Part shown: in pieces, positions 1 to 58,343 of the stretch
How the letters are laid out: each line of letters begins with the position of its first letter
Numbering within the stretch: the first letter of the stretch is position 1
Origin: Bacillota bacterium
GTDB lineage: Bacteria > Bacillota > Sulfobacillia > Sulfobacillales > JAIMBI01
NCBI GenBank assembly: GCA_021846505.1
Contig: JAJZWV010000014.1
Location: forward strand, 1 to 58,343
DNA: 58,343 nt
Reading direction: 5' to 3'
The notes under the pieces: generated by a model
Database searches by the model: none
What the model was told of the DNA's origin: nothing
Seen by the model: the letters and a program-made list of their open reading frames with translations, nothing else
Position numbers and translations under genes: made by a program

Positions 1-159
1 CCCACCGGCGCCGAGGTGGCCGACGCCGTGAGCGCCACCGACCCCGGTGTCACCGTCGGCCCCCCGGCCGCCAGCACGGCTGCGGCTGGCACCACACTCA
101 TCCACACCAAACTGGACGCCAGGGTCAGAGGCTTCCACACACGGCTCATCTTCATGTGA
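1..159 (+). CDS. C-terminal end of an unidentified gene (partial)
   Basis: An open frame enters from the left edge in frame 1 and ends at TGA 157-159, giving 52 residues (starts PTGAEVADAV, ends RLIFM). I do not recognise the family. The first 30 residues use GC-rich third positions like the other genes here, which is the only support. It could be the tail of a real gene cut by the window edge or a chance open frame. Confidence 0.3.
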   Translation, partial: PTGAEVADAVSATDPGVTVGPPAASTAAAGTTLIHTKLDARVRGFHTRLIFM

Positions 160-444
160 CTGCAACGTCCTTTCCTTGATCCAAAGCAAGCGCCCCGACG
201 CGCCGCCGCCTCCTGCCTCGCGGCAAGCCCGGATCCGCTTTGCTCAGGCCACGCATAGGCGGGCACCAGGCGGTGCCGCTGACTTGGGCCAATTCGACGC
301 GGCCTGCCGAATTCCTTTGCCGACTGGACCCATGTGCAACAAAATGTTCCGCCACTTCCAGGGCAATTTGGGGTGATGTAGGCTGAGTGCCGCAGGCGTG
401 GCGCTGCTTTGGCGAAATGGTGGTGTGCCTGCCAGCACGCCCTC
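160..444. other. Intergenic region without a recognisable gene
   Basis: About 285 bases lie between the possible gene end at 159 and the stop of the leftward acyltransferase at 445. Open frames here on both strands are arginine/proline-rich and have no ribosome binding site. I see no clear terminator. Confidence 0.5.
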
Positions 445-1374
445 TCACATGCGGGGCTCGGGGCGCTCGCCCGCCCCGCGGAATCGAGGATCGTAGGCGG
501 CCCAGCCCCACCACAGTGCGGGGTCCTGCCGCACCACCGCATCCATCCAGGCGTAGATGCGCCGCGTGAGGGCCAGCACATCGGCCGGCTCCCCGGGCAC
601 ATAGAGGGGCTCCGCCATCGCCAGCCGATAAGTCAGGGGCGTGTCTGAGGACAGCAGCAGGGGCACGACGGGCACGCCCCCCTCAATGGCCAGCCGCGCC
701 GGCCCAGTGGTGGCCGGCAGCTCGCGCCCCATGAACGGGACCGATAGGCCTCCGGCCCTCCCCAGGTTGAAGTCTGGGGTGACGAAGGCCGAGTATCCCT
801 CTGCCAGGCGGGCCGCAATGCGAGCGGTGGCGGGCGGGCCAGGGATGCCGACGTAGCGGGTTCGGCTCTGGTCATCCCCCAGCTGCGCGCCAAGCTTCTC
901 CCACAGCGGCACCAGCGCCGCGTCAATCGGCACGGCCAGCCGCTCCCCCATGGCGCGGAGCACGCCGGGCGCGGCCAGATACGGGCCCCAGTGGGGTGTG
1001 ACCAGCACCGCGCGGCCGTACTGCCGCTTTAAGGATTCCCAAGCCTCCCGGCCGTCGATGGCGATGTGCCGCTCCAAAAATCCCTGGTATCCCCCATACA
1101 GGCGCACAAACAGCACATCCACCATGCGCGTGGACAGATACGCCACCAGCCGGCGCTGCTGCTGCTCTCGCTCTTGGGCCGGCAGCTCGGCAAACAGCGA
1201 TGCCGCCCAAGCCTCCCGGTCCGCGGCGCGGCCACTGGCCACTTCATCATGCCAGCAGGCGCGACGAAGGAACGGCACCGTCACTTCGGGCGGGTAGCGG
1301 CGGAGCACCGCATAGAACGGCAGGTGGGACAGCACGACCGCCAGGTCGGTCAGGTTCGCGCGCGGGCTGGTCAT
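445..1374 (-). CDS. LABLAT-family acyltransferase, second of a tandem pair
   Basis: A 309-residue protein of the lysophospholipid/lipid-A acyltransferase superfamily (HtrB/LpxL, actinobacterial PatA), which move acyl chains onto glycolipids at the inner face of the membrane. Family features seen: the TPHWGPYL block near residue 125, a VTPDFNLGRAGG stretch followed by VPFMG and TTGPARLA, and a Trp-rich end (ALWWGWAAY). The usual H-x4-D/E catalytic motif reads H-W-G-P-Y-L, so the acidic residue is absent at the expected place. The ATG overlaps the TGA of the upstream paralogue (ATGA, 1371-1374), and G-rich sequence precedes it, so the two are probably translationally coupled. The substrate is unknown; a surface glycolipid is plausible given the nearby glycosyltransferases. 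Confidence 0.8.
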   Translation of the reverse strand: MTSPRANLTDLAVVLSHLPFYAVLRRYPPEVTVPFLRRACWHDEVASGRAADREAWAASLFAELPAQEREQQQRRLVAYLSTRMVDVLFVRLYGGYQGFLERHIAIDGREAWESLKRQYGRAVLVTPHWGPYLAAPGVLRAMGERLAVPIDAALVPLWEKLGAQLGDDQSRTRYVGIPGPPATARIAARLAEGYSAFVTPDFNLGRAGGLSVPFMGRELPATTGPARLAIEGGVPVVPLLLSSDTPLTYRLAMAEPLYVPGEPADVLALTRRIYAWMDAVVRQDPALWWGWAAYDPRFRGAGERPEPRM

Positions 1375-2249
1375 GAGGCGGGCCCCTCCCCCTCACGCCG
1401 GTGGACCCAGCCCCACCACCGCGCAGGGTCACTGGCCACCTGCCGCTCCAAGTAGCGGTAAACTTGCTCGGTCAGGTCCCACACCGCGGGCGTGTCTCCT
1501 CCGGGCCAGTAGAGCGGCTCCGCCACGTCCCACGTGTACGCCAAAGGCCCCGTGCGCTGAAGCGTCATCCCAATGAGCGGCACCTGCCCCTCGAGGGCGA
1601 TGCGCGCGGGGCCGGTCGTGGCAGGCAACTGCCCTCCCACGAACGGCACCATGGGTGCTTCGGGAGCCGACTGCCCCAGGTTGTAGTCGGGCGTGATGTA
1701 AACAGTCCAGCCCGCGGCCACCGCAGCCGCCAGCCGGTCCACGACGCCGCCCTGCTGAGCCATGGGGACAAACTCCAGGTTCAGGTGGCGCGAAAGGTAC
1801 TGCCGCAGCAGATGTCCCCACCACTCCGCCACTTGCGGCTCCGTCTGGCAGTTGACCCGCCAGCCATCTTGCAGCAGGCAGCCAGGCAGTGCCAGATAGG
1901 CGTCCCAATGGGGAGAGACCGCCACCATGCGGCCGTACTCTCGCCGGACCCGGTCCAGCACCGCTTGGCCCGCCACCGTCACATGCTGCTCGAAAAACTG
2001 CCAGGGCTCCTGCCACAGCAAAAACATAATCGGGTCCAGCATGCGGGATTGCAGGTACTGCACCCACCGCGACCGCGCCGCGACATCGGCGGGGAAATGC
2101 TGCGCGGCCAGCGCCGCCAGCTGCTGCGCCTCCTCGGGGCTTTGCTGCCAGTCATAGCGGTTGGCGTCCATCAGCAAGGGCCACGCGAGCTCCGGGGGAT
2201 ACTGCCGAATCACCGCAAAGAAGTCGGGCTGAGATGCGAGCGTGCTCAA
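1371..2249 (-). CDS. LABLAT-family acyltransferase, first of a tandem pair
   Basis: A 292-residue paralogue of the gene downstream, aligning along most of its length (RQYPPELAWP versus RRYPPEVTVP near the start; VTPD/ITPDYNLG; VPFVGGQLPATTGPARIALE; WWGWVH at the end). It lacks an N-terminal signal. The catalytic-region motif is H-W-D-A-Y-L, again without the Asp/Glu expected four residues after the His. The start is TTG at 2249; no better ATG is in frame and the length matches the paralogue, but the ribosome binding site is weak, so the start is uncertain. Family membership is clear from the pattern; the reaction is inferred. A pair like this could add two acyl chains to one acceptor in sequence. 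Confidence 0.78.
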   Translation of the reverse strand: MSTLASQPDFFAVIRQYPPELAWPLLMDANRYDWQQSPEEAQQLAALAAQHFPADVAARSRWVQYLQSRMLDPIMFLLWQEPWQFFEQHVTVAGQAVLDRVRREYGRMVAVSPHWDAYLALPGCLLQDGWRVNCQTEPQVAEWWGHLLRQYLSRHLNLEFVPMAQQGGVVDRLAAAVAAGWTVYITPDYNLGQSAPEAPMVPFVGGQLPATTGPARIALEGQVPLIGMTLQRTGPLAYTWDVAEPLYWPGGDTPAVWDLTEQVYRYLERQVASDPARWWGWVHRREGEGPAS

Positions 2250-2259
2250 ATCCAGCAGC

Positions 2260-2403
2260 CTAAACGGCGCTTCTGCGATGGCAATCGCCCTCCCTCACTT
2301 GGCGGACCCGCTGCACGGCGAATTCATGGGGCGCACTCAACAGCTCCTCCGGCGCTGGCTGCACAGGCCAAGTCCACGGGCGACAGTGCGCTGCGGCCAG
2401 CAA
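2260..2403 (-). CDS. Possible 47-residue ORF before the acyltransferase pair
   Basis: A TTG-started frame of 47 codons ends ten bases before the acyltransferase start. It reads like protein (for example PAPEELLSAPHEFAVQ) but has no recognisable domain and no good ribosome binding site. It may be a short upstream peptide or the tail of a decayed gene. The rest of 2404-2659 shows no gene. Confidence 0.2.
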   Translation of the reverse strand: MLAAAHCRPWTWPVQPAPEELLSAPHEFAVQRVRQVREGDCHRRSAV

Positions 2404-2659
2404 AGCCTGCGTCGCCTTATGCTAACTCCCGGGAGAACCCGGCGCCACCGCCAAAAGGCCCCATGGGCTCTGCGGGAGAGGCTGACCCTTGCCGGAGACG
2501 GCTCGAAGGCGGAGCGGCCGCGCTGCCCAAACATCCTTGGCGGTGTCCGCGACCTCGCCCTGGGCTGGGCAGCTGTCGAAGGACTCGGGCCACGGCTGGC
2601 ACATGAGCCGGACCCAGCCTTCGCCGGCGGAACGGGCCGAGGCGGCCGCCTAACGCACT

Positions 2660-2681
2660 GGGGCCGGACGCGTCCGGCCCC
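2660..2681 (-). terminator. Perfect 22-bp palindrome after P1
   Basis: GGGGCCGGACG is followed directly by its reverse complement, about 22 bases past the P1 stop in the leftward direction. The hairpin would be very stable, but no T run follows, so termination is inferred only from position and strength. Confidence 0.45.
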
Positions 2682-2703
2682 ACGCCGCTGATCCCTTCGT
2701 GGA

Positions 2704-5700
2704 CTAACCGCCCACCGCAATGGTGACCGACGCGGTCTCGGTCCCACCGGTTGGGGCATCCTGGGCCGTCAGCCGCATCGTCTGGCCGTTGGATGCCGTA
2801 TTGGGTACTGTGACGTACGCGGTCAGCTCGCCCTCCACGCCTGCCTCCACCGCTGTGGGTGTGGAGCCCAGCGTCAGCTGGCCGGCCGTGGGCGCGCCGG
2901 ACGCGGTCGCGCCGCTGGTGGTGCCACTGGAAAACGACAGCCAGATGGGGTCCCCCGACGACACCAGCTGGCCATAGAGGGTGTAGCCGGTCACATATTC
3001 CGTGCCAGCCACCGTGCCCGCCGACACTTGAGGCGCGGTCGGAAAGAACTCGATGGTTTGGGCGGCGTCCATCGCCACCGACCGGTGCAGCCGGGCGGTG
3101 GTGGCGGGGCCGCCCGCGTCGTAGAACCACACTGGCGCGCTGGACTGGCCCGGCGGGATGTTCACCACCGCAACGCTGGACGTGGGGCCACCTGCCGCCG
3201 TGGCCCAGGCGCCATTGGCCACCGCCGGCAGCACCACCTGCAGCGGCGTCTGGCCCACAACCGGAATGGGATTGCCTCCACCGTCGACATTTTTCACCCA
3301 CAGCTCATCCACCTGTCCCGAGGTGACCGACACATAGTTGAAGCCCTCCCCTGAGAACGCTCCCACCACTTGCCCCTGGTAGTACAGCTGCGCGTTTGGC
3401 GCCGGCGAGCCGGGCACAACGGTGTACGTCGCGGTGGCCGTGGCACTGGGATTCGACAAGTCGGTGAACGTGAGCGTCGCGGTCCCGGTGGACTCGGCCG
3501 TGATGCTCACGCTCGCGGTGCCCGATGCATTCAGCCGGAAGGGATTCAAGGACAAGACGCCCGAGTTGGACGACGAAACCACAATGGAGTCGCCCGTGGG
3601 GGCCGCCACCGGCGATCCCAGTGCGTTGAGACCAATAACCTCGCCGGTAATTTGGCTGCCGCCGCCCACGCGGCCCCCCGTCAGGGTGGTGGTGAGCTGG
3701 GTCGCGTAGTTGGACGGCGCCACCGCGTAGTAATCCGGGCTCTCGATGCCCACGCTGCCCAAGCTGCCGGAGACCGACACCCCCGCCCCCACGCCGAAGG
3801 CGGCGGAGGGCGTGAGGGACGCCGTGATGGTGGCGACGCCGGACGCATTGGTCAGCGCCTCGTACGTGTCGCCTACGCCACTGGCCCCGTTGGGCAGCGC
3901 CAGCACGCCGCCGTGATCGGTCACCGTGAACCATATCGGCTGGCCAGCCTCAGCCACCGGGCTGCTGTTCACGTCGGTCAGCTGGGCTTGGATCACCTCG
4001 CGCTGGCCTGGGAGCCCGTTGATGGCCGGGAACTCGAATCCCATCAGCACGGGCTGCGCGTAGCCCGGCAGGCCCAGCGTGAACGTGTACGACAGCGTGG
4101 CGGGCGGCAGCCCCAAGGAGCTGGTGTCCGTGAGAGAAATCGTGGCGGGGGTGCTTTGGTAGTAGTCGCTTTCTACTGTGAACACGGCGGCTCCATTGGT
4201 GATGGGCACACTGGGCAGGGTTTGCTGCCCGAAGTAGGAGGGGGTGCCCGTTGGCGCCGCCCCCGCATAAACCACCAGGTTGTTCGAGTTGCTGTTGAGG
4301 GTGAGCGTCCCCCCGTTGATGCCGGATCCCGCCCCGGTGGTAATGACATGGCCCTGGGCGTCTTCCACCATCACCGTATAGGTGGTGTACGTGAGGCCGC
4401 CGGCCACCCCCATGCTGGAGGTGACGGCCAAGTGGGACGGCACGCCCACCTCATACAGGCTAATGGACACCGGCGCCGGCACGCTGAGGATGTCGCCCGA
4501 GACAGGCGTGGCCGACACGGTCACCGTCCCTGACGCACCGGTGGCTGTAAACACGGTGGCCGTCGCGGTGCTGTTGTCGGTTGGCAGGAGAGGCACCACC
4601 TCGGTCGTCTGGGCACTGCTGCTGCTGAAGGAGCCGGATCCGGCAAGCGTTAGCTCCGCGAAGTATTCGTGGGAGGAGGTATAGGGCTGCCCCGCCTGAT
4701 CTCCGATGCTCACGGTCACGGTGGCGGCGTCGGGCGCATTGTTGGCCAGGCCCGACACGTTGCTGCTGAGCATCAGGGCCGACGCGTAGGCGGTTTGGGC
4801 TGTCACCATGGCCGTCGCGCTGCTGTAGCTGACATTGGCCACCTGTGCCTGGCCGGCGACGCCGCCCGCCGCAGTGGCCGCGGTGGTCAACTGGTCGGCC
4901 ACGACCGACACCACGCGGCCGGCATCGTGGTGCGGCACCACAAAGGACACGCTGGCGATGCCGCTGGTGACGGCATACATGTCGCCGCTCACCCCGCCGG
5001 TGCTGATGCCCAAGCCGGCGCCATTATCCGTCAGGGTTAGCATCCCGCTGAAGTTGGCCACTCGGTCTCCATGGCGGTCTTCCACGGTGTAGGTGACCGT
5101 CCCGGTGGCCGCCTTGTCGGCCACCACCGTCTGGGTGGCCGGCGTCGCGACCACTTGGCTCGCGGTGCCGTAGGCCACTTGCTTGCCGACGTTGCTCTCC
5201 AGCGCTCCGTGCTGGTCGTTGGCGGCCTCGGGGCTCTTGGCGTACGCCACGAACTTGTAAGGGCCCGACATCCCGGCCGTAAACGTGAACGTCTTGCTGC
5301 TTTGGTAGGCCCCACTCTGGTGCCAGGCGCCGCTCGGGTCTTGGTACCAGAACTGATACAGGGGACTGAAGATGCCGCTCGACGTGGCTGTCAGCGTGAT
5401 GGACGTGCCCTTGGCCACGGAGCCGCTCGCGCTGGAGGTCACGGATACCGTGGATCCATTGAACACGCCATCGGGCATCGTGGTCTGGGCCATGCTCCAG
5501 TCACCCGCCGCCACCTGCGCCTGGTCCAGCACGTCGACCACGACCAAGTAGTCGCCCTGCGACGGCGTGGCCAGCGTGAACGTATTGCCAGTGGAGTAGT
5601 TTTGCATGTCCCTCCACTGGCCGGTGGGGCTTTCCACCCAAAACTGATACTCGGCCGTGCCATTCGGGTCACTGGCACTGGCCGTAAACGTAGCGGAGCC

Positions 5701-5859
5701 GTTGGTGGGCCGAATCGGCCCGCTCAAGTGGACGCTGCCGGGCGTCACGGTCGGCGCGCTGTGCGCGATGACCGCCACCGCCGGCACAATTGACATCCAC
5801 GCCAGCGAAGACGCCATGGTGAGGCCGGCCATCACTTGGCGCTTGGGCCTGCGAGTCAT
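2704..5859 (-). CDS. P1: secreted Ig-like mosaic surface protein (1051 aa)
   Basis: A large exported protein. Residues 1-35 form a signal peptide (basic start, hydrophobic core, predicted cleavage near HSA-PT). Residues 40-125 and 130-225 are two related Ig-like or Y_Y_Y-like modules (EYQFWVESPTGQW; LYQFWYQDPSGAW). From GTASQVV (231) to VVPG (about 815) there are further Ig-like, invasin-like repeats of the type I call alpha (SISLYEVGVPSHLAV, SSMGVAGGLTYTTYTVMVED). The last 235 residues are the alpha-type C-terminal block (WVKNVDGGGNPIP, PPGQSSAPVWF). No LPXTG, SLH or C-terminal membrane segment is seen. Charged residues are few, as in acid-stable exoproteins. The ATG at 5857-5859 follows GAGGAGGGG at 5865-5873. 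It shares its middle type with P4 and its end type with P3. The role is probably adhesive or a surface layer (inferred). Confidence 0.88.
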   Translation of the reverse strand: MTRRPKRQVMAGLTMASSLAWMSIVPAVAVIAHSAPTVTPGSVHLSGPIRPTNGSATFTASASDPNGTAEYQFWVESPTGQWRDMQNYSTGNTFTLATPSQGDYLVVVDVLDQAQVAAGDWSMAQTTMPDGVFNGSTVSVTSSASGSVAKGTSITLTATSSGIFSPLYQFWYQDPSGAWHQSGAYQSSKTFTFTAGMSGPYKFVAYAKSPEAANDQHGALESNVGKQVAYGTASQVVATPATQTVVADKAATGTVTYTVEDRHGDRVANFSGMLTLTDNGAGLGISTGGVSGDMYAVTSGIASVSFVVPHHDAGRVVSVVADQLTTAATAAGGVAGQAQVANVSYSSATAMVTAQTAYASALMLSSNVSGLANNAPDAATVTVSIGDQAGQPYTSSHEYFAELTLAGSGSFSSSSAQTTEVVPLLPTDNSTATATVFTATGASGTVTVSATPVSGDILSVPAPVSISLYEVGVPSHLAVTSSMGVAGGLTYTTYTVMVEDAQGHVITTGAGSGINGGTLTLNSNSNNLVVYAGAAPTGTPSYFGQQTLPSVPITNGAAVFTVESDYYQSTPATISLTDTSSLGLPPATLSYTFTLGLPGYAQPVLMGFEFPAINGLPGQREVIQAQLTDVNSSPVAEAGQPIWFTVTDHGGVLALPNGASGVGDTYEALTNASGVATITASLTPSAAFGVGAGVSVSGSLGSVGIESPDYYAVAPSNYATQLTTTLTGGRVGGGSQITGEVIGLNALGSPVAAPTGDSIVVSSSNSGVLSLNPFRLNASGTASVSITAESTGTATLTFTDLSNPSATATATYTVVPGSPAPNAQLYYQGQVVGAFSGEGFNYVSVTSGQVDELWVKNVDGGGNPIPVVGQTPLQVVLPAVANGAWATAAGGPTSSVAVVNIPPGQSSAPVWFYDAGGPATTARLHRSVAMDAAQTIEFFPTAPQVSAGTVAGTEYVTGYTLYGQLVSSGDPIWLSFSSGTTSGATASGAPTAGQLTLGSTPTAVEAGVEGELTAYVTVPNTASNGQTMRLTAQDAPTGGTETASVTIAVGG

Positions 5860-5878
5860 TGAAGCCCCTCCTCAAGTC

Positions 5879-6054
5879 TTAGGAAATAGCGCGCAGGAAT
5901 ATGGGGTTGTCTTCCATCTCAATCGACTCGTATTCATTCTCCAAGCCACACTCCACTTCCTGCAATCCCCGGATCCCCTTGCACTGGAAATTTCCTTCTT
6001 TGGCCCCCCACACAAGGGACAGAGCCCTACCGTCAGCGGCCGTGCCGGCCGCAC
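5879..6054 (-). pseudogene. Frameshifted small zinc-ribbon-like ORF upstream of P1
   Basis: Reading left, one frame encodes LCPLCGGPKK, a typical Cys-x2-Cys zinc knuckle, up to a run of six G. After the run a second frame encodes a natural-looking tail (GNFQCKGIRGLQEVECG, then ENEYESIEMEDNP) ending at TAA 5879-5881, six bases before the P1 ribosome binding site. One extra G in the tract would join them into a protein of about 60 residues. The tail region has clearly lower GC than its surroundings. It is either a recently broken gene or a slippage-controlled one; a sequencing error in the G run would look the same. Confidence 0.4.
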
Positions 6055-6485
6055 GGCCCGCTCGGCAGTCCCGCGCCCGCGCTCACCATTGGAATGGGCT
6101 TGCGATCCTCACCCCACGGGGCGCTGTCCCTCCCCGGCTCAAATCGAGCGCGAGCTCGCCACCAGCGCGCGGCATCGCCGGTGCGGCTTCCAAGCCGCGG
6201 CCCCCCTTTCACAGCCTGCCGCCCGCTGAAGTAGGTACTGGCTCTCACCATGTAAGTGCAGGGGGCTGCGCCCGGCACCGCGAGATGGCGCCGTCGGGCA
6301 CCGGGGGCCTGGCGGGATTGCTTGCGCACACTGCGTGGGGCGCATCGCGACAGGCCGTGAGGCGGCACCCTCGTGCTGCACCGGCCCCACCCAACCCTTG
6401 GCGGCCCGCTTAGCGTGGCCGAGTTTTATAAGACGACGATAGCCCGGATACACAGAACAGGGATAACAGACACCACAAAACCAGA
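6055..6485. other. Region without a gene between P1 and P2
   Basis: No convincing gene is seen here. The right part (about 6420-6485) is relatively AT-rich and holds TTTATA at 6425-6430, which read leftward is TATAAA and could be a -10 element for transcription toward P1; no clear -35 hexamer goes with it. Confidence 0.4.
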
Positions 6486-6521
6486 ACAGATAGCAGGGAT
6501 AGCAAGAGTAGCACAAGTAGC
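6486..6521. repeat. Four degenerate 9-bp tandem repeats
   Basis: On the plus strand the units are ACAGATAGC, AGGGATAGC, AAGAGTAGC and ACAAGTAGC. They sit immediately past the P2 terminator hairpin. The function is unknown; they may be simple-sequence noise or a protein-binding array. Confidence 0.5.
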
Positions 6522-6524
6522 AAT

Positions 6525-6555
6525 GGTGGGCGAGCGGCAATGCCGCTCACCCACC
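6525..6555 (-). terminator. Hairpin terminator after P2
   Basis: Arms GGTGGGCGAGCGGCA and TGCCGCTCACCCACC pair almost completely; read leftward the single mismatch becomes a G-U pair. It lies about 35 bases past the P2 stop and is followed by pyrimidine-rich sequence rather than a clean T run. Confidence 0.65.
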
Positions 6556-6588
6556 TGCAGAGTAAGGAAACGGTGCCCGGATCGAGTG

Positions 6589-9500
6589 CTACGGATGGAT
6601 GGCCGGCGACGAGGGGGTCCCCTTCACCACCGCCGAGGCATTGCTTCCAACCTGGGTCACAGCATCCACGTTGAACGCGTACTGCGTGGTCTCCGTGAGC
6701 CCCGTCACCGCAGCTGACGTGGCAGACCTGGACTCGTTCGGGATGGCGTCGTACGCTTGGGCAAAGTCCGGCGCCCCATTGGCGTACGGAATCACCCAGA
6801 TTTGGTAGGCCGACACGTCCGCCGCCCCAGCGGAGGGCCGACTCCACGAAACCACGGCACCCCTCGTTTCCGACCCAGTTCCCTCGCCGGACCCTGCTGC
6901 TGCCGTGATGCCCGTGGCCTGGTAGTACGCCGTGTCGTAGCCGAGCGAGTCAGTCGACACGCTGGCGGACGCGCTACTCACCATCCACACGTTGGCGGAC
7001 GACGCCGACGCGGGGATGGCCACGGTCGTGACCGCGGCACCCCCGCTTACGCTCGTCCACTGCTCCCCGGACGGCAGCGACGGCAGCGTGACCGAGAGCG
7101 ACCCTGTGCTGGGGACCGGAATCGGGTCGCCAGCTTGGTCAACGTTCACCACCTGCAGCTCGACCGGGCTGTTGGCCGTCAGGCTCACCGGGTTGCTGGC
7201 ACTCACCTGCTGGCCCTGGTACTCGATCCACGGCGTCTTGAGAGCCGGACCTGGCACCACCTTCACCGTGAAGGACGCTGACGGCATCGCCGCGTTGGAC
7301 ACGTCGGTCACCGTGATGGTGGCGGTGCCCGCCTTGCCGGCATAGAGGCCGTCGCGTAGGTGCTCACCCCGCCCAAACGTGTACGTTCCGCCGGGGGTAA
7401 ACGCTGACTCCTGATAAATGGAGCTCGGCTCCTCCAGCTGGCTCGCGCCCGCAGCGGTTCCGCGGCCCACGCTCACCACCCCCGAGTTGCTGGAATGGAA
7501 CAGCAGCTGATCGTAGTTGTTGCCCGCGGTGAGCCCGCCCAGCGCGTTGGCCAAAAGCCCCGTCACGGTGGCGAGCGGCATGCCGGCCGGCACCGTGAGG
7601 GTGGACCCCGTGATCACCGTCTCCACGGCCGTCCCCGAGGTGAGGGTGAGGCTCGTAGCGTAGTTGCTGGGCGACACCACCTCGTACGTCGGGCTGGTCG
7701 CGTAGGTGCTGTTGTTCCCGATCAGGGCCGAGGTCGTGACGTCGAAGGAGTCCCCTGCCGTCCCCGACAGCACGGTCAGCGGGATGGACGCGATGCCTTG
7801 GCTGTTCGTGAACGCCTCATAGGTGTCGCCAGACTGGCTGGCGCCGTTCGGCAGCGCGGCGATGCCACTTTGCTTCAGGGTGAACCAAATCGGCTGCCCG
7901 GCCTCCTGCATGGCATGGCCATACTGGTCCGCCAGCTGGGCGGAAACTGTGGCCGTACCCCCGGCCGTCACCGTGGCGCTGGCCAAGGGCTGGCCCGCGT
8001 AAACCGGCAGGGTCTCCGTCAAGACTGCCGCCGGCGCCGCAAAGTGCCACAGGGTGCTGCCCGACACGCCGGCCGTCAGGTCGGTCGCCGTGATCGTGAC
8101 CGGCTGGCCGTTGCCGCTGCTCACGGTCCGCACCCCGAAGTCCAGTGCGCCCTGGCTAAACGGCTGGCTCACTATCCCGCCCGAAAGGTAGCCAGAATGC
8201 CATCCCGCGCTGGTGGCCGACTCGGTGTAGTAGTCCAGGTGGCTAGACGAGTTCACCGTTGTGGAGTTGTCCAACACCGACATGCTGCCAGCCGCGGCGG
8301 GGCCCACGGAGATGGTGTGCCCGCTGGCGTCCACGACATCGGCCTGGTACACCGCAAGAGAGGTGCCATTCGACACGGTGGCCCCCACTTGACTCACGTC
8401 CACTGCCGCCGGGGTGCCCACTTCATACACCGGAATGCTGATCGACGCTGGCACCAGTGGAGTCTCTGCCTGGTCGCCGCTCTGCGCCTGCACCGTGATG
8501 GTCCCGTTGGCCGCCGAGCCTTTGGCGCTGTACACGGTCACGGGGAACTGGCTCGCGCCCGGCGGCACCTGGAGGGACGCCGAGGTTTGGCTGCTGGAGG
8601 CCGAGAAGCTGCTGCCGCGGGACGTGCCGCCCAGGGTCAGATGGACCAACTGGCCGTTGGTCGTGGTGTACGGCGCGCCGGTGCTGTCCTCCAGCTGCAC
8701 CCACACCGTCGCACTGCTGACCTGGTTGCTCTCCAGGTTCGGCAGGCTCGACTGCAGGTTCAGCCTGTTGTCACTGGGCGCGGTGGTCATCACCGTGGCC
8801 GACCCATAGGTCACGTTGGCCACTTGGCCCTGGCCCGCCGTGCCGCCTGCGCTGGTCGCCGCCGACATCAGGTTGTCCGACGTCAAGGTGTACGCCGCGT
8901 TGCCGTCAGAGGTGTCACCGGACGTGCCCAGCGGAATCAGGCCGGTGCCGTTCCTGATGGCAATGACGCCGCTGTTGGACGATCCCGGGAACAACTTGCC
9001 ATTGCCTTGGGCATTCACCGTCTCTGAGACATTGACCATGCCGTTAAAGTTGGCCACCACGTCGCCGTGGCTGTCTTCCACTTTGGCGGTCAGCATGTCC
9101 GTCGCGCTGCCGTTGGCCACCACCGAGCCGCTCGCGGGCGTCAGCACCACTTGGCTCGCCGTGCCGTAGGCCACCTGGGTGCCCACGCTGCTTTGCAAGG
9201 CTCCGTGCTGGTTGTTCGCCGCCTCCGGGCTCTTGGCAAACGCCACGAACTTGTAGGTGCCCGACATTCCGGCCGTGAACGTGAACGTCTTGCTGCTTTG
9301 ATACGCCCCACTCTGGTGCCAGGTGCCGCTCGGGTCTTGGTACCAGAACTGATACAGCGGGTCAAAGATGCCGCTCGACGTGGCCGTCAGCGTGACCGGG
9401 GTGCCCTTGGATACGGATCCGCTGGCATTGGACGCCACCGAGACGGTGGAGCCGTTGAACACGCCATCGGGCAGGGTAGTCTGCGCCTGGCTCCAGTCCC

Positions 9501-9855
9501 CCGCGGCCACCTGCGCCTGGTCCATCACGTCGACGACGACCAGGTAGTCGCCCTGCGACGGGGTGGCCAGCGTGAAGGTGTTGCTGGTGGAGTAGTTTTG
9601 CATGTCCCTCCACTGGCCGGTGGGGCTCTCGACCCAAAACTGATACTCGGCCGTGCCATTGGGGTCACTGGCACTGGCCGTAAACGTGGCAGAGCCATTG
9701 GTGGGCCGGATCGGCCCGGTCAGGTGGACGCTGCCGGGGGTCACGGTCGGCGCGCTGTGCGCGATGACCGCCGCCGCCGGCACAATCGACATCCACACCA
9801 GCGATGAGGCCATCGTCAGGCCAGTAACCATCTTGCGCTTTCTAGTAGTTTGCAC
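6589..9855 (-). CDS. P2: secreted Ig-like mosaic surface protein (1088 aa)
   Basis: A paralogue of P1, P3 and P4. The GTG at 9855 is chosen because GAGGAGG lies 11 bases upstream and the protein then begins VQTTRKRKMVTGL, like P4; an upstream ATG at 10041 would add a non-homologous leader. A signal peptide (about 1-35) and two Y_Y_Y-like modules (about 38-225) come first. The middle block from GTASQVV to VVPG (about 232-868) is the beta type (SISIPVYEVGTPAAVDV, QPIWFTLKQSG, TITVTDVSNAAMP), shared with P3. The C-terminal block is the beta type (ELQVVNVDQAGDPIP, SSANVWMVSS) and ends in a fibronectin-III-like domain (about 985-1080; AVVSWSRP to YAFNVDAV), shared with P4. No wall-sorting signal is seen. 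It is probably exported to the cell surface; the partner is unknown. Confidence 0.87.
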   Translation of the reverse strand: MQTTRKRKMVTGLTMASSLVWMSIVPAAAVIAHSAPTVTPGSVHLTGPIRPTNGSATFTASASDPNGTAEYQFWVESPTGQWRDMQNYSTSNTFTLATPSQGDYLVVVDVMDQAQVAAGDWSQAQTTLPDGVFNGSTVSVASNASGSVSKGTPVTLTATSSGIFDPLYQFWYQDPSGTWHQSGAYQSSKTFTFTAGMSGTYKFVAFAKSPEAANNQHGALQSSVGTQVAYGTASQVVLTPASGSVVANGSATDMLTAKVEDSHGDVVANFNGMVNVSETVNAQGNGKLFPGSSNSGVIAIRNGTGLIPLGTSGDTSDGNAAYTLTSDNLMSAATSAGGTAGQGQVANVTYGSATVMTTAPSDNRLNLQSSLPNLESNQVSSATVWVQLEDSTGAPYTTTNGQLVHLTLGGTSRGSSFSASSSQTSASLQVPPGASQFPVTVYSAKGSAANGTITVQAQSGDQAETPLVPASISIPVYEVGTPAAVDVSQVGATVSNGTSLAVYQADVVDASGHTISVGPAAAGSMSVLDNSTTVNSSSHLDYYTESATSAGWHSGYLSGGIVSQPFSQGALDFGVRTVSSGNGQPVTITATDLTAGVSGSTLWHFAAPAAVLTETLPVYAGQPLASATVTAGGTATVSAQLADQYGHAMQEAGQPIWFTLKQSGIAALPNGASQSGDTYEAFTNSQGIASIPLTVLSGTAGDSFDVTTSALIGNNSTYATSPTYEVVSPSNYATSLTLTSGTAVETVITGSTLTVPAGMPLATVTGLLANALGGLTAGNNYDQLLFHSSNSGVVSVGRGTAAGASQLEEPSSIYQESAFTPGGTYTFGRGEHLRDGLYAGKAGTATITVTDVSNAAMPSASFTVKVVPGPALKTPWIEYQGQQVSASNPVSLTANSPVELQVVNVDQAGDPIPVPSTGSLSVTLPSLPSGEQWTSVSGGAAVTTVAIPASASSANVWMVSSASASVSTDSLGYDTAYYQATGITAAAGSGEGTGSETRGAVVSWSRPSAGAADVSAYQIWVIPYANGAPDFAQAYDAIPNESRSATSAAVTGLTETTQYAFNVDAVTQVGSNASAVVKGTPSSPAIHP

Positions 9856-9866
9856 TCGAGAAACAT

Positions 9867-9873
9867 CCTCCTC
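9867..9873 (-). promoter_or_regulatory. Ribosome binding site fixing the P2 GTG start
   Basis: GAGGAGG (leftward) ends 11 bases before GTG 9855. The same site and spacing precede the starts of P3 (13524-13530) and P4 (17308-17315), supporting homologous starts for these three genes. Confidence 0.7.
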
Positions 9874-9999
9874 GTTCGGTTCTGTGTCCCTCTGCCCACG
9901 GCAGGAAGCCCAGCCGGGCTGGGTGCGCCGTGAATGCGCCCCGGCAGGAATGCAGGAAACACGGCCTTCGGGCCATTCCTTAAGCCCGATTCGCGCTCT

Positions 10000-10008
10000 A
10001 TCATGCCA
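10000..10008 (-). promoter_or_regulatory. Candidate extended -10 promoter of P2
   Basis: Read leftward the site is TGG-CATGAT (TGn plus a -10-like hexamer), about 140 bases before the GTG start. It lies in a segment that aligns without gaps with the region upstream of P4 (TTCGGC, AAAT, CAGGA and ATGG-AT-AT at equal spacing). No clear -35 hexamer is present. Confidence 0.4.
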
Positions 10009-10159
10009 TAGCCTGCGCCCATGTCCTGAGCGAGCAAACAATATTTGCGCCGAAATCCTCGCGAAGGAATGGTTTCCACAGACTCATCAAACCACCAGAG
10101 CCAATAGTGGCGGTATTTGGCCTGTCGTTCGCCCCTCTTGGCACCTACCATGAAAGCAC

Positions 10160-10191
10160 GGGCGAGAGATGCCGCGCGGCATCTCTCGCCC
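10160..10191 (-). terminator. 32-bp perfect palindrome after P3
   Basis: GGGCGAGAGATGCCGC is followed directly by its exact reverse complement, 36 bases past the P3 stop in the leftward direction. It is a strong hairpin with a short T-containing stretch after it (GTGCTTTC). It separates P3 from the P2 promoter region (9874-10159), in which I see no gene. Confidence 0.65.
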
Positions 10192-10227
10192 GCATCGATC
10201 GATCCCCCGCACCTTGGGGCGGTGGGG

Positions 10228-13200
10228 TTAGTTGGTGAACGTTGCCGTCTTTACCTGATCCGGGCTTGTCGGCAGGTCTTGCACCGTCACGGTGCCGGAT
10301 TGAGCACTGCTCGGAAGTGTGCCATCCACCACCGTGATGGTGAACTGTCCGCTGGTGGCTCCCACCGCTTCCTGCGTAGTGGCACTGGCAAGGGCACTCC
10401 CATTGGCACTGGCCGTCGCACTCGTGCTGGCCGCGTCCCAGCTGGCCCACACCAGGTTCCCCGCCGGCAGCGCTTCGCCAAACAGGTTGTCCGCAGTGAC
10501 CGTGTAGGTGGCACTTGAGGGACCGCTGCCGCCCGGCGCGTTCGCCGACGTCGGCGCGATCGCAAGCTGCTGCGCCGCATCCATGGCCATCGCATCGCCA
10601 ATGTTGCTGGACGTCACCGATCCGGTGCTTTCAAACCACACCGGCGCGCTGGACTGGCCCGGCAAGATGCTCACCACGGCCATGGGGCTCGCGAAGCCCC
10701 CCAAGGACGTCGCCCACTCGCCATTGGCCACCGTGGGCAAAATCACCTCCAGAGGTGTCGTCCCGCTCACCGCGATGGGGTCGCCGCCGGCGTCTACGTT
10801 CTTGACCCACATTTCCGTCACCGTGCCGGACGACAGATTGCCCGGATTGTTGCCGCCAGACAGCGGCGCGCCGCTGTAGTACAGCTGGGCGTTCGGCAGG
10901 GGAGCGCCGGGCACCACCCTGACGGTGAAGGAGGCGGAGGGCATGGCCGCATTAGACACGTCGGTTACCGTGATGGTGGCGGTGCCGGCGCTGCCGGCGT
11001 AAAGGCCGTCTGAGGAGAACTCCCCCGACCCAAACGCATAGACTCCACCCGAAGTTGCGTTGCCGTCATATACGGTGGAATACTCTAGCTGACTCGCCTG
11101 CCGGTCGTCGCCGCGGCCCACACTCACCATACCGGAGTTGCTGGACTGGAACAGCAGCTCGTCATAGTAGTTGCCCGACGTCAGCCCGCCCAGCGCATTT
11201 TGGAGGGTGGCCGTAATCGTGCTCAGCGGCATGCCGGCGGGCACCGTGAGGGTGGCGCCGTTCAGCATCGCCGACCCGGCAGAGAGCGTGACACCGGTCG
11301 CATAGTCGGACGGGGCCACCACATTGAACCTTTGGCTGTACTCGGGGTAGGAGTGGCCCGGCTCCCCCCCGACACTCCCGGAGGCCGATACTTGAAAGAA
11401 GGTGTCGGCTGTGGCATTGCTCAGCACCCTCAAGGGGATAGACGCAATGCCCTGCGCGTTGGTGAACGCCTCATACACGTCGCCCGCTTGGCTGGCCCCG
11501 TTGGGCAGGGCCGCCATCCCGCTGTTCTGCAGGGTAAACCACACGGGCTGCCCCGCTTCCTGCACGGCATTGCGATACTGGTCCTTCAGCTGGAAGGATG
11601 AAGTAGTGATGGCGCCGGCCGTCACGGTGGTGTGGCTCAGCTCTTTCCCGGCATACCGCGGCAGCTGCCCCACGTATCCTGCCGTCGGCGCCGCGAAGTG
11701 CCACGTGAAGCTGCCAGACACATTGGGCGCCGCCGACAGATCCGTGGCCGTGATGGTGAGCGGCTTTCCGCTGCCACCCTCTTCGGTAGCCACCGAAAAG
11801 TCCGCCATGCCGGTGCTGAATGACAGGCTCATCAGCCCCGGGCTGTCCGTCGCCGACGACGCGAGGTGGAATCCGGTGCCGTCGACGGAGGTGGTGAAGT
11901 AGTCCAGGCCCGCGGACGGGTTGGCGGTGGCAGAGTTGTCCAGCACCGACATGGTCCCCGACGAGGCCGGGCCCAGTGAGATCGTGTGCCCGCTGGCATC
12001 CACCACGTCGGCTTGGTACACCGGGTACCCGCCCCGCGTCATGCCCACTTGGCTCACATCCACCGCCGCCGGGGTGCCGACTTCGTACACGGGAATGCTG
12101 ATCGACCCTGGCACCAGCGGCGCCTGCGACGGGTCGCCGCTCTGCGCCTGCACCGTGAGGGTGCCGTTGCTGCCTTTTTCGCTGTACACGGTCACCGGAA
12201 ACTGGCTCGCACCCGCCGGCACCTGGATGGACGCGGTGGTTTGGCTGCTGGCGGCCGAGAAGCTGCCGCTGGCCGTGCCCCCCAGGGTTAGATTCACGTA
12301 CTGGCCGTTGGCGGTCGAGTACGGCGCGCCGGTGCTGTCCTCCAACTGCACCCACACGGTCGCACTGCTGACGTGGTTGCTCTCCAGGTTGGGCAGGTTC
12401 GACTGCAGCATCAGCATGTTGTCAGTGGGCGCGGTGGTCATGACGGTGGCGGACCCGTAGGTCACGTTGGCCACCTGGCTCTGAGTCGCGACGCCCCCCT
12501 GGCCGGAGTTGGTAGACATCAGGTTGTCCGACCGCAGGATGTAGGTGTAGTTGCCGTCAATCGGCAAGGCACTCGTGAGCACCGTGCCCTGCCCATTGGC
12601 TACCGCCACTTGGGTACCATCCGCCGTCTTGCCCGAGCTGTCCAGGAAGGTAAACGCTCCGTGCCCCTGCGGGTTGGCCACTTGCACGACCACCGTGCCG
12701 GTAAAGTTCGCCACCACGTCGCCGTGGCTATCTTCCACTGTGGCCGTCAGCATGTCCGTCGCGCTGCCGTTGGCCACCACCGTCGGACTGGCCATCGTCA
12801 GCACCACCTGGCTCGCCGTGCCGTAGGCCACCTGCGTGCCGACGTTGCTCTGCAAGGCGCCGTGCTGGTTGTTCGCCGCCTCGGGGCTCTTGGCAAACGC
12901 CACGAACTTGTAGGTGCCCGACATCCCGGCCGTGAACGTGAATTGATTGCTGCTTTGGTAGGGCCCACTCTGGTGCCAGGTGCCATTGGGCTCCTGGTAC
13001 CAGAACTGATACAGCGGGTCAAAGATGCCGCTCGACGTGGCCGTCAGCGTGACCAAGGTGCCCTTGGACACGGATCCGCTGGCGTTGGACGCTACTGACA
13101 CGGTGGAGCCGTTGAACACCCCATCGGGCAGGGTAGTCTGCGCCTGGCTCCAGTCCCCCGCGGCCACCTGCGCCTGGTCCAGCACGTCGACCACGACCAA

Positions 13201-13512
13201 GTAGTCCCCTTGGGACGGCGTGGCCAGCGCAAACGTGTTGTTGGTGGAGTAGTTTTGCATGTCCGTCCACTGGCCGTTCGGGCTCTCGACCCAAAACTGA
13301 TACTCGGCGGTGCCATTGGGGTCACTGGCACTGGCCGTAAACGTGACGGAGCCATTGGTGGGCCGAATCGGCCCGCTCAAGTGGACGCTGCCGGGCGTCA
13401 CGGTCGGCGTGGTCATCGCCATGACCGCTGTCGCCGGCAAAATCGACATCCACGCCAGCGAAGAGGCCATCGTCAGGCTTGACCACATGCGCCGCTTGCG
13501 ATCCCGCTGCAT
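10228..13512 (-). CDS. P3: secreted Ig-like mosaic surface protein (1094 aa)
   Basis: A paralogue of P1, P2 and P4. The ATG at 13512 (MQRDRKRRM) is chosen over the ATG at 13560 because GAGGAGG lies 11 bases upstream and the signal peptide then aligns with the others. Two Y_Y_Y-like modules (about 36-225) precede a beta-type middle block (GTASQVVLTMASPTV to VVPG, about 230-867; SISIPVYEVGTPAAVDV, AGQPVWFTLQNSG) like P2. The C-terminal block is the alpha type (PNAQLYYSG, WVKNVDAGGDPI, LPGQSSAPVWF, AMDAAQQLAI) like P1. P3 is therefore P2-like up to VVPG and P1-like after it. No anchor motif is seen. It is probably surface-located. Confidence 0.87.
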   Translation of the reverse strand: MQRDRKRRMWSSLTMASSLAWMSILPATAVMAMTTPTVTPGSVHLSGPIRPTNGSVTFTASASDPNGTAEYQFWVESPNGQWTDMQNYSTNNTFALATPSQGDYLVVVDVLDQAQVAAGDWSQAQTTLPDGVFNGSTVSVASNASGSVSKGTLVTLTATSSGIFDPLYQFWYQEPNGTWHQSGPYQSSNQFTFTAGMSGTYKFVAFAKSPEAANNQHGALQSNVGTQVAYGTASQVVLTMASPTVVANGSATDMLTATVEDSHGDVVANFTGTVVVQVANPQGHGAFTFLDSSGKTADGTQVAVANGQGTVLTSALPIDGNYTYILRSDNLMSTNSGQGGVATQSQVANVTYGSATVMTTAPTDNMLMLQSNLPNLESNHVSSATVWVQLEDSTGAPYSTANGQYVNLTLGGTASGSFSAASSQTTASIQVPAGASQFPVTVYSEKGSNGTLTVQAQSGDPSQAPLVPGSISIPVYEVGTPAAVDVSQVGMTRGGYPVYQADVVDASGHTISLGPASSGTMSVLDNSATANPSAGLDYFTTSVDGTGFHLASSATDSPGLMSLSFSTGMADFSVATEEGGSGKPLTITATDLSAAPNVSGSFTWHFAAPTAGYVGQLPRYAGKELSHTTVTAGAITTSSFQLKDQYRNAVQEAGQPVWFTLQNSGMAALPNGASQAGDVYEAFTNAQGIASIPLRVLSNATADTFFQVSASGSVGGEPGHSYPEYSQRFNVVAPSDYATGVTLSAGSAMLNGATLTVPAGMPLSTITATLQNALGGLTSGNYYDELLFQSSNSGMVSVGRGDDRQASQLEYSTVYDGNATSGGVYAFGSGEFSSDGLYAGSAGTATITVTDVSNAAMPSASFTVRVVPGAPLPNAQLYYSGAPLSGGNNPGNLSSGTVTEMWVKNVDAGGDPIAVSGTTPLEVILPTVANGEWATSLGGFASPMAVVSILPGQSSAPVWFESTGSVTSSNIGDAMAMDAAQQLAIAPTSANAPGGSGPSSATYTVTADNLFGEALPAGNLVWASWDAASTSATASANGSALASATTQEAVGATSGQFTITVVDGTLPSSAQSGTVTVQDLPTSPDQVKTATFTN

Positions 13513-13667
13513 TGTCTCTCGTACCTCCTCATCTGTTGGGTGCCTGGGAGTGGCAATCAATCATTTCGAAGGGCCACGATTCGCCAGGCTCCAACGTTTT
13601 TCCTGCCGTGGCGCAACCTTATTTCACAGGAACATCGGGCCACGCGCGCCAACGGGCCCAAGCCCAC

Positions 13668-13842
13668 TGCATGCTGCCGGAGGCAGCCGCGTCCACGGAG
13701 AGGGTGTGCCCGCTGGCGTCGACGACGTCCGTCCGGCGCACCCCGACGCCGCTGCCGGTCATGCCCACCTGTGTCGCCGCCACTGCGGCGGGCGTGCCCA
13801 CTTCGTAGACCGGAATGCTGATCGGCGCCGGCACCAGGGGCC
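13668..13842 (-). pseudogene. Relic of a fifth P-type gene (beta middle block)
   Basis: Between P3 and P4 the leftward strand encodes APISIPVYEVGTPAAVA, then TQVGMTGSG, then DVVDASGHTLSVDAA and SGSM. This matches one stretch of the beta middle block of P2 and P3 (VPxSISIPVYEVGTPAAVDV to SGTMSV). The similarity stops on both sides: upstream is unrelated sequence, and downstream it runs into WAWARWRAW and a stop. There is no signal peptide or N-terminal module. It is a gene fragment left by deletion or recombination. The surrounding 13531-13667 and 13843-14032 hold no other gene that I can see. Confidence 0.75.
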
Positions 13843-14032
13843 TTACCGACTTTGACCTCGCTTGGTTTGGGGTAACTGCCTGGTGCACCAGCAGGATTCG
13901 CCGCGATACCACATCGTTCCTTTACGAGGGACAACCTTAAGCGGCCTCCAGCGATGGGGTTCGCCAATTTAGCCAGCGTCCGCGCCCATTCACGCGGGTT
14001 CGACTGGACGCGAAGCGGGCCTGTGCGCACAG

Positions 14033-14066
14033 AGCGGGAGCGCAGATCGCCGTCTGCGCTCCCGCT
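14033..14066 (-). terminator. Hairpin terminator after P4
   Basis: Arms AGCGGGAGCGCAGA and TCTGCGCTCCCGCT are perfectly complementary with a six-base loop, about 22 bases past the P4 stop in the leftward direction. Confidence 0.7.
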
Positions 14067-14087
14067 GCTCTCTTTATTGGGTCAGCG

Positions 14088-17000
14088 CTAGGGTGTCATA
14101 GGAGTCGTTGGGGTCCCCTTGACCACCGCACTCGGGCTAGAGTACACCGCATCCACGTTGAACGAATACGTATCGTGCTCCGTCAGGCCCCCCGTGACGG
14201 TCACCGCCGAGATGCTCGATGGCAGGAAGCCACTGGCATTCGCCGACACGCTGAGATCACCTGTGGGCACCGCGAAGGGCGTACCGGAGGGACTCACCGG
14301 AATCGCCCACACCTGATAGCCCACCAGATTCGCGGTGTAGCTGGAGGACGGGTCCGTCCAGGTGAGGTTCACCGCATCCGTGGGATCGGTCCCGGATTGG
14401 GCGGCCGACAGGTTCGCCACGGCGTAGCCGGACGTCGCCGATGGACCCGTGGTGTACGTGGTGGCCGAACTACTCACCAGCCACACGTTGGCGGAGGAGG
14501 ACCCCGCCGGGATGTTCACGACGAGCCCGGTGGACGTTGCCCCGCCAGATGTCGTCGCCCAGCCTTCGCCGGCTGGCACGAGGGGCAATCCAACTGCCAG
14601 CGGGGCCGTCCCGCTGACATCAATGGGGTTGCCTCCCGCGTCGACATTGACAACCTGCAACTCTATGGGCGCGTTCGCCGACAGATTCACCACGTTCGCG
14701 GGGGAGCTCACCTCCGTGCCGTTGTACTCCAGAATTTGACCCGTGGCAGATCCAGGCACCACCGTGTAGGTGTACTTCTGCTTGGGCCCATTCACACCAT
14801 CGGACACGTCCTGCACGGTGATAGTTGCCGTCCCGGTCAACCCGGCAACCAAGCCGGTTCCGTTGGGGCCCGGGCCGCCAAGGTTTGCGACCCCGTTGGG
14901 CCCCAGCTCCAGCTGCGCGCTTGTTTGGCCCGCGCCACCAACACCCACCACATTGGGGTTGTTGGACGTCACCTCAATGTAGTCGCCCTGGTTGGGCCCA
15001 GCAGGGGGAGGGGGAGTCGGCGGCGAGGTTGGCCCGTAAACCGCCTCGTCCGCCACGTTCATTCCGGTGATGGTGGCGGTCAGCCCAGACCCAGCCGCAA
15101 GGGTGCCACCGGACAAGGTCGTCTGGAGGCTCGTCACGTAGTTGCCGATAGACCGCACCATGATCTCCGGCGACATTGACAAATCCGGGTTGTAGTTGCC
15201 TGAACCCAGCATCCCAGCTGCGGTAATGTCCGCGTTGTTGCCGTTAACATCACTGGACAGCACGGTCACATTGATGGTCGCCACGCCTGAGCTATTGGTG
15301 AACGCCCGGTAGGTGTCACCAGAGGCACTGGCGTTGTTCGGCAGGGCCAACACGCCGCCCGTGCTGAGGGTGAAGTAGATCGGCTGGTTCGCCATCGCGA
15401 CCGGGTTGCCGTTGATGTCCGTCAGCTGAGCCGACTCGCTGATGGTCTCACCCGCCGTAACGCTGGACAGCGGCAGCGTGCTGTCGTTGATCGTGAACTC
15501 CGCATAGCCAGGCGCCCCGACCTTGTAGGTGTAGGTGGCGGCAGCGGACGCGATGCTGCTGTTGGTGTCCGTCACCGTGAGCGTAGCCGGGCTGCTCTGA
15601 TACGCGGTATTCTCCACGGTGAACGTCCCCACACCGTTGTTGATCGGGATGTCCACCAAGTGGCTGTGCGTGGTCTGGGCCGTAGGAACCGCACCCATCG
15701 ACAGCTCGAGGTTGCCCGAGTTGGCGGCCACACTGAGCTTGCTGTTGATGCCCGAGCCGCTGCCCGTGGAAATCAGGTTGCCGTTGGCGTCTTCCACCAT
15801 CACGGTATACGTCGTATACGTGAGTCCGCCCGCCACCCCCATGCTCGATGTGATGGCCAGGTGGGTCGGCACTCCTGCCTCATACAGGCTGATGGACACC
15901 GGCGCCGCTGCCGTGAGCGGGTCACCCGAAACGGGCGTGGCCGATACCGTCACGGTGCCCGACGCATTTTGCGGTGTGTACACGTACACGCTGGCCGAAC
16001 CGTTGCTCGCGTTGTCCAGCGGGACCACTTCCGACGTCTGGGTGCTACTGGCACTGAACGAGCCCGAGCCAGCGATCGTCAGGTCAGCATAGTACGTGTT
16101 GCTCACAGGCGTGTATGGGTTCCCCGCCTGGTCCGCCACGCTCACCGTCACCATGGCGGTGTCCTTGGCATTGTTGGACATTCCGGACACGTTGCTGCTG
16201 AGCATCAAGCTAGCCGCGACCGCCGTCTGGGCCGTCACCATCGCCGTGGCGTTGCTGTAGTTGATGTTGGCCACTTGGCCCTGACCCGAGACACCGCCGG
16301 CGCCGCTGACCGCGCTGGTCAGGTTGTCAGCGACGATGGACACTACACTGCCCGCATCCGCAGTCGGCACCGCGAACGACGTGGTGGCCACGCCGCTGGT
16401 AACGGCATACGTGTCACCGCTGTTGATGCCACCGGTGCTGATGCGCATGTTCGCGTTGTTGTCGTTCAGCGTCAGGGTCCCGCTGAAGTTGGCCACGCGG
16501 TCCCCGTGGCTATCTTCCACCGTGTAGGTCACCAGGCCGGTGGCCGACGTGTCCGCCACCACCGTCTGGCTGGCCGGGCTCACCACCACTTGGCTCGCCG
16601 TGCCGTAGGCCACCTGCGTGCCCACATTGCTCTGCAAGGCCCCGTGCTGGTTGTTCGCCGCCTCCGGGCTCTTGGCAAACGCCACGAACTTGTACGTGCC
16701 CGACATCCCGGCCGTGAACGTGAACGTCTTGCTGCTTTGGTAGGCCCCACTCTGGTGCCAGGTGCCGCTCGGGTCTTGGTACCAGAACTGATACAGCGGG
16801 CTGAAAATGCCGCTCGACGTGGCCGTCAGCGTGACCGAGGCCCCTTTCGCGACTTCGTTGCCGTTGGCGTTGGACGCCACCGAGACGGTGGAGCCGTTAA
16901 ACACGCCATCGGGCAGCGTGGTCTGGGCCATGTTCCAATCGCCCGCGGCCACCTGCGCCTGGTCCATCACGTCGACGACGACCAGGTAGTCGCCCTGCGA

Positions 17001-17297
17001 CGGGGTGGCCAGCGTGAAGGTGTTGCTCGTGGAGTAGTTTTGCATGTCACTCCACTGGCCGTTCGGGCTCTGCACCCAAAACTGATACTCGGCCGTGCCA
17101 TTGGGGTCACTGGCACTGGCCGTAAACGTGGCGGAGCCATTGGTGGGCCGAATCGGCCCGGTCAGGTGGACGCTGCCGGGGGTCACGGTCGGCGCGCTGT
17201 GCGCCAAGACCGCCGTCGCCGGCAAAATCGACATCCACGCCAAGGATGAGGCCATCGTCAGGCCGGTAATCACCTTGCTCCGTTTCGCGGTTTGCAC
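14088..17297 (-). CDS. P4: secreted Ig-like mosaic surface protein (1069 aa)
   Basis: A paralogue of P1-P3. The GTG at 17297 (VQTAKRSKVITGL) follows GAGGAGG at 17308-17315, matching P2; an ATG at 17390 has no such support. After the signal peptide and two Y_Y_Y-like modules (about 38-228), the middle block up to VVPG (about 847) is the alpha type (SISLYEAGVPTHLAI, SSMGVAGGLTYTTYTVMVED) like P1, with a proline-rich linker (PTSPPTPPPPAGP). The C-terminal block is the beta type (IELQVVNVDAGGNPID, SSSANVWLVSS) and ends in an FN3-like domain (YSFNVDAVYSSPSAVVKGTP) like P2. P4 is therefore P1-like before VVPG and P2-like after it. No anchor motif is seen. It is probably exported and surface-located. 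Confidence 0.87.
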   Translation of the reverse strand: MQTAKRSKVITGLTMASSLAWMSILPATAVLAHSAPTVTPGSVHLTGPIRPTNGSATFTASASDPNGTAEYQFWVQSPNGQWSDMQNYSTSNTFTLATPSQGDYLVVVDVMDQAQVAAGDWNMAQTTLPDGVFNGSTVSVASNANGNEVAKGASVTLTATSSGIFSPLYQFWYQDPSGTWHQSGAYQSSKTFTFTAGMSGTYKFVAFAKSPEAANNQHGALQSNVGTQVAYGTASQVVVSPASQTVVADTSATGLVTYTVEDSHGDRVANFSGTLTLNDNNANMRISTGGINSGDTYAVTSGVATTSFAVPTADAGSVVSIVADNLTSAVSGAGGVSGQGQVANINYSNATAMVTAQTAVAASLMLSSNVSGMSNNAKDTAMVTVSVADQAGNPYTPVSNTYYADLTIAGSGSFSASSTQTSEVVPLDNASNGSASVYVYTPQNASGTVTVSATPVSGDPLTAAAPVSISLYEAGVPTHLAITSSMGVAGGLTYTTYTVMVEDANGNLISTGSGSGINSKLSVAANSGNLELSMGAVPTAQTTHSHLVDIPINNGVGTFTVENTAYQSSPATLTVTDTNSSIASAAATYTYKVGAPGYAEFTINDSTLPLSSVTAGETISESAQLTDINGNPVAMANQPIYFTLSTGGVLALPNNASASGDTYRAFTNSSGVATINVTVLSSDVNGNNADITAAGMLGSGNYNPDLSMSPEIMVRSIGNYVTSLQTTLSGGTLAAGSGLTATITGMNVADEAVYGPTSPPTPPPPAGPNQGDYIEVTSNNPNVVGVGGAGQTSAQLELGPNGVANLGGPGPNGTGLVAGLTGTATITVQDVSDGVNGPKQKYTYTVVPGSATGQILEYNGTEVSSPANVVNLSANAPIELQVVNVDAGGNPIDVSGTAPLAVGLPLVPAGEGWATTSGGATSTGLVVNIPAGSSSANVWLVSSSATTYTTGPSATSGYAVANLSAAQSGTDPTDAVNLTWTDPSSSYTANLVGYQVWAIPVSPSGTPFAVPTGDLSVSANASGFLPSSISAVTVTGGLTEHDTYSFNVDAVYSSPSAVVKGTPTTPMTP

Positions 17298-17624
17298 TAT
17301 GAAGATGCCCTCCTCATGGAGACCTTTTCGGTCCCGCAACCAACCTGCCATGAAACCAGACCTGTTGGACTGTTCAACACGGCCAGCCAAGTCATTGGCC
17401 TAAAAGTCCGCCAACGTCTGTGGCTCGTGCCACCCAGCAGAATCCCGGTCTCCGCTTCATGCCGTCTGAACGCCGAGCCAAGCATCTATCCGCTGGTGAC
17501 AAGTCGCCTGTGTAAGGCCGGCTCTCATCCACTGTTCGGCAAACCTGCGGTGAACCCCAAGGCTTTCCGCTGGATCTGCTGAAACACGGCAGACGCGGAG
17601 GCAGGTTTACTGCTTCCGACTGGG

Positions 17625-17633
17625 ATAATACCA
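17625..17633 (-). promoter_or_regulatory. Extended -10 promoter candidate for P4
   Basis: Read leftward the site is TGG-TATTAT, a good extended -10 element. No obvious -35 hexamer stands 16-18 bases upstream. It would give a 5' leader of about 320 bases before the GTG at 17297. The segment is homologous to the P2 upstream region. No gene is seen in 17298-17741. Confidence 0.5.
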
Positions 17634-17741
17634 TGCCTTGTCCCTAAATCCTGCTGTCTGGCGCAGAATTTATGCCGAACCCCGCGTTTCGGTAATGCCG
17701 GGGCATGGCTGGCACGGCTGGAAACAGGCGTTTCTCGCTTT

Positions 17742-20700
17742 TTACCACAATTCGTCGAACAGGCGGAGGTACTCGCGCGCGGCTCGCGCCGGGTCAAATT
17801 CCTCCTGCACCAGCCGCCGCCCCGCCAATCCTAGGCTGGGGAGGGATTCGGGCTGCGCGGCCCAGCGAGCCAGCGCGTCCACATACTCCTCAACGCGATC
17901 CGGCCGCGACACCAAAACGCCGGTGGCGGGGCTCACCACTTCGCGCACGGCGCCGACGTCCGGCGCAATCACGGGCCGGCCGTGGCCCAGCGACTCCAGC
18001 AGCACCAGCGGCAGGCCTTCCCAAGCACTGGTGAGCAGCGTCGCATGCGTCCGCGCGTACCACGCACCCATCCCGGCCGCAGGCACAAAGTCGTGCAGCT
18101 CAATCCAGGGGCGCAGGTGCTCGCGCTCCACGCCGGCGGCCAGCGCGCGGCCGAGCGGCCCATCGCCCAGCACATGAATCGTGAGGGGCACGCCCAAGCC
18201 TTTCAGCGCCTTGCCTATTGACAGGAGAGTCAGCGGCGCCTTTTGCTCGGCCAAGCGGGCGGGGTACAGCACCTGCAGGCGGGCCGCCGCCGGCGCCGGG
18301 GGAACCGTGTCTGGCACCTCGGCACCCAGGTGGATGGCGCGAACTTTTCCCCGGGGAAAGTAGTATGCCGATGCGACGCGCTCCGCCAGCTGGTGCGACA
18401 CCGTAGCCACGCGGTCGATGAGATTCGCATAGCGGGACAGCCCGTAAAACACCCAGCCCCCCTGGCCCACCGGCTCCTCCAAGTGAAACTGCGCCACCAC
18501 CGGCACCGGGCGCTGCTGGCGGAGCCGCGGCAGCGCATCAAAGCCGACGCGGGAGTGCATCACATACACCGCGTCAATCCCCCACCGCTCGGTGAGCTCC
18601 GCCAAAAGCGCCACCCGCTCCTCGTCGCTGGTGCCCAGCGCGCCCAAATCCCAGTATTCCCGGACGTACGGCAGCGCGTACTTGAGCCAGCCGTTGGGCG
18701 ATGGCTCGGTCGTGGCCAGATACACGTCGTAGGGAGCGGTCGCCAGCACCGGCAGCAGGTCCAATAGCGCACGGTCCGCACCGCCGGTGACGAGGCACGG
18801 CGCCACCACCAGCACGCGCGGCGGGCGGCGCGGCCCCTCCACGCCCACCGACCAGGCCTTGGGCTTCATAGCCGCGTGCGCCAGCCGATCCACCTCGGAT
18901 CCCAGCAGGGCTCGCAGCTCCTCGGTGGCGACGACCCCGTCATAAGACGGGGAGGGCGTCCACAGCGCGAGGTCCCGGGCCTCGGCGCCCTGCGGCACGC
19001 GGCCCAGCGCATCCAGGCGCAAGTCTGCGACCGTGACCGCCCAGCCTTCCTGCTGCAATCCGGCCAGGGCCGGCCCGTCCCACCCCAGCATCAAGGCTCG
19101 GCCCCGCCGAGAGGGGCCGGCGAATCGCGCGGCCGGTGCCCCTCGCTCCGTGCCCCCGGACGGCACCGGTGCATGCCGGTATGCGTGCAGGGCGTCCGCC
19201 TTCGGCGGTGGGCGGAGCGGCGCCAGCGCATCCGCCTGGACAGGCATCCAGTGGCGAAACGCCGCTTCCTCCCGGTGGCCGGCCTCCAGCGACGCCTCCG
19301 CCATCAAGCGATACCCGCGCCGGCGGTCCGGTGCGGGCTTTTGGGCCTCAGGCTGGCGCCGCGGCCGCCGCATCAGGAGCAGCACCTGGCGCTGATGGAA
19401 ATAGATGCCCGCGGCACGCTCAAACCCAATGCGCGGGGCGACCTGCCGCTTGCCCGCGTCTTTCAGCCAGCGGGCCCACCGCCGGGGCTTAGCCGGCACG
19501 GCCACCTCCACCGGCGCCTCCTCATCGGCGCGCCACGTTTGGCCGTCGAGGTCCCAGCTGGGCACGGGATACACCAAGTCCAGCGCACGGTCCAGCGCGG
19601 AAAACGTCGGCGCGTCAATCTCGGGCCGCTCGTCCAGCAGCCGGCGCGCCAGAATCAGGCGGACAGCCACCGTGTCCTGGTGCACCACCCGAATGGCGGC
19701 GTAGTGCGGCTGGCGCTCCATAAACCCGATGAGCTTGTGCAGCAGGGCGGGGTCATGCGCCAGCGCACCCTCCTGTCCCGGTGCCACCAAGCACCAATAC
19801 TTCCCGCGCACCGCTGGCAGTGCGGCCATCATGTCGGCTTCCGTGCGCAAAAGCCGCGCGTCGCGGTCCTGAAACGTTTGGGAGGCCAGCGGCACGGGAT
19901 CGGCCAGCAGCACCGTGACGCCCGGCGCCCACGCCCGCTTGATGCCCGACGCCACCAGGGGAAAGTAGAGGGCCCCCTCGCGCCGGCGGATGGACCGAAT
20001 CAGCTCGGCGCGGCGCTCGTCGGCCAGGTTCACCATCGAAAAGCCCCACCGGCGATAGAAGAAGGTGCGGCCGGGCAGGCGCGCGCCGATGAGGTTGTGC
20101 ACGGCCATGCGCAAGAACAGCTCCCAGTCTTCGTAGCCGGACCGCATCGACTCGTCATACGCGAGCCCGTGCCGCTCCAAGGCGGTGCGGTCAATTAAGG
20201 CGCAGGCGTCGCTGAAGTTGTCGTGCATCAGCACATACAGGTTGTACTCGCTGTGAGGGATGTAGCGATCCTCGGCCCCAAACCACACTTTGTCCTGATA
20301 CACGTAGGCGACCCGGGCATCGTCCCGGTGGCGCTCCCAAAACAGCGCCACCATCCGCCGCACGGCATCCGGGGCGAGCCGGTTGTCCGCATCCAGCGGC
20401 AGGACGAATCGGCTCTGGGCTGCGGCCAGGCCCGCATTGCGGGCCGCCGACAAGCCGCGGTTGTCCTGCGTGACCAGCCGAAAGCGGAACTCACCGGCCG
20501 CCGCCGCGATGTCCGCCTTGGTGGCCGAATCCGATCCGTCGTCCACCACCACGGTCTCGATGGCCGGATAGTCCTGGGCCGCCACCGACGCCAGGCACTC
20601 GCGCAGAAACATGCCCTGGTTGTAGCACGGGACAATGACCGTGACCGTGTCCTCCGCGCCCGGCGCATGGAGACTAGCGGCTTCGCTCACTGCCGGGGGG

Positions 20701-20765
20701 CCGATCGCGGCCCCCGCGCCCTGGGTGTCGTGCGGGTCGTTCATATTGCTCACTGGCGCTGGCAC
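17742..20765 (-). CDS. Bifunctional glycosyltransferase, GT2 then GT4 (1007 aa)
   Basis: Residues about 40-270 are a GT2 domain (VTVIVPCYNQG, VVVDDGSD, and the nucleotide-sugar/metal site LDADN). Residues about 645-1005 are a GT4 domain of GT-B fold (VLVVAPCLVTGGADRALL, YPARLAEQKAP, TSAWEGLPLVLLESLGHG with the EGLP..LLE donor site). The roughly 370-residue middle is of unknown function. The enzyme probably adds two sugars to a surface glycan at the cytoplasmic membrane face. The start is GTG 20765 with GAGGAAG four bases upstream; ATG 20744 is an alternative. It is the last gene of a leftward set, 39 bases after the preceding GT2 gene. Compare the gene at 21902, which has the same two domains in reverse order. 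Confidence 0.85.
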   Translation of the reverse strand: MPAPVSNMNDPHDTQGAGAAIGPPAVSEAASLHAPGAEDTVTVIVPCYNQGMFLRECLASVAAQDYPAIETVVVDDGSDSATKADIAAAAGEFRFRLVTQDNRGLSAARNAGLAAAQSRFVLPLDADNRLAPDAVRRMVALFWERHRDDARVAYVYQDKVWFGAEDRYIPHSEYNLYVLMHDNFSDACALIDRTALERHGLAYDESMRSGYEDWELFLRMAVHNLIGARLPGRTFFYRRWGFSMVNLADERRAELIRSIRRREGALYFPLVASGIKRAWAPGVTVLLADPVPLASQTFQDRDARLLRTEADMMAALPAVRGKYWCLVAPGQEGALAHDPALLHKLIGFMERQPHYAAIRVVHQDTVAVRLILARRLLDERPEIDAPTFSALDRALDLVYPVPSWDLDGQTWRADEEAPVEVAVPAKPRRWARWLKDAGKRQVAPRIGFERAAGIYFHQRQVLLLMRRPRRQPEAQKPAPDRRRGYRLMAEASLEAGHREEAAFRHWMPVQADALAPLRPPPKADALHAYRHAPVPSGGTERGAPAARFAGPSRRGRALMLGWDGPALAGLQQEGWAVTVADLRLDALGRVPQGAEARDLALWTPSPSYDGVVATEELRALLGSEVDRLAHAAMKPKAWSVGVEGPRRPPRVLVVAPCLVTGGADRALLDLLPVLATAPYDVYLATTEPSPNGWLKYALPYVREYWDLGALGTSDEERVALLAELTERWGIDAVYVMHSRVGFDALPRLRQQRPVPVVAQFHLEEPVGQGGWVFYGLSRYANLIDRVATVSHQLAERVASAYYFPRGKVRAIHLGAEVPDTVPPAPAAARLQVLYPARLAEQKAPLTLLSIGKALKGLGVPLTIHVLGDGPLGRALAAGVEREHLRPWIELHDFVPAAGMGAWYARTHATLLTSAWEGLPLVLLESLGHGRPVIAPDVGAVREVVSPATGVLVSRPDRVEEYVDALARWAAQPESLPSLGLAGRRLVQEEFDPARAAREYLRLFDELW

Positions 20766-20804
20766 CCTGCTTCCTCAATATGGTCTCGCGGGCGGCGCTC
20801 CTGA

Positions 20805-21899
20805 TTACGGCTCGCGCTCGCGGCCGGCATCGCTCTTGGCGGCCCCCTTGCCGGTATCGCCGCCGCCGGGGCCCCCGAGCGTCCACCCGACTGCGCTGGC
20901 CCACCGCTGGCGGTACTCGAGCGCAGACTTCGCATGCAGAGCGTTCCAGCCGTGGGCCCGAATAAGCGCCCACGCCACCTCCGGCTGCCGGATGCTTCGA
21001 GCCGCGGTCCACGCATCACGGAGCCCGTTGGCCGCCACCAGCGGCCACGGCGCATACTTCAGCAGCAGGCGCGCCCGGGCGCGCTCCGCCAGGTACAAGC
21101 GCTCGCCCCCGCGCGGGCGAGGGCCCTCCCCGCGCGCGAGCGCGGCATCCGACTGGCCCTTGTGGTGCACCACCACCAGTGACGGCTCGCGCCACACCGC
21201 GTAGCCCAGGGCCTGGGCCTGCAGCGCCACCTCGGAGTCATCGTGCCACTTGATGGGGGTGGGGTCCAACTCCAGTGCGTGGGCCACCGCCGCCCGCACC
21301 ACCATGCCGCAGCCCATGGCGTAGCCCGTGGGGCCGGCGGTGGGCGCGGGCGCTGCGGGTGAGCCGGGCATGGCCCCATAGCCGTCATCGCGCCCGTGCC
21401 CCCATGTGTCCAGCCGAGCGCCGAAGCCATTTAGGCGCCCGTCCGGCAGCAGCACCCACGAAGCCAGCACCCCCACCCGCGGCCGCGCGGCCAGGCAGCG
21501 GAGCGCCTCTTCGCCCCAGGTCGGCGCCGGCACACTGTCGACGTCCAAAAATCCTAAGGCCGAGCCGCTCGCGGCCTGAATGCCGGCCACCCGGCCGCCC
21601 GCCACCCCACGATTCTCGGGCAGCAGCACCTCCGCCACGGCAATGCCCGGGCGCGGCCGCCAGGCGCGCAGCTGGGCCACACTGTCGTCCGTGCTGGCAT
21701 TGTCCACCCACACCAGCTGCAGCGCCGGCAGGGTCTGGGCATTGATGGCGGCCAAAAGATCGGGCACCAGCGCCCCCCCATTCCAGCTCACCACCACGAT
21801 CGAGAGGGAGAGCGCTTTCGGGGCACTGGTGGGCGCGGCCCTCTCCGCCGGCTGCGCCTGCCTCTCCCTCGTCTCCCTCATCGGGTCCTTCGTCTCCAT
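20805..21899 (-). CDS. GT2 glycosyltransferase
   Basis: A 364-residue GT2 enzyme, rhamnosyltransferase-like: LSIVVVSWNGG near residue 28, VWVDNASTDDS, PENRGVAGGRVAGI, and the DxD-like LDVDSVP. A histidine/aspartate site (IKWHDDSEVALQAQ) fits the family's catalytic-base region. ATG 21899 starts two bases after the stop of the upstream fusion gene, suggesting coupling; ATG 21881 with GAAGGA before it is an alternative. The C-terminal 100 residues are basic and could lie on the membrane. Sugar and acceptor are unknown. Confidence 0.83.
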   Translation of the reverse strand: METKDPMRETRERQAQPAERAAPTSAPKALSLSIVVVSWNGGALVPDLLAAINAQTLPALQLVWVDNASTDDSVAQLRAWRPRPGIAVAEVLLPENRGVAGGRVAGIQAASGSALGFLDVDSVPAPTWGEEALRCLAARPRVGVLASWVLLPDGRLNGFGARLDTWGHGRDDGYGAMPGSPAAPAPTAGPTGYAMGCGMVVRAAVAHALELDPTPIKWHDDSEVALQAQALGYAVWREPSLVVVHHKGQSDAALARGEGPRPRGGERLYLAERARARLLLKYAPWPLVAANGLRDAWTAARSIRQPEVAWALIRAHGWNALHAKSALEYRQRWASAVGWTLGGPGGGDTGKGAAKSDAGREREP

Positions 21900-21901
21900 C
21901 G

Positions 21902-23986
21902 TCAGCCGCTGTACGGCGGCTGCTGCGCCGTGGCAATCAAGGGGGTGGCGGCCAGATACTGCGGCCCGTTGGAGTTTAAGAGGCCAGCCAAAGGCCCGCT
22001 CCACCGCGCCACCAGCTCGGGGTGCTTGTCCAGCAGCACTTCATAGAGAAACAGCAAGCTTTCCGGGTTGAGCGCGCGGGCCATGGAGTCGGCGCGCACC
22101 CGGTACCGCGTCAGGACCGCCGGGATAGCCACCCCCCCTAGACCCGCCCCCACCATGCGCACGACCGACTCCCAATCCTCCAGCCCATAGACGAAGCGGG
22201 GGTCATTTTGGCCGTGCGCGAGAAAGTGGTCGCGGCGCACCACCAGGCAGCTGGAGTGGAGCGTGTTGTGGTACAGAAGATAAGGGAGCTCCGGATTCCA
22301 CGCGGGCCACACCTCTTCGGTGCGGCCGAAGAACTGGGCCCACGCGCCCACCAGGCTCACATTGTCATAGGCGTCTAAAATGCGGAGCGCCGCCGCCCAA
22401 TATCCCCGCTCCACCGCGTCGTCGGGATCGAGAAACGCTAGATATTGGCCCCGCGCCGCCTCGGCGCCGCGGTTGCGGGCGCCCGCGAGCCCCCGATTGC
22501 GGCCGCGCACCACCCGGAGGCCCTCCCACCTGGGGTCCTGCTCCAGCTGGTACAGCCTCGCAATGCTCAGGGGCTCGGTGCTGCCGTCGTCCACCAGCAC
22601 GACTTCATCGGGTTTGGCGGCCGAGGCGTACGCGCTGGCCAGGCACTCTTCGACATAGGCGCCCATATTGAAGTACGGGATGACCACCGACAGCCGGAGA
22701 GCCGGGGCCGCGCTTCGCGGCGCGGCCGGCACCGGCTCGACAAACGGGTACAGCCGGCGCGGTGCAGCCTCCCGATGCTGCTGCACCCAGCGCTGAAATA
22801 GCGCCGACTTCTCCCTGGCAATGGACGCGGGGTCCAAGTGCTGCCGAATGGTGTCCCGCGCCCGCTCGCCGATGCGGTCCCAGTCCGCGTCCGAGAGGGC
22901 CAGCGCCGCCTCCAGCCCGTCCGCAATGGCGCCGGGGTCCTGTCCTTCCACGAGCCAGCCATTGTCCCCATGATTCAGCAGCTCGCGCTGGCCCCCCGCA
23001 TTCGACGCCACCAGCACCCGCCCATGCGCCATCGCCTCCAGCGCCGTGTACGGCAAGTTGTCAAAGCGCGAGCACACCGCCACCACCCCTGCGGCGCGCA
23101 TGCGCTCGGCGACCGCAGCGGGCGGCTGGGCGCCCGACAGGATAAGGCGCCCGGCGGCGATGTGGCCGGCATAGCGGCGGCCAAGATAGGCACCCATCTG
23201 CTCCCCGCGGGCCACATAGAAGTTGTCGCCGCCCAACAGCTCCAGCGACGCCGTCTCCCCTCGGCTCCACAGCCGGGCCATGCCCTCGACCAGCTCCAGT
23301 GTTCCCTTGAACAGCTGCAAGCGGCCCACCGCGAGCACACGGTCGCGCCGGCGCGGCGGCGGCCCGGCCGGCGGCAGCGGCATCGGGTTCCTCAGCACGG
23401 TGGCGGGCGCCGGGGGCTTGATGGCCGCCCGGAGGTACTCGCTTGGAAATATCACCTGGTCGGCCGCCGCCAGCGCAGCCCGCTCCATCCACCCGGTCCA
23501 GTAGCGGGGCAGCAGATAGCCAGCCCGATCCTCGTAGTGGTCCAGGGCAAAGTTGGGGTTGTGGGCGGTGACCACGATGGGAAACGCCTGCAGCGCGTCG
23601 TCCAGAGCGCGCTTCCGCATCAAGAGAAAGTACCCGATGGCGTTGAAGTCTTGGGTTTCCACGATGTCCGGCGCGCCCACGCGCTCGATGCACTCGCGCA
23701 CCGCGTCGGCATATTGAAAGCTCGCCGCGGCGGGCCCCGAAAGCGCCCGCACCGGCGGCGAGCCGTAGTCCGGCCCAAAGCGCACCACGGCCAGCCGATC
23801 TTCGGACTCATCGATGGCCAGCGCCGGCCCCACCACCCGCTCATCGCAGAGGAAAACCCGCACGCGATGCCCCTCGCCCAGCCACCCCGCCACCGTAAGC
23901 GCCGCATAGGTGCCGATGCCCCCGCCGAAAAACGGGGGATACTCCGTGGTCAAGAGCCAAATGGTCAGGGCACCGCCTCGGCTCAC
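21902..23986 (-). CDS. Bifunctional glycosyltransferase, GT4 then GT2 (694 aa)
   Basis: Residues about 8-395 are a GT4 domain (LLTTEYPPFFGGGIGTY with the Gly-rich acceptor loop, LAVGRLQLFKGTLEL, SRFDNLPYTALEAMAHGR). Residues about 430-660 are a GT2 domain (LSVVIPYFNMGAYVEECL, VVLVDDGSTEP, AFLDPDDAVERGYW, YGLEDWESVVRM). The domain order is the mirror image of the 1007-residue enzyme. The start is GTG 23986, overlapping the TGA of the methyltransferase (GTGA). It probably adds two successive sugars to a lipid-linked or capsular glycan. The specific donor cannot be read from the sequence. Confidence 0.86.
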   Translation of the reverse strand: MSRGGALTIWLLTTEYPPFFGGGIGTYAALTVAGWLGEGHRVRVFLCDERVVGPALAIDESEDRLAVVRFGPDYGSPPVRALSGPAAASFQYADAVRECIERVGAPDIVETQDFNAIGYFLLMRKRALDDALQAFPIVVTAHNPNFALDHYEDRAGYLLPRYWTGWMERAALAAADQVIFPSEYLRAAIKPPAPATVLRNPMPLPPAGPPPRRRDRVLAVGRLQLFKGTLELVEGMARLWSRGETASLELLGGDNFYVARGEQMGAYLGRRYAGHIAAGRLILSGAQPPAAVAERMRAAGVVAVCSRFDNLPYTALEAMAHGRVLVASNAGGQRELLNHGDNGWLVEGQDPGAIADGLEAALALSDADWDRIGERARDTIRQHLDPASIAREKSALFQRWVQQHREAAPRRLYPFVEPVPAAPRSAAPALRLSVVIPYFNMGAYVEECLASAYASAAKPDEVVLVDDGSTEPLSIARLYQLEQDPRWEGLRVVRGRNRGLAGARNRGAEAARGQYLAFLDPDDAVERGYWAAALRILDAYDNVSLVGAWAQFFGRTEEVWPAWNPELPYLLYHNTLHSSCLVVRRDHFLAHGQNDPRFVYGLEDWESVVRMVGAGLGGVAIPAVLTRYRVRADSMARALNPESLLFLYEVLLDKHPELVARWSGPLAGLLNSNGPQYLAATPLIATAQQPPYSG

Positions 23987-25155
23987 GAGGACTCTCCGGG
24001 TTTCGGCGGGCCGCCCGGGGGCGGCACACTCGTGCGGCGCCTCCCCAGCACCACGCGGCGCGCCAGCTTCAGCGCCGGGGCCACCCCACGGCCCTCGTCC
24101 AGCACCCGCCAGTAGCGGCTGACCAGGCGCCAGCCGCGGGAGGCTTCAATGATGGCGAGGCGGGCCGACACGCGCCCAAGCTCCTCGTGTTCGCGCTGCC
24201 AGTCGCCGCGCTCTCCTTCCAGCCGTGCCAGCTCCTCCTGCAGCGCGGCCACCTGCTTGGAGGCGGCGAGCGCCTCATCGGCCAGGAGGCGATTCTGCTG
24301 CCAAAGCGCCTGGCTCTCCTCGGTGGCCCATGCCGCCGCACGCTCGGCGGCGGCGGATGCCGCGGCCAGCTGGTCCACCCGGGCCCACAGCCGAGACAGC
24401 AGCCGCCGCTCCGACTCGGCCAAAAAGCCCTCAAGCGCGATGGCCGCCGCAGCGGGCGCGCTGTCAGCGGCCACCGCCACCAGGCTCAGATGGGTCGTGT
24501 GCCCCACGGGCGCGGGCAGCGCCCCTGCCTCCCCCCACGCCAGGCCGAAGCCGGTCATGGGAGTGCCGCCCGCGCGTTTCGACTGGGGGTTCCATATCAC
24601 GCTGCCCGCGCTGAGCTCCTGGAAGTAAACCTGAGCGTGGGCGAAGTGCTGGGCCAGCAGCTGCTCGAGCTCCGGCGCGGACAGTTCGCCCACATGAAAC
24701 GGGTTCGCGGGAAATTCTCGCATGCGCTCGCGATCGGGGGTGGACACCAGCACCACGCCGCCCGGCCTCAGCACGCGCTTCCACTCCGACAGGGCGGCCG
24801 CGTGATCCGAGCGCGGCAGGTGCTCCAGCAGCTCAAACGCCACCACGGCGTCAAAGGAGGCGTCAGCAAAGGGCAGGGCGGCCGCCGAGGCGGCGAAAAA
24901 CTTCAGGGAGTCGTCCGGGTAGCGCCCACGCGCCCGCTCAATGGACGGCGCATCCACGTCGACGGCCGCCACCGAGCGTGCCGTGCGCGCCAGCACCGCT
25001 GCGCCATATCCTTCGCCACTGCCCACGTCCAGCACATCGCGGCCGGCCAGCTGCGCCGCCGCGGCTTGATACCGATGCCAGTGGAAAGCCAGCTCCGCGT
25101 CATCGGAGCTGTCGGGGTGCAAGCGCTCTTCCAATGGCATCCCCCAATTGGCCAA
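23983..25155 (-). CDS. SAM-dependent methyltransferase with C-terminal coiled coil
   Basis: A 390-residue protein. Residues about 25-150 are a class I methyltransferase (motif I VLDVGSGEGYG, acidic VDVD after beta 2, FDAVVAFELLEHL, RVLRPGGVVLVSTP). Residues about 240-340 are rich in Ala/Glu/Leu and look like a coiled coil, and a basic tail follows. Similar proteins in polysaccharide clusters methylate terminal sugars, sometimes controlling chain length; that role is inferred. The start is TTG 25155 with GAGGGG upstream; ATG 25140 is possible. It is the first gene of the leftward arm and overlaps the next gene by four bases. Confidence 0.82.
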   Translation of the reverse strand: MANWGMPLEERLHPDSSDDAELAFHWHRYQAAAAQLAGRDVLDVGSGEGYGAAVLARTARSVAAVDVDAPSIERARGRYPDDSLKFFAASAAALPFADASFDAVVAFELLEHLPRSDHAAALSEWKRVLRPGGVVLVSTPDRERMREFPANPFHVGELSAPELEQLLAQHFAHAQVYFQELSAGSVIWNPQSKRAGGTPMTGFGLAWGEAGALPAPVGHTTHLSLVAVAADSAPAAAAIALEGFLAESERRLLSRLWARVDQLAAASAAAERAAAWATEESQALWQQNRLLADEALAASKQVAALQEELARLEGERGDWQREHEELGRVSARLAIIEASRGWRLVSRYWRVLDEGRGVAPALKLARRVVLGRRRTSVPPPGGPPKPGESS

Positions 25156-25186
25156 ATTCTGCGTCCGCCCCTCAATCTTCCCCTCT

Positions 25187-25216
25187 AGATTGCCCGCCGG
25201 CGCGGCCAGGCGTCAA
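25187..25216 (-). promoter_or_regulatory. Candidate promoter of the leftward glycan arm
   Basis: Leftward TTGACG (25211-25216), 18 bases, then CAATCT (25187-25192). It would start transcription about 25 bases before the TTG of the methyltransferase gene. The -10 is weak. Confidence 0.4.
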
Positions 25217-25363
25217 GATGTGCCCCACTGCCGGCAGAATCCGCGCAGCCACCGTCGGGATGGCGAGCGGCCAGAGGGATGAAGGGGTCAGAGGACAACA
25301 GGGCGAGGGGCCGGGGAGAAGATGGTAGGATACTGCCCAGAACAGTCGGTGGGAGGCGAGCGC

Positions 25364-26458
25364 GTGCGCGTGGCGCTGGTGCACGATTGGCTTCTCACCA
25401 TGGGCGGCGCCGAGCGGGTCCTGGAGGCCATCGCGGAGATGTACCCCGACGCCCCGATCTTTTCCCTGGTGGCCAATCCCGCGGCGCTGTCGCCCGCGCT
25501 GGCCGCGCGGGTGCACATCGAAAGCCGCCTGGCTCAGCTGCCGCACGCGCGGCGGTGGTACCGCCGGTACCTGCCCCTCATGCCGTGGGCGGTGGAGCAC
25601 CTGCCGCTGGGCGACTTCGACTTGGTGCTGTCCGACTGCTCGGCGGTGTCCAAAGGCGTCCGCACGCGGCCGGGGGCGGTGCACGTGAGCTACATCCACA
25701 CCCCGATGCGGTATCTGTGGGACCTGGAGAGGTCCTACCGGCAGGAGGCCGGGCCCCTCGAGCGGCTCGCGATGTCTGCCACCTTTCCCCGGCTCCGCCG
25801 GTGGGATTTTGCCGCCGCCCAGCGCCCCACCCAGCTCATGGCCAACTCCCAAGCCGTCGCGGCCCGCATCCAGGCGCACTACAGCCGCCCCAGCGTGGTG
25901 GTGCCGCCGCCGGTCGATGTCGAGCGCTTTTCGCCCAATGAGCCCCGCGGGGGCTATCACCTGGTGCTGTCGCGGCTCGTGGCGTACAAGCGCTTTGACC
26001 TGGCCGTAGACGCCGCCAATCGCCTCCAGCTGCCCCTGCTGGTGGCGGGCGAGGGCCCCGAGCGCGAGCGGCTCGAGCGCCTGGCCGGCCCCACGGTCAA
26101 GCTGGTGGGCCGGCCGAGCGACGAGGAGGCCGCCCGCCTGCTGGAGCGGGCGGAGGCGCTCTGGCTTCCCGGCGAAGAAGACTTTGGGATTGTTATGGCG
26201 GAGGCGCTGGCCGCAGGGACCCCCGTGGTGGCGTACGGGGCCGGGGGAGCCCGCGACATCGTCGAGGACGGCGCCACCGGGGTGCTGTTTTTTGAGCAGA
26301 CCGCCGAGAGCCTTATCGAAGCCCTCCAGCGGCTTGCCGGGCTCCCGATTGACCGCCGCCAGCTGCGCCAGGCGGCGCTGCGCTTCGGGGTGGAGCACTT
26401 TCGGGCGCGGTACCAGGCGGTCGTGGCCGATGCGCTGGCCGGCCGAGGCTCCGCCTGA
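25364..26458 (+). CDS. GT4 glycosyltransferase (WbaZ-like)
   Basis: A 364-residue GT-B enzyme. It opens VRVALVHDWLLTMGGAERVL, the usual N-terminus of this subgroup; YIHTPMRYLWDL, VVPPPVDVERF, LSRLVAYKRFDLAVDAAN, and the donor site EDFGIVMAEALAAGTPVVA follow. The GTG at 25364 is chosen because GGGAGG (25351-25356) stands seven bases before it and it gives the family start; ATG 25322 would add 14 unlike residues. It is the first gene of the rightward arm, and its TGA shares one base with the ATG of the next gene. Subgroup members are often mannosyltransferases, but specificity is not proven. Confidence 0.88.
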   Translation: MRVALVHDWLLTMGGAERVLEAIAEMYPDAPIFSLVANPAALSPALAARVHIESRLAQLPHARRWYRRYLPLMPWAVEHLPLGDFDLVLSDCSAVSKGVRTRPGAVHVSYIHTPMRYLWDLERSYRQEAGPLERLAMSATFPRLRRWDFAAAQRPTQLMANSQAVAARIQAHYSRPSVVVPPPVDVERFSPNEPRGGYHLVLSRLVAYKRFDLAVDAANRLQLPLLVAGEGPERERLERLAGPTVKLVGRPSDEEAARLLERAEALWLPGEEDFGIVMAEALAAGTPVVAYGAGGARDIVEDGATGVLFFEQTAESLIEALQRLAGLPIDRRQLRQAALRFGVEHFRARYQAVVADALAGRGSA

Positions 26459-27561
26459 TGCAGGTGGTGGTGGATGCCCTCCAGTACGACGGCCAGCCGG
26501 CCGGCGTGGGCCACTACATCGCGCACCTGCTTGCCGCCTACGCCGGCCAGTTTCCCGAGGATCAGGTGACGGTGCTGGTATTGGCGGGCCAGTCGCTTCC
26601 GGGCACCGTGAACCTGCCCCTGCTGCCGGCCGGGGTGTCGAGCGGCCGGCGCCTGTGGTTCGAGCAGCGCGCCCTGGCGCCGCACATCCGGCGCCTGGCG
26701 CGCGATGTGGTGCACTTTCCCGACTACCAGCGGCCCGCGGCGCGGCTCGGACCGTCGGTGCTGACGGTTCACGACTTAGCTGCGCTGCGCCACCCGGAGG
26801 CATTTCCGCCGCTGGCCGGCCACGTCAAGCGCACCCTCCTGCGGCGCTCGGTGCCGCGCGCCACCCGGATTATTGTGCCCACCCACGCCATCCGCGCCGA
26901 GCTCGGCCAGCTCATGGAGGAAATGGGCGCCAACCCCGACCGCATTCGGGTGGTGCCCCACGGGGTGGACCCGCCGCCCCCCGGCCCGCCTCAAGCGTGG
27001 CCGCAGCCGTACTTGCTGTATGTGGGCACGCTGGAGCCAAGGAAAAATCTGGTGCGTCTCTTGACCGCGTACGATATGCTGACCCAAGAGCACCGTGATT
27101 GTCCGGACTTGGTGCTGGCCGGCGCGCGCGGATGGCTGTCGGGTCCGATTCAGCAGGCGCTGGAGCGGCTGGCCGCTCGCACGCTCGGCCCGCAAGTGAT
27201 TCAGCTGGGCTACGTGAGCCGGGGTGACTTGTGGGGCTGGCTGAAGGGCGCCGTGGGATTCTGCTACCCTTCCCTGTATGAAGGGTTTGGGCTGCCGATT
27301 TTGGAAGCCATGGCCGCGGGCACGCCGGTGCTGACCACAGCCGGCGGCGCCACCGGCGAAGTGGCGGGCAGCGCGGCCATCTTGGTGGATCCGCTCCAAG
27401 TGGGCGACATTGCCCGCGGGCTGGACGAATTGGTGTACGGGCCGCGGCCAGCCCGGCAGCAGCGCATTGAGGCCGGCCGCGAGCGGGCGGCCGCCCACAC
27501 GTGGGCCGCCACCGCTGCGGCCACACGTGCGGTGTACAGCGAAGCGGCCCAAGAGATTTAG
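26458..27561 (+). CDS. GT4 glycosyltransferase
   Basis: A 367-residue GT4 enzyme: MQVVVDALQYDGQPAGVGHY (Gly-rich acceptor loop), VLTVHDLAALRHPEAF, YLLYVGTLEPRKNL, and the donor motif YEGFGLPILEAMAAGTPVL. The ATG overlaps the stop of the upstream GT4 gene by one base, so translation is coupled. It resembles mannosyl- or rhamnosyltransferases of capsule and S-layer glycan clusters. Donor and acceptor are unknown. Confidence 0.88.
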   Translation: MQVVVDALQYDGQPAGVGHYIAHLLAAYAGQFPEDQVTVLVLAGQSLPGTVNLPLLPAGVSSGRRLWFEQRALAPHIRRLARDVVHFPDYQRPAARLGPSVLTVHDLAALRHPEAFPPLAGHVKRTLLRRSVPRATRIIVPTHAIRAELGQLMEEMGANPDRIRVVPHGVDPPPPGPPQAWPQPYLLYVGTLEPRKNLVRLLTAYDMLTQEHRDCPDLVLAGARGWLSGPIQQALERLAARTLGPQVIQLGYVSRGDLWGWLKGAVGFCYPSLYEGFGLPILEAMAAGTPVLTTAGGATGEVAGSAAILVDPLQVGDIARGLDELVYGPRPARQQRIEAGRERAAAHTWAATAAATRAVYSEAAQEI

Positions 27562-27651
27562 CAGCCCGGGGACCGAGCGAACGGGGGCGGACCTGGCGGC
27601 GGCCGAGCGGGCGCGAGGGCGAAATGCGGAATCGAGAGGGAGTGATGGCGG

Positions 27652-29163
27652 GTGAAGGAACTGGGAGGGCGCGAGGCGCCGGCGAGCGAAGGCCGCCCTC
27701 AGGCGGCCGAGGGCGGATGGCTCATACCCCGCCAGGCGGCTGGGCCACTGGTCGTGGTCGCCGCCGGCATTTTGCTGGCGCTGGCCGTGCGTGGGCCCGG
27801 CATTGTGCTGTTGATGGCTGGATACGTGTGGCTGGCATTCACGGCGCTGGACGTGTCGCTGGCGGTGTTTGTGCTGGTCGCCAGCATTCCTGTGGGCCTC
27901 ACCCTGCATGGCCACGGCGTCCGGTACTCGGACCTCATGGCCATCGCGATGGGCCTGGGCCTTTTGTGGAAGCATCGGGAGGTCGGCCTCCGGCAGCTGG
28001 CCGGGCGCGTGTTTCCGCGAGCATGGGCCGCGCCGCTGGTAGCGCTTCTGTTTTTTGCCGTGCTGTCGCTGGTGCACGCCCAGTCGCGGCTGGGCGCCAC
28101 CGTGAAAATTTTGGAGCTGGTGGAGTTTTTCGTGGTCATCGTGGCAGTGGCCGCCGACATGGGGCTGTCGCACCGCTCATGGCGCCTGGTGCTGGCGGCC
28201 CTGTTTCTCTCGGGGGCCGCCATGGCCGTGTACGGCATCGTCCAATTTCTGTGGGCGCTGGGTCCGCCCTCTTTTCAGGTGTATGCGGACCACGTCCGGG
28301 CCTCGGGCACCTATGGGCAGCCCAACGTGTTTGGCGCCTTCATGGACCAGCTGCTGCCGCTGGGGGTGGCGCTGGTGGTGCTGGGGCCGTGGAAGGGCCT
28401 CCGCGGCCGCCCCTGGCTCGCTGGCGCCGTGGTGCTGATTGCCCTGGGCGTGTGGGTGTCGTTTTCCCGCGGCTCCTGGGTGGCCGACGTTGCGGCCATT
28501 GGGCTTATGGGCCTGTTTGTCTATGCGAATCGCCGCCAGCTGGTGGCGCCGTACATTGGGTGGGGCATCGCGCTCCCGATTGTGCTGTTTGGCGTGGCGA
28601 CCGTGTTGGGCAAGATTCACATCGTCCCCAATTTCGCAGCGGCCCACTCCAAGCACTATTCGGTGGGCGGCCGGCTGGTGTCGATTACCAACGGCATTCA
28701 CTCGTATGACAACCAGCAGCGCCTGCTGATTTGGGGCTCGGCCCTGACCGCCATCCGCCAGCATCTGCTGACCGGCGTGGGCATGGGCGAGTTTCACAAC
28801 TGGATTGCCACCCGGATGCCCAAAGGGCTGGTGGGAGTGCCGCCGCAGGCGTCCAACCTGTACCTGGAGATTGGGGCCGACACCGGGGTGTTTGGCATCG
28901 TGGCGGTCATTTGGCTGCAGTACCGCTGGTTCGCCCAAAGCGTCAAAGCCATCTGGAATCGCTTTGGCGAGCTGGACCCGTGGTTCTACGCGCTGGCCGT
29001 CGGCTCGCTGGGCGTGTTCACCGCGTTTTCTGTACACAACCTGGTGGACTACATGATTGACCACGGGGTCATCGTTCCGCTGTTGCTGGCCATGGGGCTC
29101 ATTGCCGCTATCGTGCGGGATGGCCGCACGCGCGCCGCGGCCCGCGACGGTGCCGAGCGCTAG
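27652..29163 (+). CDS. O-antigen ligase/polymerase-like membrane protein
   Basis: A 503-residue polytopic protein with about eleven to twelve hydrophobic segments after a 30-residue soluble start. The Wzy_C/WaaL-type signature region is present: a long external loop with TYGQPNVFGAFMDQLLP, then WVSFSRGSW, and later LLTGVGMGEFHNWI with NLYLEIGADTGVFG. Family members transfer or polymerise undecaprenyl-linked glycans outside the membrane; PglL-type relatives glycosylate proteins. The start is GTG 27652 with AGGGAG upstream. It lies in the middle of the glycosyltransferase run, two bases before the next gene. No flippase or initiating phosphoglycosyltransferase gene is in this window. Confidence 0.83.
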   Translation: MKELGGREAPASEGRPQAAEGGWLIPRQAAGPLVVVAAGILLALAVRGPGIVLLMAGYVWLAFTALDVSLAVFVLVASIPVGLTLHGHGVRYSDLMAIAMGLGLLWKHREVGLRQLAGRVFPRAWAAPLVALLFFAVLSLVHAQSRLGATVKILELVEFFVVIVAVAADMGLSHRSWRLVLAALFLSGAAMAVYGIVQFLWALGPPSFQVYADHVRASGTYGQPNVFGAFMDQLLPLGVALVVLGPWKGLRGRPWLAGAVVLIALGVWVSFSRGSWVADVAAIGLMGLFVYANRRQLVAPYIGWGIALPIVLFGVATVLGKIHIVPNFAAAHSKHYSVGGRLVSITNGIHSYDNQQRLLIWGSALTAIRQHLLTGVGMGEFHNWIATRMPKGLVGVPPQASNLYLEIGADTGVFGIVAVIWLQYRWFAQSVKAIWNRFGELDPWFYALAVGSLGVFTAFSVHNLVDYMIDHGVIVPLLLAMGLIAAIVRDGRTRAAARDGAER

Positions 29164-29165
29164 AC

Positions 29166-30272
29166 ATGGCCGTGACCGTCGGGCTGGACACCTCCCCGCT
29201 GGCCGCCTTGAACACCGGCACCGAGGAAGTGCTGGACGGCTTGCTGCACGGGCTTTATGAGGTGGGCCAGCCGGTGGTGCCGCTGGCCCACCCCCGCCAG
29301 GCGCTGGACATGGGGGCGCCCAGCCTCGGGCTGACGCCCACCGCCCGGCCGAGCCACCGCGCCAAGTGGCGGTGGGAGACCGCCGGGCTGGGGCGCGCGG
29401 CGGGTGCGGCGGGCGTGGACGTGGTCCATGTGCCTTATCTGGCGCACCCGCCGCGCCCGCTCCCCGTGCCCACGGTTGTGACCGTGCACGATCTCATCCC
29501 CTATCTCTACCCGGGCTACCAGCAGCGCTGGCGCACTCGCTGGTATTTCCGCCGGCTGGCCGCGCGACTGCCCTATGCCAGCCGCCTCGTGGCCGTGTCA
29601 GAAGCCACCTGGCACGACATCGCGCTGGTGTTCCCCGCCTGGCACGCGCGCGTGGTGGTGATTCCCAATGGCGTCCACCCGCAGTATTTTCTGCCCCCCG
29701 ATGCCGCCGAGCTTCAATCCGCGCGCCAGGAGCTGGGGCTCCGCGAGGGCGAAGACCGCGACACGCCGGTGCTGCTGTACGCCGGCGGCTACCAGCCGCA
29801 CAAAAACGTGCCCCTGCTGCTGAAAGCGGTCCAGGCGGCTCGCGAGGCCATGCCGCACCTGCGCCTGCTGCTGGCGGGCGCCGCGGGCCAGCTGGACGAA
29901 GCGGCGGCGCCGGGCGCCACGCTGCTGCCGCGGGTGCCACGCGAACGGCTGGCGGCCCTGTACGCCTTGGCCACGGTGGTGGTGTGCCCCAGCCGCTATG
30001 AAGGCTTTGGCCTGCCGGCTGCGCAGGGGCTGGCGGCCGGCACGCCGGTGGTGGCCAGTGATATTCCGGCGCACCGCGAGGTGCTGGGGGAGGCGGCTTG
30101 CCTCCTGCCGGTGGACGACCCCGCCGCCTGGGCGGAGGCCCTCACCGCGCTGCTCCAAGATCCCGCCCGCCGCCGCGAGCTGGCCGCGGCTGGCCGTGAG
30201 CGCGCCGGCGCTTTTCGCTGGGAGCGGGCCGCCCGCCAGTATCAGGCGCTGTATCACGGAGAAGCGCCGTGA
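29166..30272 (+). CDS. GT4 glycosyltransferase
   Basis: A 368-residue GT4 enzyme: VTVGLDTSPLAALNTGTEEV, TVVTVHDLIPYLYPGYQQ, VVVIPNGVHPQYF, LYAGGYQPHKNVPLLL and donor motif RYEGFGLPAAQGLAAGTPVV. In the donor site the second acidic residue (usually E) is replaced by Q (PAAQG), a change that could alter catalysis or donor choice. It starts two bases after the stop of the ligase gene without a strong ribosome binding site, so it probably depends on coupling. It overlaps the next gene. Confidence 0.86.
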   Translation: MAVTVGLDTSPLAALNTGTEEVLDGLLHGLYEVGQPVVPLAHPRQALDMGAPSLGLTPTARPSHRAKWRWETAGLGRAAGAAGVDVVHVPYLAHPPRPLPVPTVVTVHDLIPYLYPGYQQRWRTRWYFRRLAARLPYASRLVAVSEATWHDIALVFPAWHARVVVIPNGVHPQYFLPPDAAELQSARQELGLREGEDRDTPVLLYAGGYQPHKNVPLLLKAVQAAREAMPHLRLLLAGAAGQLDEAAAPGATLLPRVPRERLAALYALATVVVCPSRYEGFGLPAAQGLAAGTPVVASDIPAHREVLGEAACLLPVDDPAAWAEALTALLQDPARRRELAAAGRERAGAFRWERAARQYQALYHGEAP

Positions 30273-31426
30273 CCCGCCTTGCGGTGCTCATGATTTCCAA
30301 AGCCTCGGTCACCGCGCTGTACCGCGAGAAGCAGCGCCAGATGGCGGCGGCGCCCGGCAGCGGCGGCGTCAACCTGACGCTGGTAGTGCCGCCCGCGTTT
30401 GGCGGCATTGCCTTTGAGCCCGACCCGGCCGACACCTACCCCATTGCGCAGCTGCCGCTGTGGTGGGGGCGCCAGCAGCACCACCTGCACCTGTATCGGG
30501 GGCTGGCCCGCGTGTTTCGCGCCGCCGCGCCCGACTTGGTGCACATCGACGAGGAGCACTACAGCCTGGTGACCTGGGCCGCCACCCGGCTGGCGCAGGA
30601 GCAAAAGGTGCCGTCCGTCTTCTTCACGTGGCAAAATCTCTACAAGCGCTACCCGTGGCCGGTGTCGGCCTGGGAGGGGTACGTGCTGCGGAAGAGCCAG
30701 GGCGCCATTGCGGGCAACCAGGAAGCGGCCGCGGTTTTGGCTGCCAAAGGCTTTCGGGGGCCGGTGGCGGTCATTCCGCAGTTTGGCACGGATCCGGATC
30801 GCTACCGGCCGCTGGACGCGGGCGAGCGAGCGGCGGTGCGCCAGCAGTGGGGCCTCTCTGCCGACAGCGTCGCCATCGGGTACGTGGGCCGGCTGGTGGC
30901 GGACAAAGGCTTAGGCGTGCTGGCCGCCGCCGCCGCCCCCCTGCTGCACCAGCACCCATCCTGGCACCTGGTGCTGGTGGGCGACGGCCCGTGGCGCGCG
31001 GCGGGCGCCGCGTGGCAGCGCGCGGCCGGGCTCGAGCGGCAGGTGCACTGGGTGCCGCGGGTGCCGTCCCCGGCCATGCCCCCGATCATGGGGGCGCTGG
31101 ATGTGCTGGTGCTCCCCTCGCTCACCACTCCCCGCTGGAAGGAGCAATTTGGCCGGGTGCTGGTGGAAGCCATGGCATCCGGAGTGCCCGTCATCGGGTC
31201 GAATTCCGGCGAGATTCCCGCCGTCATCGGCGCCGGGGGGCTCGTGGTGCCCGAGGGAGACGCCGCTGCGCTGGGCGAGGCGCTATCCGCCTTGGCCGCC
31301 GATCCGGCGGCGCGAAGCACGCTCGCGCACGCGGGCCGCTCGCGCGTGCTGGCGCACTACACGCCTGGCACCATCGCCGCGGACACGGTTCGGTTTTACC
31401 AGCAGGTTTGTCAGGCGCAAGGGTGA
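30269..31426 (+). CDS. GT4 glycosyltransferase
   Basis: A 385-residue GT4 enzyme. The N-domain has LAVLMISKASVTALYREKQ and PDLVHIDEEHYSLVTW; the C-domain has IGYVGRLVADKGL, LVLVGDGPWR and WKEQFGRVLVEAMASGVPVI, the E-x7-E donor site with EQFGRVLVE. The GTG at 30269 overlaps the TGA of the previous gene. It is the last gene of the tightly packed rightward run that starts at 25364. Confidence 0.86.
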   Translation: MTRLAVLMISKASVTALYREKQRQMAAAPGSGGVNLTLVVPPAFGGIAFEPDPADTYPIAQLPLWWGRQQHHLHLYRGLARVFRAAAPDLVHIDEEHYSLVTWAATRLAQEQKVPSVFFTWQNLYKRYPWPVSAWEGYVLRKSQGAIAGNQEAAAVLAAKGFRGPVAVIPQFGTDPDRYRPLDAGERAAVRQQWGLSADSVAIGYVGRLVADKGLGVLAAAAAPLLHQHPSWHLVLVGDGPWRAAGAAWQRAAGLERQVHWVPRVPSPAMPPIMGALDVLVLPSLTTPRWKEQFGRVLVEAMASGVPVIGSNSGEIPAVIGAGGLVVPEGDAAALGEALSALAADPAARSTLAHAGRSRVLAHYTPGTIAADTVRFYQQVCQAQG

Positions 31427-31437
31427 TCCCGATGGCG

Positions 31438-31632
31438 TCAGGCGCTGATGCGGGCGCGCACCGCCTGGCGCTTTTGGCTCACCGCGGCTTCCGCCGACGC
31501 CAGCTGCGCAGCCGCGGCCTGCCGCCCTTCGGGCGTCTGGGCGCGCCGCATCGCCCGGCGAGCCTGCTCGCGGCGCTGAATCGCTTTCGCCCACGCCATC
31601 ATGGCGCGGGTTTCGGGGCTTACGCGGCGCAT
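31438..31632 (-). CDS. Small Ala/Arg/Gln-rich helical protein
   Basis: A possible 64-residue gene on the opposite strand just after the glycosyltransferase run. It reads MRRVSPETRAMMAWAK and continues as a single amphipathic helix rich in Ala, Arg and Gln. AGGTGGAGG stands directly before ATG 31632. No family is recognised. It could be a small nucleic-acid-binding or coiled-coil protein, or a chance frame. Confidence 0.4.
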   Translation of the reverse strand: MRRVSPETRAMMAWAKAIQRREQARRAMRRAQTPEGRQAAAAQLASAEAAVSQKRQAVRARISA

Positions 31633-31972
31633 GCCTCCACCTGCTTTCCCGGGTGCCGCCGGCAGACAGCAATCGGACGAAATGAGAACATTCGTTCGCG
31701 TATCCAAGATACCTGCTGCGGCCTCCCAAATCAAGGGCCCGTTGCCCCCAGCGTGTAAAGATTTCGTGAAGAGCGCGGGCCTCGCGAGGAACCTAAGGTC
31801 TCCGCCGGGCGTTTAGGCATGGTAGGCTTCGAGACAGGCTCCCAGCGGCGCAGCCAGACTGCTGGGAACGACGACGCGCTGGGCGGCCAGCGGCGGCCCT
31901 CCGCGGAGGCGCTGTGCCATGCGCGCGGCCAATGAAATCACGTGAGAAACCAACAGCAGAGGGGCAAGGCGC
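31633..31972. other. Intergenic region upstream of ugd
   Basis: No gene is seen. A TGG-TAGGCT extended -10-like element lies at 31820-31828 in the rightward direction, within TTTAGGCATGGTA, a string resembling the P2 and P4 promoter candidates. It would give a leader of about 140 bases before ugd. Confidence 0.35.
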
Positions 31973-33352
31973 GTGCAGGTACTGGTGCTGGGTGCGGGGT
32001 ATGTGGGGCTGTCCACCAGCGTCACGCTGGCGTACTTGGGACACGAGGTCGTGCTGGTGGACATCAATCCGGAGCGGGTGGAGTCCGTGCAGGCGGCCCA
32101 CTCGCCGATTTTGGAGCCGGGAATGGACGAGTTGCTGGCGGAGGTGCGGAGCCAAGGGCGTCTTTGCGCGGCCGTCGATGCCGGCGGGGCGGTCGGCCGG
32201 GCCGACGTGGCGTTCATTGCCGTCAACACCCCCCCGGATGTGGCCTCCGGGGATGCCAACATGGCTTACGTTCAAGCAGCCGCCGTGTCGCTGGGCCGCC
32301 AGCTGGATCCCAGCCACCAGGTGGTGGTGGTCAACAAGTCCACCGTGCCCATCGGCTCGGCCAACCTGGTCAAAAGCTGGGTCGAGGACGGCTGGCGCTC
32401 CACCCACCCGGGCGCCTCGCCCAACGGAACCTTCACGGTGGCGTCCAACCCGGAGTTTCTGCGCGAAGGGCAGGCGCTGTCGGACAGCTTGTACCCCAGC
32501 CGCATCGTGCTGGGCACCGACGTGCCCTGGGCCATGGAGCGGCTCAAGGCGTTGTACGCCCCCCTAGTGCACCAGTCCTTCCCCGCCCCACAAGCCGTTC
32601 CGCGGCCGGCGGGACTCACCACGCCCATCCCGGTCGCGGCCACCGACCGCGTGTCGGCGGAGCTCGTGAAGTACGCCTCCAACGCCTTTCTGGCCACCAA
32701 GATTTCGTTTGCCAACGAAATCGCGGCCATCTGCGAGCGCGTGGGGGCAGACGTCACCCAAGTGATGGCGGCGGTCGGGCAAGACCCCCGCATTGGCCCG
32801 CAATTTTTAGAGGCCGGGGTGGGCTGGGGTGGCAGCTGCTTCGGCAAGGACCTGTCCGCGCTCATGCACACCGCCCGGGAGTATGGCTTGCAGCCGGTGC
32901 TGGCGGAGGCCGCTGTAGATGTCAACCGCCGCCAGCGACTTTGGCTGGTGCGGCAGCTGCAAGCGACGCTCAAGACGCTAAAGGGGCGGCGGGTAGCCGT
33001 GCTGGGCCTCACCTTCAAGCCCGGCACCGACGACTTGCGCGACAGCCCGGCCGAAACCGTCATTGCCGAATTGGCGCGCCTGTCCGCACGCGTGGCGGCG
33101 CACGACCCGGTGGCGGCCGAGGCGGCGCGGCAGGCGTGGCCCTACCCCGCCGAGTACGTCAGCCACGTCGGCGACGCGCTGGTGGGCGCCGAAGCAGTGC
33201 TGCTGGTGACGGCATGGCCGGAATACGCCACACTGGATTGGGCGCAGTGGAAAGACGCCTTGGAGCGCCCGCTGGTGCTGGACGGCCGCAACCTGTGGGC
33301 GCCGGACGACTTGAGGCGGCTCGGCATCGAATACTACGGCGTGGGGCGGTAG
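31973..33352 (+). CDS. ugd: UDP-glucose 6-dehydrogenase family protein
   Basis: A 459-residue nucleotide-sugar dehydrogenase that would oxidise UDP-glucose to UDP-glucuronate with two NAD+, supplying acidic sugar for the surface glycan. It has the NAD-binding VLVLGAGYVGLSTSVTLA at the start, FIAVNTPPD, SNPEFLREG, the substrate region KYASNAFLATKISFANEIA, the catalytic cysteine in GWGGSCFGKD, and the C-terminal domain (GLTFKPGTDDLRDSP). The start is GTG 31973. GDP-mannose and UDP-ManNAc dehydrogenases are relatives; GGSCFGKD and overall length favour the UDP-glucose group. Confidence 0.88.
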   Translation: MQVLVLGAGYVGLSTSVTLAYLGHEVVLVDINPERVESVQAAHSPILEPGMDELLAEVRSQGRLCAAVDAGGAVGRADVAFIAVNTPPDVASGDANMAYVQAAAVSLGRQLDPSHQVVVVNKSTVPIGSANLVKSWVEDGWRSTHPGASPNGTFTVASNPEFLREGQALSDSLYPSRIVLGTDVPWAMERLKALYAPLVHQSFPAPQAVPRPAGLTTPIPVAATDRVSAELVKYASNAFLATKISFANEIAAICERVGADVTQVMAAVGQDPRIGPQFLEAGVGWGGSCFGKDLSALMHTAREYGLQPVLAEAAVDVNRRQRLWLVRQLQATLKTLKGRRVAVLGLTFKPGTDDLRDSPAETVIAELARLSARVAAHDPVAAEAARQAWPYPAEYVSHVGDALVGAEAVLLVTAWPEYATLDWAQWKDALERPLVLDGRNLWAPDDLRRLGIEYYGVGR

Positions 33353-33397
33353 CAAAGCGGGCCCTCCGCTAATTTTGGCGCATAGAGGAGGCCGTCT

Positions 33398-34405
33398 GTG
33401 GCCAGCGACCTTCGGTCCGGATCCGACATCCCCCTCACTGTGAGTGTCGTAATTCCCACCTACAACCAGGCCGCGACCCTGGCCGCGACCCTGGCCTCCG
33501 TGGCCGGGCAGTCGGTGGCGCCCCTTGAGGTCGTCGTGGTGGACGATGGGTCCACGGACGCCACCCCGGCGGTGCTGGCTGAGGTGGCCGAAACGTATCC
33601 GCTGCCACTGGTGGTGCGGCGCCAAGCCAACGCCGGGCCCGGCCCGGCGCGCGACCTGGGCTGGCGCACCGCCTCGGGCCAGCTCATCGCCTACACCGAC
33701 TCCGATGCCCGCCCGCGGGGCGACTGGCTGGCCGCTGCCCTGCCCTACTTCGAGGACCCGGGCGTGGCTGCCGTGGAAGGCCGCGTCACGGCCGAGACCG
33801 ACCGGGCGCCCACCATCTGGACTCACCAGGTGAAAAACCTGTTTGGCGGCCAGTTCATGACCGCCAACATGATTTATCGGCGCAGCGCCATCGCGGCGGT
33901 GGGGGGCTTCAAGACGCGCCACCGCGAAGATTCGGACCTCGCCTTCAGCGTGCTGGAGCACCAGGGCAAAATTGTGTACGCCCCCCGCTCGGTGGTCGAG
34001 CACCCGCCGCGCGAGGAAAGTCTGGCGTTTTACTTTCGGGTGGCCAACCGCCGCCGGTACGAGGGAGCACTGCTGCGCCGGCACCCCACCATCGCGCCGC
34101 GGTATGTCCACCGCTACCAGCCCACCGGAGCCCTCGTGGTGCTGGGCGAGCTCCTGATCCTGGCGGGCCTGTTTCACTGGGGCTGGGCAGCGACCTCGCT
34201 GGGCCTGGCGCTGCTGCTGGTGGGGCTCCCCAAGCGCGTGCTGGCGTGGCTGGATGGCCGGTCCTATTCCTACCGGGATTACTTGCTGGTGCTTATCGTG
34301 TCGCTGGCGCTGGTGCCCGTCGAGGCGTGGCATCGGTGGCTGGGGATGGCAGTGCCCCCGCGCCCTCCGAAGGCCGTCCGCTCGCGCGGGGAGGAAGCCG
34401 ACTGA
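33398..34405 (+). CDS. GT2 glycosyltransferase with C-terminal membrane segments
   Basis: A 335-residue protein: VSVVIPTYNQAATLAATL, VVVVDDGSTDATP, NAGPGPARDLGW, DxD-like TDSDARPRGDW, and HREDSDLAFSVLEH. Two or three hydrophobic segments (about 245-310) suggest membrane attachment. The start is GTG 33398, with AGAGGAGG six bases upstream. It follows ugd by 45 bases and is probably co-transcribed. Its last 113 bases overlap the end of the leftward GT2 gene. Confidence 0.85.
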   Translation: MASDLRSGSDIPLTVSVVIPTYNQAATLAATLASVAGQSVAPLEVVVVDDGSTDATPAVLAEVAETYPLPLVVRRQANAGPGPARDLGWRTASGQLIAYTDSDARPRGDWLAAALPYFEDPGVAAVEGRVTAETDRAPTIWTHQVKNLFGGQFMTANMIYRRSAIAAVGGFKTRHREDSDLAFSVLEHQGKIVYAPRSVVEHPPREESLAFYFRVANRRRYEGALLRRHPTIAPRYVHRYQPTGALVVLGELLILAGLFHWGWAATSLGLALLLVGLPKRVLAWLDGRSYSYRDYLLVLIVSLALVPVEAWHRWLGMAVPPRPPKAVRSRGEEAD

Positions 34406-35429
34406 TCCGCGCGCCCTCGGGCAGCGGCCCAAGGGCCGTGTCGGGCGGCGCCCACACCCAGGGCAGCGTGAGCGCCCGCGCATAAACAAAAAGCTTCCAC
34501 CACGGGGTCACAACGGGAAGCACCAGCGCCACCAGCGACTCCCGCCGGGTGTACGCGCGCATCATGAGAAAGCTGGTGGCGCGCACATACACGGAAAGCG
34601 CCCAAGCTGCCAAAAACGGCCACATCCACGGCTGGTCCAGCCAATGCAGCGTGCCCACCAGCCCCGCATACTGCAGGAGGTCCGTCCAGCCCACCATGAC
34701 TCCCAGCCGGCGGTGCTTGCGCGCCAGCCGCACCGCCGCCGCCTGATAGCGCACGCGCCGCAGGTGGCCGCCCAGTGTGGACGGCCGCGGCGGGTGGTCC
34801 ACTCGCATCTGGCCTGCGAAGTGAGGCTTCACGCCAGCGGCCCGCACCCGCATCGCCCAGTCGGTATCTTCATACGCGGGGTACGGGAACCGCCGGTCAA
34901 ACCCCCCGAAGCGTGCGATCACGTCGCGCCGCACCGCCAGGTTGCAGGTGGGAAATGGCCCGGAGGGCGCCGCCAGCACGGTGAGCTGGTGGCTGAAGGC
35001 GCTGGGCACCGCCAGCGCCGTAGTGCTGGTTTTGCCCACCAAAATCTCCGCACCGCCCCGCGCCGCCTCTTTGAGGGCCGCCATCCACCCGGGATCTGCC
35101 ACCACGTCATCGTCCAAGAAAGCCACCCAGCGGGACTCGGCCGGCTCCGCTGCCCCCTCATCCGCCACCAAAATCCCCAGATTGCGGGCGCGGGCCGGCC
35201 CGCCGTTGCTGACAGACACCAGCGTGACCGGGAACGGCAGGGCGAGCCCCGCCACGCGGCTCGCCGTGTCGTCGGCAGAGCCGTCGTTCACCACCACCGC
35301 GGCAAAGTCCAAGTCCGTTTGGGCGGCCAGCGCCTCCAGCCCACGCTGCAGCAGCCCCGCCTGGTTCATGGTGGGCACCACCACCGTGACGGCGGGGCCC
35401 CGCGGGTGTCTCGGCTGGTCTCTTTCCAT
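34293..35429 (-). CDS. GT2 glycosyltransferase, leaderless mRNA
   Basis: A 378-residue GT2 enzyme: VTVVVPTMNQAGLLQRGL, AAVVVNDGSADDTA, NGGPARARNLG, VAFLDDDVVADPGW, and the catalytic-base region YEDTDWAMRVRAAG. Two hydrophobic stretches near residues 270-330 suggest membrane association. The ATG at 35429 has no ribosome binding site but lies six bases after a good promoter, so the transcript should begin at the start codon. The tail (about 38 residues) is encoded opposite the end of the convergent GT2 gene and is low-complexity (Pro/Ala/Arg). It is related to its convergent neighbour in fold, not closely in sequence. Confidence 0.83.
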   Translation of the reverse strand: MERDQPRHPRGPAVTVVVPTMNQAGLLQRGLEALAAQTDLDFAAVVVNDGSADDTASRVAGLALPFPVTLVSVSNGGPARARNLGILVADEGAAEPAESRWVAFLDDDVVADPGWMAALKEAARGGAEILVGKTSTTALAVPSAFSHQLTVLAAPSGPFPTCNLAVRRDVIARFGGFDRRFPYPAYEDTDWAMRVRAAGVKPHFAGQMRVDHPPRPSTLGGHLRRVRYQAAAVRLARKHRRLGVMVGWTDLLQYAGLVGTLHWLDQPWMWPFLAAWALSVYVRATSFLMMRAYTRRESLVALVLPVVTPWWKLFVYARALTLPWVWAPPDTALGPLPEGARISRLPPRASGRPSEGAGALPSPATDATPRRAPAPATR

Positions 35430-35435
35430 GCGGGC

Positions 35436-35464
35436 AGTGTACCTGGGGCGCCGCCGCCTGCCAA
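35436..35464 (-). promoter_or_regulatory. Sigma-A-type promoter giving a leaderless transcript
   Basis: Leftward TTGGCA (35459-35464), a 17-base spacer, then TACACT (35436-35441). The ATG begins six bases after the -10, exactly where transcription would start. Confidence 0.65.
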
Positions 35465-35635
35465 ACGGTCCACCCCGCCGCCCGATTTGGCGCCGGCACC
35501 AATCCCCATTATCTGCCTCGCTGGGACATTCGCAGCGCGCTCCCGCAAAAAGAGGATTTTGGCGCCGGAGCCCGTATTGCCCCAGCTGAACAAGTCGCTG
35601 GCCGCGGCCCCACTCGGTGGCGCGGCGGCCGGCCC

Positions 35636-35666
35636 TTGGCACAGCTGCCACGTCAACCCATACAAC
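35636..35666 (+). promoter_or_regulatory. Possible promoter of the GH18 gene
   Basis: TTGGCA (35636-35641) and TACAAC (35661-35666) with a 19-base spacer, longer than usual. The leader would be about 80 bases. No gene is seen in the 322-base divergent gap 35430-35751. Confidence 0.35.
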
Positions 35667-35751
35667 TCTGTGTCTCCGCCGCGGGCGCGGCTGGACGCAA
35701 TTCGCCGATAAGGCCGCGCCTCACCCAAGTTTGAACGGAGGATCTCAATCT

Positions 35752-38169
35752 ATGGACAAGCCAACAGGGAGCCCCACGAGGACCACGAGCTCCACCCCGG
35801 CAGTGGGCCGGCGGCGGCGCGTCGGTGGCGCCCTGGGCCTCGCCTCATCGCTGCTGTGGGTGCTGCTGCTGCCGACGTCCGCCTGGGCGGCCACGCCTGC
35901 GGTCCAGGTGGAGGCAGGATCGGTCACCATGACCGCCAGCAGCCACACCGCCCCCGTGGGCGGCCACGTGACTTTTTCGGCCAAAGCCAGCGACCCCGGC
36001 GGCCCCGGCGGCCCCCTCGAGTACCAGTGGTGGGTCGAAGAGCCCACGGGCCACTGGGTCAACGCCCAAAATTACTCCACCAGCACCACGTTTGATTTGT
36101 CCACGCCCAGCGCCGGCGACTACGTGGTGGTGGTGGATGTGATGAATCAGTCGGCCGTGGCGAAGGGGGACTGGTCGGCGGCACAGTCTACCCTGCCGCT
36201 GGGCGTCTTTGTCCAAAGTTCCGTGTCCGCCGCCGCCAGCGGGGAAACCGCCGGCCAGCCGGTGACGCTTTCGGCGGTGGCGCAGAACATCTATGACCCG
36301 CAGTATCAATTCTGGGTGGAGTCTCCGTCGGGGCACTGGAGCCAGAGCGGCCCCTACGGCGCCAAAACCCAGTACACCTTCACGCCGCCCTCGCCCGGCA
36401 CCTATCGCTATGTGGCGTTTGCCAAAAGCCCGGTGGCCGCCAACGACGCCGCCGGCGCGCTCATGAGCGCGGTAGGCTCTGCGGCGGTGGTGGGGGCGGC
36501 GGCCTCGGTGTCGGTGGCAGCCGCCACCAGCCGCTTTGCCGCCAACGGCAGCGGCGGCGACCAGCTGACGCTCACCGTGGCCAACGCCTCGGGCCAAACC
36601 GTGACGCAGTTTGATGGCCAGGTGGAGCTGTCGGCCGGCAGCGGCCTTCTGTTCAACAACGGCACGTCGTCGTCGGCCGTCGTTACGATCAGCGGCGGCA
36701 GCGGCACGCTGGCGCTGGCGGTGCCGTCGGGCGGCGCCGGCACCTACACCGTCACGGCGGAAAACCTGACGGCCTCCACGGGCCCCGGCGTGGCGCAGCA
36801 GGTGACCTACGGCCAAGCCACGGTGACCGCGACGTTCCCCATGATTTCGGTGGGCTGGGGGTACTTCTATCCACAAAACTTCCCCGGCGGCTACTATGAC
36901 CTGACACATCACTTCGCGGACCTGACCGCCATTGCGCCCGACTGGTACTACCTGAACATCAACTCGTCGGGGTCGGTGGGCACCCCGGTGCTGACCGCCT
37001 ACCCCCAGGCCAGCATGATTGCCCAGGTGAGCGCGGCCGCGGCGTCCCATAACGTCATGATGTGGCCGTCGGTCGGCTGGGCGGCGCCGGGCAACGTAAA
37101 CGCGCTCCGCAGCTCCGCCAATGTGTCGGCCATCGTGAGTGCGATGACCAACCTGGCGGTCACCGAGCATTATCAGGGGATGACCATCGACTTTGAGGGG
37201 ATGGGCAATCCCTCTGCCACCACCGCCAGCGACCCCACCCCGGGCTACCAGGTGTTCAACCACTTTGTGGCGGCGCTGGCCGCGTCCCTGCACCAGGCCG
37301 GCAAAACCTTGATGGTGGCGGTGTACCCCAGCGCCTATCCCTACACCATCTACGACTATCCGGCGCTGGCCGCCTCCGCCAACTATCTGAACGTGATGGG
37401 CTACCCGGAGCACAACACCGGCTACCCGTCCGCAAGTGATCCCTATCCCGGGCCCACGGCGGGGTTCCCGTGGCTGCAGAGCCTCCTGTCGGGGGACTTG
37501 GCGACGGGCGTCAATCCCCACCAGCTAATTTTGGGCCTCGCGCCGTATGGCCACGGCTGGACCTATACCTCGAACGGGTACATCTGCGGCCAAGCCGGCT
37601 ATCCACACTGCCAGGGCTACATCTCCAACTTTGAAGCCCAGGCGCTCATTCGGACGAACAACATCACGCCCACGTGGGACCCGTGGCAGAAGGAGGAAGT
37701 GTTTACGGCGGGGCCTGCGGCCGTGGCCCCGGCCGCAGGTCTGTCCAAGGCCACGCCTGGGCCGTCCAACGCCGTCCGCAGCTTGCAGAGCCTCCTCGAC
37801 TACATCCTGATTCGCTACGCCGCCGCCAATGGGCAGAGCGAGCCCCCCCTCATGATCACCGACGGCTACTACGGGCCGGTGACCACCTCGGCGGTAGCCC
37901 AGTTCCAGCAGGACTTCAACGTGTCCACGTCCTCTCTTGGCACGTACGACGCTGCCACCGCCGCGGCCCTGTCGGCGTTGATCACGCAGTGGCACATTGG
38001 CGCCACGGTGTACTGGACCGACACTGGCCGCTCCACCAAGGATCGCGTGGCCCTCTCCGCGGCCGACAAGCTGGGCGGAGTGGCCATGTGGCGGCTGGGA
38101 TTTGAAACGAACAACTATTGGCTCGGCTTCGAGTCGGTGGCGTCGGCGATCAAGCAGCCAGGCGGATAG
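35752..38169 (+). CDS. Secreted GH18 wall hydrolase-like protein with P-type N-terminal modules
   Basis: An 805-residue protein. Signal peptide 1-46 (LLWVLLLPTSAWA). Two modules (about 50-235) are homologous to the N-terminal modules of P1-P4 (EYQWWVEEPTGHW, QYQFWVESPSGHW, YVAFAKSPVAAND), and a third Ig-like module runs to about 360. From about 363 comes a GH18 TIM barrel of the SleL/YaaH kind: MTIDFEGM with D480 and probable catalytic acid E482, LNVMGYPEHNTG, LILGLAPYGHGW, and last strand GGVAMWRLGFE near 780. A peptidoglycan-binding domain-like segment (about 670-743; SLQSLLDYIL, DGYYGPVTTSAVAQFQQD) is inserted before that last strand. ATG 35752 follows GGAGG ten bases upstream. It probably cleaves GlcNAc-containing wall polymer outside the cell. 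Confidence 0.87.
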   Translation: MDKPTGSPTRTTSSTPAVGRRRRVGGALGLASSLLWVLLLPTSAWAATPAVQVEAGSVTMTASSHTAPVGGHVTFSAKASDPGGPGGPLEYQWWVEEPTGHWVNAQNYSTSTTFDLSTPSAGDYVVVVDVMNQSAVAKGDWSAAQSTLPLGVFVQSSVSAAASGETAGQPVTLSAVAQNIYDPQYQFWVESPSGHWSQSGPYGAKTQYTFTPPSPGTYRYVAFAKSPVAANDAAGALMSAVGSAAVVGAAASVSVAAATSRFAANGSGGDQLTLTVANASGQTVTQFDGQVELSAGSGLLFNNGTSSSAVVTISGGSGTLALAVPSGGAGTYTVTAENLTASTGPGVAQQVTYGQATVTATFPMISVGWGYFYPQNFPGGYYDLTHHFADLTAIAPDWYYLNINSSGSVGTPVLTAYPQASMIAQVSAAAASHNVMMWPSVGWAAPGNVNALRSSANVSAIVSAMTNLAVTEHYQGMTIDFEGMGNPSATTASDPTPGYQVFNHFVAALAASLHQAGKTLMVAVYPSAYPYTIYDYPALAASANYLNVMGYPEHNTGYPSASDPYPGPTAGFPWLQSLLSGDLATGVNPHQLILGLAPYGHGWTYTSNGYICGQAGYPHCQGYISNFEAQALIRTNNITPTWDPWQKEEVFTAGPAAVAPAAGLSKATPGPSNAVRSLQSLLDYILIRYAAANGQSEPPLMITDGYYGPVTTSAVAQFQQDFNVSTSSLGTYDAATAAALSALITQWHIGATVYWTDTGRSTKDRVALSAADKLGGVAMWRLGFETNNYWLGFESVASAIKQPGG

Positions 38170-38214
38170 CGCCGCGGCTATCCAACGGGACCCGGATGAA
38201 CGAGGAGGTTCCTG

Positions 38215-38949
38215 ATGAGCAACACGCATTTCTCCATCCGGTGGACGCGCGGCGCGCTGGCGGGCTCGCTGCTGGCGGGCTCGCTCCTGCTGGCGGGGTG
38301 CGGGCTGTTTCAAGCCGCCCCCGCAGCGCACCACCACCACCCGGCTGCCCACCACCCGGCGCGCCACCACCGGAAACCTTCCACCGGAACGGGCACTGGC
38401 AACGGCACCGGCAACAGCGCCGACAACTCGGCGGGCAACGGCACCGGCAACAGCACGGGCAGCGGCACGGGCAGCGGCACCGGCAGCGGCACCGGCAACT
38501 CGGCGGGCGGCAACGGGACCGGCAGCGGCGGGCCGCCCCCCGGCCCGGGCACGTACTCGGGACTCACGGTCCAAGTGGTGAGCATGACCCAGGTGGGCAC
38601 GGCCAGCACCTCCGGAGATCGGCTGCCGGTGTGGCTGATGCGGCTCTCCATCACCAACCCCACCACGGCCCTGGTGCCGCTGGCCTTAAACGACTTTAGC
38701 GTGGTGCCCAGCGGCGCGGCCGGCACGTATTCGTGGAATGACAGCGCGGCGGGGAGCCTAACCAGCGCCAACTCGCTGTTTTGGCCCATCGACACCGCGG
38801 ACCCGGCGGCCCACCCGGCCTACGTCCCGTCAGGCGCCACGGTGACGGGCGACGTCACCGTCGAAGTGCCCAGCGCCACGCAGTATCGCTGGGTATGGGG
38901 CAACCCGGCGAGCGGCACCACCGTCGCCACCTTCGGCGCATCGGGCTAG
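38215..38949 (+). CDS. Lipoprotein with His-rich and Gly-Thr-Gly-Asn repeat linker
   Basis: A 244-residue protein. The lipobox LLLAGC (Cys about residue 28) marks it as a membrane-anchored lipoprotein. A His-rich stretch (HHHHPAAHHPARHH) and a low-complexity linker of GTGN/GTGS repeats (about residues 57-105) lead to a globular beta-rich domain (LTVQVVSMTQVGTA, LPVWLMRLSITNPTTALVPL) that resembles DUF4352-type extracellular domains. GAGGAGG stands six bases before the ATG. It lies 45 bases after the GH18 gene and is probably co-transcribed. The histidines could bind metal; this is inference. Confidence 0.8.
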   Translation: MSNTHFSIRWTRGALAGSLLAGSLLLAGCGLFQAAPAAHHHHPAAHHPARHHRKPSTGTGTGNGTGNSADNSAGNGTGNSTGSGTGSGTGSGTGNSAGGNGTGSGGPPPGPGTYSGLTVQVVSMTQVGTASTSGDRLPVWLMRLSITNPTTALVPLALNDFSVVPSGAAGTYSWNDSAAGSLTSANSLFWPIDTADPAAHPAYVPSGATVTGDVTVEVPSATQYRWVWGNPASGTTVATFGASG

Positions 38950-38962
38950 GCGGCTCCCAAAC

Positions 38963-38991
38963 CCAGCCCCGCTGCTGAGCGGCGGGGCTGG
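38963..38991. terminator. Bidirectional terminator
   Basis: Arms CCAGCCCCGC and GCGGGGCTGG with a nine-base loop lie between two convergent stop codons (38949 and 38993). CTTAT follows on the plus strand. Confidence 0.65.
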
Positions 38992-38992
38992 C

Positions 38993-39823
38993 TTATGGGG
39001 AGGCTGACTCGCCAAAGTGCTTCTGCACGGCTGCCGCCACCGACTGCAGCTCCGGCAGTTTGGCGCCGTACGCCAGCAGCAGCCCGTCCGCGTAGGTGCC
39101 CGCCACCAGCGCCGCCTTGGTGAGGGCCGGCGTGGGCACGCCCAGCGCGTAAAGCTCCGCCCACCACGGGTGAGGCCCCAGCAAGTCGCGGAATCCTGAA
39201 GCCAGCACTTCCAGCCAGTAGGTGGTGCTGTACGTGAGGTCGTACAGCGGAACCACAAAGGCATCCACCAGCGGCGCCAGCTCTTGAAGATCTAGCCCGC
39301 GCTCGCGGGCCAAGTGCCCCGGATACGGGTCGGGGTACAGGGTGAGATATAGCGGCCGCGCCCCGGCGCGCTCGCGGACCGCGGCCACAAAGTTGGACAG
39401 CACGCGCTGGCGCCAGGCTTCCAGCGGCAGGCCAGCCGCCGCGGCGCCTTCTTGGCAGGCGGAGCAGGTGCAGTAGCCTCGGCGCGCAAAGGTTACGTCG
39501 TCCAGGCGCAGCGCCCCCGCACCGCTCAGGGCGGCTTCCGCCCAGCGGAGTGCGAGCGCCGCCACCTCGGGCCGCGAGGGGCACAGCGTGTCCCAGTCAA
39601 AGTAGCGCGTGGGCCGCGCCCCGCGCTCGCCGCCCGGCCCCTGCTGCACCCAGTCGGGATGCTGCCCAGCGACCCGGTTGTCCCCGAAAAAGCTCACCAT
39701 CGGAATGGTGCCCGGCACGGGCGGCCGGCGCGCGCCCCCCACGTCCTTGGCTTCCCAAAACGCCACGTCAAAGTGCTCCAAGTGGGTCCGGTACCGCGTG
39801 ACGATGCCAAGGGGCTTGGCCAT
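38993..39823 (-). CDS. Conserved hypothetical with CxC-x2-C motif, possibly a TIM-barrel hydrolase
   Basis: A 276-residue soluble protein without a signal. ATG 39823 is preceded by GGGAGGGAG eight bases upstream; longer in-frame extensions are low-complexity. Seen: RLDDVTFARRGYCTCSAC (residues 106-123) with Cys 118, 120 and 123, then RPLYLTLYPDPYPGH and DAFVVPLYDLTYSTTYW. The regular spacing of beta-strand-like segments ending in Asp/Tyr suggests a (beta/alpha)8 glycosidase-like fold; the cysteines may bind metal. No certain family assignment. It is monocistronic or pairs with the gene at 39970 (146 bases upstream). Confidence 0.7.
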   Translation of the reverse strand: MAKPLGIVTRYRTHLEHFDVAFWEAKDVGGARRPPVPGTIPMVSFFGDNRVAGQHPDWVQQGPGGERGARPTRYFDWDTLCPSRPEVAALALRWAEAALSGAGALRLDDVTFARRGYCTCSACQEGAAAAGLPLEAWRQRVLSNFVAAVRERAGARPLYLTLYPDPYPGHLARERGLDLQELAPLVDAFVVPLYDLTYSTTYWLEVLASGFRDLLGPHPWWAELYALGVPTPALTKAALVAGTYADGLLLAYGAKLPELQSVAAAVQKHFGESASP

Positions 39824-39969
39824 GAACGCTCCCTCCCACCTCTCGCCGCCATACCGGCCAGCCGGCCGCTCCGGCTCGCTCCCGCTCTCCTGTCCCATGG
39901 CACATCTCTTATGGAAGATCAAGTGGCGGGCGAAGGCAATGGCGGGTGACAGCCGCGTGGCGCGCACGC

Positions 39970-40980
39970 TCAGTGGCGCGCTGGCTGGAGTGCAGTCAGC
40001 TCCGGCACCATGCGCGTGAGGTTGGCGACGGCGGTGATCAGCAGCGCCGAGGCGCGCGCATGCGTGGGCGCCTGGGCGGCGCGGCTCCACTCTCGGTCCA
40101 GCGCCGCGGACGCTTGGCAGAGCCGCGCCGCCGCCGCACGGTCCGGGCGCCCCACAAAGCCGCCGTACTGCGCCAGCACCTCCTGCATGGCAGCCCGCAC
40201 CGCGTCAAACTGGCCAAACCGCCGCAGATCGTCCGACTCCAGCTCGCGGACGGTGTCCTCTAAGTCCAGCACCCGCCACGTGAGGCGCACCAGCACCGCC
40301 TCGGCGCGCTGGATGCGCGCCAGGCGCCGCCGGCGCCCGGCCAGCAGCGGCGCAAACCGCAAGCTTTCAGCGGCGCCGGCCACGGTGGCCCGGGCAGCCG
40401 CCAAGCGATCCGCCAGCGGCTCGCCCGTGCCCGGGGGGTCGGGCAAATCGGTCAGCCGCTGCCCAATGAGCCGAGACAGCTGCGCCACGGCCGCCATCGC
40501 TGCCGGGGTGGCGTCCGGAGGCACCAGCAAGGCGTTGACCAGCACCGCCACCGTGGCGCCTAAAATCGTGTCCACCAGCCGCGCGGCGGCATAGCTGGCT
40601 TTGGTGCCCAGCGCCATCACCAGCAGGCCCGTGATGGCCGCCTGCGTCACGGCGTTCGGGCCGAGGCCCAGAGCCGCGGCCAGCGCCATGGCGGTCAGCA
40701 CCACCAGCGCCACCGATCCGGCAGACACGCCCAGCCAGTGCGCCACCGCAAAGCTCACCGCGATGCCGCCCACTACACCCAAAATTCGCTGGCCGCCCAG
40801 GCTGACGGACTTGGCCACCGTGACCTGAATGGTCAGAATCGCGGCCAGCGGCGCGAAGTACGGCCGAGCCCGGCTGAACAGCGCCGCGGCGAGCCACCAG
40901 GACAATCCCGCCGCCAGCGCCGTCTTGGTCAGCTGCAAGCCAACCGCGGCTCGGGCAAACAGCCGACGCATGGAGCGCAT
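39970..40980 (-). CDS. FUSC/aromatic acid exporter-like membrane protein
   Basis: A 336-residue protein. Residues about 15-155 have five or six membrane segments (LTKTALAAGLSWWLAAALF, YFAPLAAILTIQVTVAKSV, GVVGGIAVSFAVAHWLGV, LLVMALGTKASYAAARLVDT), the pattern of ArAE/FUSC proteins; residues 160-330 are a soluble helical domain. Relatives include aromatic-acid efflux proteins and many of unknown role. GGAGG stands nine to ten bases before ATG 40980. Confidence 0.78.
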   Translation of the reverse strand: MRSMRRLFARAAVGLQLTKTALAAGLSWWLAAALFSRARPYFAPLAAILTIQVTVAKSVSLGGQRILGVVGGIAVSFAVAHWLGVSAGSVALVVLTAMALAAALGLGPNAVTQAAITGLLVMALGTKASYAAARLVDTILGATVAVLVNALLVPPDATPAAMAAVAQLSRLIGQRLTDLPDPPGTGEPLADRLAAARATVAGAAESLRFAPLLAGRRRRLARIQRAEAVLVRLTWRVLDLEDTVRELESDDLRRFGQFDAVRAAMQEVLAQYGGFVGRPDRAAAARLCQASAALDREWSRAAQAPTHARASALLITAVANLTRMVPELTALQPARH

Positions 40981-41172
40981 CGTCCGGCATCCTCCTTTCG
41001 GCAGCGGGTGGGGAGTCGGCTGGGGGGCGCCGCCGCGCCTCCTGAAATTTATTCCGCGGGGCCACGCCGGCGGCTTGTCTCGCCGCCGCTGGGCTTATGT
41101 GTGCCCATCTCCCGCGTTTGCCCGCGCCGGCGAATCCGCTGGCCACGCTGGCTTATCGCCGGGCGGGTCGTC

Positions 41173-41178
41173 TACAAT
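41173..41178 (+). promoter_or_regulatory. Candidate -10 (TACAAT) of the DUF402 gene
   Basis: TACAAT is a good -10 hexamer. The matching -35 region (TGGCTT or GGCTTA near 41150) is weak. The leader would be about 73 bases. The rest of the gap 40981-41257 holds no gene. Confidence 0.4.
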
Positions 41179-41257
41179 AAGAGGCAAGAGGCCAAAGACT
41201 ACGGGACGTGGATTCAGTGCGCACGCGCACCAGCAGCGGCCGGGCAAGGAGCACACC

Positions 41258-42094
41258 ATGGTGACAGTGGAGCAGCGTTTGCTGGGCGCCGACGATTTGA
41301 TGGCCATCGCCGCCCAAGAGCCGCCGGCCCCGCCTACAGCGGCGGCCGCTGGCTTTGGCATTGCCGCCTGGAGTCCCGACGGCCAATTTCATCGCCTGTT
41401 CACCGGGGTGCTGGTGTTTTCGGCGCCCACCGAGCGGCGCTATTTCGTGCCCCGCGGCAGCCGGGTCTGGAACTGGTCCCCCTCCGGCTGGTCCGCGTGG
41501 CGCACGCGCCATCCGTCGTTCAAGCGCTTCTTGGCTGGCCGCTGGTGGAACGAGACCCTAATGGGCGACCCGGCCGCCGGGCGCTACTACGATGTGGCTT
41601 CGCCCCCCGCGTTTCACCCCAAAGGGCCCGTGGGTTATGTCGATTTGTTTTTGGATGTCCAAAAGCGCCGAGGGCGGCTTAAGGTCGTGGATCAGCGGGA
41701 GTGGGAAGCGTTTCTGCTGAGCCATCCGGTTGCTCCGGAGGTGGCTCAGCAGGTGCATGACGCCACCGGCGAAGCCAGCCGCTATGGGGCGGTGGCGTGG
41801 CGCAATGCCTGGGACCGCATGGAGGGAGAGTGCCGCGGCTGGGTGAAGGCGCTGGTGGTGGAGGCCATGCGGGAAGCAGGCGCCAAGCCTACTCCCCGCG
41901 TGCTGCCGCCGACAGTGGCTGCGGCCGTGCTGGCCCGCCTGTCTTTGGCCACCGGCCGCCGCCTCCCGCCCACCTCGTTTGGCAAGACACCCTCGGAGCG
42001 GCTGCCGCGCGCGATATATGAGCACCTCACCACCGTGGCAAGTTCCACGGCCGCGAGCCGCCCTCGGCGAGTTCGCCCGCCGGGTCACCGATAG
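41258..42094 (+). CDS. DUF402-family protein
   Basis: A 278-residue protein. The centre (about 40-165) has the DUF402 pattern: RRYFVPRGSRVWNW, WWNETLMGDP, YYDVASPPAFHPKG, VGYVDLFLDVQ, LKVVDQREWEAFL. DUF402 proteins include FomD-like and nucleotide-phosphate phosphatases that bind Mn or Mg through acidic residues, here D-x-D in VDLFLDV. The C-terminal 100 residues are unusual for the family and unassigned. ATG 41258 follows AAGGAG seven bases upstream. The last 68 bases overlap the end of the convergent hydrolase gene. Confidence 0.75.
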   Translation: MVTVEQRLLGADDLMAIAAQEPPAPPTAAAAGFGIAAWSPDGQFHRLFTGVLVFSAPTERRYFVPRGSRVWNWSPSGWSAWRTRHPSFKRFLAGRWWNETLMGDPAAGRYYDVASPPAFHPKGPVGYVDLFLDVQKRRGRLKVVDQREWEAFLLSHPVAPEVAQQVHDATGEASRYGAVAWRNAWDRMEGECRGWVKALVVEAMREAGAKPTPRVLPPTVAAAVLARLSLATGRRLPPTSFGKTPSERLPRAIYEHLTTVASSTAASRPRRVRPPGHR

Positions 42095-42917
42095 CCGCAT
42101 TCCCGGCTGGGGCATCGGCCCCCCATTCGGGCAGGGCCAGCGCTTCAGCCACTTCCCGCGCCGGCTCGGCGCACTCCCGCATCCACTCTGCCACCGCCCT
42201 GGGCGCCTCCGCCAGAGGGAAGTGCCCTACGCCGCGCCAAACCGTCGGCTCCATGCCCAGGCGCGCGCGCACGTGCCGGGCACCGCTCCAAAAGTCCGAC
42301 TCGCCGGTGGCCACCTTCACTGAGCACGACACTTGCCCGACGAGCGATTCCCAAGGCGCGCGGGCCAGGGCATCCAGCTGCGCCAGCCCGGCGGGGGCCG
42401 TGGTGCGCGCCATGTCTTGGCACACGCCTTGCAGCACGTAGGGTGACAGGCTTTGACTGGCGCCCGACGCCACCAAGTCCCACAGCCGCCGCGGATCCTC
42501 TATGGCCGCAGCCAGCGCCGACCGCCCCGGACCCTCGCCCGGCATCACCACGGGCGGGGACATCACGAGCACCAAAGACACCAAGTCCGGCGACTCCCGC
42601 GCCAGCATCAGCGCCACCAGGCCCCCATATCCGGTGCCCAGCACCACGACCGGCGGCGTTGCCATCTGACGGGCCGCGAGCGCCGCGTCGGCGGCATCCC
42701 GTTCAAGCCTGTAGCCCCGTTCGGGCCGGTCGGAGTGGCCCGTGCCGCGCGGGTCCACAGCCACGGCGGCCCAACCCCATTCCGCCACCCACGGCACGAT
42801 TCCCAAAAAGCTTTCGCCCGATGCCAGCCAGTCGGGCAGCAGGAGCACCGTTCCCCGCTCCCCGGTCCCCCAGCGGCTAGCTTTCAGCCGGACGCCATCC
42901 TCGGCCACCAGCTGCAT
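42027..42917 (-). CDS. Alpha/beta-hydrolase fold protein lacking the nucleophile
   Basis: A 296-residue protein with the alpha/beta-hydrolase layout: LLLPDWLASGESF (oxyanion region), VAVDPRGTGHSDRPERGY, elbow VVLGTGYGGLVALMLA, and a C-terminal GVGHFPLAEAP with the expected catalytic His. At the nucleophile elbow G-x-S-x-G the middle residue is Gly (GTGYG), so the serine is missing. It may be a non-catalytic binding protein or use another mechanism; a sequencing error is possible. ATG 42917 follows GGAGG eight to nine bases upstream. Confidence 0.8.
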   Translation of the reverse strand: MQLVAEDGVRLKASRWGTGERGTVLLLPDWLASGESFLGIVPWVAEWGWAAVAVDPRGTGHSDRPERGYRLERDAADAALAARQMATPPVVVLGTGYGGLVALMLARESPDLVSLVLVMSPPVVMPGEGPGRSALAAAIEDPRRLWDLVASGASQSLSPYVLQGVCQDMARTTAPAGLAQLDALARAPWESLVGQVSCSVKVATGESDFWSGARHVRARLGMEPTVWRGVGHFPLAEAPRAVAEWMRECAEPAREVAEALALPEWGADAPAGNAAIGDPAGELAEGGSRPWNLPRW

Positions 42918-43219
42918 GTCCGGTGCCTCCCTCCGACCGGCCTTACTCTGCCAGGCCGCTCGGAAGGGCATATGCGCAGAGTGCGCTGGACATTACGCTG
43001 GGGCCGGCGGCAGGGATTCAGCCCAGCCAGCGCGAATTCCCATCTCTGTCCCGGTCGCCGCTCGCACCAGACCGAGCCCAAGGGTCGGACGCACCCGATC
43101 GCGCGGGCGGGTGGGGAGCCTCGATGCATGCGCGCCGCCCCGAAGCCGCGGTGCGCGAGGAGGAAGCATCCGGAAAGCGTGACCCGTCACTTATAACTGC
43201 CGCAAGGGGATGGCGCCAC
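42918..43219. other. Divergent intergenic region before niaR
   Basis: No gene is seen. TATAAC (43192-43197) could be the niaR -10 element. Just upstream a short dyad, GTGAC and GTCAC with two bases between (43179-43190), would lie between -35 and -10 and could be an operator. Confidence 0.35.
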
Positions 43220-43744
43220 ATGTCACGCCGAGACGACATATTGGAGTTGCTGCAGCAAGAGCACCAGCCGGTGCCCGGCTACGTGCTGGCGGAGAGATTC
43301 GCCGTATCGCGCCAAGTGGTGGTGCACGATATCGCCCTGCTGCGCGCGAGCGGCGCCGCCGTCGAAGCGACGCCGCGGGGGTACATTCTCCTCCGGCCGC
43401 CGCAAGGCCTCTACACAACGGTCTACGCCGTGCGGCACCGGCCAGCAGACACCGCCGCCGAGCTGTACGGGTTGGTCGACGCTGGCGTATCGGTCGTGGA
43501 TGTTTTGGTGGAGCACCCCATCTACGGCGAGATGCGCGGCGCGCTGAACCTGCACTCGCGCGCGGATGTCCAGGATTTTCTAGACCGCATGACCCTGCAG
43601 CACGGCCAGCTGCTGAGCCTGCTCACGGACGGAGTGCACTGGCACACCGTCCGCGCGCGCGACGAAGCTACGCTGGAACGCGGCCGCGCGGCTCTTCGGG
43701 CACTGGGGTTCCTCGCGGACGGATCGCCCAGTACCAGTAAGTGA
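43220..43744 (+). CDS. niaR: NiaR-type transcriptional repressor of NAD biosynthesis
   Basis: A 174-residue protein, the usual length of NiaR/YrxA. Residues 1-60 are an HTH_11 winged helix (RRDDILELLQQEHQPVPGYVLAERFAVSRQVVVHDI); residues 70-170 are the 3H domain with its histidines in AVRHRPADTA, LVEHPIYGEM, NLHSRADVQDF and LTDGVHWHTVRA. In Firmicutes and Thermotogae NiaR represses de novo NAD synthesis and niacin uptake genes when nicotinic acid is present. ATG 43220 follows AAGGGG. The gene is tail to tail with an NCS1 permease, overlapping by 77 bases. Confidence 0.88.
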   Translation: MSRRDDILELLQQEHQPVPGYVLAERFAVSRQVVVHDIALLRASGAAVEATPRGYILLRPPQGLYTTVYAVRHRPADTAAELYGLVDAGVSVVDVLVEHPIYGEMRGALNLHSRADVQDFLDRMTLQHGQLLSLLTDGVHWHTVRARDEATLERGRAALRALGFLADGSPSTSK

Positions 43745-44975
43745 TGCCGGCCACCACAAACCCCATGTAGTAGGCCACGTCGGCACCGCCCCAGGCCCGC
43801 GCCACCCAGCCGGTCCAAAGCGTCTGGGACATGAAAGGCACCGACGCGGCCACCCCGGTGAGGAACGCCCAGAGTCCCCACCCCACCGCCCGATTGGCCT
43901 CGTGCGGCTTCACGGCGTCCCAAAACAAGATGGCCAGCCACGGCGCCACCCAGTACGACAGCAGCAGCAAGAAGTTTTCGTACTGGGCGGCAAATCCCCC
44001 TTGAATACCCAGGAGCGTCAGCGCCGATCCTAAAATCCCTGTCAGCATCGCCGCCTGAACTCGGTCCCGCCCGAGGCCCAGGGTGAGCGTGCTGGTGGCG
44101 CCGGTGTACACGTTCAGCACGTTGGCCGTCACGGTGCCGCCCACCACCGCCAGGTACGCGATGGGCGCCAGCCGGCCGGCGCCCGCCGCCAAGAGGCCCA
44201 TGCTGGACGCCACGTGGAACCGCACGGCCATCAGGACGCCCAGCACCATCACGCCGGCGGTGGACACCAGCGAGCCGGCCAGCGCCCACCAAAACACCGT
44301 GAGGGCGGGGGTGCTGGCCGGCAGGTAGCGGGAGTAGTCTGCCGCGTAAGGCCCCCAGCTGAAAAGGTACGACGCGGCAATCGCCACTGTGAGAATCGCC
44401 ATGGGCCAGTTGGCGGCGCCGGCGGCGGCAGGCGTGGCGGCACCCGCGGTGTGCACGGCCAAGTACGCAAACAGCAGCAGCAGCACCACGCTGGCTACGC
44501 GCTCCACGCGGTGAATCATGTCGTGGCCGAAAATGGCCAGCCCCACTTGGATCACCACCATGACACCCAGGGCGGGGGCCACGGGCCAGCCCAGCAAGCT
44601 TTGCACCGCCTCCGTCCCCAGCACCGTGTTGACGGCAAACCACCCCGCACAAGACACCCAGTTCAATAGCGCCGGCAGCTTCACCCCCTGCCGGCCAAAA
44701 GCCCGCATCGACTGCGGCAGCGAGCCCAAGCCCGTCGCCGGCCCCAGCGCGGCCGCGCCCGCCACCAGCACCGAGCCAATCACGGCGCCCACCACCACGG
44801 CCGCCAGCGCCAGCCGCCAGTCTGGCTCCAGCGCCACGGCCAGCACGCCAATCACCCAGGCGGGAAATCCCAAGTTGGCGGCAAACCACAGCGTAAACAG
44901 CTGGACCGGGCGCCCATGCCGCGCCTCCGGCGGCACGGGCTCCACCCCTCGCCACTCCAACATCTGTGCGGCCAA
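43668..44975 (-). CDS. NCS1-family permease (nucleobase/cofactor-precursor type)
   Basis: A 435-residue protein with twelve membrane segments and the NCS1 pattern: start HGRPVQLFTLWFAANLGFPAW, NWVSCAGWFAVNT, FSWGPYAADYSRYLP, ANVLNVYTGATSTLTLG, and YWVAPWLAILFWD. Known members import cytosine, uracil, allantoin, thiamine precursors or nicotinate-like compounds with H+ or Na+. The TTG at 44975 is chosen because GGGGGAG (44981-44987) precedes it; ATG 45011 has no ribosome binding site. A palindrome at 45019-45040 and the neighbouring niaR suggest a pyridine substrate (inference). Confidence 0.85.
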   Translation of the reverse strand: MAAQMLEWRGVEPVPPEARHGRPVQLFTLWFAANLGFPAWVIGVLAVALEPDWRLALAAVVVGAVIGSVLVAGAAALGPATGLGSLPQSMRAFGRQGVKLPALLNWVSCAGWFAVNTVLGTEAVQSLLGWPVAPALGVMVVIQVGLAIFGHDMIHRVERVASVVLLLLFAYLAVHTAGAATPAAAGAANWPMAILTVAIAASYLFSWGPYAADYSRYLPASTPALTVFWWALAGSLVSTAGVMVLGVLMAVRFHVASSMGLLAAGAGRLAPIAYLAVVGGTVTANVLNVYTGATSTLTLGLGRDRVQAAMLTGILGSALTLLGIQGGFAAQYENFLLLLSYWVAPWLAILFWDAVKPHEANRAVGWGLWAFLTGVAASVPFMSQTLWTGWVARAWGGADVAYYMGFVVAGITYWYWAIRPRGTPVPEEPRGRVPA

Positions 44976-45018
44976 TCTCTCTCCCCCAATGCCGGACATG
45001 TTCTGCCACATCAGTCTC

Positions 45019-45040
45019 TGTCAACACACATGTCTTGTCA
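45019..45040. promoter_or_regulatory. 22-bp imperfect palindrome, candidate NiaR operator
   Basis: Arms TGTCAACACA and TGTCTTGTCA (8 of 10 positions symmetric) around CA, 43 bases before the permease start. Read toward the permease, the site carries TTGACA at 45019-45024, and a second TTGACA at 45036-45041 straddles its far edge. The position fits a repressor covering a promoter. Assignment to NiaR is inferred from the neighbouring gene. Confidence 0.5.
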
Positions 45041-46139
45041 ATGACGCAAGCCGTCTTCCCTCCAGCAAATTTTCGGGCGCGGCCGCAGCGAGACCACTTG
45101 GCTGCACTCGGATCCCGGAAGCTTGTCGGCGGGGGAACACTCCGCCACGGGCCGCGGGTGTGGCCTCGCGCCTCGGTGCCGAGTCTCCGGACTAGACCAG
45201 CGACCCGAGGCCGATGGCCAGGACTTCGTCACGCAGGTCGCAGCCGCGGTTGATTCGGAATGTCGGCCCGGCGCCCCAAGAGCGCCTCCGGGCCGACAGC
45301 TAGCCCTCCTAGATCCAACAGCGTCCGGACGGGCACTGTCGGGATAAGTCGAACAGCACGTCAGTGTCACTCAACGAATGGAAATCGTCCCGCAGCACCG
45401 AGCCAAACAGCGACAGCTCCCGGATTCCTCAGCGGCGGCACCGCCTATTCAGCCGCCCCCCATCGATTGCGGCGCGCCGTGGCCCGGCCGCATTTTGCGG
45501 CTTGGCCACGGCCATCTTCCCCACGCACGCTTTCCTTGGTCCACAAGACGCCCAGGTGGCAGCAGCTCAAGAACCGACAGCGGTGCTGGGCTAGCGCACG
45601 AGCAGCTCTCGGGGGATCGCCGCGCCGCTCGGGTGGACGGTGCGCGTCCGAAGTGGGCAGCCGGAGGCATGTCCGGGGCGCGGCGGCACGCATCGGCCCC
45701 GCCATGGGAGGTGATGGCTGCGGGTCGTGGGTACATGGGGTGGCCGATCCGCGCGTCCCGGTGGCGTGGGCGCCCGTGCGCTAGCGGGGCCTGAGGTGCC
45801 ACCCCGTGCGCCGGCACGTCCGGCGCCAGGCGGGGACCGCTGTCGTGGCGCGGCCACCGTGCTGGGCGTGGGGGTCGCCGTCTGCGGCGCGTGGTGGGCC
45901 CCAAGTGCCGCGAGATGACGACATCGGATAGGCATGCCGGGGACCTGGTGCTGTCCATCAAGGGCTCTCTGGCAATAATCGGCAGGTCGGGCTGCCCGCC
46001 CTTTAAGGTCCCCTCCCTGGGCGCGAGCGGCCTGGCGTCTCTGGCCTGCTTGCTTGTGATACCATCGCCAAGCGGCTTTGGCACGCCCGCCGCCCGAGCG
46101 GCCCGGCTGCCCATGAAAGACGAGAAAGGACGGCCACGC
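45041..46139. other. 1.1-kb region without a recognisable gene
   Basis: Open frames exist on both strands but are Arg/Pro/Gly/Ser-rich and lack ribosome binding sites. A strong inverted repeat is at 45261-45298. TGTGATACC near 46055 could be an extended -10 for the helicase gene. It may hold a decayed gene or an unrecognised RNA. Confidence 0.45.
45261..45298. repeat. Strong inverted repeat
   Basis: TGTCGGCCCGG and CCGGGCCGACA are perfectly complementary 11-base arms 16 bases apart, and the loop contains a further GCGC pairing. No adjacent gene ends here, so a lone terminator or a structured RNA are both possible. Confidence 0.55.
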
Positions 46140-47954
46140 ATGTCGCACTCTCATTCGGCCCTTGGCGGCCCGCCGCCGGAGGTGCGCGCCGCCGATGCCG
46201 AGCAGCCGGTGGCTGATGCCTTTTATGCCTGGGCTCCCAGTGAGCTGGCCCGCCGCCGCCACGCCGCCGATCAGGCGCGGGCGCGAGCGCGCGCCACCAG
46301 CGATGAAGTGCGCTGGCAGGTGGCCGAGCGGGCTCTGGCTCGGCACCAGCAGCTGGCCGACATGCTGGCACACCAGGACCCTTATTTTGCGCGCATCCGC
46401 TGCACCGTGATGGATGATGGGGACACTCCCGTCCCGCTGGACGTCCGCGTCAGCAACTACGCCCGCTCCGAGTCGTTTCCGGTGCCCTCCGGGTCGGGCG
46501 AAATGCTGGACGTGAGCCACTTGGCAGCGCTGGCGGACCTGGTGCGCCACCCCCAGCAATCGGCGCTGGCGATCAGCCTCTCAGAGCGGCAGCTGCTGCA
46601 GGCGGGCGGCACCGGGGAGCTGGAGGTTCGCGGCACCGCAGTGGAAGACGTCGAGTGGGACGGCCGGCAGATAGTGCGGGTGGCACCCCGGTTCGGGGCA
46701 GTGTTTGAAGACCGCGTCAAGCGCCGGCTGGCGGCCGGACCCTCCACCAGCCTCGAGGCCATGGCGGATGTGCTGGACGCCGAGCAGAGCCGCATCCTGG
46801 CCCACCGGGACCCGCGCCGCCGCGTGCTCCTCCTGGATGGGCCCGCCGGCACCGGCAAAACCGTGGTGGCCGCCCACCGCATCGCGGTGGCGGCTCCACC
46901 CGACCGGCCCGGGCTGTACGTGGTGCCGTCGCCCACCCTGGCGGCCTACGTCCGCCCGGTGCTGCCGCGCCTGGGCCTCGCCCGCGGCACCGACGTGGCC
47001 ACCCCTCAAAGTTTGCTGGCGCGCCTAGCGCCCGAGCTGGTGCCCTGGGTGGTGGCAGAGCCCGAGAGCCCCTGGCCCGCGGATGGCGTGCGCCAGATCC
47101 TGGCCGCGCCCCGGAACAGCGCCGCACGATTTTTGGAAGGGGTGGCGGACGCGTTCCGGCACCCCGCCGCGCTGCTGCTGCTGGCCGTGCACATAGGCCG
47201 GCGCCTGAGTCCCGCACCCGCCTGGGTGATTGTCGACGAAGTCCAGTCGCTGCCGGAGCCGGGTCTTGGGGCGCTTGGCCGCCTCGCGGCCCCCGACGCC
47301 TGGTGGGTGCTGGCCGGCGACGCCCTGCAGGCGGAGTTGGATGGCTTTGCGTTTCGCGGCGCCGCCCGGCAGCTGGGCCCCGGACACGGAGTCCCCCAGC
47401 GGGTGCGGCTCCGCCAGGCGTACCGGATTCCCCCCGTCATTCATGCCGCCGGCGAGGCGATCCGGCGGCGGCTGGATCCGGAGGGCCCAGCCAGCGACAG
47501 CGTGCGCTGGCACGCGGTTCCGGGGGCCGTGGGGCGCTGGGAGGCGGATCCGGCGGATCCCGCCGCCGCGATCCGGCGCTGGCTGGAGGCCGCGCGGGCC
47601 GCAGCCCCCTCGGGCACCATGGCGGTGATTTTGCCCGACGGCTGGCGTGGCGCCCAGGTGGACGCGGCTCATCGCCTGCTGGCCGAAGTGGGCGCGGCCC
47701 CGGAGCGGCTCGTCCCGGATCCAGTCTACCGAGGCGGCTTGGTGCTGGCGCCCCTGGCGCTGCTGCGCGGGTTGGAATTTGATGCCGTGCTGATTTGGGA
47801 CGCCAGCGCCCGCACCTATCCCGACACACCCGCTGCGGGGCGCCGGGTGTACACGGCCGTCACGCGCGCTCGGCGCCTGGCGGCCGCCCTGACGGCCACC
47901 GACCCATCCCCCTGGGTGGCGGACTGGCCCGTACATCGCGCGCCCATGGGGTAA
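46140..47954 (+). CDS. HelD-like superfamily 1 helicase
   Basis: A 604-residue UvrD/HelD-type ATPase. The N-terminal region has a helical Ala/Arg stretch and HQDPYFARIRC, like the HelD region that enters RNA polymerase. Walker A is GPAGTGKTVVAAHR (about residue 240), motif II VIVDEVQSL, motif III LAGDALQAELDGF, motif IV RLRQAYRIPPVI and motif VI YTAVTRARRLAAAL. HelD releases stalled RNA polymerase from DNA. The ATG at 46140 is preceded by GAAAGGA; the upstream in-frame sequence is low-complexity. It is shorter than typical HelD (about 700-770), so another SF1 role remains possible. Confidence 0.8.
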   Translation: MSHSHSALGGPPPEVRAADAEQPVADAFYAWAPSELARRRHAADQARARARATSDEVRWQVAERALARHQQLADMLAHQDPYFARIRCTVMDDGDTPVPLDVRVSNYARSESFPVPSGSGEMLDVSHLAALADLVRHPQQSALAISLSERQLLQAGGTGELEVRGTAVEDVEWDGRQIVRVAPRFGAVFEDRVKRRLAAGPSTSLEAMADVLDAEQSRILAHRDPRRRVLLLDGPAGTGKTVVAAHRIAVAAPPDRPGLYVVPSPTLAAYVRPVLPRLGLARGTDVATPQSLLARLAPELVPWVVAEPESPWPADGVRQILAAPRNSAARFLEGVADAFRHPAALLLLAVHIGRRLSPAPAWVIVDEVQSLPEPGLGALGRLAAPDAWWVLAGDALQAELDGFAFRGAARQLGPGHGVPQRVRLRQAYRIPPVIHAAGEAIRRRLDPEGPASDSVRWHAVPGAVGRWEADPADPAAAIRRWLEAARAAAPSGTMAVILPDGWRGAQVDAAHRLLAEVGAAPERLVPDPVYRGGLVLAPLALLRGLEFDAVLIWDASARTYPDTPAAGRRVYTAVTRARRLAAALTATDPSPWVADWPVHRAPMG

Positions 47955-47960
47955 CATAAT
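47955..47960 (+). promoter_or_regulatory. Possible -10 (CATAAT) of the DHH phosphoesterase gene
   Basis: CATAAT directly follows the helicase stop codon. No convincing -35 is present, so the gene may instead be co-transcribed with the helicase. Confidence 0.3.
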
Positions 47961-48043
47961 AGGCCGAGGCGGATCGGCCGCTGGATCGCATGTTGAGAGC
48001 GCCCCGGCACACAACGTCCCACTTCTTTGAGGAGGCTTCTCGG

Positions 48044-48985
48044 ATGGGCACACCGCTGACGCTGGTAACCCACGACCACTGCCTGGACGGCGCCACCTGC
48101 GGCGTGCTGGGGCTGGCGGCCGGCATGCTGCCCGCCTTCGTCTACCCCGACGGCGCTCAGGCGTTTCTGTCCAATCTCCCGCTGGATCGGCCGGTGGTGC
48201 TGGCCGACGTGTCGTTCCCGCCCGAGGTTTACCCCCGGGAGGCTGAGCGTCTTGTCGCCCTGATTGACCACCACCAGTCGGCACTGCCGCTGGCCGATCG
48301 GCCGCGGGTCCACATCGACCAGCGCCACTGCGCCAGCACCTTGCTGTACGAATGGCTGACCGCCACTGGTCGGCTGGCGACAGACGACGCCCGCTGGCGC
48401 CCACTGCTGGATCCGGTGGACGACTATGACCTGTGGCGGCCCGAGCACAAGGCGGGCCAAGCCTTAAGCCGCCTCTACATGGCGCGCGGGTGGGCGTGGT
48501 TTCGCGACAAGTTTCGGGATGGCTGGTCTCCGCTGACGGAGGGCGAACTCCAGCAGCTGCAGCAGCTGGAATCCGAAGAAGCCGCCTTTGTAGACCACTA
48601 CAGCGGCCGGGCGGAGCTGTTTGATGCCGCATCCCACCGGCTGGCCGTCGTGTGGCTCGAGGAGGAAGGCGCCGTCAACGAGCTGTCGCACCGACTGTTG
48701 ACCCAGCACGCGCTGGCGGGCGTCATTGCCATCAAGCCGGATGGCCGCCTCTCGTGCCGAACCAGCCCCGTGCTGGACGCGGCGCGCCTCATGGAAGCCG
48801 GATTTCAGGGCGGCGGCCACCCGCGCGCGGCTGGCGGGCGGCTCCCGGCGGGCATCCAGCCGGCAGACGGCGCGGCGTGGGTCAAGGAGCGCACCGCCGA
48901 GGCGCTCGCGCCGGGCACCGCGGATTTCATGCGGGCGGCGCCACCTCCTGGTGGTCGGGAGGGCGTCCCTCACCCCTCGCGGTGA
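48044..48985 (+). CDS. DHH/DHHA1-family phosphoesterase
   Basis: A 313-residue protein of the NrnA/RecJ superfamily, Mn-dependent hydrolases of short oligonucleotides or cyclic dinucleotides. Motif I is THDHCLDGAT (usual form DHxNxDGDA), motif II is VLADVSF, the DHH motif is LIDHHQSA (about residue 82) and the C-terminal DHHA1 motif is GGGHPRAAGG (about 265). Motif I lacks the second Asp of DGD, which may change metal binding. ATG 48044 follows GAGGAGG eight bases upstream. The end overlaps the convergent DUF998 gene by 59 bases. Confidence 0.83.
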   Translation: MGTPLTLVTHDHCLDGATCGVLGLAAGMLPAFVYPDGAQAFLSNLPLDRPVVLADVSFPPEVYPREAERLVALIDHHQSALPLADRPRVHIDQRHCASTLLYEWLTATGRLATDDARWRPLLDPVDDYDLWRPEHKAGQALSRLYMARGWAWFRDKFRDGWSPLTEGELQQLQQLESEEAAFVDHYSGRAELFDAASHRLAVVWLEEEGAVNELSHRLLTQHALAGVIAIKPDGRLSCRTSPVLDAARLMEAGFQGGGHPRAAGGRLPAGIQPADGAAWVKERTAEALAPGTADFMRAAPPPGGREGVPHPSR

Positions 48986-49622
48986 GGCGCCGCACCTCGG
49001 CCGCCATCCACAGAGCCGCCGTGAGCGCGGCGGCGCGCTCCCACAGGCCGCTGGGCCCTCCCTGCAGCACTGCCACCGCAAACGCGGCCACACTGGCCAG
49101 AAGCAGGAGTGCCGCCAGCGCTGACACTATGCGCCACGCAGCCGGCGCGGCCGGGGAGGTGGCCTCCAGCAAGCAGGAGCCCAGGGCGGCCGCCAGCACG
49201 GCCACCGCAGCCGCAATGTGGGCTATTCCCATCGCGGTCAGATACCCGAACGGCGTGGCGAGCCCGCCAGCTCTCATGCGGTGCTGGCGCACCAGTCCCA
49301 TGGCCACCATCCCCATCCCGCCCAGCGCCTGCCAGCGCGCCAGCGCCTGATCCTGGCGGCGGGTAGCCGGCATGGCTGACGCCGCCAAAATCCCGGCGAA
49401 CGTGAGTACCAGCAGGCCGGACCCGATGAAGTCCAGGTTTTGCACCCAGCCCCACGGGCCGTGGCTGAGGAAGCTGATGGACTGCTGCCAAGGGTTTACG
49501 GCCGGGCGTGCCAAGTCTTCCACCACAAAGACGGCCGTAAAGAGGCCGGGGCCCGCCGCGCCCAGCCAGAGCCACCGGGGTGATCGGCCCCGGCGGGCGG
49601 GCGGCACCACGGCACGGTGCAT
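48927..49622 (-). CDS. DUF998-family membrane protein
   Basis: A 231-residue protein with six membrane segments. DUF998 pattern: PWQQSISFLSHGPWGWVQN followed by LDFIGSGLLVLTFAGIL. The function of the family is unknown. ATG 49622 follows AAAGGGGGG five bases upstream. It lies 34 bases after the L,D-transpeptidase gene on the same strand, so they are probably one operon. Confidence 0.78.
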   Translation of the reverse strand: MHRAVVPPARRGRSPRWLWLGAAGPGLFTAVFVVEDLARPAVNPWQQSISFLSHGPWGWVQNLDFIGSGLLVLTFAGILAASAMPATRRQDQALARWQALGGMGMVAMGLVRQHRMRAGGLATPFGYLTAMGIAHIAAAVAVLAAALGSCLLEATSPAAPAAWRIVSALAALLLLASVAAFAVAVLQGGPSGLWERAAALTAALWMAAEVRRLTARGEGRPPDHQEVAPPA

Positions 49623-49656
49623 GCCCACCCCCCCTTTGTTGGCCCCTGCCTCAATC

Positions 49657-50940
49657 CTACGCCGGAGATCCGGGTAGGGGCAGCACCGTGACCAGCGTGC
49701 CGTAGTGCATATAGCTGTACACTTTCCGGGCGGTGGCCACTGGAAGCTCCACACACCCAGCGCTTTGGGGAAACCCGTAGCGGCTGCGCGGAAATCCGTG
49801 CACCGCGTCATTGCCTTTGAAGTAGTTGACCCACGGCACGTGGGGGTAGTAGTACGGCTTGCCGGTGCCGGGGTCGGTGCCGCGCATCGCCTGGGCGGTG
49901 TAGCGCAGAAACACGGGGAAGGTGCCCACGTGTGTCACCCCGGGGGGCTTCGCGGTGTTGGCCAGGGACTCGATCTTCAGTCGGCCGTTAAACCACAGCC
50001 GGAGCCGCTCGGGGTGGCCTTGGGACACCTCGACGTAGGTGTACCCCTCCGTGTTTTGGGCATGGGCCGCCACGTGCGCCGTTAGATCCGCCCAAAACAC
50101 TTGGTTGGTGGGGGTCTCGACCGGGAGCCCCGTCTCCCGCTCAAACTGCCAGACCGCCCCCGTGGTGAGCACGTTCGAGGTGCCAGGGGTCCACAGCGAG
50201 GTCAGCGCCGCCGGGAGTGGATAGCGCCAGACAAACCGGCCCGAGCCTTGTGCCAGCCGCTGCCACTTTAGCGGCAAGTAGCCCAGCTCCGCCAAGTCAC
50301 GCTGCAGCGTCAGCATCGGCGACCCGGCCGGCACGCCGTTCCACCGCAGCACCGCCGGCGCGGACCACGCTTCCCAGGGTGTGGCTCGGGTTTCGACGTC
50401 CACCGTTCCACTCGCGGCCTCAGCGCTCTCCGCCTGCGCGTCATAGTCCGCCGCCACCGTCTGGGGCTGGCGGCCAAGCCCCCGCACCTCACCCGCGCGG
50501 GTAAACGACACCACCACCGGACTGCCCAGCGCCACGGTCTCGTGATGGAACTGCAGGCGCGGCGCGGGAGGCGTCACAAATGTGCGGGACACAACCACCG
50601 ACTTGCCGGGCACCCAGGCCAGCCACGCGGGCAGCGATACCGTGACCGCCACTTCGACCCGCCGGCCAGCGGGCAGCGGCTGCATAGGCCGAAGTCCCCC
50701 GCTTGGACTCACGGCCAGCGCCACCTGGTGAGATCCCCAGGACGCCCTGGCCGACACGGCACGCGTGCCCCTCCCCAGCTCCACCCTTCCCAGCAGGCGC
50801 CCGCCCACTGCCAGGCGAGCCGCGGGGTGCCAGGTGGCGGCCACCAGCGCACCGGCGAGCACCGCCAGGACCATCAGCAGCCGGCCGCTGCGAACGCGGC
50901 GGCGCCGGCGGTAGCCTTTCGGCGCGCTGGCCGGCCTCAC
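49657..50940 (-). CDS. L,D-transpeptidase (YkuD) with membrane anchor
   Basis: A 427-residue protein. A basic start and one membrane segment (LLMVLAVLAGALVAATW) anchor it facing out; Ig-like wall domains follow, then a peptidoglycan-binding-like segment (PMLTLQRDLAELGYLPL) and a C-terminal YkuD domain. The catalytic stretch is HGFPRSRYGFPQSAGCVELP: His and Cys are present, but the usual S-H-G-C reads S-A-G-C. It would form 3-3 crosslinks or attach proteins in the wall. The GTG at 50940 is chosen for GGGGGA four to five bases upstream; ATG 51006 without a ribosome binding site is the alternative. A hairpin (49655-49677) overlaps the stop. Confidence 0.82.
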   Translation of the reverse strand: MRPASAPKGYRRRRRVRSGRLLMVLAVLAGALVAATWHPAARLAVGGRLLGRVELGRGTRAVSARASWGSHQVALAVSPSGGLRPMQPLPAGRRVEVAVTVSLPAWLAWVPGKSVVVSRTFVTPPAPRLQFHHETVALGSPVVVSFTRAGEVRGLGRQPQTVAADYDAQAESAEAASGTVDVETRATPWEAWSAPAVLRWNGVPAGSPMLTLQRDLAELGYLPLKWQRLAQGSGRFVWRYPLPAALTSLWTPGTSNVLTTGAVWQFERETGLPVETPTNQVFWADLTAHVAAHAQNTEGYTYVEVSQGHPERLRLWFNGRLKIESLANTAKPPGVTHVGTFPVFLRYTAQAMRGTDPGTGKPYYYPHVPWVNYFKGNDAVHGFPRSRYGFPQSAGCVELPVATARKVYSYMHYGTLVTVLPLPGSPA

Positions 50941-51078
50941 CGGTCCCCCAGAGGGGCCGTGCCGCCCCCACGACCATCGTCTCGGCCACCCGTGGCACGG
51001 ACCCATGCAGCAAATTCATTGGCAGACCTATGAAACCTCACCGGCGACTCCCCCCGGAGATCAATGTGACGCCATTCG

Positions 51079-51132
51079 AGACCCATTGCAGGCCCACTGC
51101 AGACCCACTAAAGACCCATTGTAGACCATGCC
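51079..51132. repeat. 11-bp direct repeats upstream of the NRAMP gene
   Basis: Units AGACCCATTGC, AGGCCCACTGC, AGACCCACTAA, AGACCCATTGT and a partial AGACCATGCC, head to tail with no gaps. Eleven bases is about one helix turn, so all copies face the same side of the DNA. The array lies in the 359-base gap 51007-51365, which has no gene. Confidence 0.7.
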
Positions 51133-51279
51133 GCGAGATGTCTCTCGACCGCCCGCCCGGCCAGCCGCTGGATAGGCTGGCGGACGTCATCCATTCCCTC
51201 CGGCGGCTGGACGCGAGGCAAAAAATGCCGCGGCTGGAGAGGGACAACGCACGCCCGCTGGTGAGTCCCGTACCGTGTA

Positions 51280-51293
51280 TTGCCCATGGGCAA
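51280..51293. promoter_or_regulatory. Perfect palindrome, candidate metal-regulator operator
   Basis: TTGCCCATGGGCAA lies 72 bases before the NRAMP start. It has the TTGCC-n4-GGCAA shape of MntR/DtxR-type boxes. The assignment is inferred from position and shape. Confidence 0.5.
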
Positions 51294-51365
51294 CAAAGTG
51301 ATCCGGGGGCAACAGCGGCGGCTGGCTCTCCGGTCGGAGCTCAAGCTTGAAAGGAGGAATCTCGC

Positions 51366-52694
51366 GTGCAGGACTGGCGGCCAGCGGTGGCCATGGAGGA
51401 GGACGGGCGGCGGCGCGACCGGCTGGCGGTGGAGCACGCCCGGCGGCGAGGGTCGCTCCGGGTGTTTTGGCTCATCTTGGGCCCAGGCCTGCTGGTGATG
51501 CTGGGCGAGAACGACGCCCCCAGCATGCTGTCCTACTCCGCCACCGGTGCGCGGTTTGGCCCTGGATTCTTCCTGCCGTTTGTGGTGCTGACCTTTGCGA
51601 TGGCGTTTGTGGCCCAGGAAATTACGGTACGCCTGGGATCGGTATCGCAAGCTGGCCATGCCGAGCTGATTTACCGCCGCTTTGGCCGCTTTTGGGGCCA
51701 CTTCGCGATGGGCGATTTGCTGGTCACCAACTTTCTGACCCTCATCACGGAGTTTGTCGGCATGGTGGCGGGAGCGGGCTTCTTTGGCATGCCCGCCTGG
51801 GTGGCGGTCGCTGCGGGACTCGGCCTGAATGGGGTGGCAATTCTGTGGCACCGCTACTGGTCTTGGGAGCGGGTGGCGCTGGCGGCCGCTTTGGCAAACC
51901 TGGTGTTCATTCCGGTGGCACTCGCGAGCCATCCGGCTTGGGGGGCGGTCGGCCACGCGCTTCTGACCTGGACGCCGATGCCCCAGGGCGGCTTCAACTC
52001 CGCCAACCTGACCCTCCTGCTGGCGGACATCGGCGCCACCATCACGCCCTGGATGCTGTTTTTTCAGCAGGGGGCCGTAACCGACAAGGGCCTCACGCCC
52101 AAGGACCTGCGCCAGGGGCGGCTGGACACGGCTCTGGGTGCTGGCCTGGCCGCCGCCGTGGGGGTGGCGGCCATCCTGGCCACCAGCGTGCTGTTCACCC
52201 ACGGCATGAACGCCAGCCAATATGGTGCGGCCCAATTCGCCCAGGCGCTGGTGCCGTACGCCGGCCACGTCATGGCCGCCCTGTTTGCCATCGGGATTGC
52301 CGAAGCGGGATTGATTGCCTCGCTGACCATCTCCAGCGCGTCGGCGTATGCGGTGGGCGAAGTGACCGGGGCACCGCACAGCTTGAACCTGTCGATGCGC
52401 CGGGCCCCCGCTTTCTATGTGGTGCTGCTGGGCATTGTGGCCCTGGCGGGTGCCGTGGTGCTGCTGCCGGGGTTTCCCCTCGAAAGCGTGGTGATTGTGG
52501 TCAACGTGATTGCAGTGCTGACGATGCCACCCGCGATTGCGTTTCTGCTGCTGCTGGTCAACGACCGCGCGGTGGTGGGGAAGCACCACAACACGCCACT
52601 CTTGAACGTGCTGGGAATTTCGGTGGGCGGATTGCTGACCCTGGCGGGGGTGCTGTACGCCTTGACGGCCATTTTCCCCTCTCTGCATCTATAG
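51366..52694 (+). CDS. NRAMP-family transporter, divergent subgroup
   Basis: A 442-residue protein with eleven membrane segments. Segment 1 is LGPGLLVMLGENDAPSMLSY: the canonical DPGN metal site is replaced by ENDAP. Segment 6 is LLADIGATITPWMLFFQQGAV: canonical A-x-x-M-P-H is replaced by A-T-I-T-P-W. The FFQQ and VTDKGLTP strings are typical of a separate NRAMP branch, so Mn2+ cannot be assumed as substrate; Mg2+ or another ion is possible. GTG 51366 follows AAGGAGG. A small membrane protein gene follows closely. Confidence 0.83.
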   Translation: MQDWRPAVAMEEDGRRRDRLAVEHARRRGSLRVFWLILGPGLLVMLGENDAPSMLSYSATGARFGPGFFLPFVVLTFAMAFVAQEITVRLGSVSQAGHAELIYRRFGRFWGHFAMGDLLVTNFLTLITEFVGMVAGAGFFGMPAWVAVAAGLGLNGVAILWHRYWSWERVALAAALANLVFIPVALASHPAWGAVGHALLTWTPMPQGGFNSANLTLLLADIGATITPWMLFFQQGAVTDKGLTPKDLRQGRLDTALGAGLAAAVGVAAILATSVLFTHGMNASQYGAAQFAQALVPYAGHVMAALFAIGIAEAGLIASLTISSASAYAVGEVTGAPHSLNLSMRRAPAFYVVLLGIVALAGAVVLLPGFPLESVVIVVNVIAVLTMPPAIAFLLLLVNDRAVVGKHHNTPLLNVLGISVGGLLTLAGVLYALTAIFPSLHL

Positions 52695-52765
52695 CGGCGG
52701 ATGCGACGGAGGCTAGGGCGCGGCCAGTCCGAATTGAGGAACTCTGTGAGAAAGGGGTGCGTGCG

Positions 52766-53053
52766 ATGCAAGCGCCAGTGCCCGCTGGACTTCCTGGCCC
52801 CATGAGCCCACTGGAGGATGTGTGTGAGGCGAAAGGGGTGACCGGCGTGAGCGCAGTGAGCGGATTCATCGGAATGGATGAGGTCCTAGACCAAGATGTG
52901 CTGGCCTATCACCACGCCGCGCGGGCTCAGGTGGACGACTTGAAGCCGGGCCGCATCGCCCGGGGGACGCAGGTCATGCTGTGGGGCCTCCGCGCCTACG
53001 TGGTGTTCATGGCGGTGGTGGTTGCCGTGCAGGTGGCACACAGCTTTCACTGA
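52766..53053 (+). CDS. Small single-pass membrane protein after the NRAMP gene
   Basis: A 95-residue protein. Residues 1-65 are soluble and acidic (MSPLEDVCEAKGV, IGMDEVLDQDVLAYHHAA) and residues 68-92 are one membrane segment (MLWGLRAYVVFMAVVVAVQ). AAAGGGG precedes ATG 52766. It lies 71 bases after the transporter on the same strand and may be an accessory subunit. No family is recognised. Confidence 0.6.
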   Translation: MQAPVPAGLPGPMSPLEDVCEAKGVTGVSAVSGFIGMDEVLDQDVLAYHHAARAQVDDLKPGRIARGTQVMLWGLRAYVVFMAVVVAVQVAHSFH

Positions 53054-53074
53054 GGCTTCGAGGCACGAGTCGCT

Positions 53075-53092
53075 CCGCCGCCTTCGCGGCGG
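53075..53092 (+). terminator. GC-rich hairpin after the small membrane protein gene
   Basis: CCGCCGC and GCGGCGG around CTTC, 21 bases past the stop. No T run follows. Confidence 0.4.
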
Positions 53093-53226
53093 CGGGCGGC
53101 TGCCGACTGGCAAGCGTGTGGCCACTGCCAAAACAGGAGGCTGCTCCGCCCCCGCGAACTGGGGACCCGAGCCGACGTGGGACGGGCTGCCCTGGGAGCA
53201 TCCGATGGGAGGCCATCCTCCTGTCG

Positions 53227-53358
53227 GTGCGCTTTATTGTGGAAGAGCCCTGCTCCGCCCTCATGACCCACATTGATGCGAGCCCCGACGTCTTGGCGTG
53301 GATGCTGCCGCGCGACGAGCCGTCGTTCGTGGCCGTGGTGGGCCACGAGCGCCCCTGA
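53227..53358 (+). CDS. Possible 43-residue ORF
   Basis: The GTG-started frame reads VRFIVEEPCSALMTHIDA and VAVVGHERP. It looks protein-like, but its ribosome binding site is poorly placed (GGGAGG 14 bases away). It could be the remnant of a larger gene. Confidence 0.25.
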   Translation: MRFIVEEPCSALMTHIDASPDVLAWMLPRDEPSFVAVVGHERP

Positions 53359-53400
53359 CGGGGTGCGGTGCGTGCGACAAGCTGGCGGTCAGGCACATCC

Positions 53401-53688
53401 ATGGCCGACCGGGTGCTTCCTCCAGTTCGGGTCCCTCGGCGGGCGCCGGGCGTAAGCCTCGTCACAGCCCGCCCGGTCGCCCACCAGTTTGCCGACTGGC
53501 CTCTCATTCTCTTGCTGCGCGGCTCACAGCGGGTGGGAGCCCTGCGCCTCGCCGACTTGCGCGAGGAGGCGCCGGCTGCACTGCTGCCGCCTTGGTCGGT
53601 GCCTGCGGAGGTGCTGCCGCAGCAGCTGGCGGCCGCCATGCTTTCCCGACGGGCGGCTGTTGGACCCGAATTCGTGATACGGTGGTAG
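53401..53688 (+). CDS. Possible 95-residue hypothetical protein
   Basis: From about residue 18 the frame reads like a real protein (HQFADWPLILLLRGSQRVG, ALRLADLREEAPAALLPPW) with GC-rich third positions. ATG 53401 has only a weak ribosome binding site. No family is recognised. It ends 65 bases before the S9 peptidase gene. Confidence 0.4.
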   Translation: MADRVLPPVRVPRRAPGVSLVTARPVAHQFADWPLILLLRGSQRVGALRLADLREEAPAALLPPWSVPAEVLPQQLAAAMLSRRAAVGPEFVIRW

Positions 53689-53753
53689 TCAAGCGCCGCG
53701 AGGCGGATTCATCCAACATAGTGAGGGCCGGCGCCCTTGCGGGAGCTGATGTC

Positions 53754-55730
53754 ATGAACATAGAAAGTCTCTGGGGCATTGCCACATGGGGCGACTTGGC
53801 GTGGGATCCCATCCGCCCGCGCCTCTACTTCACCGAATCGCGACTCGACAAAGTGAAAAACCGCGCCACGCACCACCTGATGATGCTAGCCGCCGAAGAA
53901 GGCAGCGTGCCCGCCGCAGTGACCGCGGGCCCGTCTGACACCCTGCCATCCCCGTCTCCCGACGGGCGCTGGCTCGGATTCCTGTCGCGCCGCTCGGGCT
54001 CCAGCCAGGTGTGGCTGCTGCCCCTGGAGGGCGGCGAGGCCCACCAGCTGACGGCCATCGCTGGCGGGGTGCGACAGTTCCGCTGGGCACCTGGGAGCGA
54101 CGGGATGCTGGTGGTGGCGCACATCCGCGACGGGCACCTGGAGCCAGAGGCCAAAACCCCAGACCCAGGCCCCGACGCCCCCGACAGCGTGCTGGACGCG
54201 CACTACAACCGCGACGTGCGGCACATCACCCATCACCACTACAAACTGGACGGCGAAGGATTTTTTGACGCCGGCCGCAACCAGCTGGTGTGGGTAGATC
54301 GGGAGAGCGGCGCGGCGCGCCTCTTGACCGACGGGCGCGACAACTACGCCGAACCCGTGTGGCTTCCTGACGGCCGCACGTTCCTGTGCCTGCACCGCTT
54401 CTACGACCCCGAAGGTACCCACCCTGGGCTGACGCACGTCGAGCGCCGCACGCTGGACACTGCGAAGGTGGACACCCTGCCGCTGCCCGATTGGTCCATT
54501 TCCAGCCTCGCCGCCGACGCGGACGGCCAGCGCATTGCCTTTTCCGCCACCGATCCGGCCGATCACGGGTATGGGCTCGCAGTGCTGTACTCGTTTGATA
54601 TGGCGAGCGAGACGCTGCAGGACCTGTCCAGCGCCAGTGACCGCCCCGTGGGCGACCACAGCGGCTCGGACGTTCCCGCGCGCTCGACGGCCCGCCCGGT
54701 GTGGCAGGGCGGCGAGGTGCTGTGGCTCCTATCCGATCAGGGGCGTGTGCAGCTGGCATCGTTCAGCCCGGGCGGCATGCGGCTGGTGTCCGGGCAGCCG
54801 CGGGTGATTTACGACTTTGCCGTGGGCGGCGAGTGGGTGGCGCTGGGCCTTGCCGATCCGACCCACCCTTCGGGCGTGGTGCTGGGTCCGCTGGACCAGG
54901 CGGACACCCTGCCGGCCCTGTGGGCGCCCGTCCCCTGGGCTGAGGGCGACGGCCCGGAAGTCCCTCGGGACTTCTGGGCGGCCGAAAGCGACGGCACCCA
55001 GGTTCACACCTGGTGCCTCAAGCCAGCGGGCGCCGAAGGGCCGGTGCCCACGGTGCTGGAGATTCACGGCGGGCCGGCCAGCATGTACGGGTACCGATAC
55101 TTTCACGAGTTCCAGTGCCTGGTGGCCGCTGGCCACGCCGTGGTGTACTCCAACCCCCGCGGCTCCGTGGGATACGGGCGCGAATTTGGCCGCTGCATCA
55201 TGGGTCAGTGGGGCGGCCGCGACTACCGGGATGTCATGGCCGCGCTGGACGCCGCGCTGGCGCGCGATCCCCAGCTGGACGGCGGGCGGCTCGGGGTGGC
55301 TGGCGGCAGCTACGGCGGCTTCATGGTCAACTGGATCGTCTCCCACTCGGACCGGTTCCGCGCGGCCGTCACCATGCGGTCGGTGGTGAACCGGCTGTCG
55401 GCCATGGGATCAAGCGACATGGGCTGGCTCCGAGTGCCGCAGTACGGCACGAAGCCTTGGTGGGAGGACATTGAGCCGTACTGGCAGCAGTCGCCCCTCC
55501 GCTACGCCTCGGCCATCCACACTCCGATCCTGATCGAGCATCAAGAGCAGGACTACCGGCTTCCCATCGAGCAGGGCGAGCAGCTGTACAACGCGCTTCA
55601 GTACCTGGGCCGCGAAGCGGAGCTGGTGATTTACCCCGGCGAGTCCCACGGCATGAGCCGAGGGGGCAAGCCCTGGCACCGCATCCACCGGCTCCACACC
55701 ATTGTGGACTGGTTCAGCCGTCACCTGTAG
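53754..55730 (+). CDS. S9-family (prolyl oligopeptidase-type) serine peptidase
   Basis: A 658-residue cytoplasmic enzyme: an N-terminal beta-propeller of about 380 residues (SPSPDGRWLGFLSRRSGSSQ, PVWLPDGRTFLCLHRF) and a C-terminal alpha/beta-hydrolase domain. Catalytic Ser is in VAGGSYGGFMVNW, Asp in EHQEQDYRLPIEQGEQ and His in YPGESHGMSRGG, the arrangement of acylaminoacyl-peptidases. It would hydrolyse short or N-blocked peptides. ATG 53754 has GGGAG nine bases upstream. It is convergent with the sedolisin gene. Confidence 0.88.
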   Translation: MNIESLWGIATWGDLAWDPIRPRLYFTESRLDKVKNRATHHLMMLAAEEGSVPAAVTAGPSDTLPSPSPDGRWLGFLSRRSGSSQVWLLPLEGGEAHQLTAIAGGVRQFRWAPGSDGMLVVAHIRDGHLEPEAKTPDPGPDAPDSVLDAHYNRDVRHITHHHYKLDGEGFFDAGRNQLVWVDRESGAARLLTDGRDNYAEPVWLPDGRTFLCLHRFYDPEGTHPGLTHVERRTLDTAKVDTLPLPDWSISSLAADADGQRIAFSATDPADHGYGLAVLYSFDMASETLQDLSSASDRPVGDHSGSDVPARSTARPVWQGGEVLWLLSDQGRVQLASFSPGGMRLVSGQPRVIYDFAVGGEWVALGLADPTHPSGVVLGPLDQADTLPALWAPVPWAEGDGPEVPRDFWAAESDGTQVHTWCLKPAGAEGPVPTVLEIHGGPASMYGYRYFHEFQCLVAAGHAVVYSNPRGSVGYGREFGRCIMGQWGGRDYRDVMAALDAALARDPQLDGGRLGVAGGSYGGFMVNWIVSHSDRFRAAVTMRSVVNRLSAMGSSDMGWLRVPQYGTKPWWEDIEPYWQQSPLRYASAIHTPILIEHQEQDYRLPIEQGEQLYNALQYLGREAELVIYPGESHGMSRGGKPWHRIHRLHTIVDWFSRHL

Positions 55731-55741
55731 GTGAGGAGGCG

Positions 55742-55766
55742 TGGGGGCGGCCAGCCGCCGGCCCCA
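55742..55766 (+). terminator. Hairpin between convergent peptidase genes
   Basis: The GGCGGC/GCCGCC core is extended by TGGG/CCCA with a small bulge, followed by AATCTTTCATT on the plus strand. It lies just past the S9 peptidase stop and before the sedolisin stop on the other strand. Confidence 0.5.
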
Positions 55767-55775
55767 ATCTTTCAT

Positions 55776-57368
55776 TCATCCCAGCCGCTCTGCCAAGGCG
55801 GCACTATTGGGGCTGCCCCAGCCCGTGACCGCATCCCACCCTGGCCCACACTGGTAGCCTTCCACGCCCGGCATGTTGTTGTTGCCCGTCAGGATGTCGT
55901 GAAAGGCTGCCGTGCCGCCCAGCCCATACAGCACAGGGTTGGCAAAGCCCAGCCGCGCACGCCCTTGATGGGCGCGCGCTTGGTTCAGCCGGGCCACCAG
56001 CGCAGCCCACACGGGACTGGCGGCCGATGTGCCGCCCACCACCGTCGGCTGGCCCTGAAACACCACACTGTAGCCCGTGTCAGGGTCAGCCGCGCACGCC
56101 ACATCCGGCACCCCGCGCCCGGTGCCCCCAGCCGGGTTCAGCGGCACATGCGCCGCCTGCTGCCACGCCGGCAGCGGAAACACTTGGCTCACCCCGCCGC
56201 CCGACGCGCCATTGTGATTGGTGTCGGTCCAGCCGGTTTCCGACTGGCGCTGGTCAGAGGGCGTCAAGGTCAGGGTGGTGCCGCCGACAGACAAGATGTG
56301 AGGCACGGCGGCAGGCACATCGACATGTGGCACCAGACGGCCGACGCCGCGGATGCCATAGGCACCGGCGTCGCCGGAAGCGGCCAGCACCGTGATGCCG
56401 CGGGCCGCGAGGCGCATCGCCGCCACATTCCAGGCCCCGAGCGCGCTGGCGGGAAACCGGTCCTCCGCCGCGCCGTACGAAATAGACACCACCGTGGGCC
56501 GATGCTGGGCATCCGTGGCGACGGCGTCCAGCGCTTTCAGCATCGACAGGGCAAAGCCCGTGTCACTATTGCCCGCGGTCGCCTCGTAGACCACCAGCTG
56601 GGCATTCGGCGCCATGGCGCCTGCCCACTCGACGTCGAGGGTGCATTCCATGTCTACGGCGTGCACGCCCCCGTCGTTCGGCGTGCCGTCGACGGATACA
56701 AAGGCGACCGCACGCAGCGGCACACCGTGCTGCGTCCAAAATTGCTGGACATCGGCCGAGGAAAAGCCATTGGAAAACTCCAGCAGCGCGATGGCTTCCG
56801 CCGCTCCGGTCCAAGCCGCCGGAAACGCGTACGCGGTCGCCAGGTCACTTGGAAAGAATCCTTGGCCGCCATTGGCCGGGGTGGCGCCGCGAGAGGGGTA
56901 TCGGTGCAGCGGCTGGGCCGTCGTCCAGGTTTCGAGACCCAGGATGGCCGACACGTGGGGCGTCGCCCACCAAGGCACCTCGGGGTCTTCCCGATTGATG
57001 AGCAGTCGGCGGCCGTCGACGGTGCGCTCCCCAAAGGTGCATCGAAGAGCGCCGGTGACTCGGCCGACCGTGCCGGCAAAATCCAGGTACAGGCCGCCCG
57101 ACTGCGGAGGGTCCACTGCGAGCCCATGCTCCTCCAGGTAGGCGGCCATGCGGGCCACCACTGTGGGATCCGGTGCAAACCGCCGGTTCAGCTCGCGCGG
57201 CGACTCAATCACGCCCAGGGTCCCGGCCGCGAGTGCGGTCTCTAAGTCTCGGTCGCGAGGCCAAAACGCGACGCGGCCATGCACCAGCCGGTCGGGGGCG
57301 GCCGCTTTCCAGCCGTCCTCCTGCTCCCACCCCGGCAGCACATGGCCTCGCAGCACGACTGTCTGCAT
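55776..57368 (-). CDS. Sedolisin/kumamolisin-type peptidase (S53)
   Basis: A 530-residue protease. The pro-region (1 to about 165) has the S53 activation pattern (LVHGRVAFWPRDRDLE, YLEEHGLAV, TFGERTVDGRRLLIN). The catalytic domain has Glu and Asp in DMECTLDVEWAGAMAP, oxyanion Asp in AASGDAGAYG, Ser in VGGTSAASPVWAAL and the C-terminal Ca site around HDILTGNNNMPG. Such enzymes are acid-active endopeptidases. No signal peptide is apparent, as in kumamolisin precursors. ATG 57368 follows AAGGAGGG about eight bases upstream. It has its own promoter inside the end of the upstream gene. Confidence 0.9.
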   Translation of the reverse strand: MQTVVLRGHVLPGWEQEDGWKAAAPDRLVHGRVAFWPRDRDLETALAAGTLGVIESPRELNRRFAPDPTVVARMAAYLEEHGLAVDPPQSGGLYLDFAGTVGRVTGALRCTFGERTVDGRRLLINREDPEVPWWATPHVSAILGLETWTTAQPLHRYPSRGATPANGGQGFFPSDLATAYAFPAAWTGAAEAIALLEFSNGFSSADVQQFWTQHGVPLRAVAFVSVDGTPNDGGVHAVDMECTLDVEWAGAMAPNAQLVVYEATAGNSDTGFALSMLKALDAVATDAQHRPTVVSISYGAAEDRFPASALGAWNVAAMRLAARGITVLAASGDAGAYGIRGVGRLVPHVDVPAAVPHILSVGGTTLTLTPSDQRQSETGWTDTNHNGASGGGVSQVFPLPAWQQAAHVPLNPAGGTGRGVPDVACAADPDTGYSVVFQGQPTVVGGTSAASPVWAALVARLNQARAHQGRARLGFANPVLYGLGGTAAFHDILTGNNNMPGVEGYQCGPGWDAVTGWGSPNSAALAERLG

Positions 57369-57434
57369 GGATTCGCCCTCCTTATCCCGTTCTCACCCTT
57401 GGGTTCCACGGATCCGCCGATTCGCTCGAATCCC

Positions 57435-57440
57435 ATTATA
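57435..57440 (-). promoter_or_regulatory. Perfect -10 (TATAAT) upstream of the sedolisin gene
   Basis: TATAAT read leftward overlaps the stop codon of the zinc-ribbon gene. The -35 region is weak (CTGAAC, 18 bases away). The leader would be about 60 bases. Confidence 0.55.
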
Positions 57441-57954
57441 CGGATGAATTTCCATTGGGTTCAGCCGCTCGGGCGCCAAACGGTGTCAGCACAAACGGGG
57501 TTTGGACCAGACACGTCGGGCACAGCACCAGCACCTCCGTGTCGCCGCGCGTATTGGGTGGCAGCGCATTCTTGATGCCTTCGGCCACTTCGCCGGAGGG
57601 CACGACCTGGTGGCACTGCCCGCAGCGGGACAGCGTGTCCCACGGGGACGTGTACTCCGCCATGGCTTCGCCAATAGCATCGGGGCTCACCCACAGCGCG
57701 GCGGGCAGCGGCCCCTGGGCCCGGGCCGCCTGAATGGCGCGCCGCCCCAAGGTCTCCAGCAGCTGCATCTCACTGGTAAAGGGGTCGCGCCGCGTCAGGT
57801 GCATCCACAGCGTGCGGGGAAACACCACCGACACCAGCTGGTGTCCCCCGCCGGGCTCCGAAAAAATAGCCCAGGGCCCCTCCGGCGCCTCCCCGACATA
57901 ATGCAGCAACTCGGCCGCCTCCAGCTCCGAGGCCTGTTGATCCGACTTGGTCAT
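57436..57954 (-). CDS. Hypothetical protein with C-terminal zinc ribbon
   Basis: A 172-residue protein. The C-terminal third has CGQCHQVVPSGE and VLVLCPTCL, two Cys-x2-Cys knuckles likely to bind one zinc. The N-terminal part (HYVGEAPEGPWAIFSEPGG, QLVSVVFPRTLWMHLTRRD) is unassigned. ATG 57954 follows GGGGGAG. It lies 67 bases before the sedolisin gene on the same strand. Confidence 0.7.
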   Translation of the reverse strand: MTKSDQQASELEAAELLHYVGEAPEGPWAIFSEPGGGHQLVSVVFPRTLWMHLTRRDPFTSEMQLLETLGRRAIQAARAQGPLPAALWVSPDAIGEAMAEYTSPWDTLSRCGQCHQVVPSGEVAEGIKNALPPNTRGDTEVLVLCPTCLVQTPFVLTPFGARAAEPNGNSSV

Positions 57955-58150
57955 TCCACTCCCCCGTTCTCCATCGCCGGCCACGGTCCCCGCGGCTCAT
58001 CCACAGCTATCCATCGGTCAAGCCACGCTGGTGCCAGGGCCCCCACCCCATGATAGATCGACCTTAAGGGGCGGCGCGCGGCCCTCGGCCGCGCTCTGGG
58101 GTCCTCGCGCCCGCCCGGTGACTGGCGGGCGATATTGTTCGCCACCGCCT

Positions 58151-58178
58151 ATTGCACAGGCGCACTTTACCCGTATAA
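58151..58178 (+). promoter_or_regulatory. Strong sigma-A-type promoter
   Basis: TTGCAC (58151-58156), 16 bases, TATAAT (58173-58178). It leads to the ORF at 58231 with a leader of about 46 bases. It is the best promoter match in the window. Confidence 0.75.
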
Positions 58179-58230
58179 TAGATCATGTGTTCTATTGCGT
58201 CCGCGGCTGGACCCCTAAGGAGGAAGCGGG

Positions 58231-58343
58231 ATGCCGGACGACTCCTCGAACTGGCGCCTGTCCCAACACGGCGCCGACGTGATCCAGAAAGCCGTGGTCC
58301 CGGTGCTGTAAGACGCCTTTCCCCGCTGGCATGGGCTGGACGT
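58231..58343 (+). pseudogene. Gene start interrupted by a stop codon (partial)
   Basis: AAGGAGG six to seven bases upstream and a strong promoter precede ATG 58231. The frame encodes MPDDSSNWRLSQHGADV and IQKAVVPVL, then TAA at 58309-58311. In the same frame it continues DAFPRWHGLD to the window edge with normal codon use. One base change (TAC or TAT to TAA) would explain this. It may be a broken gene or a true 26-residue peptide; I do not recognise the family. Confidence 0.45.

Follow-up and report, generated by a model that had tools for sequence, protein, structure and literature searches.

Four adjacent genes encode large secreted multi-domain proteins

The window analysed here is the whole 58,343-nt stretch, and the array spans positions 2704-17297, where four adjacent, intact open genes on the minus strand encode large secreted proteins, P1 to P4. 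Each consists of a signal peptide, an N module, five middle domains (D1-D5), a sixth domain (D6) and a tail. P1 (2704-5859, 1051 aa) carries D1-D5 of an alpha version, D6 alpha and tail a; P2 (6589-9855, 1088 aa) carries D1-D5 beta, D6 beta and an FN3-like tail b; P3 (10228-13512, 1094 aa) carries D1-D5 beta, D6 alpha and tail a; and P4 (14088-17297, 1069 aa) carries D1-D5 alpha, with D4-D5 strongly diverged, followed by D6 beta and the FN3-like tail b. Every one of the four genes has a ribosome-binding-site-like GAGGAG stretch before its start and a 3′ hairpin, as judged by folding of the 3′ flanks, while consensus scans returned no promoters and 10 terminator-like sites against 10.2 expected. 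A Pfam scan of the four proteins gave matches to Y_Y_Y, fn3, Glyco_hydro2_C5, Big_1 and Pur_ac_phosph_N, several of them under the cut-off.

The neighbouring genes are also on the minus strand. Downstream of the array lies a pair of acyltransferase genes (Lip_A_acyltrans, 445-1374, and a second at 1371-2249) and upstream a GT_A glycosyltransferase gene (17742-20765); in genomes G001 and G002 a family member likewise follows a GT_A glycosyltransferase gene. The start of a probable fifth copy, comprising the signal peptide and the first N residues, is found at 3-182 (minus strand), cut by the contig end. Between P4 and P3, an orphan beta D2/D3 fragment (13670-13841, minus strand) with 73% nucleotide identity to P2 and P3 is, from its sequence, a probable remnant of a lost copy, and together with the cut fifth copy it suggests copy turnover.

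In a full-length structure model of P3 (mean pLDDT 52), the matches were generic, complement C5 and alpha-2-macroglobulin among them, and a D5-D6 model (mean pLDDT 48), in which the D6 strands begin after the VVPG motif, had the S-layer proteins SbsC and SbsB as its best PDB matches (E 1e-3); at these pLDDT values, both the domain limits and the likeness to S-layer proteins are weak. A profile-based sequence search of the PDB produced no matches, and neither SLH nor any other known wall-binding domain was among the Pfam matches of P1-P4, although certain S-layer proteins also have no SLH domain. The family is probably S-layer-like or adhesin-like, and P1-P4 would be located at the cell surface and attached there through the N module.

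The block pairing changes at the D5/D6 junction

The preliminary description had proposed one common N module, two versions of the middle block from GTASQVV to VVPG (P1 with P4, P2 with P3), two versions of the block after VVPG (P1 with P3, P2 with P4) and a breakpoint near VVPG itself. The N module is indeed common to all four proteins, at 88-94% identity, and both pairings were borne out by 2:2 site counts and block trees, the second one also by the tails. The seven marker motifs occur in two genes apiece, and 13 of these 14 placements were exact, the exception being P4, which reads SISLYEAGVP where SISLYEVGVP, exact in P1, had been given. The VVPG codons, located to within 5 bases by that description, lie on the minus strand at 3409-3420 (P1), 7249-7260 (P2), 10906-10917 (P3) and 14751-14762 (P4). 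With VVPG at alignment columns 905-908, the best amino-acid break fell between columns 902 and 909, and none of 5000 permutations gave one as good; the nucleotide break, between codon columns 902 and 908, was likewise matched in 0 of 5000. Left of the best break, from column 232 on, 96 of 104 amino-acid 2:2 sites back P1 with P4 and P2 with P3, whereas the 19 such sites to its right divide into 12 for P1 with P3 and P2 with P4, 5 for the left-hand pairing and 2 for the third. The trees of the two blocks give different pairings, and identity does not change gradually without a break near VVPG.

The two-by-two scheme needed correction in three respects. The alpha middle is not uniform, since identity between P1 and P4 is 72, 68 and 59% in D1-D3 and 44 and 41% in D4-D5, although in the D3-D5 tree P4 stays, despite this divergence, in the alpha clade (support 100/100). 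The two C-terminal versions hold for P1-P4, but the genus has four tails among 14 scored members. A further switch in pairing was located between codon columns 110 and 122, inside the N-terminal region (0 of 5000 permutations); near there the copies are identical over stretches as long as 86 nt, which makes an assembly artefact possible at that site.

Three of the four pairings recur in other MAGs of the genus

The family was compared across four genomes of the genus, one genome per species. The three genomes other than that of the window are fragmented MAGs in which contig ends truncate many copies, leaving the positions of counterparts known only in part, and both blocks were scored in 14 members only; tails extending no more than 48 residues beyond D6 were left out, as were domain copies with <75% model cover or <25 bits, and the domain HMMs, built from P1-P4 alone, favour copies like P1-P4. 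Within this sample, three of the window's four pairings at VVPG recur in at least one other MAG: beta-alpha, as in P3, in two (L091, L100), alpha-alpha, as in P1, in one (L053), and beta with tail b, as in P2, in one (L093). The pairing of P4, alpha middle with tail b, was seen in the window only, in one of the 14 members scored. The gene preceding the acyltransferase pair, which is P1 in the window, is a beta member with tail c in G002 and on contig C15, and the gene content of the array differs between MAGs.

Tails sharing a class within the window are deeply diverged, at 32% identity for P1 and P3 and 37% for P2 and P4, compared with 71% between the P1 tail and its counterpart elsewhere and 58-71% for window genes against their counterparts in other MAGs. 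In a search of the 21 tails within the family, an HMM of the P1 tail and its counterpart detects P3, L091 and L100 with E values from 5e-12 to 1e-10, and one of the P2 tail and its counterpart detects P4 at E 5e-15. Whole tails are either common to members or have no detectable relation, with no gradual difference. At the D5/D6 junction, at VVPG, two lineages of the middle block have been joined variously to no fewer than four C-terminal lineages (D6 plus tail). Because the pairings recur in other MAGs and the P1 and P3 tails are so much further from each other than P1 is from its counterpart, this reassortment is old.

The preliminary description had gone further and read the array as a modular means of producing surface variants. 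A dedicated and still active generator would be one in which copies often exchange C-terminal blocks at VVPG and strains or cells differ in their combinations. The adjacency of all four pairings in one array, the position of the break at a single domain junction, the long shared homology offered by the N module, with identical stretches as long as 86 nt, and the restriction of the P4 pairing to the window would all fit such a generator. The age of the switches, which seem to predate the species, argues against it, and near VVPG no two of P1-P4 share an identical stretch reaching 24 nt that could drive present exchange. Nor did searches for resolvase-family genes, reverse transcriptases and inverted repeats show switching machinery with the array. 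None of the genome's five matches to resolvase-family genes, and none of its three to the RVT_1 reverse transcriptase, is on the array contig, and the five inverted pairs within 2200-18000 are 20-24 nt long at 79-95% identity, none longer than 24 nt. These searches give no support for an active switch by site-specific inversion, of the Campylobacter fetus sap or shufflon kind, or by a diversity-generating retroelement. A set of silent, truncated donor cassettes with a single expression site, as in antigenic variation of the vlsE, pilE or msp2 kind, was not found either, the array consisting of four full open frames and the one short fragment between P4 and P3. Given that three of the four pairings are common to other MAGs, that the tails are deeply diverged and that the youngest exchange is homogenising, a variant-generating system was not supported, and we consider an active generator quite improbable.

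The N modules of P1-P4 have been homogenised more recently

The N modules lie at 5167-5754 in P1, with a Y_Y_Y-like match in the second half, 9163-9750 in P2, 12820-13407 in P3 and 16602-17192 in P4 (all minus strand), the last having a dS of only 0.07 to a copy elsewhere in that genome, on contig C41. For all six pairs among P1-P4, N-module dS is 0.22-0.47, compared with 0.71-1.33 in D1-D6 apart from D2 of P2 and P3, the values in the diverged blocks being high and rough. In a DNA tree of the N module with 27 rows, which omits 12 of the 39 N copies as distant groups, P1-P4 form a clade (100/99) with L023, a further copy elsewhere in the window's genome whose N module has been homogenised with theirs, apart from other paralogs and from all other genomes. 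Forcing the N half of P1 beside its counterpart in G002 was rejected (p_AU 1.1e-11). In P1-P4 and L023 the N module is therefore closer within the genome than to counterparts in other species, as expected under concerted evolution.

Strong purifying selection alone, without gene conversion, could also keep N modules alike. It would agree with their low dN (0.03-0.07 among P1-P4), with the recurrence of the module in other proteins and with G002, where the N modules of three copies (mean pS 0.47) are no closer to one another than are copies of different genomes. Silent sites, however, are also alike among P1-P4 (pS 0.19-0.35, compared with means of 0.49-0.50 between the window's genome and the three others), and the N clade is genome-specific, with the P1 module not sister to that of its counterpart. 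We consequently hold selection alone to be very improbable as an explanation. Homogenisation is not general, as L024 and L025 of the same genome fall outside the clade and N-module pS within that genome reaches 0.54 (mean 0.385, 21 pairs). Two N modules within G022 match each other at 86%, which is no closer than their matches to other genomes (83-100%). In the controls G012 and G024, which belong to the same order, positional counterparts of the two genomes have N modules with 71-98% identity, and neighbours within a genome reach at most 44%, a contrast case of clustered N-module genes that have not been homogenised.

A second younger exchange concerns D2 of P2 (8461-8823) and of P3 (12121-12474; both minus strand), where dS is 0.24, compared with 0.74-1.05 in D1 and D3-D6 of the same pair, showing that D2 was exchanged more recently than the neighbouring blocks. 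The youngest exchange seen, in the N modules and D2, is thus one that makes the copies more alike.

The conflicting pairings reflect recombination between copies

Misjoining of short reads from similar copies could in principle produce chimeric genes. The genome is in 119 contigs, many copies end at contig edges, and the exact stretches shared by the N modules make an artefact conceivable for the switch at codon columns 110-122. At VVPG, an assembly chimera was rejected, as there is no shared 24-mer there and the beta-alpha, alpha-alpha and beta with tail b pairings recur in other MAGs, leaving misassembly a very slim prospect as the source of the pairings.

The claim that the copies have recombined was supported by AU tests, which reject one history for the middle and C-terminal blocks. 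On D6, forcing the alpha-middle set into one clade gave p_AU 1.9e-4 and forcing the beta-middle set gave 3.7e-4, and on the middle block, forcing the P1 and P3 families together gave 9.5e-48. The D6 tree (18 rows) joins P1 with L053 (99/97), P3 with L100 and L091 (92/86) and all five together (100/99). Such conflicting segment trees with sharp breaks between them are what partial concerted evolution predicts. A single tree with unequal rates or convergence, which the divergence of D4 and D5 between P1 and P4, a sign that rates vary among blocks, might have favoured, is rejected by these tests, by the abruptness of the break and by tails that are wholly common or not detectably related, and is scarcely credible. 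Two placements qualify the picture. The P3 middle groups with P2 and not with its C-block counterparts L091 and L100 (p_AU 0.015), so that an inherited combination is not clean for P3, and D6 alone is equivocal on P4 (p_AU 0.16 with P2 and 0.16 with its alpha-middle kin), so that the C-block membership of P4 is decided by the tail only.

Discussion

Most likely, P1-P4 are a tandem stretch of a wider family of Ig-like, multi-domain secreted proteins that has become mosaic through ordinary homologous recombination, and they represent a standing set rather than a switch. The exchanges may have been gene conversion or unequal crossing-over, aided by the near-identical N module, and breaks at domain junctions would survive because each Ig-like domain presumably folds independently. 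The N module might be the part attached to the cell and kept uniform, with the outer domains differing in what they contact; the outcome would be a standing set of differing surface proteins with no switch.

The array combines two time scales, an old and now inherited reassortment of C-terminal blocks and a younger homogenisation of N modules, and it shows that a genome in which the blocks occur in all four combinations does not necessarily have an active variant generator. A more elaborate picture, tentative and on balance unlikely, is that of an environmental bacterium with a standing combinatorial surface-layer set, in which gene conversion across loci keeps an attachment module uniform while Ig-like blocks are reassorted at a fixed junction. 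If there is no animal host, the repertoire would have been built in the absence of immune pressure, possibly as a defence against phages or to bind surfaces. The array is a worked example from a Bacillota genus of which no description came up in the literature searches; none of the papers listed by a search on Sulfobacillus surface proteins mentions Sulfobacillus, and a search by MAG sample names had no match.

Geobacillus SbsB and SbsC and Bacillus EA1 are S-layer proteins built as chains of Ig-like domains, and all three are among the best PDB matches of the D5-D6 model (E 1e-3 to 1e-2), a likeness that comes from a model of mean pLDDT 48; P1-P4 have no SLH or known wall-binding domain among their Pfam matches. 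The S-layer homologs of C. fetus sapA are tandem genes with a conserved 5′ block and differing downstream parts, in which a single promoter serves silent homologs by inversion, whereas each of P1-P4 has its own ribosome-binding-site-like stretch and hairpin. The mycobacterial PE/PPE proteins resemble P1-P4 in having a conserved N-terminal domain and a varied remainder, but their domains are unrelated, the organism is another and their secretion differs. Recombination in PE/PPE families is named in the title of one study (PMC4770551). Giant1-5 of Apilactobacillus kunkeei also follow one another on the chromosome, encode large extracellular proteins and contain tracts of intragenic recombination; the giants are <20% identical within a strain and are reported to show no sign of recent mutual gene conversion (PMC12863079), whereas among P1-P4 the younger exchange is seen most clearly as conversion of the N module and D2 between copies. 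The Helicobacter pylori bab paralogs (babA/babB/babC) are reported to be chimeras formed by gene conversion close to the 5′ end, at about 60-240 bp, and perhaps in the 3′ region as well; they differ between isolates and undergo phase variation through CT repeats (PMC4552749). P1-P4 are likewise chimeric paralogs consistent with gene conversion, but they are Ig-like secreted proteins of Bacillota, their pairings look old and no such switch was seen. The array belongs to a known class, that of mosaic, partly concerted surface-protein paralogs.

Gene anatomy and distribution of the family

The four giant secreted-protein genes P1–P4 occupy 2704-17297 on the reverse strand, as the preliminary description had correctly located them, and each encodes a signal peptide (judged by eye), an N module (roughly 196 aa, its second half matching Y_Y_Y), a middle of blocks D1–D5 that closes with VVPG, then block D6 and finally a tail, the D-block limits being set by us on the four-way alignment. 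A GAGGAG stretch precedes each start, and a hairpin lies within about 22-69 nt 3′ of each stop. The tail at the end of P2 and P4 (tail b) is FN3-like, scoring above the Pfam cut-off in P2 and below it in P4. Because the N module is also present on a GH18 protein of the window (35617-38169) and on a contig C91 protein that has a pro-kumamolisin domain, it may be a general surface or wall module. Three shorter proteins from three genomes (L030, L108 and L111) carry the N module followed directly by D6, so D6 is also a unit outside the array.

The source genome comprises 3.58 Mb in 119 contigs, the window being all of contig C67, and holds 30 places matching P4 as query. The P1–P4 profile found matches in 35 of the 41 genomes searched (same order, own genome counted) and in all four of the genus, where three further MAGs (G001–G003) formed the comparison set.

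Middle and C-terminal blocks have different histories

In 40-column windows starting at columns 20-200, all P1–P4 pairs were 77-100% identical; from about column 240 identity was highest for P1-P4 and P2-P3, and past column 900 for P1-P3, with P2-P4 less clear. A four-gene site-pattern test placed the change point at VVPG, between columns 902 and 909 (a fit equalled by 0 of 5000 permutations), which bears out the breakpoint and change of pairing proposed in the preliminary description. An apparent second switch lies within the N region at codons 110-122 (about 5494-5532 in P1, 9490-9528 in P2, 13147-13185 in P3 and 16932-16970 in P4), with P1P3|P2P4 before and P1P4|P2P3 after.

The D3–D5 tree (16 rows) separated alpha from beta middles at 100/100, and forcing the P1 and P3 families together cost 323.5 log units (p_AU 9.5e-48). 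The D6 tree (18 rows, mixture model) grouped P1, P3 and three counterparts (100/99) and rejected both alpha-middle (p_AU 1.9e-4) and beta-middle (p_AU 3.7e-4) groupings. The middle and the C block thus have different histories. For P4, the D6 tree favored no one placement, giving p_AU 0.16 with P2, 0.16 with its alpha-middle kin and 0.32 for P2, P4 and L093 (a P2 counterpart) together. Among 21 tails, an HMM built without P4 matched the P4 tail to the P2 type (E 5e-15), and an HMM of the alpha-middle kin's tail did not detect it.

Age of the C-block reassortment

The closest D6 to that of P1 was L053 in G002 (84%), and those closest to P3 were L100 (81%) and L091 (77%), in G002 and G003; P1 and P3 themselves share 61%. 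Tail identity to counterparts was 71% for P1-L053 and P2-L093, 61% for P3-L100 and 58% for P3-L091, far above the 32% (P1-P3) and 37% (P2-P4) inside the array, so the C lineages seem to predate the species. In the 14 members for which both blocks were scored, alpha middles carried tails a (2), b (1) and e (2), and beta middles a (3), b (2) and c (4), requiring at least 6 tail changes on the middle tree, some nodes of which are weak, versus 3 under one common history. The P3 middle groups with P2, not with L091 and L100 (p_AU 0.015); therefore either the P2 and P3 middles were exchanged later, or tail a joined beta middles more than once. Of this middle, D2 did undergo later exchange. Upstream of an alpha copy, L090 (2460-3109, reverse strand) shows two low-scoring hits (22 and 17 bits), in two frames, to halves of the P1/P3 tail, perhaps a decayed gene end or chance.

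Younger exchange and probable copy turnover

Within P1–P4, dS was 0.22-0.47 for N and 0.71-1.33 for all other blocks, except D2 of P2/P3 (0.24). The N modules of P4 and L023, on contig C41 of the same genome, differ by a dS of only 0.07, although the C41 middle is beta; the near-identical tract runs from a few bases off the start codon to early D1, and a comparison of the two genes' upstream flanks found no similarity. A sister relation between the N halves of P1 and its G002 counterpart is rejected (p_AU 1.1e-11), and a D1 island is common to P3, the C41 copy and one G001 copy, P2 being without it. Exchange among copies, and between loci, has thus involved N, D1 and D2. The N modules of L083 (G002) and L095 (G001) are nearly identical, with translated upstream stretches about 95% similar; transfer, cross-binning and close kinship are candidate explanations.

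The N modules of L024 and L025, from the same genome, fall outside the P1–P4 and L023 clade, and within-genome mean pS was 0.385 in the window's genome (21 pairs), 0.380 in G001 (6), 0.470 in G002 (3) and 0.351 in G003 (3), with between-genome values of 0.383-0.498. Homogenization is thus strong in the array and C41, and not general. L025 (contig C98, 3206-6522, reverse strand) is an alpha-type copy broken across two frames. In a contrast set of 14 loci from 13 genomes, clustered N-module genes of G012 and G024, from another family of the order, follow position (71-98% between genomes; at most 44% inside one genome), and the only close N pair inside one genome, at 86% in G022, falls within the 83-100% range of its matches in other genomes.

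A 172-bp beta D2/D3 fragment in the P4-P3 spacer (13670-13841, reverse strand), 73% identical to P2 and P3, is probably what remains of a lost copy, and the start of a probable fifth copy is cut at the contig's left edge (3-182, reverse strand). Several family members in the four genomes of the genus likewise end at contig edges. On contig C75 of this genome, the relic gene L033 (3206-3823, reverse strand) has a signal peptide and early N running into a D5/D6-like end, with 214 bp 91.6% like P1.

The glycosyltransferase beside the array recurs in G001 and G002, where a family member likewise begins after it. A lipid A acyltransferase-like gene pair adjoins the array (445-2249, reverse strand); the gene before it is P1 in the window and a beta member with tail c in G002 and on contig C15 of the window's genome, and a search of G001 with the first gene of the pair gave no match. 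The C15 segment (L029, 2773-6485) is 98.9% identical over 3713 bp to a G003 contig, the window's best DNA matches to retrieved G001–G003 stretches being 74-78%; it may reflect bin contamination or recent transfer, and was therefore counted as evidence for G003's species, not the window's.

Mechanism and function

Homologous recombination among copies, by gene conversion and unequal crossing-over, would most likely account for the array; the N module would be the chief shared stretch used, and breaks at domain borders would be tolerated. An active variant switch among P1–P4 is disfavored, as we found no cassette structure in the array, no resolvase or reverse transcriptase on its contig and no long inverted repeats, and the block pairings look old. 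Low-rate exchange may continue today, the comparison having been made among genomes of the genus.

Secretion, size and Ig-like make-up suggest that P1–P4 are S-layer proteins or adhesins. The D5–D6 model is poor (mean pLDDT 48), with block pLDDT 64-84 over residues 151-240, whose strands begin after VVPG (147-150); its best PDB matches, both weak, are the S-layer proteins SbsC and SbsB.

Comparison with known systems

No description of the P1–P4 family was found in the literature searched. Mosaic surface-protein paralogs are already well known: the bab genes of Helicobacter pylori are described as chimeric paralogs (PMC4552749), and Apilactobacillus kunkeei carries recombining giant genes (PMC12863079). 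According to the latter study, the A. kunkeei giants show no evidence of having undergone recent gene conversion with one another, unlike the P1–P4 family.

Follow-up and report, generated by a model that had tools for sequence, protein, structure and literature searches.

A divergent NCS1-type permease encoded next to niaR as a probable niacin importer of acidophilic Bacillota

The permease gene adjoining niaR in the Bacillota bacterium studied here very probably encodes a hitherto undescribed kind of nicotinate or nicotinamide importer, which belongs to the NCS1 family, otherwise known for the transport of nucleobases. The explanation as a whole, that the permease would be repressed by NiaR and would import nicotinate and/or nicotinamide for the salvage of NAD, is considered highly likely. 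It is built on the identities of the genes, on an operator which is conserved among relatives and matches the operators of their nad genes, and on a genome in which the genes of de novo synthesis are missing and those of salvage are present. The host group consists of acid-loving spore-forming bacteria, in which the genes of niacin synthesis have mostly been lost. The analysed stretch of DNA (58,343 nucleotides, referred to as the window) is one contig (C67) of the host genome, which comprises 3.58 Mb in 119 contigs.

The regulator had been described from its sequence as NiaR with a winged helix and a 3H domain, and this identification was borne out. The protein matched PF08279 (HTH_11, 58 bits) and PF02829 (3H, 98.7 bits), both above the cut-off, and the solved NiaR structures 9ebr, 1j5y and 7cv0 matched it with E-values of 1e-34 to 1e-36. 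Its metal/niacin ligands H73, E81, H140 and H142 were invariant across ten aligned relatives and correspond to the three histidine residues and the glutamate residue which are the ligands in BhNiaR and TmNiaR (PMC7713382).

The neighbouring gene is indeed located tail to tail with niaR on the minus strand, and the two genes share 77 bp at their 3' ends. Its product matched PF02133 (82.9 bits, cut-off 23.5; E 2.7e-23) and no other Pfam family, so it is neither a PnuC protein (PF04973) nor NiaP, NiaX or NiaY (MFS or ECF S-component). The nearest NCBIfam models were those of the hydroxymethylpyrimidine transporter CytX (TIGR02358, 96.6 bits, cut-off 309.85), of the curated NCS1 subfamily (TIGR00800, 90 bits, cut-off 353.1) and of the cytosine permease CodB (NF008241, 26.5 bits, cut-off 326), all of which remained far below their cut-offs. 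Judged by these scores, the permease is a divergent NCS1 member outside the curated TIGR00800 subfamily. The longest reading frame covers positions 43668-45011, and the likely start is the TTG codon at 44975; GTG or TTG occurs at the equivalent position in three other genus members, the first 14 residues of the long reading frame were modelled by AlphaFold with low confidence, and a probable ribosome-binding site (GGGGGAGA) is located just upstream of this TTG.

In the PDB, the AlphaFold model of the permease (pLDDT 85.7) showed its best matches to CodB and Mhp1, with TM-scores from 0.69 up to 0.79 and 15-18% identical amino acids. The conserved Trp124 is the equivalent of CodB Trp108. Residue Gln105 of CodB, which is required for cytosine transport (PMC9379551), aligns with Cys121 of the permease and with Thr or Ala in relatives. 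The protein is therefore an NCS1 carrier with the LeuT-type NCS1 fold but not a cytosine permease.

Table 1. Positions of the features discussed (window coordinates, except for the last line)
Feature	Position	Strand	Basis
niaR, niacin-responsive repressor (HTH_11 and 3H)	43220..43744	+	domains, structure matches, conserved ligands
NCS1-family permease, probable niacin importer	43668..44975	-	PF02133, AlphaFold model, start conserved in genus
Probable ribosome-binding site of the permease gene, GGGGGAGA	44980..44987	-	sequence; just upstream of TTG 44975
NiaR box 2 (type I), predicted; core TGTCAACACA at 45019-45028	45013..45034		nad-trained matrix, 6.8 bits
NiaR box 1 (type I), predicted; core TGTCTTGTCA at 45031-45040	45025..45046		nad-trained matrix, 6.5 bits; conserved in genus
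TTGACA hexamer, conserved, overlapping box 1, possible -35	45036..45041	-	genus/family alignment
Archaeal-type nicotinate phosphoribosyltransferase	L149:1545-2648	-	NF006415

The preliminary description had placed a 22-bp dyad at 45019-45040, 43 bases before the permease start, and both the coordinates and the distance (from 45019 to the TTG at 44975) proved to be exact. Its arms, TGTCAACACA and TGTCTTGTCA, occur once each in the window. They pair at 8 of 10 positions across a spacer of 2, which makes the dyad imperfect, and the exact symmetric pattern TGTCNNNACANNTGTNNNGACA had no match in the host genome. Since a dyad of equal quality was present in 41% of the dinucleotide shuffles of the 200-bp region, the bare dyad is not above chance alone and was rejected as evidence. 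The site is better read as two predicted type I NiaR boxes which are arranged in tandem 12 bp apart. Type I operators have the core TGT-N4-ACA, as does the TGTCTTGACA of B. halodurans and of PnadC-R1 in S. pneumoniae; these operator types were taken from PMC7713382 and PMC5343564. The core of box 2 is an exact TGT-N4-ACA, the core of box 1 is one base off, and TGTCTTGACA differs from box 1 by one base. The assignment of the dyad to NiaR is upheld and strengthened with regard to the conserved footprint and to the same decamer at nadC and nadB of relatives, but not with regard to a single dyad.

Upstream of the permease gene, an island with the sequence TTGACAAGACA-NN-TGT-N4-ACA-GA was conserved in four members of the genus and, in a weaker form, in one member of the family. 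When a matrix trained exclusively on the nad-operon boxes of relatives was applied, both boxes were among the best three of 58,322 positions of the window, and 0.75 such matches were expected in the shuffled window. Because of the conservation in five genomes and the match to a matrix derived from nad operons only, the operator of the window is above chance. A strong match of 11.5 bits to the same matrix at 17491-17512 is probably due to chance, as it is single and no NAD gene is found there; it is located about 100 bases before the gene of a large secreted protein (14088-17390, minus strand). Another secreted protein of the window (35617-38169, plus strand) belongs to glycosyl hydrolase family 18 and possesses a peptidoglycan-binding domain. 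The palindrome had also been described as lying over the promoter. This is plausible with respect to the conserved TTGACA inside the operator, but neither a consensus -35/-10 pair of the sigma-70-like type nor a consensus -10 was detectable at the permease promoter.

Since the host is devoid of nadA and of a true nadC, the suggested search for the operator at other NAD genes was confined to relatives, and there it was successful. The decamer TGTCTTGTCA was found upstream of nadC or nadB in eight genomes (G010, G012, G015, G016, G020, G022, G028 and G033), and close variants of it are located upstream of most other nadC genes. Relatives which have kept the nadC-nadB-nadA cluster possess TGTCTTGTCA, TGTCTTGACA, TGTCATGACA or TGTCAAGACA upstream of nadC (or nadB). 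Applied to the permease promoters, the nad-trained matrix yielded sites of 18-26 bits upstream of NCS1 in Sulfobacillus relatives with niaR elsewhere in the genome, and in G007. Because the nad boxes for the matrix had been chosen by eye as type-I-like, the literature motif TGT-N4-ACA was counted independently. It occurred upstream of 25 of the 28 NiaR-associated NCS1 genes (about 1.3 expected); the counts were 4/5 for the NCS1 promoters of genus and family (average of the shuffles 0.17), 9/9 for those with unlinked niaR (0.53) and 12/14 for those with linked niaR (0.61). The motif was also present upstream of nadC in 11 of 16 cases (1.16), and at none of the six NCS1 paralogs (0.22).

The 12-bp tandem arrangement occurs at NCS1 of other relatives as well, and at nadC of G005 and G020. 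In two FW021 bins (L197 and L212), a 32-bp palindrome, ACTGCTGTCTTGTCAATTGACAAGACAGCAGT, which contains two NiaR boxes, is located some 50-90 bases upstream of the NCS1 match; it is perfect in L197 and near-perfect in L212. No box was found upstream of NCS1 in G030 (L121) and G032 (L123), which possess the niaR-NCS1 pair and have kept nadA, and the related NCS1 genes of G020 and G025 are also without a box. In the niaR promoter regions inspected, a box of the lineage type was absent, so there is no sign of an autoregulation of niaR. The host pncA and pncB carry no NiaR boxes. The pattern TGTCWWGWCA occurs at 10 places in the host genome (13 listings, as some are palindromic), and none of the other sites was seen with a 12-bp partner. 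As none of them precedes a recognisable NAD gene, the permease may be the only NAD-related target of NiaR that is left in the genus and in the host genome.

Family f3 has a second type of operator: in its genomes with the niaR-NCS1 pair, the box reads TGTATATACA and directly precedes NCS1, not niaR. The same TGTATATACA is found at nadC of G009, G025 and G032. The NiaR proteins of L096, L099, L102, L110, L113, L118, L120-L126 and L143 were compared with that of the window (43220-43741), and the recognition helix starts with Thr in NiaR of the genomes with the TGTATATACA operator and with Ser in NiaR of those with TGTCWWGWCA. Because TGTATATACA at nadC and NCS1 coincides with Thr in NiaR, operator and regulator appear to have changed together at two target genes. 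This coincidence is confounded with phylogeny but agrees with a single regulator for the two targets. It would be a clean example of a transcription factor that has changed in step with its operators at several promoters.

With respect to the distribution of the gene pair, niaR adjoins NCS1 in 19 of the 34 niaR-bearing genomes of the order which were examined. Among the best 80 named NCS1 loci, niaR was adjacent in 28, of which 27 had a box; the linked loci include those of Alicyclobacillus ferrooxydans, A. sp. SP_1, A. suci, A. mengziensis and A. montanus. The pair recurs in Sulfobacillus relatives and in Alicyclobacillus, and both the neighbourhood and the NCS1 operator are conserved far outside the genus. 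Archaeal and chloroflexotal homologs of the permease among these 80 loci showed no adjacent niaR. The archaeal homologs (Thermoplasmatota and Nitrososphaerota; L188, L191, L193, L202, L234 and others) are possible niacin importers without NiaR. In the trees, the niaR-associated NCS1 proteins fall into two main, distant clades which are interleaved with archaeal NCS1 proteins. Hence, the association was gained or lost several times, and a single substrate shared by these distant clades is an assumption. With this reservation, we lean towards the view that a NiaR-repressed NCS1 subfamily forms a new class of niacin importers in two or more classes of Bacillota, recruited repeatedly or distributed by transfer, and that archaeal relatives from acidic habitats may function likewise.

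The presence of the linked pair coincides with the loss of nadA. Within the order, nadA was absent in 16 of the 19 genomes with the linked pair versus none of the 15 with unlinked niaR (Fisher p 4.5e-7, uncorrected for phylogeny and with some genomes incomplete), and beyond this set it was absent in 8 of 9 linked genomes, including the complete chromosome of A. mengziensis. The host genome contains neither nadA nor a true nadC (quinolinate phosphoribosyltransferase). The search for transporters in this genome covered PnuC and CbiQ/EcfT and yielded a match to neither, and the lack of CbiQ/EcfT argues against an NiaX or NiaY of the ECF type. Salvage enzymes were identified, namely the nicotinamidase PncA (NF008623, 176.6 bits, cut-off 174) and an archaeal-type nicotinate phosphoribosyltransferase, PncB (NF006415, 426 bits, cut-off 243; PDB matches 2i14 and 1ytd). 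The host pncB was noticed through weak matches to the nadC model and was missed by the Pfam NAPRTase model PF04095, with which no pncB was found in the order. Since nearly every genome of the order has similar weak matches to the nadC model, the archaeal-type PncB seems to be general there. As the de novo genes are missing and salvage by PncA and PncB is present, an organism with the predicted gene content of the host must import a pyridine precursor. Three genomes (G004, G018 and G026) possess neither niaR nor nadA and probably belong to niacin auxotrophs; such members must meet their need for NAD precursors in another way.

From the sequences we infer that NiaR binds to the site and represses the permease gene in dependence on niacin. 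If nicotinate is plentiful, two NiaR dimers would occupy the tandem boxes (45013-45046) and block the transcription of the permease gene; the predicted occupancy of both boxes overlaps the conserved TTGACA. If nicotinate is scarce, NiaR would leave the site and the permease would be formed. It would then take up nicotinate, nicotinamide or both, and nicotinamidase and nicotinate phosphoribosyltransferase would channel them into NAD.

A permease under the control of NiaR might also serve mainly for the uptake of a different precursor of NAD, for instance quinolinate or nicotinamide riboside. PnuC, which imports nicotinamide riboside, can belong to NiaR regulons and is absent in the host, and the yeast protein Nrt1 is an NCS1-type nicotinamide riboside carrier. 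However, the host is without a true quinolinate phosphoribosyltransferase and possesses PncA and PncB for simple pyridines, and this possibility is regarded as improbable. A carrier of an ordinary nucleobase or of hydroxymethylpyrimidine, with an incidental link to NiaR, is more improbable still: the NCBIfam models nearest to the permease do point in this direction, though far below cut-off, but the operator and the adjacency to niaR are kept in two bacterial classes, the NCS1 paralogs of the host are without boxes, and the glutamine residue that is crucial for cytosine is missing. It is hardly conceivable that the dyad arose by chance or serves as operator for another regulator. Equal dyads in shuffled DNA and the other TGTCWWGWCA sites of the host without NAD genes would agree with this, but not the footprint in the genus, the identity to the nadC and nadB boxes and the covariation of the site with the operator type of the lineage. 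Import of niacin by a permease under repression by NiaR is therefore preferred.

NiaR and its type I operators were already known, and new is the putative NCS1-type member of NiaR regulons. The preliminary description had called a niacin role unusual for NCS1 in NiaR regulons, and no earlier description of such a role of a bacterial NCS1 protein was found in the open-access literature. A study from 2024 stresses the scant knowledge of bacterial NCS1 carriers and does not mention nicotinate or niacin in its text (PMC11633122). Few substrates have been assigned to these carriers, to which the permease would add a vitamin on the basis of regulon evidence. The list of NiaR-controlled importers would be extended, a candidate niacin importer is named for acidophiles which occur in bioleaching and in the spoilage of juice, and niacin auxotrophy is predicted for many of these acidophiles.

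In comparison to the type I NiaR (YrxA) regulon of Firmicutes (B. subtilis, B. halodurans and S. pneumoniae), the regulator domains, the metal ligands and the core TGT-N4-ACA are the same, and relatives of the host likewise carry boxes before nadC. Known NiaR regulons have NiaP, NiaX, NiaY or PnuC as targets, whereas the predicted target in the host is an NCS1 permease; furthermore, the host boxes are paired 12 bp apart, and the host genus has lost nadA and nadC. With CodB and the hydantoin permease Mhp1, the permease has its fold in common, and Trp108 of CodB is retained as Trp124, but Gln105 is replaced by Cys121 and the permease is tied to niacin regulation. Yeast Nrt1, likened here by description only, is an NCS1 carrier for a form of vitamin B3 too, but it belongs to the eukaryotic branch of the family and transports another substrate.
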